Shown piece by piece: positions 1 to 64,000 of a stretch of DNA of 64,000 nucleotides (position 1 is its first letter; each line of letters starts with the position of its first letter). The translations under genes and the position numbers were made by a program. The DNA is taken from positions 65,649,247 to 65,713,246 of the forward strand of contig NC_081552.1 of assembly GCF_963082655.1 (NCBI RefSeq). Reading direction: 5' to 3'. The notes under the pieces were generated by a model. It did no database searches, was not told the DNA's origin, and saw only the letters and a program-made list of their open reading frames with translations. Source of the DNA: Stomoxys calcitrans (lineage: Eukaryota; Arthropoda; Insecta; Diptera; Muscidae).

Positions 1-89
1 ATTAAGTTGAAGGGCATCATTTTATTCTAAATACATACCAAACTTCTGTCAAAATAGCAAAAATTAATGCTTTTAGGAACCGAACAAGG

Positions 90-345
90 ATGATCGGAGA
101 CCGGTTTACATGGAAGCTACATCAGGTTATAGATAGATTTGGACAGTATTTGGTACAGTCAAATCGGGAGATCGGTTTAAATGGGAGCTATGTCAGGGTA
201 TATACCTATTTACACCGTACTTGACACATTTGTTGAAAGTCATTACAGAACACTACGTGCAAAAATGTAGCCAAATCGGACAAAGATCGACTCAGATTGT
301 TGAGACGATCAATAATGTATATACAAGGATTGTTTTTTATATTTC
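90..345 (-). repeat. Decayed DINE-1-like element, central repeats and head remnant
   Basis: The stretch holds degenerate units of the type 'agatcggtttaaatgggagctat' seen in better DINE-like copies elsewhere, then an inverted relic of the head motif (gatcgactcag...gacgatcaataatgtata). The reverse orientation is inferred from the order of these blocks. It is heavily diverged and its ends cannot be placed exactly. Confidence 0.45.
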
Positions 346-392
346 GGGATTAGAGAACAACAAAAACAAATATTAATCATCGAAAATCGCAT

Positions 393-655
393 TTTAAGCC
401 CACCACCATAGGATGGGGGTATACTAATCTAGTCATTCCGTTTGTATCCCCTGGAAATATTGATCTAGGACCCCATAAAGTAGATATATTCTTGATCGTC
501 TCAACATCCTGAGTCGATCCGTCCGTCTGTCGAATTCATGATAGCGGTCGTAAGCTATCCGTTTTAAATTTTGCACAGATACTTAATACTGATGTAGGTT
601 ATTGGGGATTGCAAATGGGCCATATCGGTTCAGATTTGGATATTGCTCCCATCAG
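393..655 (+). repeat. DINE-1-like element, 5' head fragment
   Basis: It begins with the head block (cccaccaccataggatggg, then gtatactaatctagtcattcc), continues with the conserved 'accccataaagtagatatat' block and a short gtccgtctgtcg tract, and ends after the first 'gggccatatcggttcaga' unit. The central repeats and 3' hairpin are missing, so this is a truncated copy. Confidence 0.65.
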
Positions 656-1899
656 GGACGTAGTCAGAATTTTATTTTTGGTAGGAGACCCACCCCACAT
701 GTTTTTCAAATCGAAAAGTGTCAAATTTCTTCTGTCAAATTGGTAAAGATATCCCCTTTTTTTTGGAAAGGGAACTAACCATCGGCGGTGATAGGCCCAT
801 CTTAATCTTTCAAAGCCTTCGAAATTCTGTTGTCTTTGAGAATATCTTAGTTTAATAGTGAGTTTCGGCGTATCAGCACAGTATTTTGATAAAATGTTTT
901 ATTTGCATTAATTTTTGCTCTCAAACTAGTTTTATGTTTTCAACAGGTTATTTGTGTCGGTCTATTGGTTTAAATGACTTTTATTAACTATAATTGATAA
1001 ATATTTAAAAAAATAAATTTTACCAATTTTTATGAAGGGCCATCTACATTCTCCTTAAATGATGTCGCTAATTTCCTGTTCGAACTTAATTAAAATTGAT
1101 TGAAAATACGTTTTTGACGGAAACGATATCCGGTCAAGATTGCATCCAACTATTGACTTATAGGCTTACAATATCCATCATGTGTTTATAAGTCCTTAAG
1201 TTTTCCTTATTTTTTGGAGATAAAATAAGAAAAGGTGGTAGAACTAAAAATCAGAAACACGAAGAGATTTCTACTTTATTGCTGTTGTCAACTTTGACCT
1301 AGCAGCAAACGTAAGTGATAACTAATAATATTTTAACACATTTCTTCACTTAAGGTATGTCTTTTAATAATAATAGATTTTGAAGCAAAAAGATTTTCTG
1401 ATTTCAAACATTAGACTCAAACAAACACTTCCATTATTTACGATAAAATTTTAATGAAAGTGTTATATTTTCAGTGATAATTTTGTAGTGTTCCAAAAAA
1501 GTAATCGTGGAAAATAGAGGAATTTTATTGTGAAGCACGAACTTCTACTGTGAAACACGAACATGCAATTTGACTCGTCGAATTTGAGTAAAGATTTTCG
1601 TACATAAACATGAGGAAATCATTATTCGCAAAATCTTTTCAGTTAAACGATTTTCTTGGAAGAAAATCAAAACTTCAAAAATAATGTCTAAAATGTTTCA
1701 AATAATATTTCACTGTGTTCAAATCTGCGGCCAAAGCCAACAGAACTAAAAAATTTCTACTAGACTTTTCGTCCCTTATTCACTATGAGCTCCGTTTCAA
1801 TTGCTTTAAATACTGCATTGTAAATTACGGAATTCCAAGACAAAAACGAAATAGTTTTATTTGATATGTATACCATAGAAGCTCAGTAGGCGTATAGAA
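656..1899. other. AT-rich spacer, nothing recognisable
   Basis: No credible open frame, terminal repeat or known repeat motif was found. The stretch is AT-rich, with short homopolymer runs only. Confidence 0.5.
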
Positions 1900-3217
1900 A
1901 CACGTAAAAAGGCGTTAAGTTCGGCCGGGCCGAACTTTGGATATCCACCACCTCGGGTATATACGTAAATCACCTTTCATCACAATCCGGTGAAAAATGC
2001 GTAATTTATGCCCCCATAGCAGGTATAATGAAATATGTTCCGATTTGGACAAAATACTTATAAGTACAAGCCATTGTTCAATTGTGTATAACAAAATATT
2101 GGTTTTTTAGTAGCTATATCTAGAAATAAACCAATCTGTACCATATGCAACATGGATGTCGAAAATCCCAACCTAAGTCAATGTGTTAAATTTCAGTGAA
2201 ATCGGATAATAAATCCGCCTTTTTTGGGGCCAATACTTTTTGTATATATGCGAATCTTGATCGATCTAGACCTAACTGCAGATATATGTGGAGGGGCAAC
2301 ATCGGACATCCCATCCCATCCCACATTTCGGCAACATCGGACAATAAATGAGCCATTTATGGGCCCAAAACATTTAATCGAGAGATCGGTCTATATGACA
2401 GCTATATCCAAATCTGGAACGATCTGAGCCATATTGCAGAAGTATGTCAAGGGGCTTAACTTAACTCACCGTCTTAAATTTCGGCGACATCCGACAATAA
2501 ATGCACCTTTTATGGGCCCAAAACGTTAAATCAAGAGATCGGTCTATATGACCAAATCTGATCCGATGAGGGCCAAATTAACGATGGATGGCGAAAGGCC
2601 TAACACAACTCACTGTCCCAAATTTCAGCGAAATCGGATAATAAATGAGGTCTTTGCAGGCCTAAAACCCTAAATGGGAGGATCGGTCTATATGGCAGCT
2701 TCTTCCAAATCTGAACCGATCAGGGCCAAATTGAAGAAAGATGTCGAAGGGCCTAAGACAACTCACTGACAAGACAATTTATCAAAGAATCGGTCTATAT
2801 GGCTGCTATATCCAAGTCTGGACCGATCTGAGCCAAATTGACGAAGGATATCGAAGGGCCTAACACTACTCACTGTCCCAAGTTTCAGCAAAATCGGATA
2901 ATAAATGTGGCTTTTATTGGCCTAAGGCTCTAAATCGGCGGATCGGTCTATATTAAGATATAGTCCGATATAGCCCAACCTCGAACTTAACCTGCTTATG
3001 AACAAAAAAAAGAATCTGTGCAAAGTTTCAGTATTCAAAATCTCTATTTTTAAAGACTGCAGCGTGATTTCAGCAGACAGACGGACAGACTGACGGACAT
3101 GTCTAGATCGTCTTATATTTTTTCGCTGATCAAGAATATATATACTTTATAGGGTCGGTGTTGCAAACGGAATGACAAAATGAATATACCCCCATTCTTT
3201 GGTGGTGGGTATAAAAA
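1900..3217 (-). mobile_element. DINE-1-like (Helentron-derived) element, family B, with central tandem repeats
   Basis: Read on the minus strand, the head is at the right end (tatacccaccaccaaagaat) and the tail at the left. The tail is the palindrome TTCGGCCGGGCCGAA followed by a pyrimidine-rich end like 'cctttttacgtg'. The interior has about five degenerate units of ~150 bp (atcggtctatatggcagct...) and a GTC-type microsatellite (cagacagacggacagac at 3077). Head block, microsatellite, terminal hairpin and a T-rich insertion site match what I know of DINE-1/INE-1 non-autonomous Helitrons, including the 'DINE-TR' forms with central tandem repeats. It has no coding capacity of its own; mobilisation would need a Helitron/Helentron protein encoded elsewhere. 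Confidence 0.75.
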
Positions 3218-3917
3218 GACTATCAATACAAAGAAATTACATGATATCGATTTGTGTAAGTGTAGTGCTTACATAGTAGACACGTTTTCGAGGTATACTC
3301 GATATAAGTACGACCAATATTTGGTTCTTGAAGCCTCCACACCTACTATGGCCGATTAATTATTCGATCCAAATTACGAAACGCTTCCTATAGTGGTTGG
3401 TGTGTGTATTGATCTCTGTCTTTCCTTTTCCATTACAAAAATCTTCGCTCGTCTCGAAAGAGAAACAAAACGAAAAATTAATAATTTTTCTTTGGAGAAG
3501 TTCTTCAGACTAACAAGCAAAATATGTCATTAAATGTATTTTTTAAATAATAATTTTTGTATAGATAAAACTTCAATTAAAATAATAATATGGGAATTAA
3601 GAGAAAATGTATATAGAATTATGTCTTAGAAAAGTGTTTGTCTTTCGGAACAATTTTTGCAAAATTTTTTTTTGCCAAAAAAATTGCATGAAGATTTTGG
3701 GTTAACCCGTAACGATGAAAAACATCCAAGAATAGAGCTGCCTTTGAAAAATTATAGCTCGAGTTAGAAAAGAGGTATCGTAACGAAATTTTAATTGGCG
3801 TAAAGTGGACGACTGAAAACAGTTAAAAAAAATTTTCCCGTCATGTTTTGGGGGAGCGTTGGCGTATCGAAAGTTGTCAATTTTTTTATATCCCAAAAAT
3901 TAAACGAAAAAAATTCA
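3218..3917. other. Spacer with a possible Tc1-like scrap
   Basis: No intact gene. On the plus strand around 3830-3895 the conceptual translation contains 'FPVMFWGSVGVSK', which resembles the conserved VMVWG block of Tc1/mariner transposases, but stops surround it and no terminal repeats are visible. I treat it as a weak relic only. Confidence 0.3.
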
Positions 3918-4833
3918 TGATCGTCGTGACATTTTAAGTCGAACTAGTTTCAATTTTGAACTAGAAATTTTGCACAAATACTTCTAATTGGTGTAGGTCG
4001 GTTGGGATTGTAAATGGGCCAAATCGGTCCACGTTTTGATAAGCTGCCGTATAAACCGATCTTGGGTCTTGACTCCTTGAGCCTCTAGAGGGCGCTGAAA
4101 TTTTGCACATAGTGTTTTTATATCACTTCTAACAACTGTGCGTAGTATGGTTCAAATCGGTCCATAACTTGGTATAGCTGTCCTATAAACCGATCTTGGG
4201 TCTTGACTTCTGGAGCCTCTAGAGGGCGCAATTTTCATCGAATTAGACTGAAATTTTGTATATAGTGTTTTGATATCACTTCCAACAACTGTGCGAAGTA
4301 TGGTTCAAATGGGTCCATAACCGGATATATATAGCTGCTATATAAACCGATCTTGGGTCGTGATTTCTTGAGCTTTTAGAAGGCGCAATTCCTATCCGAT
4401 TTGTCTGTAATTATGCATGTGATGTTTTGGTATCACTTCCAACATTTATGCGAAGTATGGTCCAAATCGGTCCACACCCTGACATAGCTGTCATATAAAC
4501 CGCTCTGGGATCTTGACTTCTTGAGCCTCTAGAGAGCGCAATTCTCATCCGATTTGGCACAGGTTTTGCACAACGGCTTCTCCCATGGCCTTCAACATAC
4601 GTGTGCAATATTGTCTGAATCGACCTATAGCTTAAGACAGCTCTCATATAAACCGATCTCCCGATTTTGCTTATTGATATAGCTCCTCCTCCGTCCATAT
4701 TCATTATTCTTTGTTTGCCTAAAAAGAGATACTGCGCAAATAACTCGACAGATGCGATCCATGGTATATAAGATATAAGTATAGGGTATATAAGATTCGG
4801 CCCGGCCGAACTTAGCACGCTCTTACTTGTTTT
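3918..4833 (+). mobile_element. DINE-1-like element, family A, head-truncated
   Basis: It starts inside the head block (gatcgtcgtgacattttaag), runs through four ~150-bp central units (ccatataaaccgatcttggg, then gtcttgactcc...), and ends with the palindrome TTCGGCCCGGCCGAA followed by cttagcacgctcttacttgt. The first part of the head is missing. The unit type and tail define what I call family A. Confidence 0.75.
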
Positions 4834-5159
4834 TATAAATATTGTCTTTAGAAAAAATTTAATTAAAATGTTAGCTTAAAAAAAAAATTAAGAAATTTTG
4901 CCATTAAAAAATAGTTTCAATTGGGGGTCGGGCACTTTAGAAAAATTCATTAAATTGGTTTAGAAAAATGTTATTAAAAATAAGCTTTCACTAAGAATTT
5001 CATTACAATTTTGCCCTTAAGAAAAAAATTTTAAGACGGCAACGGCTTCAGCAAAATGTCTTTGTAGAATGTTATAATTATGACATTTGGTCATTTTAAA
5101 AAATGTTACTGAAATTTTTTTGTTTAGAATAAATTTAATTAAAATTTTTTTCAATTTGT
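4834..5159. other. AT-rich spacer
   Basis: Runs of A and T with repeated 'attaaaa' words; no recognisable feature. Confidence 0.4.
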
Positions 5160-5274
5160 AATTTCTGACAACTTTGCCAAGTACGGTAAAAATCGGTCTA
5201 TAAACAGATATAGCTCCCATATTTTACCAGGATCCATGGTGGTGGGTTCCCAAAATAAACACGCCTTTACTTGT
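5160..5274 (+). repeat. DINE-1-like 3' tail remnant
   Basis: A single decayed central unit (aaaatcggtctataaacaga) is followed by ccatggtggtgggttccc and a tail ending acgcctttacttgttta. The GC-rich palindrome is lost. The next element's head follows directly, giving a head-to-tail junction. Confidence 0.6.
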
Positions 5275-5500
5275 TTATACCCACCAGCATAGGATGGGGG
5301 TATACTAATCTAGTCATTCCGTTTGTTATATTCGTCTAAGACCCCATAAAGTATATATATTCTTGACGATAGAGGTCGAACACATAAAGCTAGCCACTTG
5401 AAATTTTGCACAGTTAAGTCGCTGTGCAAAATTTAAAGCGGCTAGCTTTATGTATTGATGTAAGTCGTTGGGGATTGCAAATGGATCATAGCAGCCCATT
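5275..5500 (+). repeat. DINE-1-like head fragment containing a foldback
   Basis: Head motif tatacccaccagcataggat, then accccataaagtatatatat. The block that normally reads 'aaagctagccgcttgaaattttgcac' is present twice, the second time inverted, making the hairpin listed separately. The element breaks off at about 5500, where a mariner relic begins. Confidence 0.6.
5383..5452. repeat. 31-bp inverted repeat with 8-nt loop
   Basis: The left arm 5383-5413 and right arm 5422-5452 are reverse complements except at two positions, around a loop at 5414-5421. Both arms derive from the head of the DINE element that contains them. Confidence 0.85.
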
Positions 5501-5509
5501 TACAACTTA

Positions 5510-6050
5510 ATTTATTTTGTGTCACTATTTCGACATGTCCAGTTTTTCCGAAACAACAGGCAATAATTTGCTTGGAAGTGCTTCGTGCGCGAGGAACTTT
5601 TGTTGGATTTGGTTAATCTTGAAACACCCATACAGTCGACTGCTTTTTACTTTCGGGCTAATACGCGTAAATCCACGTTTCATCACCTGTCATGTTGTCA
5701 CAGACGTCAGCCTTTTTTTGAGGGATTGACAAGTTGTGTGGGATCCAACGCGAACAAATTTTTTGATGGTCAAATGTTTATGCAATATTAAATATTCATT
5801 TAATAATGTCTAAGGTTGTCTCAATCTCACGATAGGTCACATGACGATCTTGCGATATCAGTTGGCGCATAGCATCAATGGTTTTTGGAACAACAACTGA
5901 TTTTGAACGACCTTCACGAAATTCGTCTTGGATTGAACTACGATCTCGGTTGAATTCAGCATACTATCGATAAACACTGGTCCTTGATGGAGCTTCATCT
6001 CCAAAAATTTCATTAAGTTCATCGATGCACTGTTGTTGAGTTTATGCACG
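5510..6050 (-). pseudogene. Decayed mariner transposase with internal deletion
   Basis: Read on the minus strand from about 6010, the frame gives FGDEAPSRTSVYR, then (after a stop) YAEFNRDRSSIQDEFREGRS, then DAMRQLISQDRHVTYREIE. This is the helix-turn-helix and linker region of a mariner transposase. Downstream, at about 5750-5510, come blocks like RSTSKQIIACCFGKTGHVEIV, which belong to the central catalytic region. The part between, where the first catalytic Asp should lie, is missing or scrambled, and there are stops. The protein would have been a DDD transposase cutting TA-flanked inverted repeats. Plus-strand open frames at 5517-5791 are shadows of this relic. The exact mariner subfamily is not resolved. 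Confidence 0.65.
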
Positions 6051-6254
6051 TCGTAAAAAAAATCGCACGAAAATGTTCACAATTTATTCCACTTTATGGG
6101 CGAGATGAATCTTCTAAGTTAATGTATACAACACAAATATCGCTAATATGTCAAAACTTTCTGAGTACGTATAACCTCAAAAATGTCAAGCTTTACGGTG
6201 CAGCTGTCAGTTGGCAGATTGTAACACAGTGGTTGGCCAATACCGAAATATAAA

Positions 6255-6925
6255 AGGCAACCTTCGTGCATATGTAAACCACCTTTTGTCATAATCTGGT
6301 GAAAAATGCATAATTTATAGCAGCTATGTCGAAATATGGTCCGATTTGGACCAAATTCGGCATGAACATTTAGCGGTCTGATAAGAACAAGTCATTGTTA
6401 AATTTTTCAGAAAAAAATATTGGTCTTTTTGGTAGCTATAACATATGCGCCTTTTATAGTCCCAAAATCTTAAATCAATAGCTCGGTCTTAATGGCAGCA
6501 ATATACATATAAGCCAAACTGCAGAAAGATGTCGAGTGGCCTAACACAACTCACCTATATTCAAATCTGGACCAATCTGAGCCAAATTGCAGAAAGATGT
6601 CGAAGGGCTTAACACAACTCACTGTCCTAAATTTCAGCAAAATCGGATAATAAATAGCGCTTTTATGGGCCTAAGACCTTAAATCGACGGATCGGTCTAT
6701 ATGGGGGCTATATCAAGATATAGTCCGATATAGCACATCATCGAACATAACCTACCTATGGACATAAAAAGAATCTGTGCAAAGATTCAGCTCAATATCA
6801 CTATTTTGAAAAGACTGTAGGGTGATTTCAACAGACAGACGAACAGAGTTGGCTAGATCGTCTTGGACTTTTACGACGATCAAGAATATACATACTTTAT
6901 AGGGTCGGAAGTGGATATTTCTATG
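6255..6925 (-). repeat. DINE-1-like element, family B, partial
   Basis: Family-B units (aacacaactcactgtcctaa, atcggtctatatgggggct) in reverse orientation, ending at the right with the inverted microsatellite (cagacagacgaacaga) and head block (atactttatagggtcgga). The tail palindrome is lost at the left end. Confidence 0.6.
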
Positions 6926-6949
6926 AAACTATGAGAACTACTATGAGAA

Positions 6950-9060
6950 ACAAAGGAATAGTAAAAACGAACCCCCTAACGTTGACGACTCACGCAAAGA
7001 AAAAAAGGACCATGATTTATGGATCTGCATCTGGAATATTCCGACGTATGTATTGGAGATGTACAAGGCAAATGTAACCGCCTTACAGGAAGTGCGATAG
7101 ACCGGGAATAGCGTCACAATAACACCAAATGGTGACGAACTATACTATAGCTGTAATGACATGAGTCATTAATTTGGCTATGGATTTGTGGTGGCCGGAG
7201 ACTTAAACACCTTATTGGATGAAAACTTAGCCACAATCCGCTTAAAATTCAAAGTCATGCCCCGACGGATGGCAAGGAAGAGCAGGACAAAGATATATTC
7301 TACGAGCGCTTAGAGAGAGAATATGAACCCTGCCCCGCCCATGATATTAAAACACTCCTTGTGCCGACGATATAATTGCGCAGTGGCAAACCATGGCCCA
7401 CTCCATGGAAAATGCAGCGAAATCCGTACTTGGGTACCGGAAGCCTCCTCCGAGAAACCAAGATTGTCGAGATGTTACTGACGCCAAGAATGCGGCATAT
7501 ACAGCAACCCTGCAATCAGTAGCAACAGGCCAGATGAAGGAGAGGTATCGTAAGAAAAGGAGAGGAGAAACGTCTGTTCCGCAGAAAGAGTCAGAATAAA
7601 GTCCGAAAATTCTACCAACGAATTAAACATCAAACCGATGGTTTTGGTGCAGGCACATCCTCCTGCAGATACAAAGAAGGAAATCTGGTAACTGACACAG
7701 ATAGCGTGCTGAGGATGTGTAAATAACATTTTACCCAACTGCTACAGTCCGACGATGGCAGAGAAGAGGATACCACAGAACCAATCCCTGATGATGGTAT
7801 AGAAAGTTTACCTCCTAGTCAGAATGAGGTCCAAGTAGCAGTGACCCGACTGATGAACAACAAGGTAGCAGGAGCCGACAGGTTGCCCGCTGACCTATTC
7901 AAGACCAGAGGCGATACGCTGATAAGGCGTGTGTATCAGCTTGTCTGCGCGATCTGGCTAGAAGAACGAATACCCGATGATTGGAACTTCGGCATACTAT
8001 GTTCCGTACACAAGAAAGGAGACAAGACGGAATGTGCCAACTACAGAGATACTATCGAGCGTACTGTGTGAAAGGTTAAAACTTAAATTCAATGAGATAA
8101 TTGGGACCTATCAATGCGGCTTTAGACCTGGTAAATCTACCCTGTACAAGATATTCACACTGCGCCAAATCCTGGAAAAGACCCGAGAAGGTGAAATCAA
8201 CGTCTACCATATCTTTGTTGACTACAAAGCCGTTTTCGATAAACCTATACGTTCGAAGGTATTTCAAGCCATGTCTGAGTTTGGTATCCCTGCAAAATTA
8301 ATAAGGTAAGGATGACACTTGCAGGATGACACGTTCCTGTGTTAGAATAGGAAGAATCTCTCGGAACCATTTAATACCAAACGAGGTTTCAGGCAAGGAG
8401 GCAGCCTATCGTGTGATCTCTTTAATATCCTGCTGGCGAAGATTATACGAGAAGCAGATGTGGCACACTACTCACAAAACATGCTACTCGCCTACGCCGA
8501 CGACATCGATATCATAGATTGGTCACCGGAGGCAGTAACTGCAGCCTTTGAATGAATCGAAAGAGAGTCAGGGAAAATGTTTCTGGCAGTAAAATCCCAA
8601 GACGCCTTGTACAACCAATCAGATAAAGAAAATGGAGAAAGTTGGGAACCACAAATTTGTTGTTATGTGGTTCTGAGGCATGAATAATTGAGATGGCAGA
8701 CGAGGCAGTGATTGGAGTGATTGAGAGAAAGATTCATCGCAAAATATATGGACCAGTTTGCGCTAATGGAGAATATATGCGACACATGAACCACGAGGTG
8801 TATGACAACGATAGCATAGTTACACGTATGAAAATACAACGGCAGCGTTGGCTAGATCATGTTGTCAGAATGGATGAAGAATCTTCAGCAAAGAAGTCTT
8901 TTGAAGGCAAACGTGGTGGTATACGCAAATCGGGACGACCAAAAGACCGATGGAAAGATCAAGAGGTGGGAGACACCTCGAAACTTGGTGACATAGATTT
9001 TGGAATGAGCGCAGGAGATCGAGGCGCTTAAAACGCTATTCTACGTTCGACTAGTCGAAC
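6950..9060 (+). pseudogene. Broken RTE-like non-LTR retrotransposon (endonuclease + reverse transcriptase)
   Basis: Three reading frames carry fragments of one polyprotein, in the order of an RTE-type ORF2. First is an AP-endonuclease-like part (YKANVTALQEVR near 7065; GYGFVVAGDLN near 7190). Next is the reverse transcriptase: NKVAGADRLPADLF at ~7860, WNFGILCSVHKKGDKTECANY at ~7985, YQCGFRPGKST at ~8110, FVDYKAVFD at ~8215, GFRQGGSLSCDLFN at ~8385, and the active site YADD at ~8495. Last is the C-terminal block ending GRPKDRWKDQEV at ~8960. Stops and frameshifts separate the pieces, so it is dead. The element would have copied itself by target-primed reverse transcription. The resemblance to proteins often annotated 'craniofacial development protein 2-like' suggests the RTE group, but the clade is uncertain. 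Confidence 0.75.
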
Positions 9061-9383
9061 AAATGTTCTTTCATAGGCAATTAATGTAAAGTAAGTAAAA
9101 TAATTCAAATATGATGCAGGCTTATATTTGGATGTAACTATGGATATGGTAGTGGAGTTGTAATAAAATAAGATGATGCATATATCCATGGGTTTTTACT
9201 TGTTTTTACATACTTTCTTAAAATAGCATTTCGATGAGTAAGGGTGTAATGACGTAAGGACGAATTTAGTTTACCTCTTTCTATGCGGTGGGTATAAAGA
9301 GTGCGTATAACGAAACAATTATTTATGCTCTAAATTGGATTTTTTCTAAATAAGTGCAACTACTGGAGTTTATTGCTTTTATA
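9061..9383. other. Spacer
   Basis: The end of the LINE (gtaaagtaagtaaaataa) is followed by AT-rich sequence. A short 'gcggtgggtataaagag' at ~9285 may be a scrap of an inverted DINE head. Nothing else was seen. Confidence 0.35.
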
Positions 9384-9990
9384 AAGGGTGATTTTTTTGA
9401 GGTTAGGATTTTCATGCATTAGTATTTGACAGATCACGTGGGATTTCAGACATGGTGTCAAAGAGAAAGATGCTCAGTATGCTTTGACATTTCATCATGA
9501 ATAGACTTACTAACGAGCAACGCTTGCAAATCATTGAATTTTATTACCAAAATCAGTGTTCGGTTCGAAATGTGTTCAAATTTTGACAAATTTTGTTCAG
9601 CGATGAGGCTCAGTTCTGGTTGAATGACTACGTAAATAAGCAAAATTGCCGCATTTGGAGTGAAGAGCAACCAGAAGCCGTTCAAAAACTGCCCATGCAT
9701 CCCGAAAAATGCACTGTTTGGTGTGGTTTGTACGCTGGTGGAATCATTGGACCGTATTTTTTCAAAGATGCTGTTGGACGCAACGTTACGGTGAATGAAC
9801 ACATTTCGAACCGAACACTGATTTTGGTAATAAAATTCAATGATTTGCAAGCGTTGCTCGTTAGTAAGTCTATTCATGATGAAATGTCAAAGCATACTGA
9901 GCATCTTTCTCTTTGACACCATGTCTGAAATCCCACGTGATCTGTCAAATACTAATGCATGAAAATCCTAACCTCAAAAAAATCACCCTT
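9384..9990 (+). mobile_element. 607-bp Tc1/mariner-type miniature element, copy A
   Basis: The termini are AAGGGTGATTTTTTTGAGG and its inverse, flanked by TA (9382-9383 and 9991-9992), the expected Tc1/mariner target duplication. The inverted arms are 194 bp (9384-9577 and 9797-9990). The left arm holds the start of a transposase frame (MNRLTNEQRLQIIEFY), and the middle holds one block of the catalytic domain (FSDEAQFWLN...CRIWSEEQPEAV...VWCGLYAGGIIGPYFF). The rest of the gene is gone, so the element is non-autonomous. A second copy of identical length lies at 61567-62173. Confidence 0.85.
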
Positions 9991-9992
9991 TA

Positions 9993-10990
9993 TAATTATA
10001 TTGAGGGAGTGAAATACAACACATTTGTATTAATGGTATGTAATTAGAAGCATTGCGTTCCTTAGTTAGTTAGAGTAATATGTAAATTTTAAATGGAATA
10101 TTTTCGTTTTAGGTGCAAAGGTAATGGTTTAACATTGAACAATCAATTGGAACACGAGCACTTTAAAACATTTAAAACTTTTCCCGAGGACCCATGAGTA
10201 TGTACACAAGAATACGAAACTACACTGCAATATAAAATTTTTATGAAATTTGTAATGTATTAAACCATGGCAAAGCAGAACAATTAAGGGCGGTTTAAGT
10301 TGAAGATGAAGTTTTAGCAAAATCATGAAGTAAATGTGCCTTAAGAAGGCTCAGGACTTACAAGATGGCACCAAACTGCGACTTTTTCTAGATACATTGG
10401 TAGCTCTTACAATTCTTCTGGATGATCTTTAGTCCAAAATCGACAATTTTACTTATTTACTTACCCATTGAGCTAAAATGAGAAGAAAAATGAGCAAAAA
10501 TGAGCGTGCGATGAACTTTCTTAACAAAGCACGCATTTTGATATTAAAATTCAATAATTTGCTAGCGTTGTTCGTATTTAAAACGATTCATGGTTAAATT
10601 ATAAACCAAACTGAAGATGTTTTACAGTAAAACAAAACAAGAAACGTTCGTGAGCTGTTTACGCCAGTTTTGCCAAAAAGATAAAAACTAAAAATTATAA
10701 ATTTTAAAAAATGTATATAGGCGCTATGTCATCAACAACAAATCTAAAACAATGATATGTTGTCGAAACTAAACAAGAAGGGGAGAAATATCTAGGTTTA
10801 TGATGCATACTACTTTTTTAACGTTTTATACAAGTATATGACGTTTATAAATTTTGACAGTCGAAAATCTTAAAAACTGACATACAGACCATCTCTGCTT
10901 ACCACAGTGTAGGAAATGCAAAATTTTTTCACTCTCTATAGGCAACAGCATAACAAACGAAAGATACATCCGGTGGTGGCTATACATTTT
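9993..10990. other. Spacer with a short Tc1-type relic
   Basis: No intact gene. At ~10535-10620 the text 'aaattcaataatttgctagc' and 'ttgttcg...ttcatggttaaattataaacc' is a diverged relative of the right arm of the Tc1-type miniature element, suggesting an older family member. The rest is AT-rich and unrecognised. Confidence 0.4.
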
Positions 10991-12481
10991 TATACCCTCC
11001 ACCATAAGATGGGGGGTATACTAATTTCGTCATTCTGTTTGTAACTACTCGAAATATTCGTCTGAGACCCCATAAAGTATATATATTCTTGATCGTCGTG
11101 ACATTTTATGTCGATCTAGCCATGTCCGTCCGTCTGTCCGTCCGTCCGTCCGTCCGTCTGTCTGTCGAAAGCACGCTAACTTCCGAAGGAGTAAAGCTAG
11201 CCGCTTGAAATTTTGCTCAAATACTTCTTATTAGTGTAGGTCGGTTGGTATTGTAAATGGGCCATATCGGTCCATGCTTTGATATAGCTGCCATATAAAC
11301 CGATCTTGGGTCTTGACTTCTTGAGCCTCTAGAGTGCGCAATTCTTATCCGATTGGAAAGAAATTTTGCACGACGTGTTTTGCTATGATGTCCAACAACT
11401 GTGCCAAGTATAGTTCAAATCGGTCCATAGCCTGATATAGCTGCCATATAAACCGATCTTGGGTCTTGACTTCTTGAGCCTCTAGCGTGCGCAATTCTTA
11501 CCCGATCAGATTGAAATTTTGCACGACGTGTTTTGTTATGATATGCAACAACTGTGCCAAGTATGGTTCAAATCGGTCCATAACCTGATATAGCTGCCAT
11601 ATAAACCTATCTTTGGTCTTGACTTCTTGAGCCTCTAGAGTGCGCAATTCTTACCCGATCAGAATGAAATTTCGCACGACGTGTTTTGTTATGATACCCA
11701 ACAAGTGTGCCAAGTATGGTTTAAATCGGTCCATAACCTGATATAGCTGCCATATAAACCGATCTTGGGTCTTGATTTCTTGAGCCTCTAGAGGGCACAG
11801 TTCTTATCCAATTTAAATGAATTTTTGCACAAAGTATTTGGTTATGATATCCAACAAATGTACCAAGTATGGTTGAAATCGGTCCATAACCTGATATAGC
11901 TGTCATATAAACAGATCTGGGGATTTGACTTCTTGAGCTTCTAGAGGGCGCAATTCCTATCCGATTTGGCTGAAATTTTGCATGACGTATTTTATTTTTA
12001 CTTTCAACAACTATGTCAAATAAGGTTCAAATCGGTTCATAACCTGATATAGCTGCCATATAAACCGATCTGGGATCTTGACTTCTTGACCCCTAGAGGT
12101 CGCAATTATTATCCGATATGCCTGAAATTTTGTACGACGGATTCTCTCATGACCATCAACAAACGTGTTTATTATGGTCTGAATCGGTCTATAGCCCGAT
12201 ACAGATCCCATATAAATCGTTCTCTCTATTTTACTTCGTGTGCCCCAATGGGCGCAATTCTTATACGAATTGGCTGAAATTTTACACAGGTCTCCAACAT
12301 ATAATTTAATTGTGGTCCGAACCGGACCATATCTTGATATCGTTTTAATAGCAGAGCAACTCTTTTCTTATATCCTTTTTTGCCTAAGAAGAGATGCCGG
12401 AAAAAGGACTCGACAAATGCGATCCATGGTGGAGGGTATATAAGATTCGGCCCGGCCGAACTTAGCACGCTTTTACTTGTT
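10991..12481 (+). mobile_element. Complete DINE-1-like element, family A, with ~153-bp central repeats
   Basis: All parts are present in order: head tataccctccaccataagat; the block accccataaagtatatatat; a GTCC/GTCT microsatellite at about 11126-11166; central tandem repeats whose 'gatatagctg' word recurs at about 11280, 11434, 11587 and 11740 (period ~153 bp); an inverted copy of the head word (atggtggagggtat) near the 3' end; the palindrome TTCGGCCCGGCCGAA; and a tail ending acgcttttacttgttt. It sits between T residues, as DINE/Helentron insertions do. It is non-coding; the frames found in it on both strands come from the stop-poor repeat unit. Confidence 0.85.
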
Positions 12482-12565
12482 TGGACAAACATAGATAAAA
12501 ATTCGATTTCATTGCGACATTTTGAAAAAACGATACACTCTTTCACAATCGAGATCACCATTATT

Positions 12566-12795
12566 ATACCCAGCACCATAAGATGGGGCTATACATATCT
12601 GGTCATTCCATTTGTAACAAATCGAAATATTCGTCTAAGACCCCATAAAGTATACACCTCGACGTTCTTGATCACCTCGACGTTCTGAGTCGATCTAGCC
12701 ATGTCCGTTCGTCCGTACGTCCGTCTGTCGAAATTACGGTAGCGATCGAACGGGTAACGCTAGTCGCTTGCACAGATACTTAATGTTGATATTTT
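12566..12795 (+). repeat. DINE-1-like head fragment
   Basis: Head tatacccagcaccataagat, the block accccataaagtatac and a short gtccgttcgtccgtacgtcc tract, ending at ~12790 where the next element's head begins. A 'cacctcgacgttct' word is duplicated around 12655-12690. Confidence 0.65.
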
Positions 12796-14491
12796 TATAC
12801 CCACCACCGAAGGATGGGGGTATATTCATTTTGTCATTCCGTTTGCAACACATCGAAATATCCATTTCCGACCCTATAAAGTATATATATTCTTGATCAG
12901 CGTAAAAATCTAAGACGATCTAGCCATGTACGTCCGTCTGTCCGTCTGTCCGTCTGTCTGTTGAAATCACACTACAGTCTTTAAAAATAGAGATATTGAG
13001 CTGAAATTTTGCACAGATTCTTTTTTTGTCCATAAGAAGGTTAAGTTCGAAGATGGGCTATATCGGACTATATCTTGATATAGCCCCCATATAGACCGAT
13101 CCGCCGATTTAGGGTCTTAGGCCCATAAAAGCCACATTCATTATCCGATTTTGCTGAAATTTGGGACAGTGAGTTGTGTTAGGCCCTTCGACATCCTTTG
13201 TCAATTTGGCTCAGATCGGTCCATTTCGCTGAAATTTGGGACAGTGAGTTGTCTTAGTCCCTTTGACATGTTTCTTTAATTTGACCCAGATCGGTTCAGA
13301 TTTGGATATAGCTGCCATATAGACCGATCCTCCAATTTAGGGTCTAAGGCCCATAAAAGCCACATTTATGGTCCGATTTCGCTGAAATTATGGACAGTGA
13401 GTTTTCTTAGGCCCTTTGACATGTTTCTTTAATTTGGTTCAGATCGGTTCAGATTTGGATATAGCTGCCATATAGACCGATCCTCCGGTTTAGGGTCTTA
13501 GGCCCACAAAAGCCACATTTATTATCCGATTTTGATGAAATTCGGGGCAGTGAATTGAGTAAGGCCCATCGACATCCTTCGTTAATTTGGCTCAGATCGG
13601 TTCAGATTTGGATATAGCTGCCATATAGACCGATCCTCCAATTTAGGGTCTAAGGCCCATAATAGCCACATTCATTATCCGATTTTGCTGAAATTTGGGA
13701 CAGTGAGATGTGTTAGGCCCTTTGACATATTTCTTCAATTTGGTCCAGATCGGTTCAAATTTGGATATAGCTGCCATATAGACCGATTTCTTGATTTATG
13801 GTTTTGGGCCCATAAAATGCTCATTTATTGCCCGATGTCCCCGAAATTTGGAACAGTGAGTTAAGTTAAGACCCTTGACATACTTCTGCAATATCGCACA
13901 TATCGGTCCAGATTTGGATATAGCTGCCATATAGACCGATATCTAGGTTTTAGGTTGTGGGGCCATAAAAGACGCATTTATTGTCCGAAGTCGCTGAAAT
14001 TTGAGACAGTGAGTTTGGTTAGGCTCTTCGACGTCCTTCTTCAATTTTGTCCAGATCAGTCCAGATTTGAATATAGCTGCCATATAGACCGATCTCTGGA
14101 TTTAAGGTTTAGGGCCCATAAAAGAGGCATTTATTGTCCGATTTCGCCGAAATTTGGGACAGTGCTTAGTGTTAGGCTCTTCGACATGTTTATGCAACTT
14201 GGCCCAAATCGGTCCAGATTTGGATATAGCTGCCATGTGGACCGATATCTCGATTTAAAGTATTGGCCCCCTAAAAGGCGCATTTATAATCCGATTTCAC
14301 TGAAATTTGACACAGTGACTTATGTTAGGCTTTTCGACATCCGTGTCGTATATAGTTCAGATCGGTATGAGGTATATGAGTATAAGGTATGAAATTTTCA
14401 TCGAATTTTGATGAAATTTGTTTACATATATACCCGAGGTGGTGGGTATCCAAAGTTCGGCCCGGCCGAACTTAACGCCTTTTTACTTGTT
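12796..14491 (+). mobile_element. Complete DINE-1-like element, family B
   Basis: Head tatacccaccaccgaaggat, the block ccgaccctataaagtatata, microsatellite gtccgtctgtccgtctgtcc at ~12930, then nine or so degenerate units of ~153 bp (ttggatatagctgccatata recurs at about 13304, 13457, 13610, 13762 and 13915). The end is the inverted head word (gaggtggtgggtat), the palindrome TTCGGCCCGGCCGAA and cttaacgcctttttacttgt. It shares its architecture with family A, but the repeat units differ in sequence. The 145-aa frame at 13955-14392 is a product of the repeat. Confidence 0.85.
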
Positions 14492-15053
14492 TTTTTTTAA
14501 TCAAATCAAGTTGCCATATTAAACGATTTTCTATGGTAAAGAACTAATTTGCCAGTCCATATATTTGGTGCGGTGACAAAAGTTCTTACTACTAAACCAT
14601 GTAAAATTTTTGAACAAAGAGTATTGCCCAGGATCACGTCGTTTGGTCGTTAAGGTTTGCAACTCCCGCTATCACGGTAAATGTTTGAGGGGATGGAGGG
14701 GATGGAGACCTACATTTATTTGTGTCCCCCCACATTAATTTAATAATTAATTGAATGACTCACTCCACTCAAAAATATCTATCATTTGATCCTCATGGTT
14801 TTAATTGGTCAAATAATATATTGGAGGCGATTTAAGGAGGTAAAACGCCACCTAGATTCTTGGACACAAGGTTTAATGTCAAATTCGCAAATATTTCTCA
14901 TGTGTGTTTCATTAAGCTATAATCGAGTGATATTCCCATTTGGGGGGCTCATCGGGGATGGAGGACCATCAATTACTTGGACCTCATTTTTTATGTCATG
15001 TTCGTAGTCTATAAAAGCTAAAAATACATTTATAATTTCCTCCCTTTTGTTTC
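14492..15053. other. Spacer, nothing recognised
   Basis: Mixed-composition sequence with short frames under 75 codons on both strands; no motif, terminal repeat or conserved domain. Confidence 0.4.
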
Positions 15054-15379
15054 TTTTTCTACCCTCCATCATAGGATGGGGATATACTAATTTCGTCATT
15101 TGTAACACCTCGAAATATGCTTCCCCATAAAGTATATACATTCTTCATCGTCATGACATTTTAAGTCGATCTAGCCATGTCCATGTCGAAAGCACATTAT
15201 CTTTCGAAGGAGTAAAGCTAGCCAATTGAAATGTTGCACAAATACTTCTTTTTAGGTCCGTTGGGATTGTAAATGGGCCATGTCGGTCCATGTTTTGATA
15301 TAGCTACCATATAAACCGATTTGGGATCTTGATTCTTGAGCCGCTAGAGGGCGCAATTCTCATTCGATTTGGCAGAAAT
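15054..15379 (+). mobile_element. DINE-1-like element, 5' part, interrupted by Ty3/gypsy element 1
   Basis: Head (taccctccatcataggatgg), a shortened microsatellite and one central unit, broken in mid-unit at 'gcagaaat'. The unit resumes after the retrotransposon at 42607 (tttgcacgaagtg), so this DINE is the outermost layer of the nest. Confidence 0.8.
15376..15379 (+). other. Left target-site duplication of element 1 (AAAT)
   Basis: AAAT directly precedes the 5' LTR and is repeated at 42603-42606 directly after the 3' LTR. Ty3/gypsy integrases usually give 4-6 bp duplications. Confidence 0.85.
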
Positions 15380-15748
15380 TGTTGCGGGACACCCTAATGT
15401 ATCACACGAGATGACATCAAACCTTAAGGAAGAAAAAAAATTTTGCGTGGACCTCCCGGGATGTGAGGCCACGACTCCTACGTGGAGGCCTCCAGAGCCA
15501 CGATTAAATCTCTAGCTCCCGGCGAGAGATTTGCTACGGAAGCCGGAGAGAACTGGACACCCGCGAGACGGCAGCCACGGTATACTTTGCCGCGTGGTGG
15601 TCTGCCGTGTCCAGTGGCCTATTGCGGTGATGATGATTTTGTTTTGTTTGGCAGGAATTTGTCTGTCTTCTGCCTGTGTACAGCTTATGGCGGGAGGAGC
15701 ATGCCCCTTGCAGTTGGGGTATACTGCAGCTCTCCAGTACCCCAATTA

Positions 15749-16050
15749 ATTCCAATTGCTGACATGGGTGAGTGCGGCACTTAATGTAGCTGTGGACTCC
15801 ATCACATATTTTGTACCCACGAAAATTGTGATGCTGTCCTCAGCAGCATCACGTGTTGCATTCACCAATGTTCAGGAATTGTTTGACTTTTTTGATTAAT
15901 TCCATTTGCTGGCATGGGTGAGTGCAGCGCATGATGTAGCTGTGGACTTCATCGCATATTTTGTGCCCACGAAAATATGGATGCTGTCCTCAGCAGCATT
16001 TTGTGCTGCATTCACCGATGCCAGTTTTGCCCAGGAATTGCTTGGTTTTT
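15749..16050 (+). repeat. Tandem duplication inside the LTR of element 1
   Basis: Two ~150-bp direct units, beginning attccaattgctgacatggg (15749) and attccatttgctggcatggg (about 15899), both with 'gatgctgtcctcagcagcat'. The first can form a 9-bp hairpin (gtgatgctg / cagcatcac). Each unit contains a splice-donor-like 'gggtgagtg'. Element 2 inserted into the second unit of the 3' LTR. Confidence 0.8.
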
Positions 16051-16405
16051 TAATTTGTTTAATTTATGTATTGCTGCCGCCTCCGAAATGTGTGTGCCAG
16101 AAATGAAATGTGGTTTCAAGAAATCAGCTGATATTGAAATGACATCTGCCATCTGACAGCGTTGCCACCCTCCCTCTTAGGAGATACACTGCACAAAATT
16201 GTTGTTGGCGTATAAAGGTTGGTAAAGCAGTTCATTCATCAAAGCCACTTAAGAGAATTTAAATTAGGGGAAAGCTAGCAGAAGAGATTTGACGATTTGG
16301 AAGAAATGGGGAAAATGGGGAAAATAGAAAGAGTCAGAATATGATCAAATATGTCTTCACAGAAAATAAGAAATGGCTTCAATGGCTTTTGAGTGAGAAT
16401 TAGCC

Positions 16406-16413
16406 TATAAAAG
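16406..16413 (+). promoter_or_regulatory. Probable TATA box of element 1
   Basis: TATAAAAG followed by ggggtc in the second half of the LTR. Transcription would then start about 30 bp downstream, near 16437, giving an R-U5 of ~460 bp. A weaker TATAAAG lies near 16212. This is sequence-based only. Confidence 0.45.
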
Positions 16414-16898
16414 GGGGTCTTGGAAGAAAAATGCCATATTAAGTTTGGTTCAATTTGTGCTGTGAGATAGAAGTGGAAAATTTTAAAGTTTTTTTTTGTT
16501 ATTCAAGAAGTTGATACGGGTAAAATTGTTAATGACAGTGAATAACATTTTTTTGAAGTTAAATGCGTTTTTTTTTGTAGTTTGCCTAAAGAAAGGAGTG
16601 TTTTGTGCCGGGATACGAATTAATTGTTTGTTTGTTAATTTGTTTCCGATTCAGAGTGATAGAAGGTAGGTTTGATATTGATATTTGGTAGGGCAGGGCG
16701 ACTGGAGGTTTCCATCTACCTCCCACTTAGGAAGAAATCTGTGCTTGTGTGTTAGTGTTGTCTTGTTTGTTAGAGCATTTTTTTATTGATGCGACCCCAG
16801 GGCAAAAGATGATGGGATGGGACCTCCCCTGAAGAGGCGACGAGAGCTAGCCGGTGCCCAAGTCATTTTTGGCCGCAAATAGGGGCCTCGTAACAATA

Positions 16899-16908
16899 TG
16901 GCGCCCAA
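16899..16908 (+). promoter_or_regulatory. Primer-binding site of element 1 (tRNA-Lys)
   Basis: TGGCGCCCAA starts 3 nt after the LTR end and matches the complement of the 3' end of tRNA-Lys over 10 nt; after that the sequence (TGTAAG) departs from it. Element 2 has the full 18-nt match, which supports the tRNA-Lys assignment here. Confidence 0.8.
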
Positions 16909-17568
16909 TGTAAGATTTTCAGCATTTTTGTCAAATGTTGTGTTAATTATGTTAGTGCAGGTCATCAAAGCACAAAGTAATAGCCCATTTGAATTAAGGA
17001 AATAGACCAACACTGAATCCTGATTAGAATGTGGAGAAGTAGGCAGCTTCGTAACCGTTTTGGAAATTTCAAAAGTCTGTTGTACGAAGGGCCGATACTT
17101 CAAAACGGGAAATGAAGGAGGACGTGCATAATTCAGCAACAGGGGAATTTAGTGGCATACTTTTTTGTTATGTGAAAATGTATTTTGCACTAAGTGTACT
17201 GTGTCGTTATTTTTTTGGTAGTGTTAGTTACAGTTTAATGTTGTGACCAAATCTATGTCAGACCCGATAGCCGCTCTAAATAGGATTTAGAGGCCCGTTG
17301 TATCAGGCAAATAGGTATGAAATCGGCATCATTTGCAAGATATTGGTGTCGAATGCACAGAAAAAAATTGTTTTGTTTTAAATTTGATTTCACAGTTTTC
17401 AGACTGGTGCTCGAAAGAGAGTCAATAATATAACCCGTACCCATCACTACTCACGTAAAACCCCCGAATATAATATATGTGTTCTAGATAAGAAAAAAAT
17501 AAATACTCTAAATAAACTAATACAATTTAATATAGGCGTTAAAATTATTGTCCAATTAGAGAAAGGTT

Positions 17569-18972
17569 ATGAGCATTCAGACTCGATCCCAGGCGAAAAA
17601 GAGAAAAATTCCTGAAAGTTTTGATGCAAATAATTCATTTATAGAAAGCGAAGAGAAGAGAAGTAGATACGTTACCGATATGTCTGTTGGAAACCAGGCT
17701 AGTACAAGCCAAATCACCGATTTGTCTGGGACCATAGGATCGGGGACAGGCAACAACAATACATCGGGTCCATCAGCTGGTGGGACACCGATTGGAGGGG
17801 CCAGGTCTGAACCGCCAGGAAATGGTAATGTAGAGGTCCTTAGGCAACAAAGAGTCCTCGAAAACAATGTTTGTATGGTCCAGAATGAATTAGGTGGTTT
17901 GAAGAATACGATAGGACGGTTATCAGAGGCTGTAAAAAGGTTAACTGAACTTACCTTGAATCGAAATGTACCCAGTTCATCGGCGTCTAATTCTGACTTA
18001 GAGGGCTTGGACAATTTGTCTGCACCACAAACAGGAAATAATGGCAATCGCCCAACCAACGGCAATTCTGTGGCAGGTTCAGTATGTAGTCATTTTCCGA
18101 ATGATACACTGAGGGAAAATATGCGTGTCCGAATAGACAAGTTGGGACTAAGGTTTGATGGCATTTCAAGTGGTATTTCCGTTGAAGAGTTCGTGTATCG
18201 TCTTGAATACTTTCAGGGACAGTACCATATTCCATGGGCAGAGATATTAAGGGATTTTTCTTTAATAGTATCCGGTCCAGCCGAGTCATGGTATTGGCTA
18301 TCCCTGAAAACAAATCAGTTTTCGGATTGGCCCAGTTTGAAGCACAGTTTGCTAAGCCAATATCAATCCACCAGATCCAATTTCGAGATAATAACCGAAT
18401 TAGCTCAGCGTAAACAGCAACCGAATGAGTCCATAGATACATTTTTCCATAATATGGGCCAGATGAGGGCTAAATTAGTCCAGCCTATATCCGAATATGA
18501 TATGATGAAGATTTTAAAGAAAAATGTTAAAGAGAATGTAGCGAGAATTATTTACCCCATTCAAGTTTCGTCCGTTGAACAGCTGAGGATAGAATGCAAT
18601 GAAGCGGAAAAGAATTTCCCAAGAAGGGATATAAGAAATGCACCTCTATCACGTCCAATTCGACAGGTTAGCGAAATATACGCCGAAGGTTCGTCCGAAT
18701 ACAACCACGAATCCTCTGAATGTGAGGAAGTATCCGCCATACAATTCAATCGCAAAACAAAGCCAACATTATTGTGTTGGAATTGCCAGAAGCAAGGCCA
18801 CACCTTTAGAAACTGCGACTCCACTGAAAGAAATTTATTTTGCTATCGTTGTGGAAAACCTGGGACTATTTCTCCCAAATGTCCGTCCTGTAAACAGGGA
18901 AACCTGAATCAGGGCGTGGAATATGCCGGGGGGCCACGTCCAATCCTGAATTCCCCCAGATCAGAGAAATAG
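17569..18972 (+). CDS. gag: Gag polyprotein of element 1
   Basis: This 467-residue protein would form the virus-like particle core and package element RNA in the cytoplasm. Residues 1-170 are low-complexity and polar, with a possible coiled coil at about 90-130 (LRQQRVLENN...LGGLKNTIGRLSEAVKRL). Residues 180-350 look like a capsid domain of the retrotransposon Gag type (SGPAESWYW, ELAQRKQQPNESIDTFFHNM). At the C terminus are a CCHC knuckle, C403-x2-C406-x4-H411-x4-C416, and a second, all-cysteine knuckle, C425-x2-C428-x9-C438-x2-C441, matching the layout in element 2. The ATG at 17569 is the first in this frame after a ~660-nt leader. Pol follows in the -1 frame, starting just after the knuckles. 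Unlike Gag of element 2, it has no RING finger. Confidence 0.9.
   Translation: MSIQTRSQAKKRKIPESFDANNSFIESEEKRSRYVTDMSVGNQASTSQITDLSGTIGSGTGNNNTSGPSAGGTPIGGARSEPPGNGNVEVLRQQRVLENNVCMVQNELGGLKNTIGRLSEAVKRLTELTLNRNVPSSSASNSDLEGLDNLSAPQTGNNGNRPTNGNSVAGSVCSHFPNDTLRENMRVRIDKLGLRFDGISSGISVEEFVYRLEYFQGQYHIPWAEILRDFSLIVSGPAESWYWLSLKTNQFSDWPSLKHSLLSQYQSTRSNFEIITELAQRKQQPNESIDTFFHNMGQMRAKLVQPISEYDMMKILKKNVKENVARIIYPIQVSSVEQLRIECNEAEKNFPRRDIRNAPLSRPIRQVSEIYAEGSSEYNHESSECEEVSAIQFNRKTKPTLLCWNCQKQGHTFRNCDSTERNLFCYRCGKPGTISPKCPSCKQGNLNQGVEYAGGPRPILNSPRSEK
18897..18957 (+). promoter_or_regulatory. -1 ribosomal frameshift site of element 1: slippery heptamer plus possible pseudoknot
   Basis: The canonical heptamer G_GGA_AAC (18897-18903) is in the correct gag phase (codons GGA and AAC). 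The pol frame becomes open only 3 nt upstream, after a stop at 18891-18893. Eight nucleotides downstream an 8-bp stem can form (18912-18919 with 18934-18941, one G-U pair). The G run in its loop (18929-18933) can pair with CCCCC at 18953-18957, giving an H-type pseudoknot with 8- and 5-bp stems and an 11-nt third loop. Gag ends at 18972. Confidence 0.8.
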
Positions 18973-21900
18973 AACAGAGAGAAATAGCATCATCATCTGA
19001 AAATAGAAATAAGAATGAAATAATAAATAACATTTTTAAAGCAAATGATTTAAATTTTAAACCCGGATTAAGACATTATATACCACTAGAAATTCGAGAG
19101 AAAAATTATAACGAGATTAGATCACGCATATTTGAATTGGATTCTATAACGGCTAATAAGAGAAACCCGCCTAAAGTGCGCGTAAAATTTGAGAAAAAAA
19201 GAAAGATGTTCAAGAATGTATTAGAGTCAATCAAACATGTAAGTCAAAATTGGGACCCCAGACCTTACGCAGAGGTGGAGGTTCAAGGCATTAAACTTAA
19301 AGGCCTTTTGGATTCCGGCGCCTCAGTCAGTGTATTAGGAAAGCGTTGCCGGGAGTTCATAGAGAAATTAGGCTTGGACATAAAGAAATTGTTTTCGAAT
19401 GTTCGAACTGCCGGTGGGAAAGAGTACAGAGTACTAGGAAAGATTAAATTAGAAACCCTATATAAAAAGGAAAGACATAAACTTGAATTTTATTTATGCC
19501 CAGATTTGGATCAGGAGTTATATCTCGGAATTGATTTCTGGAAACTATTTCGGCTGGCTCCGGATATCATTAAAGTCGCTCAGATCGACATTGATAAGGT
19601 CCAGAGGGATTTGGTAGAAGAAGGAGAAATATATAAATTGAATCCCCATGTATTGAGTGATGACCAAGATGAAAGATTGAAAGAAGTAGTGTCCAAATTC
19701 GATACGTTTGAGACTAAGGGCCTTGGTCAGACCAGTCTGGAGAAGCACTCAATCCAGTTGATTGAGGGCGCGGTACCATTTAAGGATAGACATTATCCGA
19801 TGTCTCCAGCGGTACAGGCTCTTGTTTATGAGGAGGTAGACACTATGCTACGTCTAAATGTTATCGAGGAAAGCAACAGCCCTTGGAGCAATAGGACCAC
19901 GATTGTCAGGAAACCTGGAAAAAATCGATTTTGCTTAGATGCCCGTAAATTGAATAAATTAACTGTGAAGGACGCGTATCCCCTGCAGAATATTGATGGC
20001 ATTCTAAGCAGAATCGATGAGACATATTATATTAGCAGCGTGGATTTAAAGTATGCCTTTTGGCAAATTGAACTTGACGAGGAAAGTAAGCCATACACAG
20101 CGTTTACGGTGCCTGGGCGTCCTCTATACCAGTTCAGAGTGATGCCATTCGGTTTATGTAACGCGGCCCAACGCTTGTGTAGACTTATGGACCGGGTTAT
20201 TCCACAGCGCCTCAAGGAGAATGTTTTTATATATTTGGACGATTTATTGATCATCTCTAGCGAGTTCAACGAGCATTTACGTCTGTTGGAAGAAGTTGCC
20301 AAGTGTCTTAGGGAGGCGAATTTGACAATTGGTTTAAAGAAGTCTCAATTCTGTTTCCAGGAGCTTAAGTATTTAGGTTTTATAATTGGAAATGGTATGC
20401 TTAAAACGAACCCCGATAAGGTACAGGCGATTCGAAAGATCAAGATACCGAGAAGCCCCAGGGAAGTCAGGAGCTTTTTGGGTACGGCGGGCTGGTACAG
20501 GCGGTTTATTAAGGATTTTGCGTCTATATCAGCACCGTTAACCGATACGCTAAAGAAGGCAAAGAAATTTGAAATGTCTGGAAAAGCCATTGAGGCATTC
20601 GAAAGCTTGAAAAGGGCCTTGACGTCTGCACCAGTTTTACGCCACCCTGACTTCTCGAAAAGATTTTATATACAATGCGATGCATCTGAGTATGGTATCG
20701 GGGCAGTTCTCTACCAGTTAAATGACCGTAAGGAGGAGCACCCTATAGCGTTCTATTCGCAAAAGTTAAACGCATGCCAACGGAATTACAGCGTAACGGA
20801 GAAGGAGTGCCTAGCGGCGGTGATGGCTATCAAGAGATTTAGGCCGTACGTGGAGATGATGCCATTCACCGTCATAACTGACCACGCCAGTCTTAAGTGG
20901 TTAATGACCCTTAAAGATCTAAGTGGTCGACTGGCACGCTGGTCACTCCAACTCCAACCCTTTGACTTCGAAATCGAACATAGAAAGGGTTCAGATAATG
21001 TCGTTGCGGATATGCTGTCCAGGGCGCCTCAAGATATCATGATTGAAGAGATATCAGAAGAACTTCTTGATTTTGAGACGACAGAATTCGAAAGCGAGGA
21101 ATACCTCGACCTCATAAAGACCATAACCGAGAACAAGGAGAGACTTCCGGATTTAAAAATTCAAGATGGGTTTGTCTATAAAAGAACCGTTTTTGACCAG
21201 GAACTGGAAGAGGAGTGTAAGTGGAAGTTATGGATCCCATCAAATATTACGCATGCTATTATAGAAAAAGCCCATAATACGTTGACAACCGCACATGGTG
21301 GAATAACGAAAACGTTAGAGAGAATCAAAACGTTTTTCTATTGGCCACATATGGCGAGCCAAGTTAAACGATTTGTCAAGAATTGTCAGGTCTGTAAGGA
21401 GACAAAGCCCTGTAATCAGAATTTGAGACCCAGTATTGGACAAGAAGTGATTACGGATAGGCCATTTCAAAAGCTTTATATTGATTTCTTGGGGAAGTAC
21501 CCGCGATCTAAGAATGGTAATGCGTACATCTTGATCGTTGTGGATCACTTCACCAAATTCACTTTCTTGAAGGCTATGCGTGATGCTACTGCTGCCAATG
21601 TTATTCGATTTTTAATAAGTGAGATTTTTCATAAATTTGGTGTACCGGAGGTGATCCACAGCGATAATGGTGCTCAATTCATATCCAAAAGTTTTCAAGA
21701 TATGATATCTGCTTATAAAATAACGCATATGAGAACCGCGGTGTACTCACCCCAATCCAATGCTTCCGAACGTGTAAATCAGTCTGTCATATCGGCCATA
21801 AGGACATATTTGAATGAAGACCATCGAGATTGGGATCTCTACTTATCGGAGATCGAGTGCGCTCTTAGAACATCAGTCCATTCGGCAACTGGAGTAACCC

Positions 21901-22301
21901 CTTTCTTCTCATTATTCGGTTACCAGATGTATTCTAATAGCACAGACTATAAATTGGCACGAAGATTACAATCTATGTCCGATCATGAGATATCTGATTT
22001 ACAGCGGCCGGATAAATTGGAAATGATCAGAGAAAAGGTGAAAAGGAAAATGCATGAGGCCTATGAAAGAAGTTCTGAGAGGTATAATAAACGAGCACGC
22101 GTTGTTAGATTCCTACCCGGTCAAGAAGTATATCGCCGTAATACTGTATTGTCTGATTTTGCCAAAGATCGTAATGCCAAGTTTTGTAAGAAGTTTTTGA
22201 AGTGTCGAATCGTTAGACCTGTCGGCAATAACATGTATGAACTTGAAACATTGCATGGCAAGGCTTTAGGTACGTATCATGTTAAAGATATTCAAATATA
22301 G
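18903..22301 (+). CDS. pol: Pol polyprotein of element 1 (protease, RT, RNase H, integrase)
   Basis: Pol lies in the -1 frame relative to gag and is expected as a Gag-Pol fusion; there is no ATG near its start. Numbering below is from a TTG codon at 19137. Protease: DSGA at 59-62. Reverse transcriptase: ~240-400, with catalytic D303 (SVDLKYAF) and YLDD 366-369. RNase H: D515, E557, D582, D625. Integrase: zinc domain H713-x6-H720 and C750-x2-C753, catalytic triad D783 (YIDFLG), D843 (HSDNG) and E878 (ASERVN). The C-terminal module has GQEVYRRN near 995 and no chromodomain is evident. All catalytic residues are in place and there are no internal stops. The protein would process itself, copy the RNA in particles and integrate the cDNA. 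'LCNAAQRLCRLMD' is a slightly unusual form of the usual CNAPxxMCRLMD block. Confidence 0.92.
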   Translation, partial: PESGRGICRGATSNPEFPQIREIEQREIASSSENRNKNEIINNIFKANDLNFKPGLRHYIPLEIREKNYNEIRSRIFELDSITANKRNPPKVRVKFEKKRKMFKNVLESIKHVSQNWDPRPYAEVEVQGIKLKGLLDSGASVSVLGKRCREFIEKLGLDIKKLFSNVRTAGGKEYRVLGKIKLETLYKKERHKLEFYLCPDLDQELYLGIDFWKLFRLAPDIIKVAQIDIDKVQRDLVEEGEIYKLNPHVLSDDQDERLKEVVSKFDTFETKGLGQTSLEKHSIQLIEGAVPFKDRHYPMSPAVQALVYEEVDTMLRLNVIEESNSPWSNRTTIVRKPGKNRFCLDARKLNKLTVKDAYPLQNIDGILSRIDETYYISSVDLKYAFWQIELDEESKPYTAFTVPGRPLYQFRVMPFGLCNAAQRLCRLMDRVIPQRLKENVFIYLDDLLIISSEFNEHLRLLEEVAKCLREANLTIGLKKSQFCFQELKYLGFIIGNGMLKTNPDKVQAIRKIKIPRSPREVRSFLGTAGWYRRFIKDFASISAPLTDTLKKAKKFEMSGKAIEAFESLKRALTSAPVLRHPDFSKRFYIQCDASEYGIGAVLYQLNDRKEEHPIAFYSQKLNACQRNYSVTEKECLAAVMAIKRFRPYVEMMPFTVITDHASLKWLMTLKDLSGRLARWSLQLQPFDFEIEHRKGSDNVVADMLSRAPQDIMIEEISEELLDFETTEFESEEYLDLIKTITENKERLPDLKIQDGFVYKRTVFDQELEEECKWKLWIPSNITHAIIEKAHNTLTTAHGGITKTLERIKTFFYWPHMASQVKRFVKNCQVCKETKPCNQNLRPSIGQEVITDRPFQKLYIDFLGKYPRSKNGNAYILIVVDHFTKFTFLKAMRDATAANVIRFLISEIFHKFGVPEVIHSDNGAQFISKSFQDMISAYKITHMRTAVYSPQSNASERVNQSVISAIRTYLNEDHRDWDLYLSEIECALRTSVHSATGVTPFFSLFGYQMYSNSTDYKLARRLQSMSDHEISDLQRPDKLEMIREKVKRKMHEAYERSSERYNKRARVVRFLPGQEVYRRNTVLSDFAKDRNAKFCKKFLKCRIVRPVGNNMYELETLHGKALGTYHVKDIQI

Positions 22302-22998
22302 TGCAATATAGGTTTAGCATTTATGACTACAAACTGTGTATTAGGTTAAGAATACAAATAGCTTTAAAATTGACACATTTTTTGTTTTATGTTGTATTCG
22401 TCCTAATATTACTTTTAAATAAACCTATAGTGCAATATTAAGAGATATCTGTGATACATAAACTGAGTACCTGATTATTCTAATCGATTATTTCGACCTT
22501 TATACGTTTGTTTTGCCCCACTTTTACAAATTTTCGTGATTATAAATTTTTTTTTTTACAATTATAGACTCGCTTCCGTAACTATACATCTTTTACGTAA
22601 TTATACTTGACTCCCGTACTTATAAATTTTTCGTAAATTATACTTTTTTTTCGTAATTATACATTTTTTTTTTGCAATTATACAACTATATTTTTCGTGA
22701 CCCTAATTCAGTTCTTTAACTTTAATCTTTTATGCCAATCCTTACCCTAAACTTTCCGAACTTCTTATCCTCTACATATGCAGTGCTGGAATCAGCCAGG
22801 ATCTAGAACGAAATACCAGAAAGTAAAACAACCTTGAGACAAGTAGGCAACTTCGGTACTTCCCTGATTTTATTCATTATGCCCGGCTTTGATTCAGGGT
22901 GTGGGAGTTCCCCACGTTGTATCACAACTCTTCAAGAACCCCTTGCAATTTTTCCGCACACCAGCCCTATCTGCGAAATCTTGTCAGGTCAGGTGTTT
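22302..22998 (+). other. 3' untranslated region of element 1 with a degenerate AT-rich array
   Basis: No env or other gene. From about 22530 to 22700 the words 'cgtaattatac' and 'gtaattatacatttttt' recur at intervals of roughly 25-30 bp, separated by T runs. Directly before the 3' LTR the sequence is 'ggtcaggtgttt', a poor polypurine tract compared with that of element 2. Confidence 0.6.
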
Positions 22999-23577
22999 TG
23001 TTGCGGGACACCCTAATGTATCACACGAGATGACATCAAACCTTAAGGAAGAAAAAAAATTTTGCGTGGACCTCCCGGGATGTGAGGCCACGACTCCTAC
23101 GTGGAGGCCTCCAGAGCCACGATTAAATCTCTAGCTCCCGGCGAGAGATTTGCTACGGAAGCCGGAGAGAACTTCTGGACACCCGCGAGACGGCAGCCAC
23201 GGTATACTTTGCCGCGTGGTGGTCTGCCGTGTCCAGTGGCCTATTGCGGTGATGATGATTTTGTTTTGTTTGGCAGGAATTTGTCTGTCTTCTGCCTGTG
23301 TACAGCTTATGGCGGGAGGAGCATGCCCCTTGCAGTTGGGGTATACTGCAGCTCTCCAGTACCCCAATTAATTCCAATTGCTGACATGGGTGAGTGCGGC
23401 ACTTAATGTAGCTGTGGACTCCATCACATATTTTGTACCCACGAAAATTGTGATGCTGTCCTCAGCAGCATCACGTGTTGCATTCACCAATGTTCAGGAA
23501 TTGTTTGACTTTTTTGATTAATTCCATTTGCTGGCATGGGTGAGTGCAGCGCATGATGTAGCTGTGGACTTCATCGC
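22999..23577 (+). repeat. 3' LTR of element 1, first part
   Basis: It starts TGTTGCGGG as the 5' LTR does and matches it apart from an inserted 'ttc' at ~23173. It breaks at 'cttcatcgc', where element 2 inserted; the rest is at 41653-42602. Confidence 0.92.
23574..23577 (+). other. Target-site duplication of element 2 (TCGC), left copy
   Basis: TCGC precedes element 2 here and follows it at 41653-41656. The intact 5' LTR of element 1 has the motif once (cttcatcgcatat), which proves the insertion point. Confidence 0.9.
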
Positions 23578-26500
23578 TGTAGTGTGCAAGGGTCTAGTCT
23601 GAGCAAAACTCCACATAAATGTCTATAGATGAAACAAAACGGCATGGCACGCATATTTCACCGGCCTTATTGCTCGTCGGATGGGGGGGATCTTGCCAAT
23701 GTTCATCGTTTAATTTTACCAACTACCAGCTTTAATGTTAATGCGTGCACGAATGATAGCAAAACCAAAACAAAAGAAAGTCAGATAGAATAGACAAATA
23801 CACAAAGTATAAGGGGGTCACAACACCAGAGGATCTATTTCCGACATCATTCGATCGGCTGTGCTAAGGTGTAAGCTGCACAGCATGCCCTCCCTTCCTG
23901 TTTACCAAAAGCATCCAAAGAAATCGCTTCTTGGTTGGTAAACCCATAATATTTACCCTACCTTCCTTTACCGACCCTACAAATCAAACTCAAAGGTTTG
24001 GGCTTACTCCATATTTAACAAATTCATTAAATTTATTAAGAAAAAGTTCATTATCAAATCCGGTCGCTCACTATAGAGATGAATCACATCATACTTTAAA
24101 AACAGACAAAAAAAATATAATACAAGAAATATTAAAGTCAAGGCTAACAACCAATTTTTTTGTATATCTAAATTGATCCTTTAATTTACTAAAATTATTT
24201 TCATAACTCTTAAAAAAAACTAATCATTTAAATTAAATCTCAAAACTTAACAAGAAGGGTAAAAAAAAACACGGCATGAAAAAAAATATTTATATAATAT
24301 ATCAAATAAGAATCAATAGGCGAGTTTATTTGAATTCATAGCACGGCAGAAAAAAAACTAAATCGGCTGTGAAACAAACTTCATTTAAAAGGCTCATTAT
24401 GAAAAAAATGATATGTAGCTGGGTGAGTGTATTTCCATTTGTACTTCTGTTAAAGTAAAACAGCTGTGAGTGCATTGACCCCTTTTTTCCCTTACTTCAT
24501 TTTTTTCCTCTAATCACACATACATCAACACAACCCACTCGGTTGTATAAAACGAAAAACTAATTTTAAATCGCGAAGTTTTGACTAATATGCAGCCAAA
24601 TTTCAATAAAAATGGTATCAAATGTAAAAACAATATTTTATAGGCATACTGGGCTAGATATGTCAATGATCAAAAGGCACAAAACGTACATTCATATAAA
24701 AAATATTGCCAAAAAAAAATGTATCAAAGCTATTTCAATCGAAGCAGTGCTTTTCAGACCCAAGAACATTTTCTGAGAGTCTTGTTAACAGCGAATCAAC
24801 ATAGTTAACAGAGGTTCCAATAGCATGTTAACACTTTAGCATTGACATATCCACCAGCACAGAATCAGATATATATGTATATGCAGGATATTTAACTGAA
24901 CAAACACAAACAGATCATCTGAAAGTTGCCAACTTGCAAAAATTCCAATTTAAAAATTATGGGGGAAGATTTAAAACATTTTTAAATTAATTTAAAAGAA
25001 AAAAAATTATTTAATTTGACAAAAATTACCTGAGAGAGGTAACGGCATCTCTCTCACTCTCCGAAAAAAAATAAATCTGTTTGGCTTTGCTCAGTGGTAG
25101 TATAACAGTTTGCACTTACTTGGTTTTTGTTGGAGCTCCCACGTTGAAAGGCCTTTCGAGGGGTGAGGGGTTATTAAAACAAACCAGCAAACTCCAGCCA
25201 ATTGCAAGTTTTTAACAAAATACGTGGCATACACAAAAAATCACTTTTTTCAATATAGTCTTTAACATTTGATACGATTCACTCTATCGGTTTTTTTTTT
25301 ATATTCGCCTTTTTCTAAAACATTGGATTGCCAAACTACTTTTATCAAAAAAAACTCTCAATTAGGCATTAACTTTTTGTTTCACTTCCGATTCGGTTCT
25401 CCATCTCTGCCTTACAAATGAGCAAAAATTAAACTATATAACACTTGAGGCAAATTACATGGGCAAAAATACGGAAAAATAATTATTTTTTTAAGGTCTT
25501 TTTTTTTAGCAAGTTACAAAACCTAAGAATTAGCACGCAAGAGTTTTTTTTCCTTTTCGAGAGTGATTTTTCAACCAAAACGCGTTTGTTTCGATTCCCG
25601 AAAAACAAAAACTAAATGAGTTGCACCAATCCCGACGGCTCTTTTTTTTCTTGTACTTGAAACCAAGACAAACGATCCATTTAAAACACCAGAATCCACT
25701 GATCAAAAAAAATGAAAAGACTTTTGTTAGACTCTCTCAGGCAGCCAAATCTGCACAGCAGAAACAGAGAAATCCATATGAGCACAGGGAAAGGGGGAAT
25801 CCTAGAATCAGAGAAACAAGGCCCACAGAACAATGAGTTCTCAAAAGAAATTGAGAAATTGTTTAGAAAAAATGCCACCTTACCAAATGTATTAATCCAG
25901 GAGTTAAATGATCACAGGGGACCAACACTCCAGCTTTGGGGATAAAACCCTCAGCAAAAAGAAAATGCAGGAAACCAACACTTGCAACAATTATTTACCC
26001 GCGATTTTATAAATAAACATCGATTCTGCAGGACAATAAAAAAATAAAAATTGAGGAGAACTGCCACCAACAAAAAAAAATTTAATCCCTTTTTTACTAA
26101 AGCAAGGATAACGCTTTTACACTTTTAAAGAATCTCAAGTCCTTTACGACACAAAAACTTAAACTTTTGGGTGCACACGGTTGCAAGGTTGGAGCAAAAT
26201 GGATCTCAAATCAGTCTGCTACCACCTTTTGTAGCCTTGACCTAAACAATGGGGCAAATTGCTGAATTACTACCACAAATTAAAATTCTCAAAACCAAAA
26301 ATGTCTTCTTTTACATACATGCCACAAATACAATAATAATCCATTTGTGAGTGTATGGGAACTCCAATGCGAAAGAAAAGCTACAAAGAACATAGAAAAG
26401 AAGTTAACATTCACCACTATGGCTAAGGGGAAATTATAGCAACTTTTCAATATGGAGACAAAGTGCTCTAAACCTATGATTTGGTCGGACTTATATGTGT

Positions 26501-27090
26501 GGATGTTAACAACCAAAACCATTTTCCACCTTATCCAATAGTTGTCAAAAAAAAGAAAACCAAAAGGAAAAAAAATTAAACAACTCATTTGAACTTTGAT
26601 GTGATCAAATGATCAAAAAAAAGAAAACAAATGAAATGAAACAAACAAAAAAAAAAAAAATAAATAAATAAAAAATATAAATGTATAAAGAAACACTGCT
26701 GCCGGTATTCGAACTCACGCTCACCGGTTCGTAGGCTGTAACGCTTCCCCTAGGCTACCGCCTATGATGCGTCTCTGTTAGCTAAGTGATTATAACACAT
26801 GATCACACTAAGCTTTGAATCATCAACAGCGGTCAATGTAAGTGAATCCAACTGTAACAGTGCTACAAGGAAGAAGAAGAAGAAAAACAGCATAGGCAAA
26901 GCTCCAAATATGTTCCAATAAGGGAACAACATGAGACAAGCAATCACAACAACAAAAATACTCTAGCATCCACATTGTATGTTAACTCGCGTTGGGGTTG
27001 GAAAAAAAACAGGAATGTCCATATCTATTATCAGGCGGGCCAATTCCAAGAAATATATTCATATTGGGTACATCGACATGCGCCACTACA
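23578..27090 (-). repeat. 3' LTR of element 2 (3513 bp)
   Basis: Near-identical to 38138-41652. Unusually long for a Ty3/gypsy LTR. It is AT-rich with many A and T runs and holds a tRNA-like block with A and B boxes (26701-26762). No open frame of interest: the 60-100 codon frames occur on both strands and resemble nothing. Confidence 0.93.
26701..26762 (-). repeat. tRNA-derived (SINE-like) block in the 3' LTR of element 2
   Basis: On the minus strand there is an A-box-like TAGCCTAGGGG (26757-26747) and, 43 nt further on, a B-box-like GTTCGAATAC (26714-26705), a spacing like that of a tRNA. The T stem does not pair, so it is not a functional tRNA. An A/T-rich tail (26641-26690) follows on the 3' side, as in a tRNA-derived SINE. 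Confidence 0.6.
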
Positions 27091-27103
27091 AATACCCCCC
27101 GCC
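27091..27103 (-). promoter_or_regulatory. Polypurine tract of element 2
   Basis: On the minus strand GGCGGGGGGTATT directly precedes the TGTAGTG start of the 3' LTR. This is the expected plus-strand primer position. Pol ends only ~60 nt upstream. Confidence 0.75.
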
Positions 27104-27161
27104 AAAATCAGGCTTAATGGACAAATTGGAGATTAAGTCTGATACCGCATGGAGATGTAAT

Positions 27162-30100
27162 CTATTGCCTCATATCTTTTGCATGATATGTACCAACCAA
27201 CTTGCCTTGAAGATCTTCAAGTTCATAATAACAAGTACCAATTCTACGACGAACCCTGCATTTAATAAACGTAGGTGCAAGTTTAGCATTGTATCCTTTT
27301 TCAAAACTGCTTTGGCTAAAATTTCGCCTGTACACCTCTTGACCAACATTATATGACACTTCACGCGAACGTAGGTTGTATTGTCTTTCATTACGATCAT
27401 GTTGCACTCTCATCACATTAGCAGCTTTAGATCTAACAACATCAAAGGTGTCCGATCTATTAAATTGTATCGCCCTATCCTCTAAAGCATTCAGTTTTCT
27501 TAGCAGTTGGTAAATAGAACCATTAGTCACCATATTTTGACCAAAAACCATAAAATAAGGGGAAGTCCCAATGGCAGTATGTACTGTCGAACGCAAAGCA
27601 CACGCAATGTGGCTTAGTTTTTCATCCCAATTTTTTTGATCGGGTTTTACATATGCTTTAATAGCAGAAATGACGGATCGGTTCACCCGTTCAGAGGCAT
27701 TAGCCTGTGGCGAATGAACTGCGGTATAAATATGAGAAATCTTATAAAAATTCAAAAGATCATTAAATTTCTTTGCTTTGAACTGCGTTCCATTATCCGA
27801 GATAACGCTCTCTGGTACACCAAATGTGTGAAACAAATCTTCTTCCATATACTTAATAACAGCATCAGCTGTAAACTTTTTAACCGGGCGGAGAAAACAA
27901 AATTTTGAAAAATGATCAAGGACAATAAAAATTCCAATATTCCCTGAACTGGATCGAGGGTAAGGTCCTATGAAATCAACATATAAGCGCTGAAAGAATC
28001 TATGGGATGAACCAGTGTCACCCATGGGTGGTCTCATAACAACATTCGGGTGCTTTGTACACTTACAAACTTCACACGAGTTAACATAATTCTTAACATC
28101 CCAAACTAAGTTAGGCCAGAAATAGTATCTGCGAATTCTTTCCAATGTTTTATTAATCCCACAATGCGAAGACAAGGGGTCATCATGATGTTTCTGCAAT
28201 ACCTCTGGAACCATACTTTTAGGAATCCATAGCTTCCAAATCATGTCATCAGCAAGCTGTTCTCCAACGGCGTGTTCCGTTCGTCTGTATAAATAACCAT
28301 CGATAATCTTCAAGTCGGGAGTGGAATCGATATTATCTTCAACCCTTCTCAATAAGTCCTTGTAGTCGTCAGAGGAAAAATGTTCAGATTTTAAATCAAC
28401 AAAAACCCCGCGTTCATTTCTTATCTCGGACAGACCGCATATTTCGGACAAGTCATCGGTATTCGTACGCGAAAGCGCATCAGGAACTATATTCTGCGAC
28501 CCTTTTCTATGCTCAATTTTAAACCGGTATCCTTGAAGCTTCAAGGCCCATCTAGCTAGCCGCGTGCTTAAGTCAGTTTGGGACATGAGCCATTTAAGAG
28601 AGGCGTGATCAGTAATCACCGTGAACTCATGTCCCTCGACATAAGCTCGAAACTTTTTAATGCAAAGCATTGCTGCCAAGCATTCTTGTTCAGTGACACT
28701 ATAGTTACGTTGGGCTTGGTTAAGTTTCTTAGACATAAACGCCACAGGAAACTCATCGCCCTCCGCATTCTTTTGCACCAAGACTCCTCCTATTCCTGTT
28801 TTGCTGGCATCACAGTGTATAAAAAACGGCTGTGAAAAATCAGGACTGTGCAAAACAGGGGCTGAGCTAAGAATGGATTTCAAATCTTCAAAGGATTTTT
28901 GGGCCTCCTCGGTCCATACGAATTTTCGATTAGTCTTTAACAAATCAGTTAAGGGACTAGAAATAGCAGCGTAATTCCTGATGAACTTTCTGTACCACCC
29001 TGACATACCTAGAAATCGTCGGACTTGTTTAACCGATCTCGGTGCCGGGAATTCAGTAATGGCCGAAATTTTTCCTGGATCGGTACGAATGGTCCCGTCC
29101 CCAACTACATGGCCTAAATATCGGACTTCTGTCATACAAAATTTGCTTTTTCCTACGTTTATTGTAAGTCCAGCATTACGAAGACACTTAGCCACTTCCT
29201 TGAGTACCTCTAGATGCCGATCAAATGTGGGAGATACCACTAGAAGATCGTCCAGGTAGACCAAAACCTCAGCTCTGAGAGATGCCGGTATCACCCTATC
29301 CATAAGCCTGCACATGGTTTGCGGGGCATTACATAAGCCAAATGGCATAACTTTAAAATGATAAAGGGGTCTCCCAGGAACCGTGAATGCAGTCTTACCT
29401 TTCGACGATTCATCTAGCGGTATCTGCCAGAATGCATCCTTCAAATCAAGGCTGGATATAAATTCAGCTTTAGGCAAACGACTCAAGATACCATCGATAT
29501 GTGGAAGTGGATAAGCATCCCCCTCTGTAACAGCATTAAGTTTTCTACTGTCCAAGCATAAGCGATTCTTGCCTGGTTTTCTATGCAAAACAATCGGTGA
29601 AGACCAAGGACTAGTGGACTCCTCTATTACACCCATAGCCAACATGCGATCAAGCTCTTCGTAGATTAGCTTCTCAATCGCCGGAGAGACAGGGAAATGC
29701 CTTTGTTTTATCGGGGTTGCACCACCCGTATTAATAGTATGGCAAATAACATTCGTTTTCCCTAGGCCCTCTTTCGCGAACGAAGGAAATAAATCAATAG
29801 CACATTGCAGCTGAAACTTCTGATCCACCGAGAGATATTTCTGGTCTAAATTTTGGGCATCGCCTACTGAGAACGATAAACTGGAAATTCCATTTAAAAG
29901 AGACTGAGGAAGAAGGTTATATTTCCTCCAAAAATCAATGCCAAGTATCAAATCCTGTGACAAATTAGGAACCACATAAATAGTAATGGGCTCACTTTTA
30001 TTTCTAAAAACCACTTCAGTCGTAAAAACACCCGCAATCCTTTGAGGTTTACCATCTGCCGTATTGACAGTGGTGTTTAATTTCTTATAAGGAATCTGAG

Positions 30101-30590
30101 ATCCTAGAAAATCTATAGCGGCTTGAGCACCAAGACACGTCACGGAGGCACCAGTGTCTAAAAGACCTATCACATTTCTATCTAACAAACGCACCTCAGC
30201 ATAAGGACGAACATCGCCTGGCCTCTCAAGTACTGAAACACTAAAGTCCCTTTTTAAATTCTTGACAATTTTCCAAAATTTTCTCATCCTTTTGCTTGAC
30301 CTGGCAACCCTAGGCTCTTCATTGAATATCCTGTCTCTGACCTTGAGATAATTTTTTAACCTCACATGAAAAGGTATTATTGGACGAGGTCCTGTAGTAG
30401 TAGGGCAAGTACTTTGAATCACAGTATTATCCTGGGTATCATAATTTTTCTTTGAATATTCAGTATTATGGGTTTCCTCAGGTTGAGTATCCGAAGGAAA
30501 ATTTGAACGAGAAAATATTTTTACATGGTCTGTGAGGATTGTTGACAAGTTTTCGGTCTGGGTGCACTTCTCAGTGCAGAGCTCTGGAAG
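27162..30590 (-). CDS. pol: Pol polyprotein of element 2 (protease, RT, RNase H, integrase)
   Basis: It is read after a -1 frameshift at 30596-30590, giving a Gag-Pol fusion. Numbering below is from a TTG at 30548 (1128 residues). Protease DTGA at 131-134. Reverse transcriptase ~295-460, with catalytic D368 (SLDLKDAF) and YLDD 431-434, and the standard CNAPQTMCRLMD block. RNase H D580, E622, D647, D690. Integrase zinc domain H788-x6-H795 and C825-x2-C828; catalytic D858 (YVDFIG), D918 (SDNG) and E953 (ASERVN). The C-terminal module includes GQEVYRRN and ends in GTYHAKDMRQ, very like the end of Pol in element 1, so the two are cousins. No stop or missing catalytic residue was found. Plus-strand frames here are shadows. 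Confidence 0.93.
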   Translation of the reverse strand, partial: LPELCTEKCTQTENLSTILTDHVKIFSRSNFPSDTQPEETHNTEYSKKNYDTQDNTVIQSTCPTTTGPRPIIPFHVRLKNYLKVRDRIFNEEPRVARSSKRMRKFWKIVKNLKRDFSVSVLERPGDVRPYAEVRLLDRNVIGLLDTGASVTCLGAQAAIDFLGSQIPYKKLNTTVNTADGKPQRIAGVFTTEVVFRNKSEPITIYVVPNLSQDLILGIDFWRKYNLLPQSLLNGISSLSFSVGDAQNLDQKYLSVDQKFQLQCAIDLFPSFAKEGLGKTNVICHTINTGGATPIKQRHFPVSPAIEKLIYEELDRMLAMGVIEESTSPWSSPIVLHRKPGKNRLCLDSRKLNAVTEGDAYPLPHIDGILSRLPKAEFISSLDLKDAFWQIPLDESSKGKTAFTVPGRPLYHFKVMPFGLCNAPQTMCRLMDRVIPASLRAEVLVYLDDLLVVSPTFDRHLEVLKEVAKCLRNAGLTINVGKSKFCMTEVRYLGHVVGDGTIRTDPGKISAITEFPAPRSVKQVRRFLGMSGWYRKFIRNYAAISSPLTDLLKTNRKFVWTEEAQKSFEDLKSILSSAPVLHSPDFSQPFFIHCDASKTGIGGVLVQKNAEGDEFPVAFMSKKLNQAQRNYSVTEQECLAAMLCIKKFRAYVEGHEFTVITDHASLKWLMSQTDLSTRLARWALKLQGYRFKIEHRKGSQNIVPDALSRTNTDDLSEICGLSEIRNERGVFVDLKSEHFSSDDYKDLLRRVEDNIDSTPDLKIIDGYLYRRTEHAVGEQLADDMIWKLWIPKSMVPEVLQKHHDDPLSSHCGINKTLERIRRYYFWPNLVWDVKNYVNSCEVCKCTKHPNVVMRPPMGDTGSSHRFFQRLYVDFIGPYPRSSSGNIGIFIVLDHFSKFCFLRPVKKFTADAVIKYMEEDLFHTFGVPESVISDNGTQFKAKKFNDLLNFYKISHIYTAVHSPQANASERVNRSVISAIKAYVKPDQKNWDEKLSHIACALRSTVHTAIGTSPYFMVFGQNMVTNGSIYQLLRKLNALEDRAIQFNRSDTFDVVRSKAANVMRVQHDRNERQYNLRSREVSYNVGQEVYRRNFSQSSFEKGYNAKLAPTFIKCRVRRRIGTCYYELEDLQGKLVGTYHAKDMRQ

Positions 30591-32125
30591 TTTTTTGGAT
30601 TGTCATTACATTTCCTACAATTGGGTTTATATACTTGTGGAGTACCACAACCATAACAAAAAACACTGCGATCAGCTAAACATTCTTGGTATCTATGACC
30701 TGTATGCCTACAATTCCAACACACAGATGAGACCTCCGAAACTTCTTCAAACTCAAGTAATTCAGGCTCGTTAACTTCATTGAATTCAACTTCTGCTGCA
30801 CGCTTTGAAAAATGATTATGCCTGCTACCGGAGAATCCATGCTTACGACTCATATCCTGTAGGAAGAACTCCCTACGCCGACAAATTTCACGCAATTGAC
30901 CAACCGAGCTAATCGACATATTTAATATTTCATGCTGGATATCTGGTTGTAGATTGCGACGTAAGATTTCAACCAGCGTTTTATCATCAAGGGGCTTATC
31001 AAGTCTATCGACCAAGTCTATGACTGAATCATAAAAAGTGTCGAACGGTTCGTTTGGCTTTTGCTTCCTGTCGCGTATTAATTCTCTTATGTCAATATCA
31101 GTTCTGGAGTCCCTATAATGCTGACGTAATGCTCTACAAAGATCGAACCACTGAACAACACGTACAGTACGGTGGAACCTCCAAAACCAGTCACTGGCTT
31201 TGCCTTCAAAAAGTGCACTTGCGCTACGACAAAGGATGTCAAAATCACCATTTAATGTCTGTCTAGTTAGGGCTTCAACACGATAAATAAAATTATCAAC
31301 AGGTAAGCTGTTCGAACTACCATTGAACTTAATCTTCCAATTGGCAATTATTTGGCTAACCTTATCAGGACGAAAGGCTAAATCATGGCTTAAATTTGGG
31401 GCACTAAATCGAGATCGGCTTGCAGAATTACCATCATGGTTACTTCTACCAGAATCATTACTCACCTGTTCATTATTTGAATATGGCAACCCCAGCAACT
31501 GCTCTAATGTCCTCTGCTCAACCTCACCTACATTCAGCATAGAGGGACGGTTTCTATTGACTACCGGCGAAGATGCGTTAGCAATCTGTGGAGCCTGATT
31601 AATATTTAAACGAGCAAGACTAACCTCAACACTCTTCTCGACCCACGAAGTTACCTGATTGGAAAGAGACTGAACAATCTCTGTTTGTTGCCTATTCATC
31701 ATTGCAGTCACTAAGTCCTTTATGCTGTCCAAAGTCAAGCTGGGTTGAGGTAGTGACATACCTGCACTAGCATCTAAATTTGTAGTTATATCCTGGTTAG
31801 AGGATCCTTCAGCCCTATTGGCATCATAGCTCTTGGCTTTTGCAGACGACCTAGTTGCAACCGATGAAGTTGTTTTCTGCGAAGTTGCAAGACCGGACTT
31901 TTTGCTGTCCTTGACTATGTTCGACCCACACACTGGACAATCAGACTGAGTTTTAATGTAATTCGTAATGCATATTTTATGAAAGGAATGTCTACAGGAG
32001 GTTTCTGTTAAAAGTAATGGATTCTGAATAACAGAACTACAAATCTGGCATAAAAGCAAGTTACCCTCAACAGCTGTTCCAGCAGCTGAAATATGTTCAG
32101 AACTTCTCCCAAGGGGCATTTTCAA
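30521..32125 (-). CDS. gag: Gag of element 2 with an N-terminal RING-H2 finger
   Basis: 534 residues. Residues 26-66 form a textbook RING-H2: C26-x2-C29-x14-C44-x-H46-x2-H49-x2-C52-x10-C63-x2-C66. RING fingers of this kind usually bind E2 enzymes and act as ubiquitin ligases; that role is inference here. A polar linker (67-135) follows, then a possible helical segment (135-170), a Gag capsid-like region at ~250-420 (ASDWFWRFHRT, RDRKQKPNEPFDTFYDSV) alignable with Gag of element 1, and knuckles C469-x2-C472-x4-H477-x4-C482 and C490-x2-C493-x9-C503-x2-C506. The same frame runs without a break from RING to knuckles, so this is one protein. Met1 and Met3 are both possible starts. It would assemble particles; the RING could modify host or element proteins. 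Confidence 0.9.
   Translation of the reverse strand: MKMPLGRSSEHISAAGTAVEGNLLLCQICSSVIQNPLLLTETSCRHSFHKICITNYIKTQSDCPVCGSNIVKDSKKSGLATSQKTTSSVATRSSAKAKSYDANRAEGSSNQDITTNLDASAGMSLPQPSLTLDSIKDLVTAMMNRQQTEIVQSLSNQVTSWVEKSVEVSLARLNINQAPQIANASSPVVNRNRPSMLNVGEVEQRTLEQLLGLPYSNNEQVSNDSGRSNHDGNSASRSRFSAPNLSHDLAFRPDKVSQIIANWKIKFNGSSNSLPVDNFIYRVEALTRQTLNGDFDILCRSASALFEGKASDWFWRFHRTVRVVQWFDLCRALRQHYRDSRTDIDIRELIRDRKQKPNEPFDTFYDSVIDLVDRLDKPLDDKTLVEILRRNLQPDIQHEILNMSISSVGQLREICRRREFFLQDMSRKHGFSGSRHNHFSKRAAEVEFNEVNEPELLEFEEVSEVSSVCWNCRHTGHRYQECLADRSVFCYGCGTPQVYKPNCRKCNDNPKNFQSSALRSAPRPKTCQQSSQTM
30563..30596 (-). promoter_or_regulatory. -1 ribosomal frameshift site of element 2
   Basis: Minus-strand heptamer A_AAA_AAC (30596-30590) in the correct gag phase. 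Stops TAA and TGA in the pol frame lie just upstream, so the heptamer is at the very start of the overlap. After an 11-nt spacer a perfect 6-bp hairpin TGCACT-gaga-AGTGCA (30578-30563) follows. Gag ends at 30521. Confidence 0.8.
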
Positions 32126-32365
32126 ATAACATTAAAAAAATCAAAATCTAAGGTAAATCAAGACAAAATAATAACTAAAAAAAAATCAAAAAGTAAATAA
32201 AGACAACAATTCAATCAAGAAAACCAAGTTTGATTTGTTCGGGCATAGGAGGTAAGGTAGGATAGTAATAAAAAAAAATTATCAAACTATGCGAAAATAG
32301 ATGGAAATAATTAAGGAGAAGAATAACAAATTGATAGGGGAGACAGAAAGAAAAATGGTTATTTA
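32126..32365 (-). other. Element 2 leader between the Transib insertion and gag
   Basis: A-rich untranslated sequence of 240 nt upstream of the gag ATG. It joins the leader part at 37725-38114 once the Transib is removed. Confidence 0.7.
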
Positions 32366-32370
32366 CGATG
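32366..32370 (+). other. Target-site duplication of the Transib (CGATG), left copy
   Basis: CGATG also follows the right end at 37720-37724. Five base pairs is the Transib/RAG duplication length. Confidence 0.9.
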
Positions 32371-33802
32371 CACAGTGGGCCAAATGGCAAAAAAATTGGA
32401 AATAAGTCTACAACTTTTTATCTGTTGATTTTAGCCATACAAAATGTTCTAGACATTTGTAGAGGAGGACATAGGCTTTCAGAAAAGTGCTGTTGTTGGT
32501 CCATATCTTTAATACAGGGTGAGCTACAGGGTGTCAAAGTTGACCACTTTTGACTTCTCCAAGCTTCTGGGGGCCATAACTTTTGATCTACTCAACCGAT
32601 TTACATGATTTAGGACTCTAGAGAAAGAGCTTGACAAGATCTAAAAAACTTATGCATAAAGTACCATGCCATCGTGTACTGTTAAGGAGTTATGAATTGT
32701 TTAATTTTAAAATATGAAAATTTGGCCTTGGTTTTTTTCAGTGTTTTTTTAATAACTCCGTCAATTTTAAAGCTATAAACTTCATACTTCACACAAATTA
32801 TGCCAGCATATGTGTGCATAAAATACAAAAGGAATCACGTGAATATCTTTGGCGGTTTAAAAATGGCATCGTTTTCAATATGAAAAATATTTTTTTTGTC
32901 AAAAAATTGCAAAATTTTTCAAAAAAGATACTCCCATTTCCTTTAAGTTTTCGCAAACTTTGGCCGTCAAAGCATTATCATTTCTTTCCATTTTCACAAA
33001 GTCGAGGTATTAAGAAAAGTTTTAAGTGCTAATTTGGCTAATTTCGATATCAAACAACACCGTTATCTTAAGACCAAAATGGCCAATTTTTTTACTAAAC
33101 TTCAAAAGTTTCTCACTGGAAAAAAAGTTCCACGGGGATTTTTTCGCTTTTTTTGAACTTAAATGAAAGCTTAAAATGTTCCCAACATTTTAAGGTATGT
33201 CTCGCCATATCCTAGCCATAAATGAGATCGTAGCGATCAAAATACTGAAAAAAGTCAATTTTCAAGTAGTGCTATATTCATTGCTAAAAAACAAGTATTA
33301 CGTCACATTTTATTGCAAAGATGTTAAATAAACTTTTATTTGGTAACACTTCTTCTACAAAACACAAAAAGAATCATGGAAATATCTCTATTCTATTCCA
33401 TTTTATGGAACCGGCAATAAAAAAGTCAATTTTTCAAAAAAGTCGAATTTCCCAAATTTTGTTTTTGTTGTCCTAATTGCACATGACACACTATAGCCAT
33501 ATTTACGCAACATACCTTATCGTAAAGGAAATTTTCATACCTTTCCAACGATGTATAAAACATTTCTCAACTCGGATTCTATCTACTCTAAAATTCATTT
33601 ACACTTCATTAAACTCTATATAAAAATGTCTATTTGTGAAATGGAACCTTATATGGGGCCTACACTAAAACATTGATAGATTTGCCCAGGGTTTACAATA
33701 CAAATGTGTTAGAATAAAAAAAGGTCTCCTGCCAAAGTTTAAAAAAATTGGAATAAAAATATGTGTTTTAGAGCGAAAACACTTCGCATCGGCGTGCGTT
33801 TA
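32371..33802 (+). repeat. Left terminal inverted repeat of the Transib
   Basis: About 1432 bp, from CACAGTG to 'ggcgtgcgttta'. Usual Transib inverted repeats, as I know them, are a few tens of bp. Twelve bases after the heptamer comes an A-rich stretch that only loosely recalls the RSS nonamer. A 72-codon frame (32814-33032) recurs in the other arm and is not convincing. Confidence 0.9.
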
Positions 33803-33849
33803 TATGTATATTAGCTACTCCCAAAATAAAAAAGCATTTTAGTTTTGTA

Positions 33850-35892
33850 TTATTTGATTTTATTCTCTACCAAATAATCTAAGGTATCAAAATTTAAAAG
33901 CTCTTTAATTTGAATGGCATCGGGATCGTCCTTATCTATATCGTCACATATTTTTGGTAGCCATTTAGTTCTGATGCTGTATAGTACCGGATCAGACGAT
34001 AACAATAAATATTGAAGTAAATCATAATTTTGGTTAAATTTGGTGCTCTTTCGGGTATTGAAAAGCCGGAACTGTTTAACATCTCTATTACGGGATTCCT
34101 GAGCTTCTTCTGTAAGTTCTCCTAACGGAAGTATGTTGTATTCCACAATTTCCTTGCCATGATGTAAGACTTTATGTACTGTCGGTGTTAAAGCTTTCCA
34201 CGAATATAAATCAGATAAAATGTTTTTTGTGTCATTACTATAAGCTTCAAATTTGGTTGAATTTATCATCTTTTTGCTATTGATTACAGCCAAAATCACT
34301 TTGAATCGTCTTAGCAAGTGTTCATCAAGACCGGTTATTTTAGATGTCGATACGGGGTCCTCAAAAAACCGCCTTGCCGAGTTGCCATCATTTGTGCTTC
34401 CGTATCCGTAAAGAGGTTTATCTATTATAAGTCCCTTTTGTTTAAACTCCAACTGGATTCGATTCTTCTCTTCCTGCCTCATTTTGTGAAGATCTTGGTT
34501 GTTTCTAGCAGAGACATCGCGGTTTCCAGGGCTAGTCCGATATTTAAGGTCATACGATAAATGCAAACAATACTCCATGAATCGAATTCTACAGTGCAGG
34601 GGCGAAATACCGAAATTGAGCGCATTTTCGTTTACTAAATTTTCATCAGACTTGTCCTCGAATTGCCCATTCTTCTTGCCACAAATATTGCATCTCCAAT
34701 TGGACATAACGCCAGTTAATGCGTTTGCCACCTTTCCATCGATCATAGTGAGTTGTAGTTGAAACGAAACTTTTATATTTCTTCCCAATTGGTTTATAAC
34801 AATCATGGGTAATGCAGCAATTTCTTCCTTTATTTCGTTCACCAAAGATCGTGTTGTGTTCCGGTCTTCCTTTGTATACTCAAACCGAATTGGGCGACAT
34901 AAATATTTTGACCCAGGTGTTCTATTTATCCATATATCTTGAAATGCATTTTCTTTCGATGATGAAGATTGGTCCTTGTACAATCTCATTCTCAATGGTA
35001 CTAATGATGCCATGAAAATTGATGCGAAGTTGGTATCTATTTCTGTTTGTTGCTTATATTCGGAAAATCCAGATGATCCATCACAACCCCATTTGCTGAT
35101 CAAAACCACTTCGGAATTATTACATGTGTTCAACTGTTCTTCAGTAAAATTAGAAATAATTCTAACAGCTGTATTTTCAACAAGATCAGCAAGTTTCACT
35201 CTTGCTTTTAATTCGTCCACGTATATATTTGATGGCACCATTTTCGTCCTGGTGTTGTACAATTTATGTTTTGAGGGTAAACAACCCCATCCTTTTTCAC
35301 GAAGAGCCTTCCTCATTGTTGAGTATTTGTTTCTTGAGAGGCCTAGGTTCAAAATCAGGGCCAGTGCATCTTCCTCCGTGAATTCTGTAGTCGATTTTGG
35401 AGTTGGAATACTTTCTACCATTCTCTTTACCCTTTTCGGAGATGCTAATGGTAAAACATCGACAATTCGTCCAACATTTTTTGGTTGTGTTTTTAACAAT
35501 GCTGTTTTGAACGTATCTTTTATTAAATTTGGCGGATGTGCCGCCAATAGTTCCTCTTGTTTTTTCTTTTTGGTTTTCTCCGTAACTTCGTCGTATGCTT
35601 TGCTAGGCCGGCCGGGAATCAGCGGTTTAATTTCAATAAGTAGATCCGATTTCAGCCACTTCTCATACATTTTGAAAAACTTGATTTTTGCGAATGAACA
35701 TTCTGGCAACCTTCTCTCAAATGATTTGTAGAATTTTTCAAGTTTGTCTAAAGCGTCTTTATTTAGCCTTATTCCATATATGTGGTCCAAAGTGTAAACA
35801 AGTTCCTTAAATGACTCCGTGTATGATTTGGAATCATTTTTGATGTCCCATACAATTTTCGAAAGAGTGGAATACTTCAGTATGACTTCCAT
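33850..35892 (-). CDS. Transib transposase (RAG1-like DDE recombinase)
   Basis: 680 residues, no intron or stop, a usual length for Transib. It would cut at the CACAGTG ends by nicking and hairpin formation, like RAG1, and reinsert the element with a 5-bp duplication. The catalytic triad is recognisable by context: D271 (SKWGCDGSSGFSEYKQ), D385 (LTMIDGKVANAL) and E599 (LTEEAQESRNRD), the last aligning with the RAG1 GNESGNK glutamate. The RAG1-type zinc site is also present: C401-x2-C404 (WRCNICGK) and H573-x4-H578 (TVHKVLHHGK). Other Transib signatures are WINRTPGSKYLCRPI at ~321 and YGSTNDGNSARRFF at ~497. The N terminus is basic and shows no RING finger. It is probably active or recently so. 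The 251-codon plus-strand frame at 34976-35731 is a shadow. Confidence 0.92.
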   Translation of the reverse strand: MEVILKYSTLSKIVWDIKNDSKSYTESFKELVYTLDHIYGIRLNKDALDKLEKFYKSFERRLPECSFAKIKFFKMYEKWLKSDLLIEIKPLIPGRPSKAYDEVTEKTKKKKQEELLAAHPPNLIKDTFKTALLKTQPKNVGRIVDVLPLASPKRVKRMVESIPTPKSTTEFTEEDALALILNLGLSRNKYSTMRKALREKGWGCLPSKHKLYNTRTKMVPSNIYVDELKARVKLADLVENTAVRIISNFTEEQLNTCNNSEVVLISKWGCDGSSGFSEYKQQTEIDTNFASIFMASLVPLRMRLYKDQSSSSKENAFQDIWINRTPGSKYLCRPIRFEYTKEDRNTTRSLVNEIKEEIAALPMIVINQLGRNIKVSFQLQLTMIDGKVANALTGVMSNWRCNICGKKNGQFEDKSDENLVNENALNFGISPLHCRIRFMEYCLHLSYDLKYRTSPGNRDVSARNNQDLHKMRQEEKNRIQLEFKQKGLIIDKPLYGYGSTNDGNSARRFFEDPVSTSKITGLDEHLLRRFKVILAVINSKKMINSTKFEAYSNDTKNILSDLYSWKALTPTVHKVLHHGKEIVEYNILPLGELTEEAQESRNRDVKQFRLFNTRKSTKFNQNYDLLQYLLLSSDPVLYSIRTKWLPKICDDIDKDDPDAIQIKELLNFDTLDYLVENKIK

Positions 35893-36288
35893 AACTTATA
35901 AATGTCCTTTACGCCTCTACAAAATATAATGAAGAAAATTTGGATTTTGTTCAAATATTTATGCAATATATTCACAATTAATGACCCATTTCAGGTATCA
36001 GACGCAATCGTAAAAAGGGGTCCAAAGTGCCTCTTTTTACTTACTCTTCTATAATTATTTACCTGGACTCGAATTTGGTTAAAAAAAATGACAATGAATT
36101 TTTTATGGGTAGGTTTTTTCACATTCATTGATACGGTGGATTTCCTGGGAATTCGACATAGCGAAACAGGTAACATTTGTCTGCATCAAATCTTAACACA
36201 AATATATATATATATGCAGGTATATTTCTAGGTTACTTTTTATTCAAAAATCATCAGCTTACATTAAAAATAGATGTAGGTACTATAC
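35893..36288 (-). other. Transib 5' untranslated/promoter region
   Basis: Between the transposase start and the right inverted repeat, about 400 bp of AT-rich sequence unique to the transposon. It presumably contains the transposase promoter, but no clear TATA box with initiator was identified. Confidence 0.5.
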
Positions 36289-37719
36289 AAACGCACGCCG
36301 ATGCGAAGTGTTTTCGCTCTAAAACACATATTTTTATTCCAATTTTTTTAAACTTTGGCAGGAGACCTTTTTTTATTCTAACACATTTGTATTGTAAACC
36401 CTGGGCAAATCTATCAATGTTTTAGTGTAGGCCCCATATAAGGTTCCATTTCACAAATAGACATTTTTATATAGAGTTTAATGAAGTGTAAATGAATTTT
36501 AGAGTAGATAGAATCCGAGTTGAGAAATGTTTTATACATCGTTGGAAAGGTATGAAAATTTCCTTTACGATAAGGTATGTTGCGTAAATATGGCTATAGT
36601 GTGTCATGTGCAATTAGGACAACAAAAACAAAATTTGGGAAATTCGACTTTTTTGAAAAATTGACTTTTTTATTGCCGGTTCCATAAAATGGAATAGAAT
36701 AGAGATATTTCCATGATTCTTTTTGTGTTTTGTAGAAGAAGTGTTACCAAATAAAAGTTTATTTAACATCTTTGCAATAAAATGTGACGTAATACTTGTT
36801 TTTTAGCAATGAATATAGCACTACTTGAAAATTGACTTTTTTCAGTATTTTGATCGCTACGATCTCATTTATGGCTAGGATATGGCGAGACATACCTTAA
36901 AATGTTGGGAACATTTTAAGCTTTCATTTAAGTTCAAAAAAAGCGAAAAAATCCCCGTGGAACTTTTTTTCCAGTGAGAAACTTTTGAAGTTTAGTAAAA
37001 AAATTGGCCATTTTGGTCTTAAGATAACGGTGTTGTTTGATATCGAAATTAGCCAAATTAGCACTTAAAACTTTTCTTAATACCTCGACTTTGTGAAAAT
37101 GGAAAGAAATGATAATGCTTTGACGGCCAAAGTTTGCGAAAACTTAAAGGAAATGGGAGTATCTTTTTTGAAAAATTTTGCAATTTTTTGACAAAAAAAA
37201 TATTTTTCATATTGAAAACGATGCCATTTTTAAACCGCCAAAGATATTCACGTGATTCCTCTTGTATTTTATGCACACATATGCTGGCATAATTTGTGTG
37301 AAGTATGAAGTTTATAGCTTTAAAATTGACGGAGTTATTAAAAAAACACTGAAAAAAACCAAGGCCAAATTTTCATATTTTAAAATTAAACAATTCATAA
37401 CTCCTTAACAGTACACGATGGCATGGTACTTTATGCATAAGTTTTTTAGATCTTGTCAAGCTCTTTCTCTAGAGTCCTAAATCATGTAAATCGGTTGAGT
37501 AGATCAAAAGTTATGGCCCCCAGAAGCTTGGAGAAGTCAAAAGTGGTCAACTTTGACACCCTGTAGCTCACCCTGTATTAAAGATATGGACCAACAACAG
37601 CACTTTTCTGAAAGCCTATGTCCTCCTCTACAAATGTCTAGAACATTTTGTATGGCTAAAATCAACAGATAAAAAGTTGTAGACTTATTTCCAATTTTTT
37701 TGCCATTTGGCCCACTGTG
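36289..37719 (-). repeat. Right terminal inverted repeat of the Transib
   Basis: About 1431 bp, the inverse of 32371-33802. It ends ggcccactgtg and is followed by the duplication CGATG (37720-37724). Confidence 0.9.
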
Positions 37720-37724
37720 CGATG
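37720..37724 (+). other. Target-site duplication of the Transib (CGATG), right copy
   Basis: Identical to 32366-32370. Confidence 0.9.
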
Positions 37725-38114
37725 GGTAAAAACATCCTCGATAATATTCATACATTCCAAATCGCAAATAGAGAAAACAAATAATAAAAGTTTCCAATCA
37801 GATATACGCTGAAGCCAGAATTAGAGCCTAGTCCAAAACCTGTATTCATTCAACCTGAACACCAACTGAAACTTTCACACGAGAGAAAAAAGGGCAGGAC
37901 AACCTAACTCCTGGTTATATGCTTCAGCACCGCTGCATATCAAACATATAAATTCCAACGAAGTTTAGTTATCCCGACAAAAGAAAATAAATGGGGAAAA
38001 AAATAAAGGCAGTATAAAGAAAAGAGAGGAAAAATACTAGGAGCTGAGTGAAAAATCCTACGATATCTGAAATATCAAGCCGTTCAATATAAAAAAAATT
38101 TTTAATTCACTCGT
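37725..38114 (-). other. Element 2 leader, primer-site side
   Basis: About 390 nt of untranslated sequence between the primer-binding site and the Transib insertion; no reading frame worth reporting. Confidence 0.7.
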
Positions 38115-38132
38115 GCCCCACGTTGGGCGCCA
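38115..38132 (-). promoter_or_regulatory. Primer-binding site of element 2 (tRNA-Lys, 18 nt)
   Basis: Minus strand TGGCGCCCAACGTGGGGC, the exact complement of the 3' end of tRNA-Lys as I know it from retroviral primer sites. It starts 5 nt inside the LTR end. Confidence 0.88.
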
Positions 38133-38137
38133 AAAAC

Positions 38138-41100
38138 TCTATTGTGCAAGGGTCTAGTCTGAGCAAAACTCCACATAAATGTCTATAGATGAAACAAAAC
38201 GGCATGGCACGCATATTTCACCGGCCTTATTGCTCGTCGGATGGGGGGGATCTTGCCAATGTTCATCGTTTAATTTTACCAACTACCAGCTTTAATGTTA
38301 ATGCGTGCACGAATGATAGCAAAACCAAAACAAAAGAAAGTCAGATAGAATAGACAAATACACAAAGTATAAGGGGGTCACAACACCAGAGGATCTATTT
38401 CCGACATCATTCGATCGGCTGTGCTAAGGTGTAAGCTGCACAGCATGCCCTCCCTTCCTGTTTACCAAAAGCATCCAAAGAAATCGCTTCTTGGTTGGTA
38501 AACCCATAATATTTACCCTACCTTCCTTTACCGACCCTACAAATCAAACTCAAAGGTTTGGGCTTACTCCATATTTAACAAATTCATTAAATTTATTAAG
38601 AAAAAGTTCATTATCAAATCCGGTCGCTCACTATAGAGATGAATCACATCATACTTTAAAAACAGACAAAAAAAATATAATACAAGAAATATTAAAGTCA
38701 AGGCTAACAACCAATTTTTTTGTATATCTAAATTGATCCTTTAATTTACTAAAATTATTTTCATAACTCTTAAAAAAAACTAATCATTTAAATTAAATCT
38801 CAAAACTTAACAAGAAGGGTAAAAAAAAACACGGCATGAAAAAAAATATTTATATAATATATCAAATAAGAATCAATAGGCGAGTTTATTTGAATTCATA
38901 GCACGGCAGAAAAAAAACTAAATCGGCTGTGAAACAAACTTCATTTAAAAGGCTCATTATGAAAAAAATGATATGTAGCTGGGTGAGTGTATTTCCATTT
39001 GTACTTCTGTTAAAGTAAAACAGCTGTGAGTGCATTGACCCCTTTTTTCCCTTACTTCATTTTTTTCCTCTAATCACACATACATCAACACAACCCACTC
39101 GGTTGTATAAAACGAAAAACTAATTTTAAATCGCGAAGTTTTGACTAATATGCAGCCAAATTTCAATAAAAATGGTATCAAATGTAAAAACAATATTTTA
39201 TAGGCATACTGGGCTAGATATGTCAATGATCAAAAGGCACAAAACGTACATTCATATAAAAAATATTGCCAAAAAAAAATGTATCAAAGCTATTTCAATC
39301 GAAGCAGTGCTTTTCAGACCCAAGAACATTTTCTGAGAGTCTTGTTAACAGCGAATCAACATAGTTAACAGAGGTTCCAATAGCATGTTAACACTTTAGC
39401 ATTGACATATCCACCAGCACAGAATCAGATATATATGTATATGCAGGATATTTAACTGAACAAACACAAACAGATCATCTGAAAGTTGCCAACTTGCAAA
39501 AATTCCAATTTAAAAATTATGGGGGAAGATTTAAAACATTTTTAAATTAATTTAAAAGAAAAAAAATTATTTAATTTGACAAAAATTACCTGAGAGAGGT
39601 AAGGGCATCTCTCTCACTCTCCGAAAAAAAATAAATCTGTTTGGCTTTGCTCAGTGGTAGTATAACAGTTTGCACTTACTTGGTTTTTGTTGGAGCTCCC
39701 ACGTTGAAAGGCCTTTCGAGGGGTGAGGGGTTATTAAAACAAACCAGCAAACTCCAGCCAATTGCAAGTTTTTAACAAAATACGTGGCATACACAAAAAA
39801 TCACTTTTTTCAATATAGTCTTTAACATTTGATACGATTCACTCTATCGGTTTTTTTTTTATATTCGCCTTTTTCTAAAACATTGGATTGCCAAACTACT
39901 TTTATCAAAAAAAACTCTCAATTAGGCATTAACTTTTTGTTTCACTTCCGATTCGGTTCTCCATCTCTGCCTTACAAATGAGCAAAAATTAAACTATATA
40001 ACACTTGAGGCAAATTACATGGGCAAAAATACGGAAAAATAATTATTTTTTTAAGGTCTTTTTTTTTAGCAAGTTACAAAACCTAAGAATTAGCACGCAA
40101 GAGTTTTTTTTCCTTTTCGAGAGTGATTTTTCAACCAAAACGCGTTTGTTTCGATTCCCGAAAAACAAAAACTAAATGAGTTGCACCAATCCCGACGGCT
40201 CTTTTTTTTCTTGTACTTGAAACCAAGACAAACGATCCATTTAAAACACCAGAATCCACTGATCAAAAAAAATGAAAAGACTTTTGTTAGACTCTCTCAG
40301 GCAGCCAAATCTGCACAGCAGAAACAGAGAAATCCATATGAGCACAGGGAAAGGGGGAATCCTAGAATCAGAGAAACAAGGCCCACAGAACAATGAGTTC
40401 TCAAAAGAAATTGAGAAATTGTTTAGAAAAAATGCCACCTTACCAAATGTATTAATCCAGGAGTTAAATGATCACAGGGGACCAACACTCCAGCTTTGGG
40501 GATAAAACCCTCAGCAAAAAGAAAATGCAGGAAACCAACACTTGCAACAATTATTTACCCGCGATTTTATAAATAAACATCGATTCTGCAGGACAATAAA
40601 AAAATAAAAATTGAGGAGAACTGCCACCAACAAAAAAAAATTTAATCCCTTTTTTACTAAAGCAAGGATAACGCTTTTACACTTTTAAAGAATCTCAAGT
40701 CCTTTACGACACAAAAACTTAAACTTTTGGGTGCACACGGTTGCAAGGTTGGAGCAAAATGGATCTCAAATCAGTCTGCTACCACCTTTTGTAGCCTTGA
40801 CCTAAACAATGGGGCAAATTGCTGAATTACTACCACAAATTAAAATTCTCAAAACCAAAAATGTCTTCTTTTACATACATGCCACAAATACAATAATAAT
40901 CCATTTGTGAGTGTATGGGAACTCCAATGCGAAAGAAAAGCTACAAAGAACATAGAAAAGAAGTTAACATTCACCACTATGGCTAAGGGGAAATTATAGC
41001 AACTTTTCAATATGGAGACAAAGTGCTCTAAACCTATGATTTGGTCGGACTTATATGTGTGGATGTTAACAACCAAAACCATTTTCCACCTTATCCAATA

Positions 41101-41652
41101 GTTGTCAAAAAAAAGAAAACCAAAAGGAAAAAAAATTAAACAACTCATTTGAACTTTGATGTGATCAAATGATCAAAAATAAGAAAACAAATGAAATGAA
41201 ACAAACAAAAAAAAAAAAAAAATAAATAAATAAAAAATATAAATGTATAAAGAAACACTGCTGCCGGTATTCGAACTCACGCTCACCGGTTCGTAGGCTG
41301 TAACGCTTCCCCTAGGCTACCGCCTATGATGCGTCTCTGTTAGCTAAGTGATTATAACACATGATCACACTAAGCTTTGAATCATCAACAGCGGTCAATG
41401 TAAGTGAATCCAACTGTAACAGTGCTACAAGGAAGAAGAAGAAGAAAAACAGCATAGGCAAAGCTCCAAATATGTTCCAATAAGGGAACAACATGAGACA
41501 AGCAATCACAACAACAAAAATACTCTAGCATCCACATTGTATGTTAACTCGCGTTGGGGTTGGAAAAAAAACAGGAATGTCCATATCTATTATCAGGCGG
41601 GCCAATTCCAAGAAATATATTCATATTGGGTACATCGACATGCGCCACTACA
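38138..41652 (-). repeat. 5' LTR of element 2 (3515 bp)
   Basis: On the minus strand it starts TGTAGTGGCGCATG at 41652 and ends next to the primer site. It matches 23578-27090 with very few differences. The last six bases at the primer side read CAATAGA rather than CACTACA as at the outer end of the other LTR. Confidence 0.92.
41263..41324 (-). repeat. tRNA-derived (SINE-like) block in the 5' LTR of element 2
   Basis: Same block as at 26701-26762: A box 41319-41309 and B box 41276-41267, both unchanged. Confidence 0.6.
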
Positions 41653-42602
41653 TCGCATATTTTGTGCCCACGAAAATATGGATGCTGTCCTCAGCAGCAT
41701 TTTGTGCTGCATTCACCGATGCCAGTTTTGCCCAGGAATTGCTTGGTTTTTTAATTTGTTTAATTTATGTATTGCTGCCGCCTCCGAAATGTGTGTGCCA
41801 GAAATGAAATGTGGTTTCAAGAAATCAGCTGATATTGAAATGACATCTGCCATCTGACAGCGTTGCCACCCTCCCTCTTAGGAGATACACTGCACAAAAT
41901 TGTTGTTGGCGTATAAAGGTTGGTAAAGCAGTTCATTCATCAAAGCCACTTAAGAGAATTTAAATTAGGGGAAAGCTAGCAGAAGAGATTTGACGATTTG
42001 GAAGAAATGGGGAAAATGGGGAAAATGGAAAGAGACAGAATATGATCAAATATGTCTTCACAGAAAATAAGAAATGGCTTCAATGGCTTTTGAGTGAGAA
42101 TTAGCCTATAAAAGGGGGTCTTGGAAGAAAAATGCCATATTAAGTTTGGTTCAATTTGTGCTGTGAGATAGAAGTGGAAAATTTTAAAGTTTTTTTTTTG
42201 TTATTCAAGAAGTTGATACGGGTAAAATTGTTAATGACAGTGAATAACATTTTTTTGAAGTTAAATGCGTTTTTTTTTTTTTGTAGTTTGCCTAAAGAAA
42301 GGAGTGTTTTGTGCCGGGATACGAATTAATTGTTTGTTTGTTAATTTGTTTCCGATTCAGAGTGATAGAAGGTAGGTTTGATATTGATATTTGGTAGGGC
42401 AGGGCGACTGGAGGTTTCCATCTACCTCCCACTTAGGAAGAAATCTGTGCTTGTGTGTTAGTGTTGTCTTGTTTGTTAGAGCATTTTTTTTATTGATGCG
42501 ACCCCAGGGCAAAAGATGATGGGATGGGACCTCCCCTGAAGAGGCGACGAGAGCTAGCCGGTGCCCAAGTCATTTTTGGCCGCAAATAGGGGCCTCGTAA
42601 CA
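41653..42602 (+). repeat. 3' LTR of element 1, second part
   Basis: It begins with the duplicated TCGC, continues catattttgtgcccacgaaa as in the 5' LTR, includes the TATA box (tataaaagggggtc at ~42110) and ends CGTAACA before the duplication AAAT at 42603-42606. Confidence 0.92.
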
Positions 42603-42606
42603 AAAT
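42603..42606 (+). other. Right target-site duplication of element 1 (AAAT)
   Basis: Repeat of 15376-15379. Confidence 0.85.
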
Positions 42607-42633
42607 TTTGCACGAAGTGTTTAATTTAATTTT
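42607..42633 (+). repeat. Continuation of the interrupted DINE unit
   Basis: tttgcacgaagtg completes the 'aaattttgcacg' word broken at 15379. The next DINE head begins at 42634. Confidence 0.75.
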
Positions 42634-43828
42634 TATACCCTCCACCATAAGATGGGGGGTATACTAATTTCGTCACTCTGTTCGTAACAGCTCGAAATAT
42701 TCGTCTGAGACCCCATAAAGTGTATATATTCTTGATCGTCGCGACATTTTATGTCGATCTAGCCATGTCCGTTCGTCCGTCCGTCCGTCCGTCCGTCCGT
42801 CTGTCTGTCTGTCTGTCGAAAGCACGCTAACTTCCGATGGAGTGAAGCTAGCCGCTTGAAATTTTGCACAAATACTTCTTATTAGTGTAGGTCAGTTGGT
42901 ATTGTAAATGGGCCATATCGGTCCATGTTTTGATATAGCTGTCATATAAACCGATTTTGGGTCTTGACTTCTTGAGCCTCTAGAGGGCGCAATTCTTATC
43001 CGATTTGAATGAATTTTGGCACTACGTGTTTTGTTATGATGTCCAACAACTGTGCTAAGTATGGTTCAAATCGGTCCATAACCTGATATAGCTGCCATAT
43101 AAACCGATCTTGGGACTTGACTTCTTGAGCCTCTAGAGTGCGCAATTCTTATCCGTTTGCAATGAAATTTCGCACGACGTGTTTTGTCATGATATCCAAC
43201 AACTATGCCAAGAATGGTTCAAATAGGTCTATAACCTGATATAGCTGTCATATAAACCGATCTTGGGTCATGACTTCTTGAGCCTCTAGAGGGCGCAATT
43301 CTTATCCGATTTGAATGAATTTTGGCACGACGTGTTTTGTTATGATATCCAACAACTGTGCCAAGTATGGGTCAAATCGGTTCATAACCTGATATAGCTG
43401 TCATATAAACCGATCTGGGATCTTGACTTTTTGAGCCTCTAGAGGTCGCAATTATTATCCGACTTGCCTGAAATTTTGTACGACGGATTCTCTCATGACC
43501 ATCAACAAACGTGTTTATTATGGTCTGAATCGGTCTATAGCCCGATACAACTCCCATATAAATCTATCTCTCTATTTTACTTCTTGAGCCCACAAAGGGC
43601 GCAATTCTTATTCGAATTGGCTGACATTTTACACAGGCCTCCAACATATAATTTAATTGTGGTCCAAACCGGACCATATCTTGATATCGCTCTAATAGCA
43701 GAGGAAATCTTTTCTTATATCCTTTTTTCCCAAAGAAGAGATGCCCAGAAAAGAACTCGACAAATGCGATCCATGGTGGGAGGTATATAAGATTCGGCCC
43801 GGCCGAACTTAGCACGCTTTTACTTGTT
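42634..43828 (+). mobile_element. Complete DINE-1-like element, family A
   Basis: Head tataccctccaccataagat, GTCC/GTCT microsatellite at about 42768-42818, central units of ~153 bp, then the palindrome TTCGGCCCGGCCGAA and tail cttagcacgcttttacttgt. It is head to tail with the DINE remnant on its left. Confidence 0.85.
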
Positions 43829-44098
43829 TTTGTATTTTTATTTTATTTATTATATAAAAGATAAAAAGTTGTACATTCTGGTCTTAAAATTAAATTCCCA
43901 CGAAACTATTCGGTTTGTCTGTAGGATGAGATCTTAGCCAAGCTGTAGTATTTAAGTCTAAAATTAGAATAACAATAATAAACTTCAAAATTTTACTAAT
44001 TTAAATTGTGCTTACAACAATACTTTTAAAATTTCTAATTCATTCCTAGTGTGATATTAAGTACATCTTGATCATATTCATTCTTTTTACATTATTGT
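43829..44098. other. AT-rich spacer
   Basis: No recognisable element or frame. Confidence 0.4.
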
Positions 44099-45149
44099 TA
44101 TACCCTCCACCATAAGATGGGGGGTATACTAATTTCGTCATTCTGATTGTAACTACTCGAAATATTCGTCTTAGACCCCATAAAGTATATATATTCTTGA
44201 TCGTCGTGAAATTTTATGTCGATCTAGCCATGTCCGTCCGTCTGTCCGTCCGTCCGTCTGTCCGTCCGTCCGTCCGTCCGTCCGTCTGTCTGTCGAAAGC
44301 ACGCTAACTTCCGAAGGAGTAAAGCTAGCCGCTTGAAATTTTGCACAAATACTTCTTATTAGTGTAGGTCGGTTGGTATTGTAAATGGGCCATATCGGTC
44401 CATGTTTTGATATAGCTGCCATATAAACCGATCTTGGGTCTTGACTTCTTGAGCCTCTAGAGTGCGCAATTCTTATCCGATTGGAATGAAATTTTGCACA
44501 ACGTGTTTTGTTATTATATCCAACAACTGTGCCAAGTATGGTTCAAATCGGTTTATAACCTGATATAGCTGCCATATAAACCGATCTTGGGTCTTGACTT
44601 CTTGAGCCTCTAGAGTGCGCAATTCTTATCCGATCAGAATGAAATTTTGCACGACGTGTTTTGTTATTATATCCAACAACTGTGCCAAGTATGGTTCAAA
44701 TCGGTTCATAACCTGATATAGCTGCCATATAAACCGATCTGGGATCTTGACTTCTTGACCCCTAGAGGTCGCAATTATTATCCGATATGCCTGAAATTTT
44801 GTACGACGCATCCTCTCATGACCATCAAAAAACGTGTTTATTATGGTCTGAATCGGTCTATAGCCCGATACAGATCCCATATAAATCGTTCTCTCTATTT
44901 TACTTCGTGAGCCCCAATGGGCGCAATTCTTATACGAATTGGCTGAAATTTTACACAGGTCTCCAACATATAATTTAATTGTGGTCCGAACCGGACCGTA
45001 TCTTGTTATCGCTCTAATAGCAGAGCAACTCTTTTCTTATATCCTTTTTTGCCTAAGAAGAGATGCCGGGAAAATAACTCGACAAATGCGATCCATTGTG
45101 GAGGGTATATAAGATTCGGCCCGGCCGAGCTTAGCACGCTTTTACTTGT
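44099..45149 (+). mobile_element. Complete DINE-1-like element, family A
   Basis: Head tataccctccaccataagat, a long GTCC/GTCT microsatellite at about 44234-44294, fewer central units than its neighbours, then the palindrome in the form TTCGGCCCGGCCGAG and the usual tail. Confidence 0.85.
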
Positions 45150-45253
45150 TTTGCCTAAGAAGAGATGCTGGGAAAAGAACTCGACAAATGTGATCCATGG
45201 TGGAGGGTATATAAGACTCGGCCCGGCCGAATTTAGCACGCTTTTACTTGTTT
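45150..45253 (+). repeat. Extra copy of the DINE 3' end
   Basis: About 104 bp from ttgcctaagaagagatgctg to the tail ttttacttgttt, including a second palindrome TTCGGCCCGGCCGAA. It directly follows the tail of the complete element, so the 3' hairpin region is duplicated in tandem. Confidence 0.8.
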
Positions 45254-45919
45254 GTATTTAACATTTCTAATGGTAATTTATTTAAAAGAGTTGGTAGAGT
45301 TACGATTAGTGAGAATTTGCCGTAGTTGTTATTGTGTCTGGGTATATGGTTTTTCCATTGAGCCTACTTCGGGTGTTTCTGGAGTGTTGTATGTGTTGTA
45401 GAAAGTCAGAGTTGTAGAATTCACGACGAATAGTCGCGTTGTAGATGCCTTCAATGTTCAGGATCCCAAAGATTTAAAAAGATTATGATCCTTTGATGTG
45501 TTTAGATTGGTTTGTATGGTTTTGTTGTTTTTGTATACGAATTTTACAAGTCGGTTTTGATACTTTTGGAGCAGCCTACCCTATTTTGATTTGCCCCAAG
45601 CCGCGATTCCATGTCATAATTGTGATTCGACCAGAGAGAATTAGGCTTGATTTAAGACATAGTATGGTGAGCAGTTGCTTAGATGGTATAGAGCAAACAT
45701 GGAACATCGTAGTTTTTTAGTAAGTTCTTCGATGTGAGCTTTTCATTTGAAATTACGATCTAGATGCACACCCAAATATTTATATGTATCAACTAGTTCA
45801 ATCTTTGTTGTACAATAATCGTTACAGCTGCTCAGTTGTGTTTTATGTAGGCAGTTAAAATCGTGAAATTTTATCTCAATATCTGAATGAGGAATGTGTC
45901 GAGGTCTAATGTGCATTAT
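45254..45919 (-). pseudogene. Jockey-like LINE reverse transcriptase, C-terminal piece
   Basis: On the minus strand from ~45915: HIPHSDIEIKFHDFN, then LVDTYKYLGVHLDRNFKW, the thumb-like region found after the active site in Jockey/R1-type reverse transcriptases. Stops follow. It is continuous in order with the fragment at 46884-47180 once the DINE between them is removed. Confidence 0.6.
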
Positions 45920-46883
45920 TATACCCTCCACCATAGGATGGGGGGTATACTAACTTCGTCATTCTGTTTGTAACTACTCGAAATATAAAGTATATACATA
46001 TATTCTTGATCGTCGCGACATTTTATGTCGATCTAGCCATGTCCGTCCGTCCGTATGTCCGAAAGCGCGCTAACTTCCGAAGGAGTTAAGCTAGCCGCTT
46101 GAAATTTTGCACAAATACTTATTAGTGTAGGTCGGTTGGTATTGTAAATGGGCCATATCGGTCCATGTTTTGATATAGCTGCCATATAAACCGATCTTGG
46201 GTCTTGACTTCTTGAGCCTCTAGAGTGCGCAATTCTTATCCGATTGGGATGAAATTTTGCACGACGTGTTTTGTTATGATATCCAACAACTGTTGGAAGT
46301 ATGGTTCAAATCGGTCAATATCCTGATATAGCTGTTATATGAATCGATCTTAGGTCTTGACTTCTTGAGTCTCTAGAGAGCGCAATTCTTATCCGATTTG
46401 GCTGAAATTTTGCATGACTTATTTTATTCTTACTTTCAACAACTGTATTAAATAAGGTTCAAATCGGTTCTTAATCTGATATAGCTGCCATATAAACCGA
46501 TCTGGGATCTTGACTTCTTGAGCCTCTAGAGGTACGTCGGATCCTCTCATGACCATCAACATACGTGTTTATTATGGTCTGAATCGGTCTATAACCCGAT
46601 ACAGCTCTCATATGAATCGATCTCTCTATTTTACTTCTTGAGCCCCCAAAGGGCGCAATTCTTACTCGAATTGGCTGACATTTTGCACAGGTCTCCAACA
46701 TATAATTTAATTGTGGTCCGAACCGGACCATATCTTGTTATCGCTCTAATAGCAGAGAAAATCTTTTCTTATATCATTTTTTGCCTAAGAAGAGATGCCG
46801 GGAAAAGAACTCGACAAATGCGATCCATGGTGGAGAGTATATAAGATTCGGCCCGGCCGAACTTAGCACGTTTTTATTTGTTT
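45920..46883 (+). mobile_element. DINE-1-like element, family A, inserted in a LINE
   Basis: Head ataccctccaccataggatg, short microsatellite, a few central units, palindrome TTCGGCCCGGCCGAA, tail acgtttttatttgttt. It separates two parts of one LINE reverse transcriptase. Confidence 0.8.
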
Positions 46884-47180
46884 TACATTTACAGACTGCT
46901 AAACTCAGATTGCGTAACTTTTTCTGTCTCTTTCACGTCTTTGTGTGAAACGAATTTAGCAGTGCCATCAGCATATGAGAACATTACGCCATTATTCAGC
47001 AATTTCACCATTTCGTTTGTATATATTATATAGAGTATTGGACCCAGTTTGGAACCCTGCGGTACTCCGAAGCTTGTTGTTATGTGACTGCTCATCGTAT
47101 TATCTCTTTTTACCCTATACTTTCTGCAACAGCTCTTGAACCAGTTTAGGCAATTGCCTCTTATTCCTGATTTTTCAAAA
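46884..47180 (-). pseudogene. Jockey-like LINE reverse transcriptase, catalytic piece
   Basis: Minus strand: GNCLNWFKSCCRKYRVKR, then SFGVPQGSKLGPILYIIYTNEM, then the active-site box FSYADGTAKF. The second Asp of YADD is replaced by Gly, so this copy is inactive. Its left border is the DINE insertion and its right border the third repeat family. Confidence 0.65.
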
Positions 47181-48088
47181 AAAAATTTCCAGATTTAGAT
47201 ATAGCTCTCATATATGTGTATCACCCGATTTGCACTTAAATGGCCGTAGTAGCTACAAGTTTCAACCGATCTGCACAATATTTGGCACGGACTGTTTTGT
47301 TACTGCACTTAACATATCTGAAAAATTTCATAAAAATCGGTTCAGGTTTGGATATAGCTCCCATATATATCTTTCATCCGATTTGAACTATTGAAGCTAT
47401 AGAAGCCACAATTTTGGTCCGATCTTTGCCAAATTTGGCGTGGAGTCGTTTTTGTGAAATCTCAATGTATGTGTAATATTTCATAAAAATCGGTTCAGAT
47501 TTAGATATAGCTCTTATATATATCTTTCATCCGACTTGGATTTTTAAGGCTGTAAAAGCAAAAATTTTGGTCCGATCTTTACAAAATTTTGCATGAGACT
47601 TCATATGTGTGCAAAATTTCATAAAAATCGGTTTAGATTTAGATATAGCTACCATATATATCATTTATCCGATATGGCCTTTTAAGGCTGTAGAATCCAC
47701 AATTTTCGCCCGATTTTACATGAGACGTTTAAATTTACGTTCCAATACGTGCGCAAAATTTCATTAAAATCAGTCCTAATTTAGATATTGCTCCAATGTG
47801 TATATTTCGTCCGATATGGACTTTTAAGGCAGTAAAAACCACCATTAATATAACTCCCATATAATCTTTTATCAGATATGGCCTTTTAAAGATGTGGAAA
47901 TCCAAATATTTTGTCCTATGGTAGGAAAATCTTACAAGGTCCTAAATTGCTATTTTAATTGGTATCCAAATAAAAGTCTGACTAGATTTCGAGATAAGTT
48001 CTAAATATAAAAGGTACTGTATGCACTAGGTGGTGTAGGCTATTATATAGTCGGCACCGCCCGACTTTTGACTTTCCTTACTGGTTAT
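47181..48088 (+). repeat. Third tandem-repeat element family (type C)
   Basis: Units of ~150 bp (aaaatcggttcagatttgga, tatagctcccatatatatct, catccgatttgaact) ending gtcggcaccgcccgactttt and ctttccttactggtt. The end matches, inverted, the start of the type C element at 60861. The tail resembles a DINE tail, so it may be a third Helentron-derived family. Confidence 0.6.
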
Positions 48089-48182
48089 TATCAAGATTTC
48101 TATTGACGCAGTTGGAGAAATATTCGAGAAGCTGATTTATATTTTTTTCCTTTTGGAATCCATACTGGTTTTCGCTTATTAT
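48089..48182 (-). pseudogene. Jockey-like LINE reverse transcriptase, palm piece
   Basis: Minus strand: ISENQYGFQKEKNINQLLEY, the QxGFxxGxST-type block that lies upstream of the VPQGS motif. It belongs in front of the fragment at 46884-47180, so the type C element split the same LINE. Confidence 0.55.
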
Positions 48183-48418
48183 TGGGTTGCCCAAAAAGTA
48201 ATTGCGGATTTCTCATATAGTAGGCGTTGACAAATTTTTTCACAACTTATGACTCTGTAATTGCATTCTTTCTTCTGTCAGTTATCAGCTGTTACTTTTA
48301 GTTTGCTTTAGAAAAAAAGTGTAAAAAAAGTATATTTGATTAAAGTTCATTCTAAGTTTTATTAAAAATGCATTTACTTTCTTTTAAAAAATCTGCAATT
48401 ACTTTTTGGGCAACCCAT
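48183..48418 (+). mobile_element. Internally deleted mariner (MITE-like)
   Basis: About 236 bp with ends TTGGGTTGCCCAAAAAGTAA and its inverse, next to TA/AT. The interior is the 5' flank and 3' flank of the mariner at 52774-54002 (ttctgtcagttatcagctgt; tttaaagttcattctaagtt-like words) with the gene removed. Confidence 0.8.
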
Positions 48419-48427
48419 TACTTTATA

Positions 48428-48641
48428 TTGGGTTGCCCAAAAAGTAAATGTCGGTAATATAGTAGTAATATAGTCGGCGTTGACAAATTTTTTCAACAGC
48501 TTGTGACTCCGTAATTACATTCTTTCTTCTGTCAGTTATCAGCTGTTACTTTAAGCTTGCTTTAGGGAAAAAGTGCGCGAAATTTTGATTACATTTGTTT
48601 GTTTGGCGTCAATTTTAATATGGGTACCACATGTATTGAAA
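48428..48641 (+). mobile_element. Mariner fragment with 5' end and start codon
   Basis: It starts ttgggttgcccaaaaagtaa, runs to 'gcgtcaattttaatatgg' at the transposase start, then jumps to 'gtaccacatgtattgaaa', which in the longer copy is near 53455. There is no 3' inverted repeat; a family-B DINE tail abuts it. Confidence 0.7.
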
Positions 48642-50136
48642 ACAAGTAAAAAGGCGTTAAGTTCGGCCGGGCCGAACTTTGGATACCCACCACCTCGGGT
48701 ATATATGTAAACTACCTTTCATCAAAATTCGGTGAAAATTTCATACCTTATGACCCATATCAGTTATATCAAAACATGCTCCGATTTGGACCAAATACTA
48801 ATAAGTACAGTAGCTATATCTAAAAATTAAACGATCTGAACCATATACGACACGGATGTTGAAAAGCCTAACATAAGTTATTTTGTAAAATTTCAGTGAA
48901 ATCGGATTATAAATGCGCTTTTTATGGGGCAAAGACTTTAAATCGAGAGATCGGTCTACATGGCAGCTATTATCAAATCTGGATCGATCTGGGCAAAATT
49001 GAAGAAGGACGTCGAAGAGCCTAACTAAACTCACTGTCTCAAATTTCAGCGACATCGGACAATAAATGGGTCTTTATGGCCCCAAAACCTAAAACCTAGA
49101 TATCGGTCTATATGGCAGCTATATCTAAATTTGGACCGATCTGTGCGATATTGCAGATGTATGTCAAGGGGCTTAACTTAACTCACTGTCCCAAATTTCG
49201 GCGACATCGGACAATAAATGAGCATTTTATGGGCCCAAAACCTTAAATCAAGAAATCGGTCTATATAGCAGCTATATCCAAATCTGAACCGATCTGGGCC
49301 AAATTGAAGAAAGATGTCGAGGGGCCTAACGCAACTCACTGTCCCAAATTTCAGCAAAATCGGGTAATAAATGTGGCTTTTATGGGCCTAACACCATAGA
49401 GTGGAAGATCGGTCTATATGACAGCTATATCCAAATCTGAACCGATTTGAGCCAAATTGACAAAGGATGTCGAAGGGCCTAACACAACTCACTGTCCCAA
49501 ATTTCAGCAAAATCAGGTAATAAATGTGGCTTTTATGGGCCTAACACCATAAATCGAGGATCGGTCTATATGGCAGCTATATCCAAATCTGAACCGATCT
49601 GAGCCAAATTGACAAAGGATGTCGAAGGGCCTAACACAACTCACTGTCCCGATTTTCAGCGGAATCGGCTAAAAAATGTAGCTTTTATGGCCCTTAGACC
49701 TTAAATCGGAGGGTCGGTCTATATGGCAGCTATATCCAAATCTGGACCGATCTGAGCCAAATTGACGAAGGATGTCGAAGGGCCTAACAAAACTCACTTT
49801 TCCAATTTTCAGCAAAATCGGATAATAAATGTGGCTTTTATGGGCCTAAGACCCTAAATCGGCGGATCGGTCTATATGGGGGCTATATGAAGATATAGTC
49901 CGATATAGCCCATCTTCGAACTTAACCTGCTTATGGACAAAAAAAGAATCTGTGCAAAATTTCAGCTCAATATCTCAATTTTTAAAGACTGTAGCGTGAT
50001 TTCAACAGACAGACGGACAGACGGACAGACGGACGGACATGTCTAGATCGTCTTAGATTTTTACGCTGATCAAGAATATATATACTTTATAGGGTCGGAA
50101 ATGGATATTTCGATGTGTTGCAAACGGAATGACAAA
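48642..50136 (-). mobile_element. DINE-1-like element, family B, running into an assembly gap
   Basis: The inverted tail (aacaagtaaaaaggcgttaa, palindrome TTCGGCCGGGCCGAA) is followed by about eight family-B units, the inverted microsatellite (cagacggacagacggacaga at ~50010) and the head block up to aacggaatgacaaa, where the N run begins. Confidence 0.82.
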
Positions 50137-50336
50137 NNNNNNNNNNNNNNNNNNNNNNNNNNNNNNNNNNNNNNNNNNNNNNNNNNNNNNNNNNNNNNNN
50201 NNNNNNNNNNNNNNNNNNNNNNNNNNNNNNNNNNNNNNNNNNNNNNNNNNNNNNNNNNNNNNNNNNNNNNNNNNNNNNNNNNNNNNNNNNNNNNNNNNNN
50301 NNNNNNNNNNNNNNNNNNNNNNNNNNNNNNNNNNNN
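50137..50336. other. Assembly gap, 200 N
   Basis: Exactly 200 N, probably a placeholder of unknown size. It joins two DINE elements of different families, a region prone to misassembly. Any reading frame across it is meaningless. Confidence 0.98.
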
Positions 50337-51241
50337 GGTCCATAACCTGATATAGCTGCCATATAACCGATCTTGGGTCTTGATTTCTTGAGCCACTAGA
50401 GTGCGCAATTCTTATCCGATTGAAATGAAATTTTGCACGACGTGTTTTGTTATGATACCCAACAATTGTGCTGAGTATGGTTCAAATCGGTCCATAACCT
50501 GATATAGCTGTCATATAAACCGATCTTGGGTCTTGACTTCTTGAGCCTCTAGAGGGTACAATTCTTATCCGATTTGAATGAATTTTTGCACGAAGTATTA
50601 CGTTATGATATCCAACAACTGTGCCAAGTATGGTTGAAATCGGTCCCTAACCTGATATAGCTGTCATATAAACAGATCTGGGGATTTGACTTCTTGAGCT
50701 TCTATAGGGCGCAATTCCTATCCGATTTTGCTGAAATTTTGCATGGCGTATTTTATTTTTACTTTCAACAACTGTGTCAAATAAAGTTCAAATCGGTTCA
50801 TAACCTGATATAGCTGACATATAAACCGATCTGGGATCTTGACTTCTTGACCCCTAGAGGTCGCAATTATTATCCGATATGCCTAAAATTTTGTACGACG
50901 GATCCTCTCATGACCATCAACAAACGTGTTTATTATGGTCTGAATCGGTCTATAGCCCGATACAGATCCCATAAAAACCGTTCTCTCTATTTTACTTCGT
51001 GAGCCCCAATGGGCGCAATTCTTATACGAATTGGCTGAAATTTTACACAGGTCTCCAACATATAATTTAATTGTGGTCCGAACCGGACCATATCTTGATA
51101 TCGTTTTAATAGCAGAGCAACTCTTTTCTTATATCCTTTTTTGCCTAAGAAGAGATGCCAGGAAAAGAACTCGACAAATGCGATCCATGGTGGAGGGTAT
51201 ATAAGATTCGGCCCGGCCGAACTTAGCACGCTTTTACTTGT
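50337..51241 (+). mobile_element. DINE-1-like element, family A, head lost in the gap
   Basis: Central units followed by the complete 3' end (palindrome TTCGGCCCGGCCGAA, tail to acttgttt). The next element's head follows directly. Confidence 0.8.
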
Positions 51242-51244
51242 TTT

Positions 51245-52749
51245 TATACCCTCCACCATAAAATGGGGGGTATACTAATTTCGTCATTCTGTTCGTAACT
51301 ACTCGAAATATTCGTCTGAGACCCCATAAAGTATATATATTCTTGATCGTCGCGACATTTTATGTCGATCTAGCCATGTCCGTCCGTCTGTCCGTCCGTC
51401 CGTCTGTCCGTCCGTCCGTCCGTCCGTCTGTCTGTCGAAAGCACGCTAACTTCCGAAGGAGTAAAGCTAGCCTCTTGAAATTTTGCACAAATACTTATTA
51501 TTAGTGTAGGTCGGTTGGTATTGTAAATGGGCCATATAGATCCATGTTTTGATATAGCTGTCATATAAACCGATCTTGGGTCTTGACTTCTTGAGCCTCT
51601 AGCGTGCGCAATTTTTATCCGATCAGAATGAAATTTTGCACGACGTGTTTTGTTATGATATCCAACAACTGTGCCAAGCATGGTTCAAATCGGTCCATAA
51701 CCGGATATAGCTGCCATACAAACCGATCTTGGGTCTTGACTTCTTGAGCCTCTAGAGTGCGCAATTCTTATCCGATTGGAATGAAATTTTGCACGACGTG
51801 TTTTGTTATTATATCCAACAACTGTGCCAAGTATGGTTCAAATCGGTTAATAACCTGATATAGCTGCCATATAAACCGATCTTGGGTCTTGACTTCTTAA
51901 GCCTCTAGAGTGCGCAATTCTTATCCGATTGGAATGGAATTTCGCACGACGTGTTTTGTTATGATACCCAACAACAGTGCCAAGTATGGTTTAAATCGGT
52001 TCATAACCTGATATAGGTGCGATATAAACCGATCTTGGGTCTTGACTTCTTGAGCCTCTAGAGGGCACAATTCTTATCCGATTTGAATGAGTTTTAGCAC
52101 GAAGTATTTCGTCGTGATATCCAACAACTGTGCCAAGTATGGTTCAAATCGGTCCATAACCTGATATAGCTGTCATATAAACAGATCTGGGGATTTGACT
52201 TCTTGAGCTTCTAGAGGGCGCAATTCCTATCCGATTTGGCTGAAATTTTGCATGGCGTATTTTATTTTACCTTCAACAACTGTGTCAAATAAGGTTCATA
52301 TCGGTTCATAACCTGATATAGCTGCCATATAAACCGATCTTGGGATCTTGACTTCTTGACCCCTAGAGGTCGCAATTATTATCCGATATGCCTGAAATTT
52401 TGTACGACGTATCCTCTCATGACCATCAACAAACGTGTTTATTATGTTCTGAATCAGTCTATAGCCCGATACAGATCCCATATTAATCGTTCTCTCTATT
52501 TTACTTCGTGAGCCCCAATGGGCGCAATTCTTATACGAATTGGCTGAAATTTTTCACAGGTCTCCAATATATAATTTAATTGTGGTCCAAACCGGACCAT
52601 ATCTTGATATCGTTTTAATAGCAGAGCAACTCTTTTCTTATATCCTTTTTTGACTAAGAAGAGATGCCGGGAAAAGAACTCGACAAATGCGATCCATGGT
52701 GGGGGGTATATACGATTCGGCCCGGCCGAACTTAGCACGCTTTTACTTG

Positions 52750-52750
<1 letters not shown>
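51245..52750 (+). mobile_element. Complete DINE-1-like element, family A
   Basis: Head tataccctccaccataaaat, GTCC/GTCT microsatellite at about 51376-51436, about seven central units, palindrome TTCGGCCCGGCCGAA and tail. It is head to tail with the copy on its left. Confidence 0.85.

Positions 52751-52773
<23 letters not shown>
52751..52773. repeat. Poly-T run
   Basis: About 23 consecutive T between a DINE tail and the cut end of a mariner. It stands where the mariner's 3' inverted repeat should be. Confidence 0.9.
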
Positions 52774-52781
<8 letters not shown>

Positions 52782-54002
52782 AGTAAATGCATTTGTAAAA
52801 CTTAGAATGAACTTTAATCAAATATATACTTGCCATTTTGCTCGTTAACCTTTTGCCATCTTCCTGGCAATTTTAGTATTCCACGCTCATAGAACTTCTG
52901 GCCTTTATATGCAAAAAACTGAAACAAGTGCGATTTTATAGCCTCTTCATTGCCGAAAGTTTTACCATTTAAGGAGTTCTGCAAAGATCGAAATAAATGG
53001 TAGTCTGATGGTGCAAGGTCAGGGCTATATGGTGGTTGCATCAAAAGTTCCCAGCCAAGCGAGTGACCAAAGATGTGTGCGGTCTAGCGTTGTCCTGGTG
53101 GAATATGACACCTTTACGATTGACCAATTCTGGTCGCTTCTCCTTGATGGCTGTATTCAATTTGTCCAATTGTTGACAGTAAACATCCGAATTAATCGTT
53201 TGGTTCCTTGGAAGCAGCTCAAAATATACCACACCCTTCCAATCCCACCAAACAGACAGCATAACCTTCTTTTGGTGGATATCAGCCTTTGAAGTGGTTT
53301 GAGCTGGTTCATGATCGTTTTCGACTAACGTTGTTGCAAACAATCCATTTTTCATCTCCAGTTATGATTCGTTTTAAAAACGGATCGAATTCATTGCGTT
53401 TAAGTGCATATCACAAGCGTTGATTCGGTTTGTTAAATGAATTTCTTTCAATACATGTGGTACCCAAATATCAAGCTTTTTCACCAGTCCAAGACTTTAT
53501 ATGTGATAATGAACGGTTGATTTTGGTATATTTAACTTCTCTCCTATCTCACGTTCAGTTACATGACGATCCAATTCGATTAATGCTTTGATTTGGTCAT
53601 CATCAACTTAATTTGGCCGACCTGAACGTGGCTCATCTTTAAGTGAAAAATCTGCAGAACGGAATTTGCGAAACCAATTTTGACACTGTCTTCCTTTTAA
53701 GGCTTTATCACCATACACATCTCGTAACTTTTTAGCAACCTGTTCCGCGTTTTTTCTTTTACGGAAATAATAAAGTAAAATTTGACGAAAATGCTCCTTT
53801 GTGGGCTCCATATTAAAATTGACGCCAAACAAACAAATGTAAACAAAATTTCGCGCACTTTTTTTCTAAAGCAAGCTAAAAGTAACAACTGATAACTGAC
53901 AGAAGAAAGAATGCAATTACAGAGTCACAAGCCGTTGAAAAAATTTGTCAACGCCGACTATAGTACTACTATATTACCGACAATTACTTTTTGGGCAACC
54001 AA
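52774..54002 (-). pseudogene. Mariner element with broken transposase, 3' inverted repeat missing
   Basis: The right end has the inverted repeat (ttactttttgggcaacc at ~53984). Minus-strand frames in order: MEPTKEHFRQILLYYF and a helix-turn-helix with QCQNWFRKFRSADFSLKDEP, start ~53811; after a gap, KADIHQKKVMLSVWWDWKG and the second catalytic box FHQDNARPHTS; then PPYSPDLAPSDYHLFRSLQN, with the third catalytic Asp of the mariner D,D34D triad. The first Asp region (normally TGDEKW) is not readable. At least two frame breaks make it inactive. The left end stops in a poly-T run instead of the inverted repeat that the deleted copy at 48183-48418 retains. Confidence 0.8.
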
Positions 54003-54257
54003 TATATATATATATATAGACCAATCACGACAATATGAGATTCAAATGAAAAGTATTTAAGGTTAGAAAACGTATCCGATATCCAATTGTGGGACTTAGT
54101 GTTTGGTGGACCCCCCAACCCCCAAAACGCCCCTAAATCGGGACTCAACTGAAAGGTATCTGCGAGTAGAATACGAATCTGATGTCCAGATGTGGGACCA
54201 AGTATTTGGGGCCGCCCATCCCTGAGAACATCCCCTAAAGAGAACAAATTTAATTTT
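54003..54257. repeat. Fourth repeat family (type D), left part
   Basis: An AT microsatellite, then units such as aaatgaaaagtatttaaggt, cgaatctgatgtccagatgt and gggaccaagtatttgggg. The same units resume at ~60111, so the LINE at 54258-58470 probably inserted into this repeat. Confidence 0.5.
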
Positions 54258-54583
54258 GTAATTTATTTATTTATTTACACCCGCACAACAAGAATATAAA
54301 ATTCTTATAATTAAAGTGCGGGTAATATCTCCAACAATTGTACATAGTAAACACTTAAAACTAAGAATCTATAGCTATACAATACATCAAAGATTTTGAA
54401 TGAATAACTTACGGAAAAAACTAACAATTGTGGCTTTGTAGATTTGAATTTAAAAGAAAAAAAAAAAACAAAAGTGAATTTATCAATTAAAGAGGAATTA
54501 GTAGACTTAGTTGATCCGAAAAAAAAGAAATTAAGGTAAGTATAGAAGAATAAAATAAATTTATAAATGAGTCTTAACATTCA

Positions 54584-56596
54584 TCAACTTAATGCAGTAA
54601 AATGTTTCCAAAGTCTGGTTTTAAATGTTGCCGAGTTACTGAGTAATTGCAGATCGTTAGGAAGAGAGTTCCAGAGACGTACAGCGAATATGAACATATG
54701 CCATTCAGAAACAAGCCTCCGATACATTTTGGGAATGATTTTTTTACCTCTAGTAGATCTGGCGAAATCAATAAATCCATACAGATTTTGTGGTGCCTGC
54801 GTGTAGATCAGTTTATGCAGGAAAGTAAGCGATCTTAGGAACAACAAGTGCTGTAAGGAGACGCCATACAGAGATAAACAGTATTCAGAGATGGAATCGC
54901 GCCGTCTCAAGCCAAATACATAACGAGTAACGCTATTAAAAAAGGTGTTTAGCTTACGTCTACTTACCGAGTCGCAATTAGCAAACAACTCACAGCCGTA
55001 GAGAATGCTAGGAACAAGATAAGTCTTTGCCAAGAGAGACCTAACCCGCAGCGGAGTAACCGACTGAGTGGCCCAGAGAGCACGCAATTTTGAATATCCC
55101 TGACCAACGACAGAGTCGATATGATTACTCCAAGTCAAAGTGCTGTTAATAACAACGCCCAAGTTCTTTGCATGAGGAACGATTTCCAATCTAGAGTCGT
55201 TAATGAATATACCGACATCGCATGAAAAACGAGACAGCCTGTTTCTGATAAGCACACACTTGGACTTTACAGGGTTGAGACACAGGCCATTGGCTTTCGC
55301 CCACGTGCTGACTCTTGACAGATCATGATTAAGCAGACGTATGTTTTCAGCAATTTCATCCCTCGGACTGCCGATATATATTTGTGCATCGTCAGCGTAC
55401 ATATGTACCTCACAATAAGACAATTGACTCGCCAAGTCGTTACTGTACAATGAAAAGAGAAGAGGACCCAGAATTGATCCCTGAGGAACACCTTTTGAAA
55501 CAAGCAGAGGTGCCGATAGAGAAGACTTATAACTGACGGACTGAGTGCGGTGTGACAGGTACGACAAAATACGACGAACGGACGTAGAGGAAAAATTGTA
55601 AAGATGTCTCATCTTATCACATAACAAGGAATGATCCACAATGTCAAATGCCTTAGAATGGTCAGGAAGAACAAGGAAATTTATCTTGTCATTCTCCAAA
55701 TTGACCCTGATCCTCTCAGTGACCTCTGCCAAGGCAGTTACGCAGCTGTGGTAAGGTCGAAAGCCGGACTGTCTCACATATAACAAAGAGTTCTCGTTGA
55801 CAAAAGACGACATTTGCAAATACAACAATTTCTCAAAGACCTTTGACAAGTAATAAAGAATCGCAATTGGTCTATATTCCTTGGAATTTTTAGGCAGTGG
55901 GATGACTTTGGCATGTTTCCACGCTAATGGAAAGTAACTCGTGGTCAAAATCCTATTGAAAACATAGGTTACATGAGGAATAATAAGGGGAAGCAAGAGT
56001 CTTACAAATCTAGGATCAATGCCATCAGATCCGACAGCGTTAGACTTTACAGTCGCGACGCACTCAAGGACATCGGAGGGACCAATACAGCTGAAGCCAA
56101 AACCAGAGTCGTCATCGAGGGAGGGGGAGACATTGAAGCCATAGAAATTGGGATCAACTGGGATCTGTGGGACATTAACAAAAGCATCGTTAAGCCCATT
56201 GATGTCCAAGTTTGTTGAACATCTATTAGTATCTTTCCCAATTCCTATGTCTCGAATAAACTTCCACGTTCTCTTGGAGCCTATTGCAGAAGTAAAGCGC
56301 CTGTAATAGTAGTCTTTCTTGGCTATCTTAATCAACTTATTGACATGGTCTCTTGCTAAGCGAAAGGCATCATGTAACTCAGGCGTCCTGAAACGTCTCC
56401 ACCTGCGATGCGACATATTCCTCACGTGAATAGCCGAACGAATATCCCGGGAGAACCACGGTTTCGATCTGGAGGACACTTCTCTAGTCTTGAGTGGAAC
56501 CGTAAGTTCCTGTAGGTCACGGATATTTCTCTGTAGAAAGTCAGTTTGTTCATCGATAGTTTCCATACGAAATATCAGATCCCAGTCGATGAGCAC
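54584..56596 (-). CDS. LINE ORF2, reverse transcriptase part
   Basis: 670 codons counted from a GTG at 56596. An N-terminal linker of ~170 residues precedes the reverse transcriptase: AVGSDGIDPRFVRLLLP (~187), WKHAKVIPLPKNSKEYRPIA (~226), RQSGFRPYHSCVTAL (~275), LPDHSKAFDIVDHSLL (~310, first catalytic Asp), SKGVPQGSILGPLLFSLY (~367) and MYADDAQIY (Y400-D403). A thumb and a basic C-terminal region follow. This part alone is open. It would copy LINE RNA at a nicked target. It lacks its own start and continues the endonuclease frame, which ends at 56575, so the full ORF2 is broken by a 1-nt shift in the A run at 56600-56605. Confidence 0.85.
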   Translation of the reverse strand: MLIDWDLIFRMETIDEQTDFLQRNIRDLQELTVPLKTREVSSRSKPWFSRDIRSAIHVRNMSHRRWRRFRTPELHDAFRLARDHVNKLIKIAKKDYYYRRFTSAIGSKRTWKFIRDIGIGKDTNRCSTNLDINGLNDAFVNVPQIPVDPNFYGFNVSPSLDDDSGFGFSCIGPSDVLECVATVKSNAVGSDGIDPRFVRLLLPLIIPHVTYVFNRILTTSYFPLAWKHAKVIPLPKNSKEYRPIAILYYLSKVFEKLLYLQMSSFVNENSLLYVRQSGFRPYHSCVTALAEVTERIRVNLENDKINFLVLPDHSKAFDIVDHSLLCDKMRHLYNFSSTSVRRILSYLSHRTQSVSYKSSLSAPLLVSKGVPQGSILGPLLFSLYSNDLASQLSYCEVHMYADDAQIYIGSPRDEIAENIRLLNHDLSRVSTWAKANGLCLNPVKSKCVLIRNRLSRFSCDVGIFINDSRLEIVPHAKNLGVVINSTLTWSNHIDSVVGQGYSKLRALWATQSVTPLRVRSLLAKTYLVPSILYGCELFANCDSVSRRKLNTFFNSVTRYVFGLRRRDSISEYCLSLYGVSLQHLLFLRSLTFLHKLIYTQAPQNLYGFIDFARSTRGKKIIPKMYRRLVSEWHMFIFAVRLWNSLPNDLQLLSNSATFKTRLWKHFTALS

Positions 56597-57321
56597 AGCA
56601 AAAAATCATGGTCGAGACGGGCAAAGTCTCTATATGAATAAGTTTCCCTAGTCCTGGTGAGCTCAAATTCATAACATAAAAAGATCAAGTCATGGTTCGA
56701 AAAACATGAGGCTGACAGTTGGTCGTATAGAAGGACTTTCGAAGTGTCACTAACAAAGTACAGATCGAGAAGCGTGCTGGACGATGCGGAAAAATGCGTG
56801 GGAATTGTTGAATTGACAGGCAAAAGCCCCAAGGAAGACATTTCAAACGTCAAGCCCGTGTCCTGTAAAACATTAGAGTTGAAGTCCCCAGCAACCACAA
56901 TGTCTGAGTAAGCAAGAGAGAGAGGTTCAAGGACAGAGAAAAAATCTCGCGTATCCGTACGGTTGTTCGGTCTATAAACGCACCCCACTAGGAGCTTGGT
57001 ATCGGCAGCAGACACCTCAACAAAAACATACTCAATTGGGCCACCTGGGTTAGACTTTGTACATAACTGAGTATTCAGGTAGTTTCTCACATACAGAGCG
57101 GTGCCGCCCCCACGACGTAATCTATCAGCTCTATGCACGCTATATCCTGAGAGATCAATAAACGCATTAGGTGTTGATAGATTCAGCCATGTCTCCGATA
57201 CACACACTATATCAATATCAGAGTTCTCAAAAATCATCTTGAATTCATCAAGCTTGTTATTCAGGCTTTGGGCATTAATATGACATATTCGCCGTTGTAT
57301 CTCTAGTATTAGTTGTAGCAG
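56575..57321 (-). CDS. LINE ORF2, endonuclease part
   Basis: Open from 57321, with the first ATG at 57237. Visible AP-endonuclease blocks, in order: CHINAQSLNNKLDEF (before the ATG), IVCVSETWLN (catalytic Glu), RGGGTALYVRN, LLVGCVYRPNN, IVVAGDFNSN (catalytic Asp/Asn), TLLDLYFVS and CFSNHDLIF (the late Asp-His). It would nick target DNA to prime reverse transcription. The frame ends 21 nt inside the following reverse-transcriptase frame; a single missing base in a homopolymer explains the break. Whether this is a real mutation or an assembly error cannot be told here. Confidence 0.82.
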   Translation of the reverse strand: MLQLILEIQRRICHINAQSLNNKLDEFKMIFENSDIDIVCVSETWLNLSTPNAFIDLSGYSVHRADRLRRGGGTALYVRNYLNTQLCTKSNPGGPIEYVFVEVSAADTKLLVGCVYRPNNRTDTRDFFSVLEPLSLAYSDIVVAGDFNSNVLQDTGLTFEMSSLGLLPVNSTIPTHFSASSSTLLDLYFVSDTSKVLLYDQLSASCFSNHDLIFLCYEFELTRTRETYSYRDFARLDHDFLLCSSTGI

Positions 57322-57501
57322 TCATATTTAAAGAAGTAAAAAGATTTAATTAAATCCTCAGCAACTCGGAAGATGATAAATGTTATGGGTGAAGATAAAT
57401 TAGTTTTGATGAATGATAAGGTACTATAATAAAAATTTAAGAAATGCATGGCAAAAGAACTAAATATAGGATAACATAAATGACATGAGATTAGTTGTGG
57501 T

Positions 57502-58470
57502 TTATGAGATGATGTTAGTAGTAGAATTTTGTGTGTGGTTAGTATGTCGAAACCCATTTAAAGCATCAGAATTTTCAATGCATACCGGAACGTCGCTGGG
57601 ATCACGCTTCACATACACTAGTCCTTTGAAAGTGTAAGCTGAGTGTAAAAGCTTCTTTCTTTTTAGGGAGAGGACATCTTGTAAGATTCTATAATTTGAA
57701 TTCGAAATGTTTTCATTTATATAGAACTGACATGTTGAGTCAAATCCAATCAGGTTGAGAGATAAGGTGGTATTGTTTCTCTTCCGAAATTCAGATAGTC
57801 CTTTCAAAAGGAAATTTTTGTCATACGGAGACATCAATGTAGCAAACATCAATGTAGCAGTAATTACTCCATCCGGTGAATTTCTTTCTTTAGTGTTGTT
57901 TCTGTTTCTTAGCCGGTGTATAGATTTGAGTTTTGGAGTCGGAATATTACAGCTTGTGCAGATTTTTGTGAAAATGTTATTTAGGTTTTCATTTTCATTG
58001 AAAGGGATTCCATTTATACGAAGATCTGCAGCAACCGGAGCATTTTCTTGACGTAAGAATTGCAGTTTGATCTCTTTTAATTCCAGTTTGAGCACATCGA
58101 TTTCACATACCGCAGTCTCTAGTTTCGTGACTCTATCACTGATATCAGCAATGTCTGCACGTAACTCGCATAATCTTTTGTCCAATTCATTAAAGATTCG
58201 GTTTTCAGATTCTTTTAACAATGATTTCATACGATCTTCGATTCTATCGCTTAGCTTCTCAAAACGGTCATCCAATATATGCATCAAGCGAAGTGGAGAG
58301 TCAGAGAGCCTCGGTGTCTTTGTGATGTTACCAACCAATGTGCGGTGTAACACGCTATCACGGTTCCTCTTGACTGCCTTGGAATCCATGCTGATGCTTT
58401 CATTAGGGTCGAGGGGCCATGCAAAATCGCCTGGATTCGAAGATTGGGATGGCATTGTTGGGGTATTCAT
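57502..58470 (-). CDS. LINE ORF1, coiled-coil protein with FP25K-like C terminus
   Basis: 322 residues from ATG 58470. An in-frame ATG 21 nt upstream (MVEGIKK) belongs to the neighbouring DINE head, so I chose the internal start. Residues ~70-150 form a strong coiled coil (LDDRFEKLSDRIEDRMKSLL, DISDRVTKLETAV). A mixed alpha/beta domain follows (LRINGIPFNENENL, SIHRLRNRN, GVITATLMF), then a tail CQFYINENISNSNY...LVYVKR, which resembles the C-terminal domain of baculovirus FP25K-type proteins that annotation pipelines often find in insect LINE ORF1s. The expected role is RNA binding and chaperoning in the element's ribonucleoprotein. No CCHC knuckles are present. It is intact. Confidence 0.8.
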   Translation of the reverse strand: MNTPTMPSQSSNPGDFAWPLDPNESISMDSKAVKRNRDSVLHRTLVGNITKTPRLSDSPLRLMHILDDRFEKLSDRIEDRMKSLLKESENRIFNELDKRLCELRADIADISDRVTKLETAVCEIDVLKLELKEIKLQFLRQENAPVAADLRINGIPFNENENLNNIFTKICTSCNIPTPKLKSIHRLRNRNNTKERNSPDGVITATLMFATLMSPYDKNFLLKGLSEFRKRNNTTLSLNLIGFDSTCQFYINENISNSNYRILQDVLSLKRKKLLHSAYTFKGLVYVKRDPSDVPVCIENSDALNGFRHTNHTQNSTTNIIS

Positions 58471-58476
58471 CTTTTT

Positions 58477-59984
58477 TATACCCTCCACCATAAGATGGGG
58501 GGTATACTAATTTCGTCATTCTGTTTGTAACTACTCGAAATATTCGTCTGAGACCCCCTAAAGTATATATATTCTTGATCGTCGTGAAATTTTATGTCGA
58601 TCTAGCCATGTCCGTCCGTCTGTCCGTCCGTCCGTCCGTCCGTCCGTCCGTCCGTCCGTCTGTCTGTCGAAAGCACGCTAACTTCCGAAGGAGTAAAGCT
58701 AGCCGCTTGAAATTTTGCACAAATACTTCTTATTAGTGTAGGTCGGTTGGTATTGTAAATGGGCCATATCGGTCCATGTTTTGATATAGCTGCCATATAA
58801 ACCGATCTTGGGTCTTGACTTCTTAAGCCTGTAGAGTGCGCAATTCTTATCCGATTGGAACGAAATTTTGCATGACGTGTTTTGCTATGATATCCAACAA
58901 CTGTGCCAAGTATGGTTCAAATCGGTCCATAACCTGATATAGCTGCCATATAAACCGATCTTGGGTCTTGACTTCTTGAGCCTCTAGCGTGCGCAATTCT
59001 TATCCGATCAGAATGAAATTTTGCACAACGTGTTTTGTTATGATATCCAACAACTGTGCCAAGTATGGTTCAAATCGGTTCATAACCTGATATAGCTGCC
59101 ATATAAACCGATCTTGGGTCTTGACTTCTTGAGCCTCTAGAGTGCGCAATTTTTATCCGATTGGAATGAAATTTCGCACGACGTGTTTTGTTATGATACC
59201 CAACAACTGTGCCAAGTATGGTTCAAATCGGTCTATAATCTGATATAGCTACCATATAAACCGATCTTGGGTCTTGACTTCTTGACCCTCTAGAGGGCAC
59301 AATTCTTATCCGATTTTAATGAATTTTTGCACGAAGTATTTCGTTATGATATCCAACAACTGTGCCAAGTATTGTTCAAATCGGATCATAAACTGATATA
59401 GCTGTCATATAAGCAGATCTGGGGATTTGATTTCTTGAGCTTCTAGAGGCCGCAATTCCTATCCGATTTGGCTGAAATTTTGCATGACGTATTTTATTTT
59501 TACTTTCAACAACTGGGTCAAATAAGGTTCAAATCGGTTTATAACCTGATATAGCTGCCATATAAACCGATCTGGGATCTTGACTTCTTGACCCCTAGAG
59601 GTCGCAATTATTATCCGATATGCCTGAAATTTTGTACGATGGATCCTCTCATGACCATCAACAAACGTGTTTATTATGGTCTGAATCGGTCTATAGCCCG
59701 ATACAGATCCCATATAAATCGTTCTCTCTATTTTACTTCGTGAGCCCCAATGGGCGCAATTCTTAAACGAATTGGCTGAAATTTTACACAGGCCTCCAAC
59801 ATATAATTTAATTGTGGTCCGAACCGGACCATATCTTGATATCGTTTTAATAGCAGAGTAACTCTTTTCTTATATCCTTTTTTGCCTAAGAAGAGATGCC
59901 GGGAAAAGAACTTGACAAATGCGATCCATGGTGGAGGGTATATAAGATTCGGCCCGGCCGAACTTAGCACGCTTTTACTTGTTT
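58477..59984 (+). mobile_element. Complete DINE-1-like element, family A
   Basis: Head tataccctccaccataagat, a GTCC microsatellite at about 58610-58670, seven ~153-bp units, palindrome TTCGGCCCGGCCGAA and tail ending acttgttttttt. It starts 6 nt upstream of LINE ORF1, in a T run. Confidence 0.85.
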
Positions 59985-60110
59985 TTTTTTTTTTTTTTAT
60001 TTTTTTCTCGGTGTAAGTATTGAATACGATGAAAAAAGTTGTTCTTATTGGGGTTGAGCAATTCCACACACACACCACACCCATAACATCACCCAATTAG
60101 GAAGTATTTG
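59985..60110 (-). other. Possible 5' leader of the LINE, displaced by the DINE
   Basis: A poly-T run followed by tctcggtgtaagtattgaat and cacacacaccacacccataa. This belongs to neither the DINE nor the type D repeat that starts next, and its position fits the missing LINE 5' untranslated region. Inference only. Confidence 0.35.
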
Positions 60111-60860
60111 CTGACCATTGCAATACGAGGCTAAAATAAGAGTTTTTTCAATGCCGAGTCACTGAGTGGCCGCCCCATCGCCCAACACATTCCCCAAACC
60201 GGCCATGTTTGCCGACTATGGAAATGTGGGTCTTAAATGAAAGGTATTTGGGAGTGGACCACGAATCTGATATCAACATTCGGAACCAACTGCCTAGGGG
60301 ACCACCATAACAACGCCCAAATAGATGCATTTGCTCACCATTACAATTTTTGGTCTTAAAGAGAGTAGATCACGATATTGATAGTTTTTAGGGTCCATAC
60401 CCTAAACCGGACATATTTGCTGGCTTTTGCAATAAGGGGTTTAAATGAAAGGTATTTGAGATTAGAAAACGAATTTAATAACCAATTTTGAGGCCAATTG
60501 CAATATGGTGTTCAAATAAATGATAATTGAGAGTATAGCACGATGCTGATATATTTTCCGGGCTAAGTGTTTGGAGGACCACCCCACTCCCCAAAACACC
60601 CTTAAATCGGGCATATTTACCAACCACGTCATTGTGGGGCTCAAATGAAAGACCATCGCAATAGATAAGATTTTATTAAATTTTTTTTCTTCAAACAAAA
60701 TTATTTTGGGAATTCCCTTGGATACGTCCCTGGCTCCTATAGATGTATGTTCGTCCGATTTACAGTAGGTTACGTTATGATGAAAAATTAATCCACCACA
60801 TGCCAATATGGACATACACATAAGCCTTTTGTATCGGTTTGTTGTGCGCTCTAAAAACTA
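60111..60860. repeat. Fourth repeat family (type D), right part
   Basis: Units with aaatgaaaggtatttgggag, cacgaatctgatatcaacat and tgtttggaggaccaccccac, separated by ~100-150 bp and degenerate. No coding frame of note. Same family as 54003-54257. Confidence 0.5.
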
Positions 60861-61566
60861 AACAAGTAAGGAAAGGCAAAAATCGGGCGGAGCCAACTAT
60901 ATAATACTCTACACCTACCCTGCAATCATAAATTCGGGCGATATATGAATATATATGTACACGAGAGCTATATCTAAATCTGAACCGACTTTTAAACAGA
61001 TCCTATATCCAAATTTGAACCGATTTTGATGAAACCTCGCTGATATCTGAAGATCATTATTAAAATAATCCGTGCCAATATTTGCGCAGATCGGTTAGAA
61101 ATTGTGTTTATTACAGCCTTATAAGTGAAAATCGGGCGATACATATATATGGAACTATATCCAAAGCTGATCCGATTTTGGAAATTTCACAGATATGTTA
61201 AGATCAGTAGCAAAACAATTCGTGCAAAATTTTGTGCAAATCGGTTGAAATTGTAGTTCCCATGGCTATTTAAGTGCAAATCGGGCGATACATATATATT
61301 GGAGCTATATCCAAATCTGAACTGATTTTGGTGAAATCTATCAGATATGTTAAGATCAGTAGCAAAACAAACCGCGCCAAATTTCGTGCAGATCGGTTGA
61401 AAATTGTAGTTACTACGGGCTAAATGGCCTTGTGCAAATCGGGCGATACATATATATTGGAGCTATATCCAAATCAGATCTGATTTTGTTGAAATCTTTC
61501 AGATTTATTAAGATCAGTAGCAAAACAATCCGTGACAAATTTTGTGCAGATCGGTTGGAAATTGTA

Positions 61567-62173
61567 AAGGGTGAATTTTTTGAGGTTAGGATTTTCATGC
61601 ATTAGTATTTGACAGATCACGTGGGATTTCAGACATGGTGTCAAAGAGAAAGATGCTCAGTATGCTTTGACATTTCATCATGAATAGACTTACTAACGAG
61701 CAACGCTTGCAAATCATTGAATTTTATTACCAAAATCAGTGTTCGGTTCGAAATGTGTTCAAATTTTGACAAATTTTGTTCAGCGATGAGGCTCATTTCT
61801 GGTTGAATGGCTACGTAAATAAGCAAAATTGCCGCATTTGGAGTGAAGAGCAACCAGAAGCCGTTCAAGAACTGCCCATGCATCCCGAAAAATGCACTGT
61901 TTGGTGTGGTTTGTACGCTGGTGGAATCATTGGACCGTATTTTTTCAAAGATGCTGTTGAACGCAACGTTACGGTGAATGAACACATTTCGAATCGAACA
62001 CTGATTTTGGTAATAAAATTCAATGATTTGCAAGCGTTGCTCGTTAGTAAGTCTATTCATGATGAAATGTCAAAGCATACTGAGCATCTTTCTCTTTGAC
62101 ACCATGTCTGAAATCCCACGTGATCTGTCAAATACTAATGCATGAAAATCCTAACCGCAAAAAAATCACCCTT
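61567..62173 (+). mobile_element. 607-bp Tc1/mariner-type miniature element, copy B
   Basis: Same length and structure as 9384-9990: arms 61567-61760 and 61980-62173, flanked by TA (61565-61566, 62174-62175). Only a handful of substitutions separate the copies (for example SDEAQFWLNDY versus SDEAHFWLNGY). It carries the transposase start and one catalytic block, so it is non-autonomous. Confidence 0.87.
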
Positions 62174-62516
62174 TAGTTACTACGTAGTTAAGTGCAAATC
62201 GGTCGATACATATATATCGGAGCTATATCTAAATCTGAACCGATTTTAATGGAATTTTGCAGATATGTTAAAATCTACAACAAAACAGTCCGTGCAAAAT
62301 TTTGTGCAGATCTGTTGCAAATTGTAGCTACAACAGCTATTTAAGTGCAAATCGGGCGATACATATATATGGAAGCTATATCTAAATCTGAACCGATTTT
62401 TTTCAAAACCAAAAGTGTTCGTCCTTGGGTCATAAAAGTGGTACCTGCAAAATTTCATAATGATTGGACAACAATTTCTTCAAATTAGGTTCAGCTTTGG
62501 ATAAAGCTCCCATATA

Positions 62517-62748
62517 CAGGGTGGCTGATGAAAGCCGCTACCAAAAAAAAATGTAATAACTTTTTTTCTATTTAATAATAATAATTTAATAATTAATTTA
62601 ATTAATTAATTAATTAATTTAATTAATAATAATTTAATAATTAATTTAATAATTTAATTTAACATGAATAAAAGAAAAATGTATTCCATACACCGAAAAA
62701 AAAATGTAGCAATATTCATCATTGTAGCAATATTCATCAGCCACCCTG
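62517..62748. mobile_element. 232-bp MITE with 16-bp inverted repeats
   Basis: Ends are CAGGGTGGCTGATGAA and its exact inverse, flanked by TATA on both sides (or TA, if the ends are read as starting TA). The middle is an AT-rich array of 'aattaatt' words; near the right end 'tgtagcaatattcatca' is repeated. Removing it restores the type C unit (ctcccatatatgtatcgccc). Confidence 0.8.
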
Positions 62749-62840
62749 TATATGTATCGCCCGATTTACACTTATAAGGTTGTAATAAACACAATTTGTA
62801 CTCGATCTGCACAAAATTTGGCACGGATTGTTTTGTTACT

Positions 62841-63001
62841 GATATTTTTTTATAGAAATTTTTTTATTATAGAAACCATCAAATGCAACGAGACACTAAA
62901 ATGGATTCCGGAAATCTAACCCCTAAGAATTTAGAGAAAAATTGCTGAGATTCGACAAGTCAATTTCCCACAAAACATGACCTCATATCATAGGCAATTT
63001 T
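62841..63001. other. Spacer
   Basis: About 160 bp with no recognised feature. Confidence 0.4.
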
Positions 63002-64000
63002 TATACCCTCCACCATAGGATAAGGGGTATACTAATTTCGTCATTCTGTTCGTAACTACTCGAAATATTCGTCTGAGACCCCATGAAGTACATATATTGT
63101 TGATGGTCGCGACATTTTATGTTGATCTAGCCATGTCCGTCCGTCTGTCCGTCCGTCCGTCGAAAGCACGCTAACTTCCGAAGGAGTAAAGCTTGCCGCT
63201 TGAAATTTTGCACAAATACTTCTTATTAGTGTAGATCGGTTGGTATTGTAAATGGGCCATATCGGTCCATGTTTTGAGATAGCCGATTGGGATGAAATTT
63301 TCCACGACGTGTTTTGTTATGAGATCCAACAACTGTGCCAAGTATGGTTCAAATCTGTTTATAACCTGATATAGCTGCCATATAAACCGATCTTGCGTCT
63401 TGACTTCTTGAGCCTCTAGAGTGCGCAATTCTTATCCGATTGGAATGAAATTGTGCACGACGTGTTTTGTTACGATATCCAACAACTGTGCCAAGTATCG
63501 TTCAAATTGGTCCATAACCTTATATAGCTGTCATATAAACCGATCTTGGGTCTTGACTTCTTGAGCCTCTAGAGGGCGCAATTCCTATCGGATTTGGCTG
63601 AAATTTCGCAAGACGTTTTTTATTGTTGCTTTCAACAACTATGTCAAATAAAGTACAAGTCGGTTCATAAACTGATATAGCTGCCATATAAACCGATCTG
63701 GGATCTTGACTTCTTGAGCCTCTAGAGATCGCAAGTATTATCAGATTTGCATGAAATTTTGTACGAGGGATTCTTTCATAAACATCAACATACGTGTTTA
63801 TTATGGTCTGAATCGGTCCATAGCCCGATACAGCTCCCATATAAATCGATCTCTCTATTTTACTTTTTGAGCTCATAAAGAGCGCAATTCTTATTCGAAT
63901 CGGCTGACATTTTACACAGGTCTCCAACATATAATTTAATTGTGGTCCAAACCGGACCATATCTTGATATTGCTCTAATAGAGCAAATATTTTCTTATAT
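63002..64000 (+). mobile_element. DINE-1-like element, family A, cut by the window end
   Basis: Head tataccctccaccataggat, a short microsatellite (gtccgtctgtccgtccgtcc at ~63136) and about five central units. The 3' palindrome lies beyond the window. The 146-codon minus frame at 63520-63960 reflects the repeat unit. Confidence 0.82.

What the first reader, a model, noticed from the sequence alone, without database searches (positions are those of the whole stretch)
30521..32125. RING-H2 finger fused to the N terminus of a Ty3/gypsy Gag
Residues 26-66 match the RING-H2 spacing exactly (C-x2-C-x14-C-x-H-x2-H-x2-C-x10-C-x2-C), in one uninterrupted frame with a capsid-like region and two zinc knuckles. 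The related Gag of element 1 has no RING, so the domain was gained or lost between relatives. I do not know of a described Gag-RING fusion in this group, though one may exist. A Gag-linked ubiquitin-ligase-type domain could act on host restriction or piRNA factors, or on particle assembly; that function is inference.
Basis: partly seen in the sequence, partly recalled or inferred. Interest (0 to 1): 0.82.

Follow-up and report, generated by a model that had tools for sequence, protein, structure and literature searches.

The report
Fly retrotransposon Gag with RING finger
A jumping element in a fly genome makes a capsid protein that carries a ubiquitin-ligase-type zinc finger at its front end; the domain is real and widely kept in relatives, but this kind of fusion was already reported in 2013 and what it does is still unknown.

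Summary
On the minus strand at 32125-30521, one open frame encodes a RING-H2 finger (residues 26-66), a long amphipathic helix, a Ty3/Arc-type capsid domain and C-terminal zinc fingers. It is the Gag of an LTR element (23578-41652; two 3.5-kb LTRs 99.83% identical; 4-bp target duplication) nested in the 3' LTR of element 1 and itself hit by a Transib transposon in its leader.

The RING is no accident: of 112 Gag relatives, 86 cover the region and 82 of these keep all eight zinc ligands. AlphaFold2 gives the RING block-mean pLDDT 88-96; Foldseek's best RING match is RNF165, E 7.5e-3.

The fusion is not new. Negre & Simpson (2013) describe a 531-aa Gag with a RING in Calliphora vicina Isis-like (Osvaldo lineage), say Osvaldo has one too, and that Isis lacks it.

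Added here: the RING is an N-terminal extension upstream of a TRS motif that starts the RING-less Gag of element 1; it is kept in Musca, Lucilia and Drosophila relatives; E2-contact residues are present, a basic linchpin is not. Best reading: an E3-like module clustered by capsid assembly; untested. A purely structural zinc module remains possible.

The parts
30521..32125 (-). Gag ORF with N-terminal RING (534 codons from TTG; 532 aa from ATG at 32119)
   Evidence: ORF; Pfam
31928..32050 (-). RING-H2 finger, residues 26-66
   Evidence: Pfam E 1.7e-8; block-mean pLDDT 88-96; 82 of 86 covering relatives keep 8 of 8 ligands
31817..31855 (-). TRSSAKAKSYDAN motif, residues 91-103, corresponding to the N-terminus of the RING-less Gag of element 1 (MSIQTRSQAKKRKIPESFDANN)
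   Evidence: TR[SN] within 60 residues after the RING in 56 of 82 RING rows (shuffled mean 7.5) and within the first 80 residues in 27 of 42 element-1-set rows (shuffled mean 4.7)
31607..31732 (-). Long amphipathic helix, residues 132-173, between RING and capsid
   Evidence: block-mean pLDDT 84-92 for 131-170; hydrophobic period 3.86, 0 of 2000 shuffles as strong; heptad test negative
30839..31369 (-). Capsid (CA) domain, residues about 253-429
30608..30721 (-). CCHC knuckle (469-482) and CCCC finger (490-506)
   Evidence: read from sequence; conserved in the 77 rows of A1
27162..30548 (-). Pol ORF: protease, RT, RNase H, integrase; overlaps the Gag end in another frame
23578..27090 (-). 3' LTR (TGTAGTG...CACTACA)
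   Evidence: 99.83% over 3516 columns to the 5' LTR; ends
38137..41652 (-). 5' LTR (its 3' boundary approximate)
38115..38132 (-). Primer-binding site TGGCGCCCAACGTGGGGC, tRNA-Lys type (type recalled)
   Evidence: read
23574..23577 (.). Target-site duplication TCGC, low side
41653..41656 (.). Target-site duplication TCGC, high side
32371..37719 (.). Transib-like DNA transposon inserted in the leader of the element (TSD CGATG; ends CACAGTG)
   Evidence: transposase ORF matches 6pqn E 6.8e-84

Best explanation
This is the Gag of an Isis-like/Osvaldo-type Ty3/gypsy LTR element of a fly, one member of a broad group of Gags that carry an N-terminal RING-H2 module (shown, apart from the exact lineage name and the host species). 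Most likely mechanism (inferred): the RING recruits a host E2; assembly of the capsid lattice, helped by the long helix between RING and capsid, brings many RINGs together, and the cluster ubiquitinates Gag itself or proteins held on the particle, tuning particle stability or traffic. Shown: RING ligands, predicted RING and CA folds, the predicted helix, the hydrophobic and proline positions that contact E2 in other RINGs (that rule is recalled). Inferred: E2 binding, ubiquitin transfer, activation by assembly, substrate. My odds: identity 0.9; any real ligase activity about 0.5; the assembly-clustered version about 0.4.
For: RING Pfam hits and predicted fold (best Foldseek RING match RNF165, E 7.5e-3). 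Of 112 relatives, 82 hold 8 of 8 ligands; of the 86 with 60 or more residues before the TRS column, 82 do, while non-ligand RING positions share only 26.5% mean pairwise identity, so the ligands look selected. Residue before C2 is I/V/L in 51 of 82 RING rows and in 19 of 19 of the nearest RING rows that I listed (P0001-P0022 less three without the pattern); the proline after C7 in 81 of 82. CA matches Arc/Ty3-type capsids. Near-identical LTRs and open Gag and Pol frames show that a RING-bearing element moved recently. Published parallel: C. vicina Isis-like, Gag 531 aa with RING, Pol 1137 aa, 4-bp TSD, no env, against 532 aa, 1128 aa, 4 bp and no room for env here.
Against: No basic linchpin residue after C8: Gly in the window copy, lysine in only 12 of 82 RING rows (arginine in none) and in 0 of the 19 nearest; Ala before C2 in 21 of 82. 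RING non-ligand positions diverge nearly as fast as disordered stretches: 26.5% mean pairwise identity against 20.5% (72-125) and 26.0% (178-250), helix 31.7%, CA 62.3%, NC 67.7%, so no conserved partner surface is evident. The helix is not a canonical heptad coiled coil. pTM 0.41: no fixed arrangement of domains. Some relatives seem to do without the RING (P0106 and P0108). No activity data in anything I read.
Confidence: 0.5

Rival explanations
1. The RING is a structural zinc module (dimerisation or RNA/protein scaffold) without ligase activity, as in RING proteins such as BMI1 that lack activity alone (recalled).
For: No lysine or arginine after C8 in 70 of 82 rows; the best sequence match in the PDB is a RING2/BMI-1 chimera, with the best-scoring stretch in the chimera's second RING; mainly ligands and a few core positions are conserved.
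Against: Proline after C7 kept in 81 of 82 and I/V/L before C2 in 51 of 82; best RING fold match is an E2~Ub-bound E3 RING.
Confidence: 0.3
2. The RING directs ubiquitination of a host silencing or restriction factor (piRNA/RNAi or capsid sensor).
For: Fast divergence of the RING apart from ligands would fit an arms race.
Against: No substrate known, no dN/dS could be measured; fast divergence fits weak constraint equally well.
Confidence: 0.12
3. Self-ubiquitination replaces a retroviral late domain and recruits ESCRT for particle release.
For: Window Gag has no P(S/T)AP, PPxY or YPxL motif.
Against: Late motifs are as rare in the element-1 set without RING (P(S/T)AP 0, PPxY 3, YPxL 0 of 43) as in the 112 relatives of the window Gag (3, 2, 0), so there is no trade-off; this element has no env.
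Confidence: 0.06
4. Chance or degenerate reading: the RING pattern is an accident or a private fusion of one copy.
For: None beyond the shortness of the domain.
Against: Pfam E 1.7e-8; 82 of 112 relatives have it in frame.
Confidence: 0.02

Closest known systems
Cv_Isis-like of Calliphora vicina (Gypsy/Osvaldo lineage), Negre & Simpson 2013, PMC3630058
   Same: Gag with RING finger (531 aa there, 532 here); separate Pol (1137, 1128 aa); no env; 4-bp TSD; very long LTRs; recent insertion (passages read)
   Different: LTRs 2577 and 2574 bp there, about 3.5 kb here; its sequence lies in supplements I could not open, so identity was not measured
Osvaldo of Drosophila buzzatii
   Same: Stated in PMC3630058 to have a RING finger in Gag; Lys-type primer site as here (recalled)
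   [quoted passage not shown] paper not read)
Isis of Drosophila buzzatii
   Same: Gag 40% and Pol 60% identical to Cv_Isis-like
   Different: No RING; has env
Drosophila Arc1/Arc2 (domesticated Ty3/gypsy Gag)
   Same: Capsid fold
   Different: Host genes; no RING that I know of (recalled)
TRIM5alpha-type restriction factors (recalled)
   Same: N-terminal RING, helical spacer, capsid lattice involved: works-like analogy only
   Different: No B-box hit here; the capsid is part of the same protein; no relation shown beyond the RING

Membership tests
Ty3/gypsy (Metaviridae) LTR element | Protease-RT-RNase H-integrase order in Pol | tested here: met
Ty3/gypsy (Metaviridae) LTR element | Two LTRs, PBS, TSD | tested here: met
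Ty3/gypsy (Metaviridae) LTR element | Gag with capsid fold and CCHC knuckle | tested here: met
   CCHC at 469-482 read (no Pfam zf-CCHC hit for this Gag)
Osvaldo lineage / Isis-like | Plan of Cv_Isis-like in PMC3630058: Gag of about 531 aa with RING, Pol of about 1137 aa, no env, 4-bp TSD (the RING alone does not define the lineage, since Isis lacks it) | tested here: met
Osvaldo lineage / Isis-like | Pol groups with Osvaldo/Isis in a tree | not testable with these tools
   no named Osvaldo or Isis sequence turned up in what I fetched
RING-type E3 ligase | Eight zinc ligands with RING-H2 spacing and RING fold | tested here: met
   (fold predicted)
RING-type E3 ligase | E2-contact residues (hydrophobic before C2, Pro after C7; recalled rule) | tested here: met
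   I28 and P64 in the window copy; relatives
RING-type E3 ligase | Basic linchpin after C8 (common, not universal; recalled) | tested here: not met
   Gly67
RING-type E3 ligase | Ubiquitin transfer | not testable with these tools
   needs bench work
TRIM family (considered) | B-box between RING and coiled coil | tested here: not met
   no B-box family in Pfam scan up to E 1
TRIM family (considered) | Coiled coil | tested here: inconclusive
   long amphipathic helix, period 3.86; heptad test negative, 4563 of 5000 shuffles as good

The most novel reading that the evidence does not exclude
A retroelement-encoded, capsid-activated E3: the Gag lattice itself concentrates many RINGs, a mirror image of TRIM5alpha, used by the element to ubiquitinate whatever binds its own particle, and kept across elements of Musca, Lucilia and Drosophila (by descent or with horizontal transfer, which is not excluded).
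Probability: 0.25. Interest if true: 0.75.

Novelty: new member of a known kind. Interest (0 to 1): 0.33.

Why it matters
The fusion itself is in print, but I found no work on its function in nine searches of one open-access library. A broadly kept RING inside a capsid protein would be a natural case of an assembly-clustered ubiquitin ligase and a tractable entry to how ubiquitin shapes retroelement particles. If it proves inactive, it is a lesson that a RING name does not mean a ligase.

Tried and rejected
Own-genome search for other copies and dN/dS: the identical request was sent ten times and never answered, so there is no dN/dS, no copy count in this genome and no host name. The search for related loci on viral contigs and on genome contigs, which holds bacteria and archaea, found no relative; for a fly element that says little. 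Heptad coiled coil: rejected. Late-domain trade-off: rejected. Rfam on 22000-43000 and tRNA scan of the window: nothing. PMC12910113 (Drosophila virilis TEs): passages read show only a figure legend that lists a RING domain, not which element. PMC10799480: passages on RAG1 and on host-TE fusions, no Gag-RING. PMC5408442: passages only; gives the OSVALDO/ULYSSES group, no RING mention in what I saw. TRIM-family membership: rejected, no B-box.

Caveats on counts: alignment A1 holds the window plus 76 of the 82 RING-positive rows (P0001, P0055, P0082, P0109, P0110, P0112 left out), so its invariant ligands are by construction, and it was also the alignment used for the structure and the helix tests; the fairer figure is 82 of 86 covering rows. 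The other 26 of 112 rows have under 60 residues ahead of the TRS column; truncated gene models and true loss cannot be told apart there, though P0106 and P0108 keep an MPLTRSP start and a TRRQTQ stretch with no RING between. The tree used 152 of 156 Gags (P0013, P0109, P0110, P0112 dropped for short capsid), SH-aLRT only, midpoint root. The first and third homologue searches scored only about 8000 candidates sharing most words, so counts are not a census; the best 120 of 135 matches were listed, and the rows new there (P0155 on) were not used in any count.

Full report

The element. Gag and Pol (30548-27162) sit between LTRs at 23578-27090 and about 38137-41652 that are 99.83% identical over 3516 columns, flanked by a 4-bp TCGC duplication, with a TGGCGCCCAACGTGGGGC primer site and a purine tract before the 3' LTR. 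By coordinates only 71 bases separate the Pol stop and the LTR, so there is no room for env there. The insertion interrupts the 3' LTR of element 1 (LTR matches 15379-15955 and 22998-23577, with a piece of the same repeat unit resuming at 41647-41721). A Transib-like transposon (32371-37719, 5-bp CGATG duplication, CACAGTG ends; transposase E 6.8e-84 to 6pqn) lies in the leader, 251 bases upstream of the Gag ATG; so this copy is disrupted upstream although both frames are open.

Is the RING kept? A protein search returned 112 relatives. 82 of 112 hold the full eight-ligand RING-H2 pattern in their first 160 residues. 86 of 112 have at least 60 residues ahead of the TRS column, and 82 of these 86 keep 8 of 8 ligands; of the other four, P0013 and P0074 have one ligand replaced, P0098 an altered first pair, and P0111 is a distant row on a long branch. 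Named carriers include Musca autumnalis, Lucilia cuprina, Drosophila pseudoobscura, D. gunungcola, D. elegans, D. yakuba and D. bipectinata; one RING row is filed under Puccinia striiformis, which I take for fly contamination (inference). P0001 differs from the window Gag at two residues and may come from the same species; the closest clearly distinct ones, P0002-P0005, are 68-71% identical and carry the RING.

Where did it come from? Element 1's Gag is related (29% over 336 columns; Pol 49%). None of its 42 listed relatives has the RING pattern. In a capsid tree of 152 Gags, the 43 element-1-type Gags form one side of a branch with SH-aLRT 100; RING and RING-less labels mix on the other side (25 changes, shuffled mean 50.6), and since most RING-less rows there start late much of that mixing may be truncation. 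Element 1's Gag starts MSIQTRSQAKKRKIPESFDANN, resembling TRSSAKAKSYDANR behind the RING of element 2. TR[SN] occurs in 27 of 42 element-1-type rows at a median position of 5 (4.7 expected from shuffles) and within 60 residues behind the RING in 56 of 82 RING rows, median 19 (7.5 expected); the longer form with [FY]DxN is seen in 19 of 42 and only 11 of 82. So the RING looks like an N-terminal extension ahead of a shared start region, not an insertion into the capsid part. Gain in the RING clade is the simpler guess; without an outgroup it is not shown.

How might it work? For a ligase: the proline after C7 in 81 of 82 RING rows, I/V/L before C2 in 51 of 82 and in 19 of 19 of the nearest listed. 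Against: no basic residue after C8 in the window copy, a lysine in only 12 of 82; non-ligand RING positions diverge nearly as fast as disordered parts (26.5% mean pairwise identity; 20.5% for 72-125, 26.0% for 178-250, helix 31.7%, capsid 62.3%, nucleocapsid 67.7%). The helix between RING and capsid is strongly amphipathic with a period of 3.86 (0 of 2000 shuffles as strong), but fails a heptad test (4563 of 5000 shuffles as good), so a classical coiled coil is not shown. The idea that ubiquitin replaces a budding motif has no support: such motifs are rare with and without RING. I favour an assembly-clustered E3-like module acting on Gag or particle-bound proteins, at about 0.4, with a purely structural zinc module as the main rival.

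Is it new? No. Negre & Simpson (2013, PMC3630058; [quoted passage not shown] a supplement legend also marks a RING in their Pao element. The window element matches this plan closely. I could not open their supplement or fetch Osvaldo, so lineage by sequence is untested. Nine text searches turned up no functional study in this open-access library; subscription papers are mostly not in it.

Verdict: real, conserved, already described in kind; function open. Interest 0.33.

Noticed in passing
32371-37719: Transib-type transposon (transposase ORF 33850-35892 minus, E 6.8e-84 to 6pqn) with about 1.43-kb terminal inverted repeats over 99% identical, much longer than the Transib ends I recall.
   Followed up: partly
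15379-23577 and 41647-41721: Element 1, a RING-less relative (Gag 17569-18972, Pol 19137-22301), whose 3' LTR is split by element 2.
   Followed up: partly
3994-4756, 11104-14366, 42761-52590, 58606 onward: 153-bp tandem satellite arrays in many blocks; long inverted partners at 48812-50136 against 12830-14366.
   Followed up: no
54584-58491: Minus-strand non-LTR retrotransposon: RT ORF (RVT_1 E 7.7e-28), endonuclease ORF (Exo_endo_phos E 2.7e-9) and a further upstream ORF 57502-58491 with only sub-cut-off Pfam hits.
   Followed up: partly
9379-9997 and 61560-62175: Two near-identical inverted-repeat stretches, arms of about 200 bp at 99-100%.
   Followed up: no
30521-30548: Gag and the listed Pol ORF overlap by 28 bases with Pol in the -1 frame relative to Gag (from the coordinates), which suggests programmed frameshifting.
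   Followed up: no
PMC3630058 supplement legend (not the window): The legend for Pao_Cv1 of C. vicina also marks a RING finger, so a second LTR superfamily may carry one (sequence not seen).
   Followed up: no
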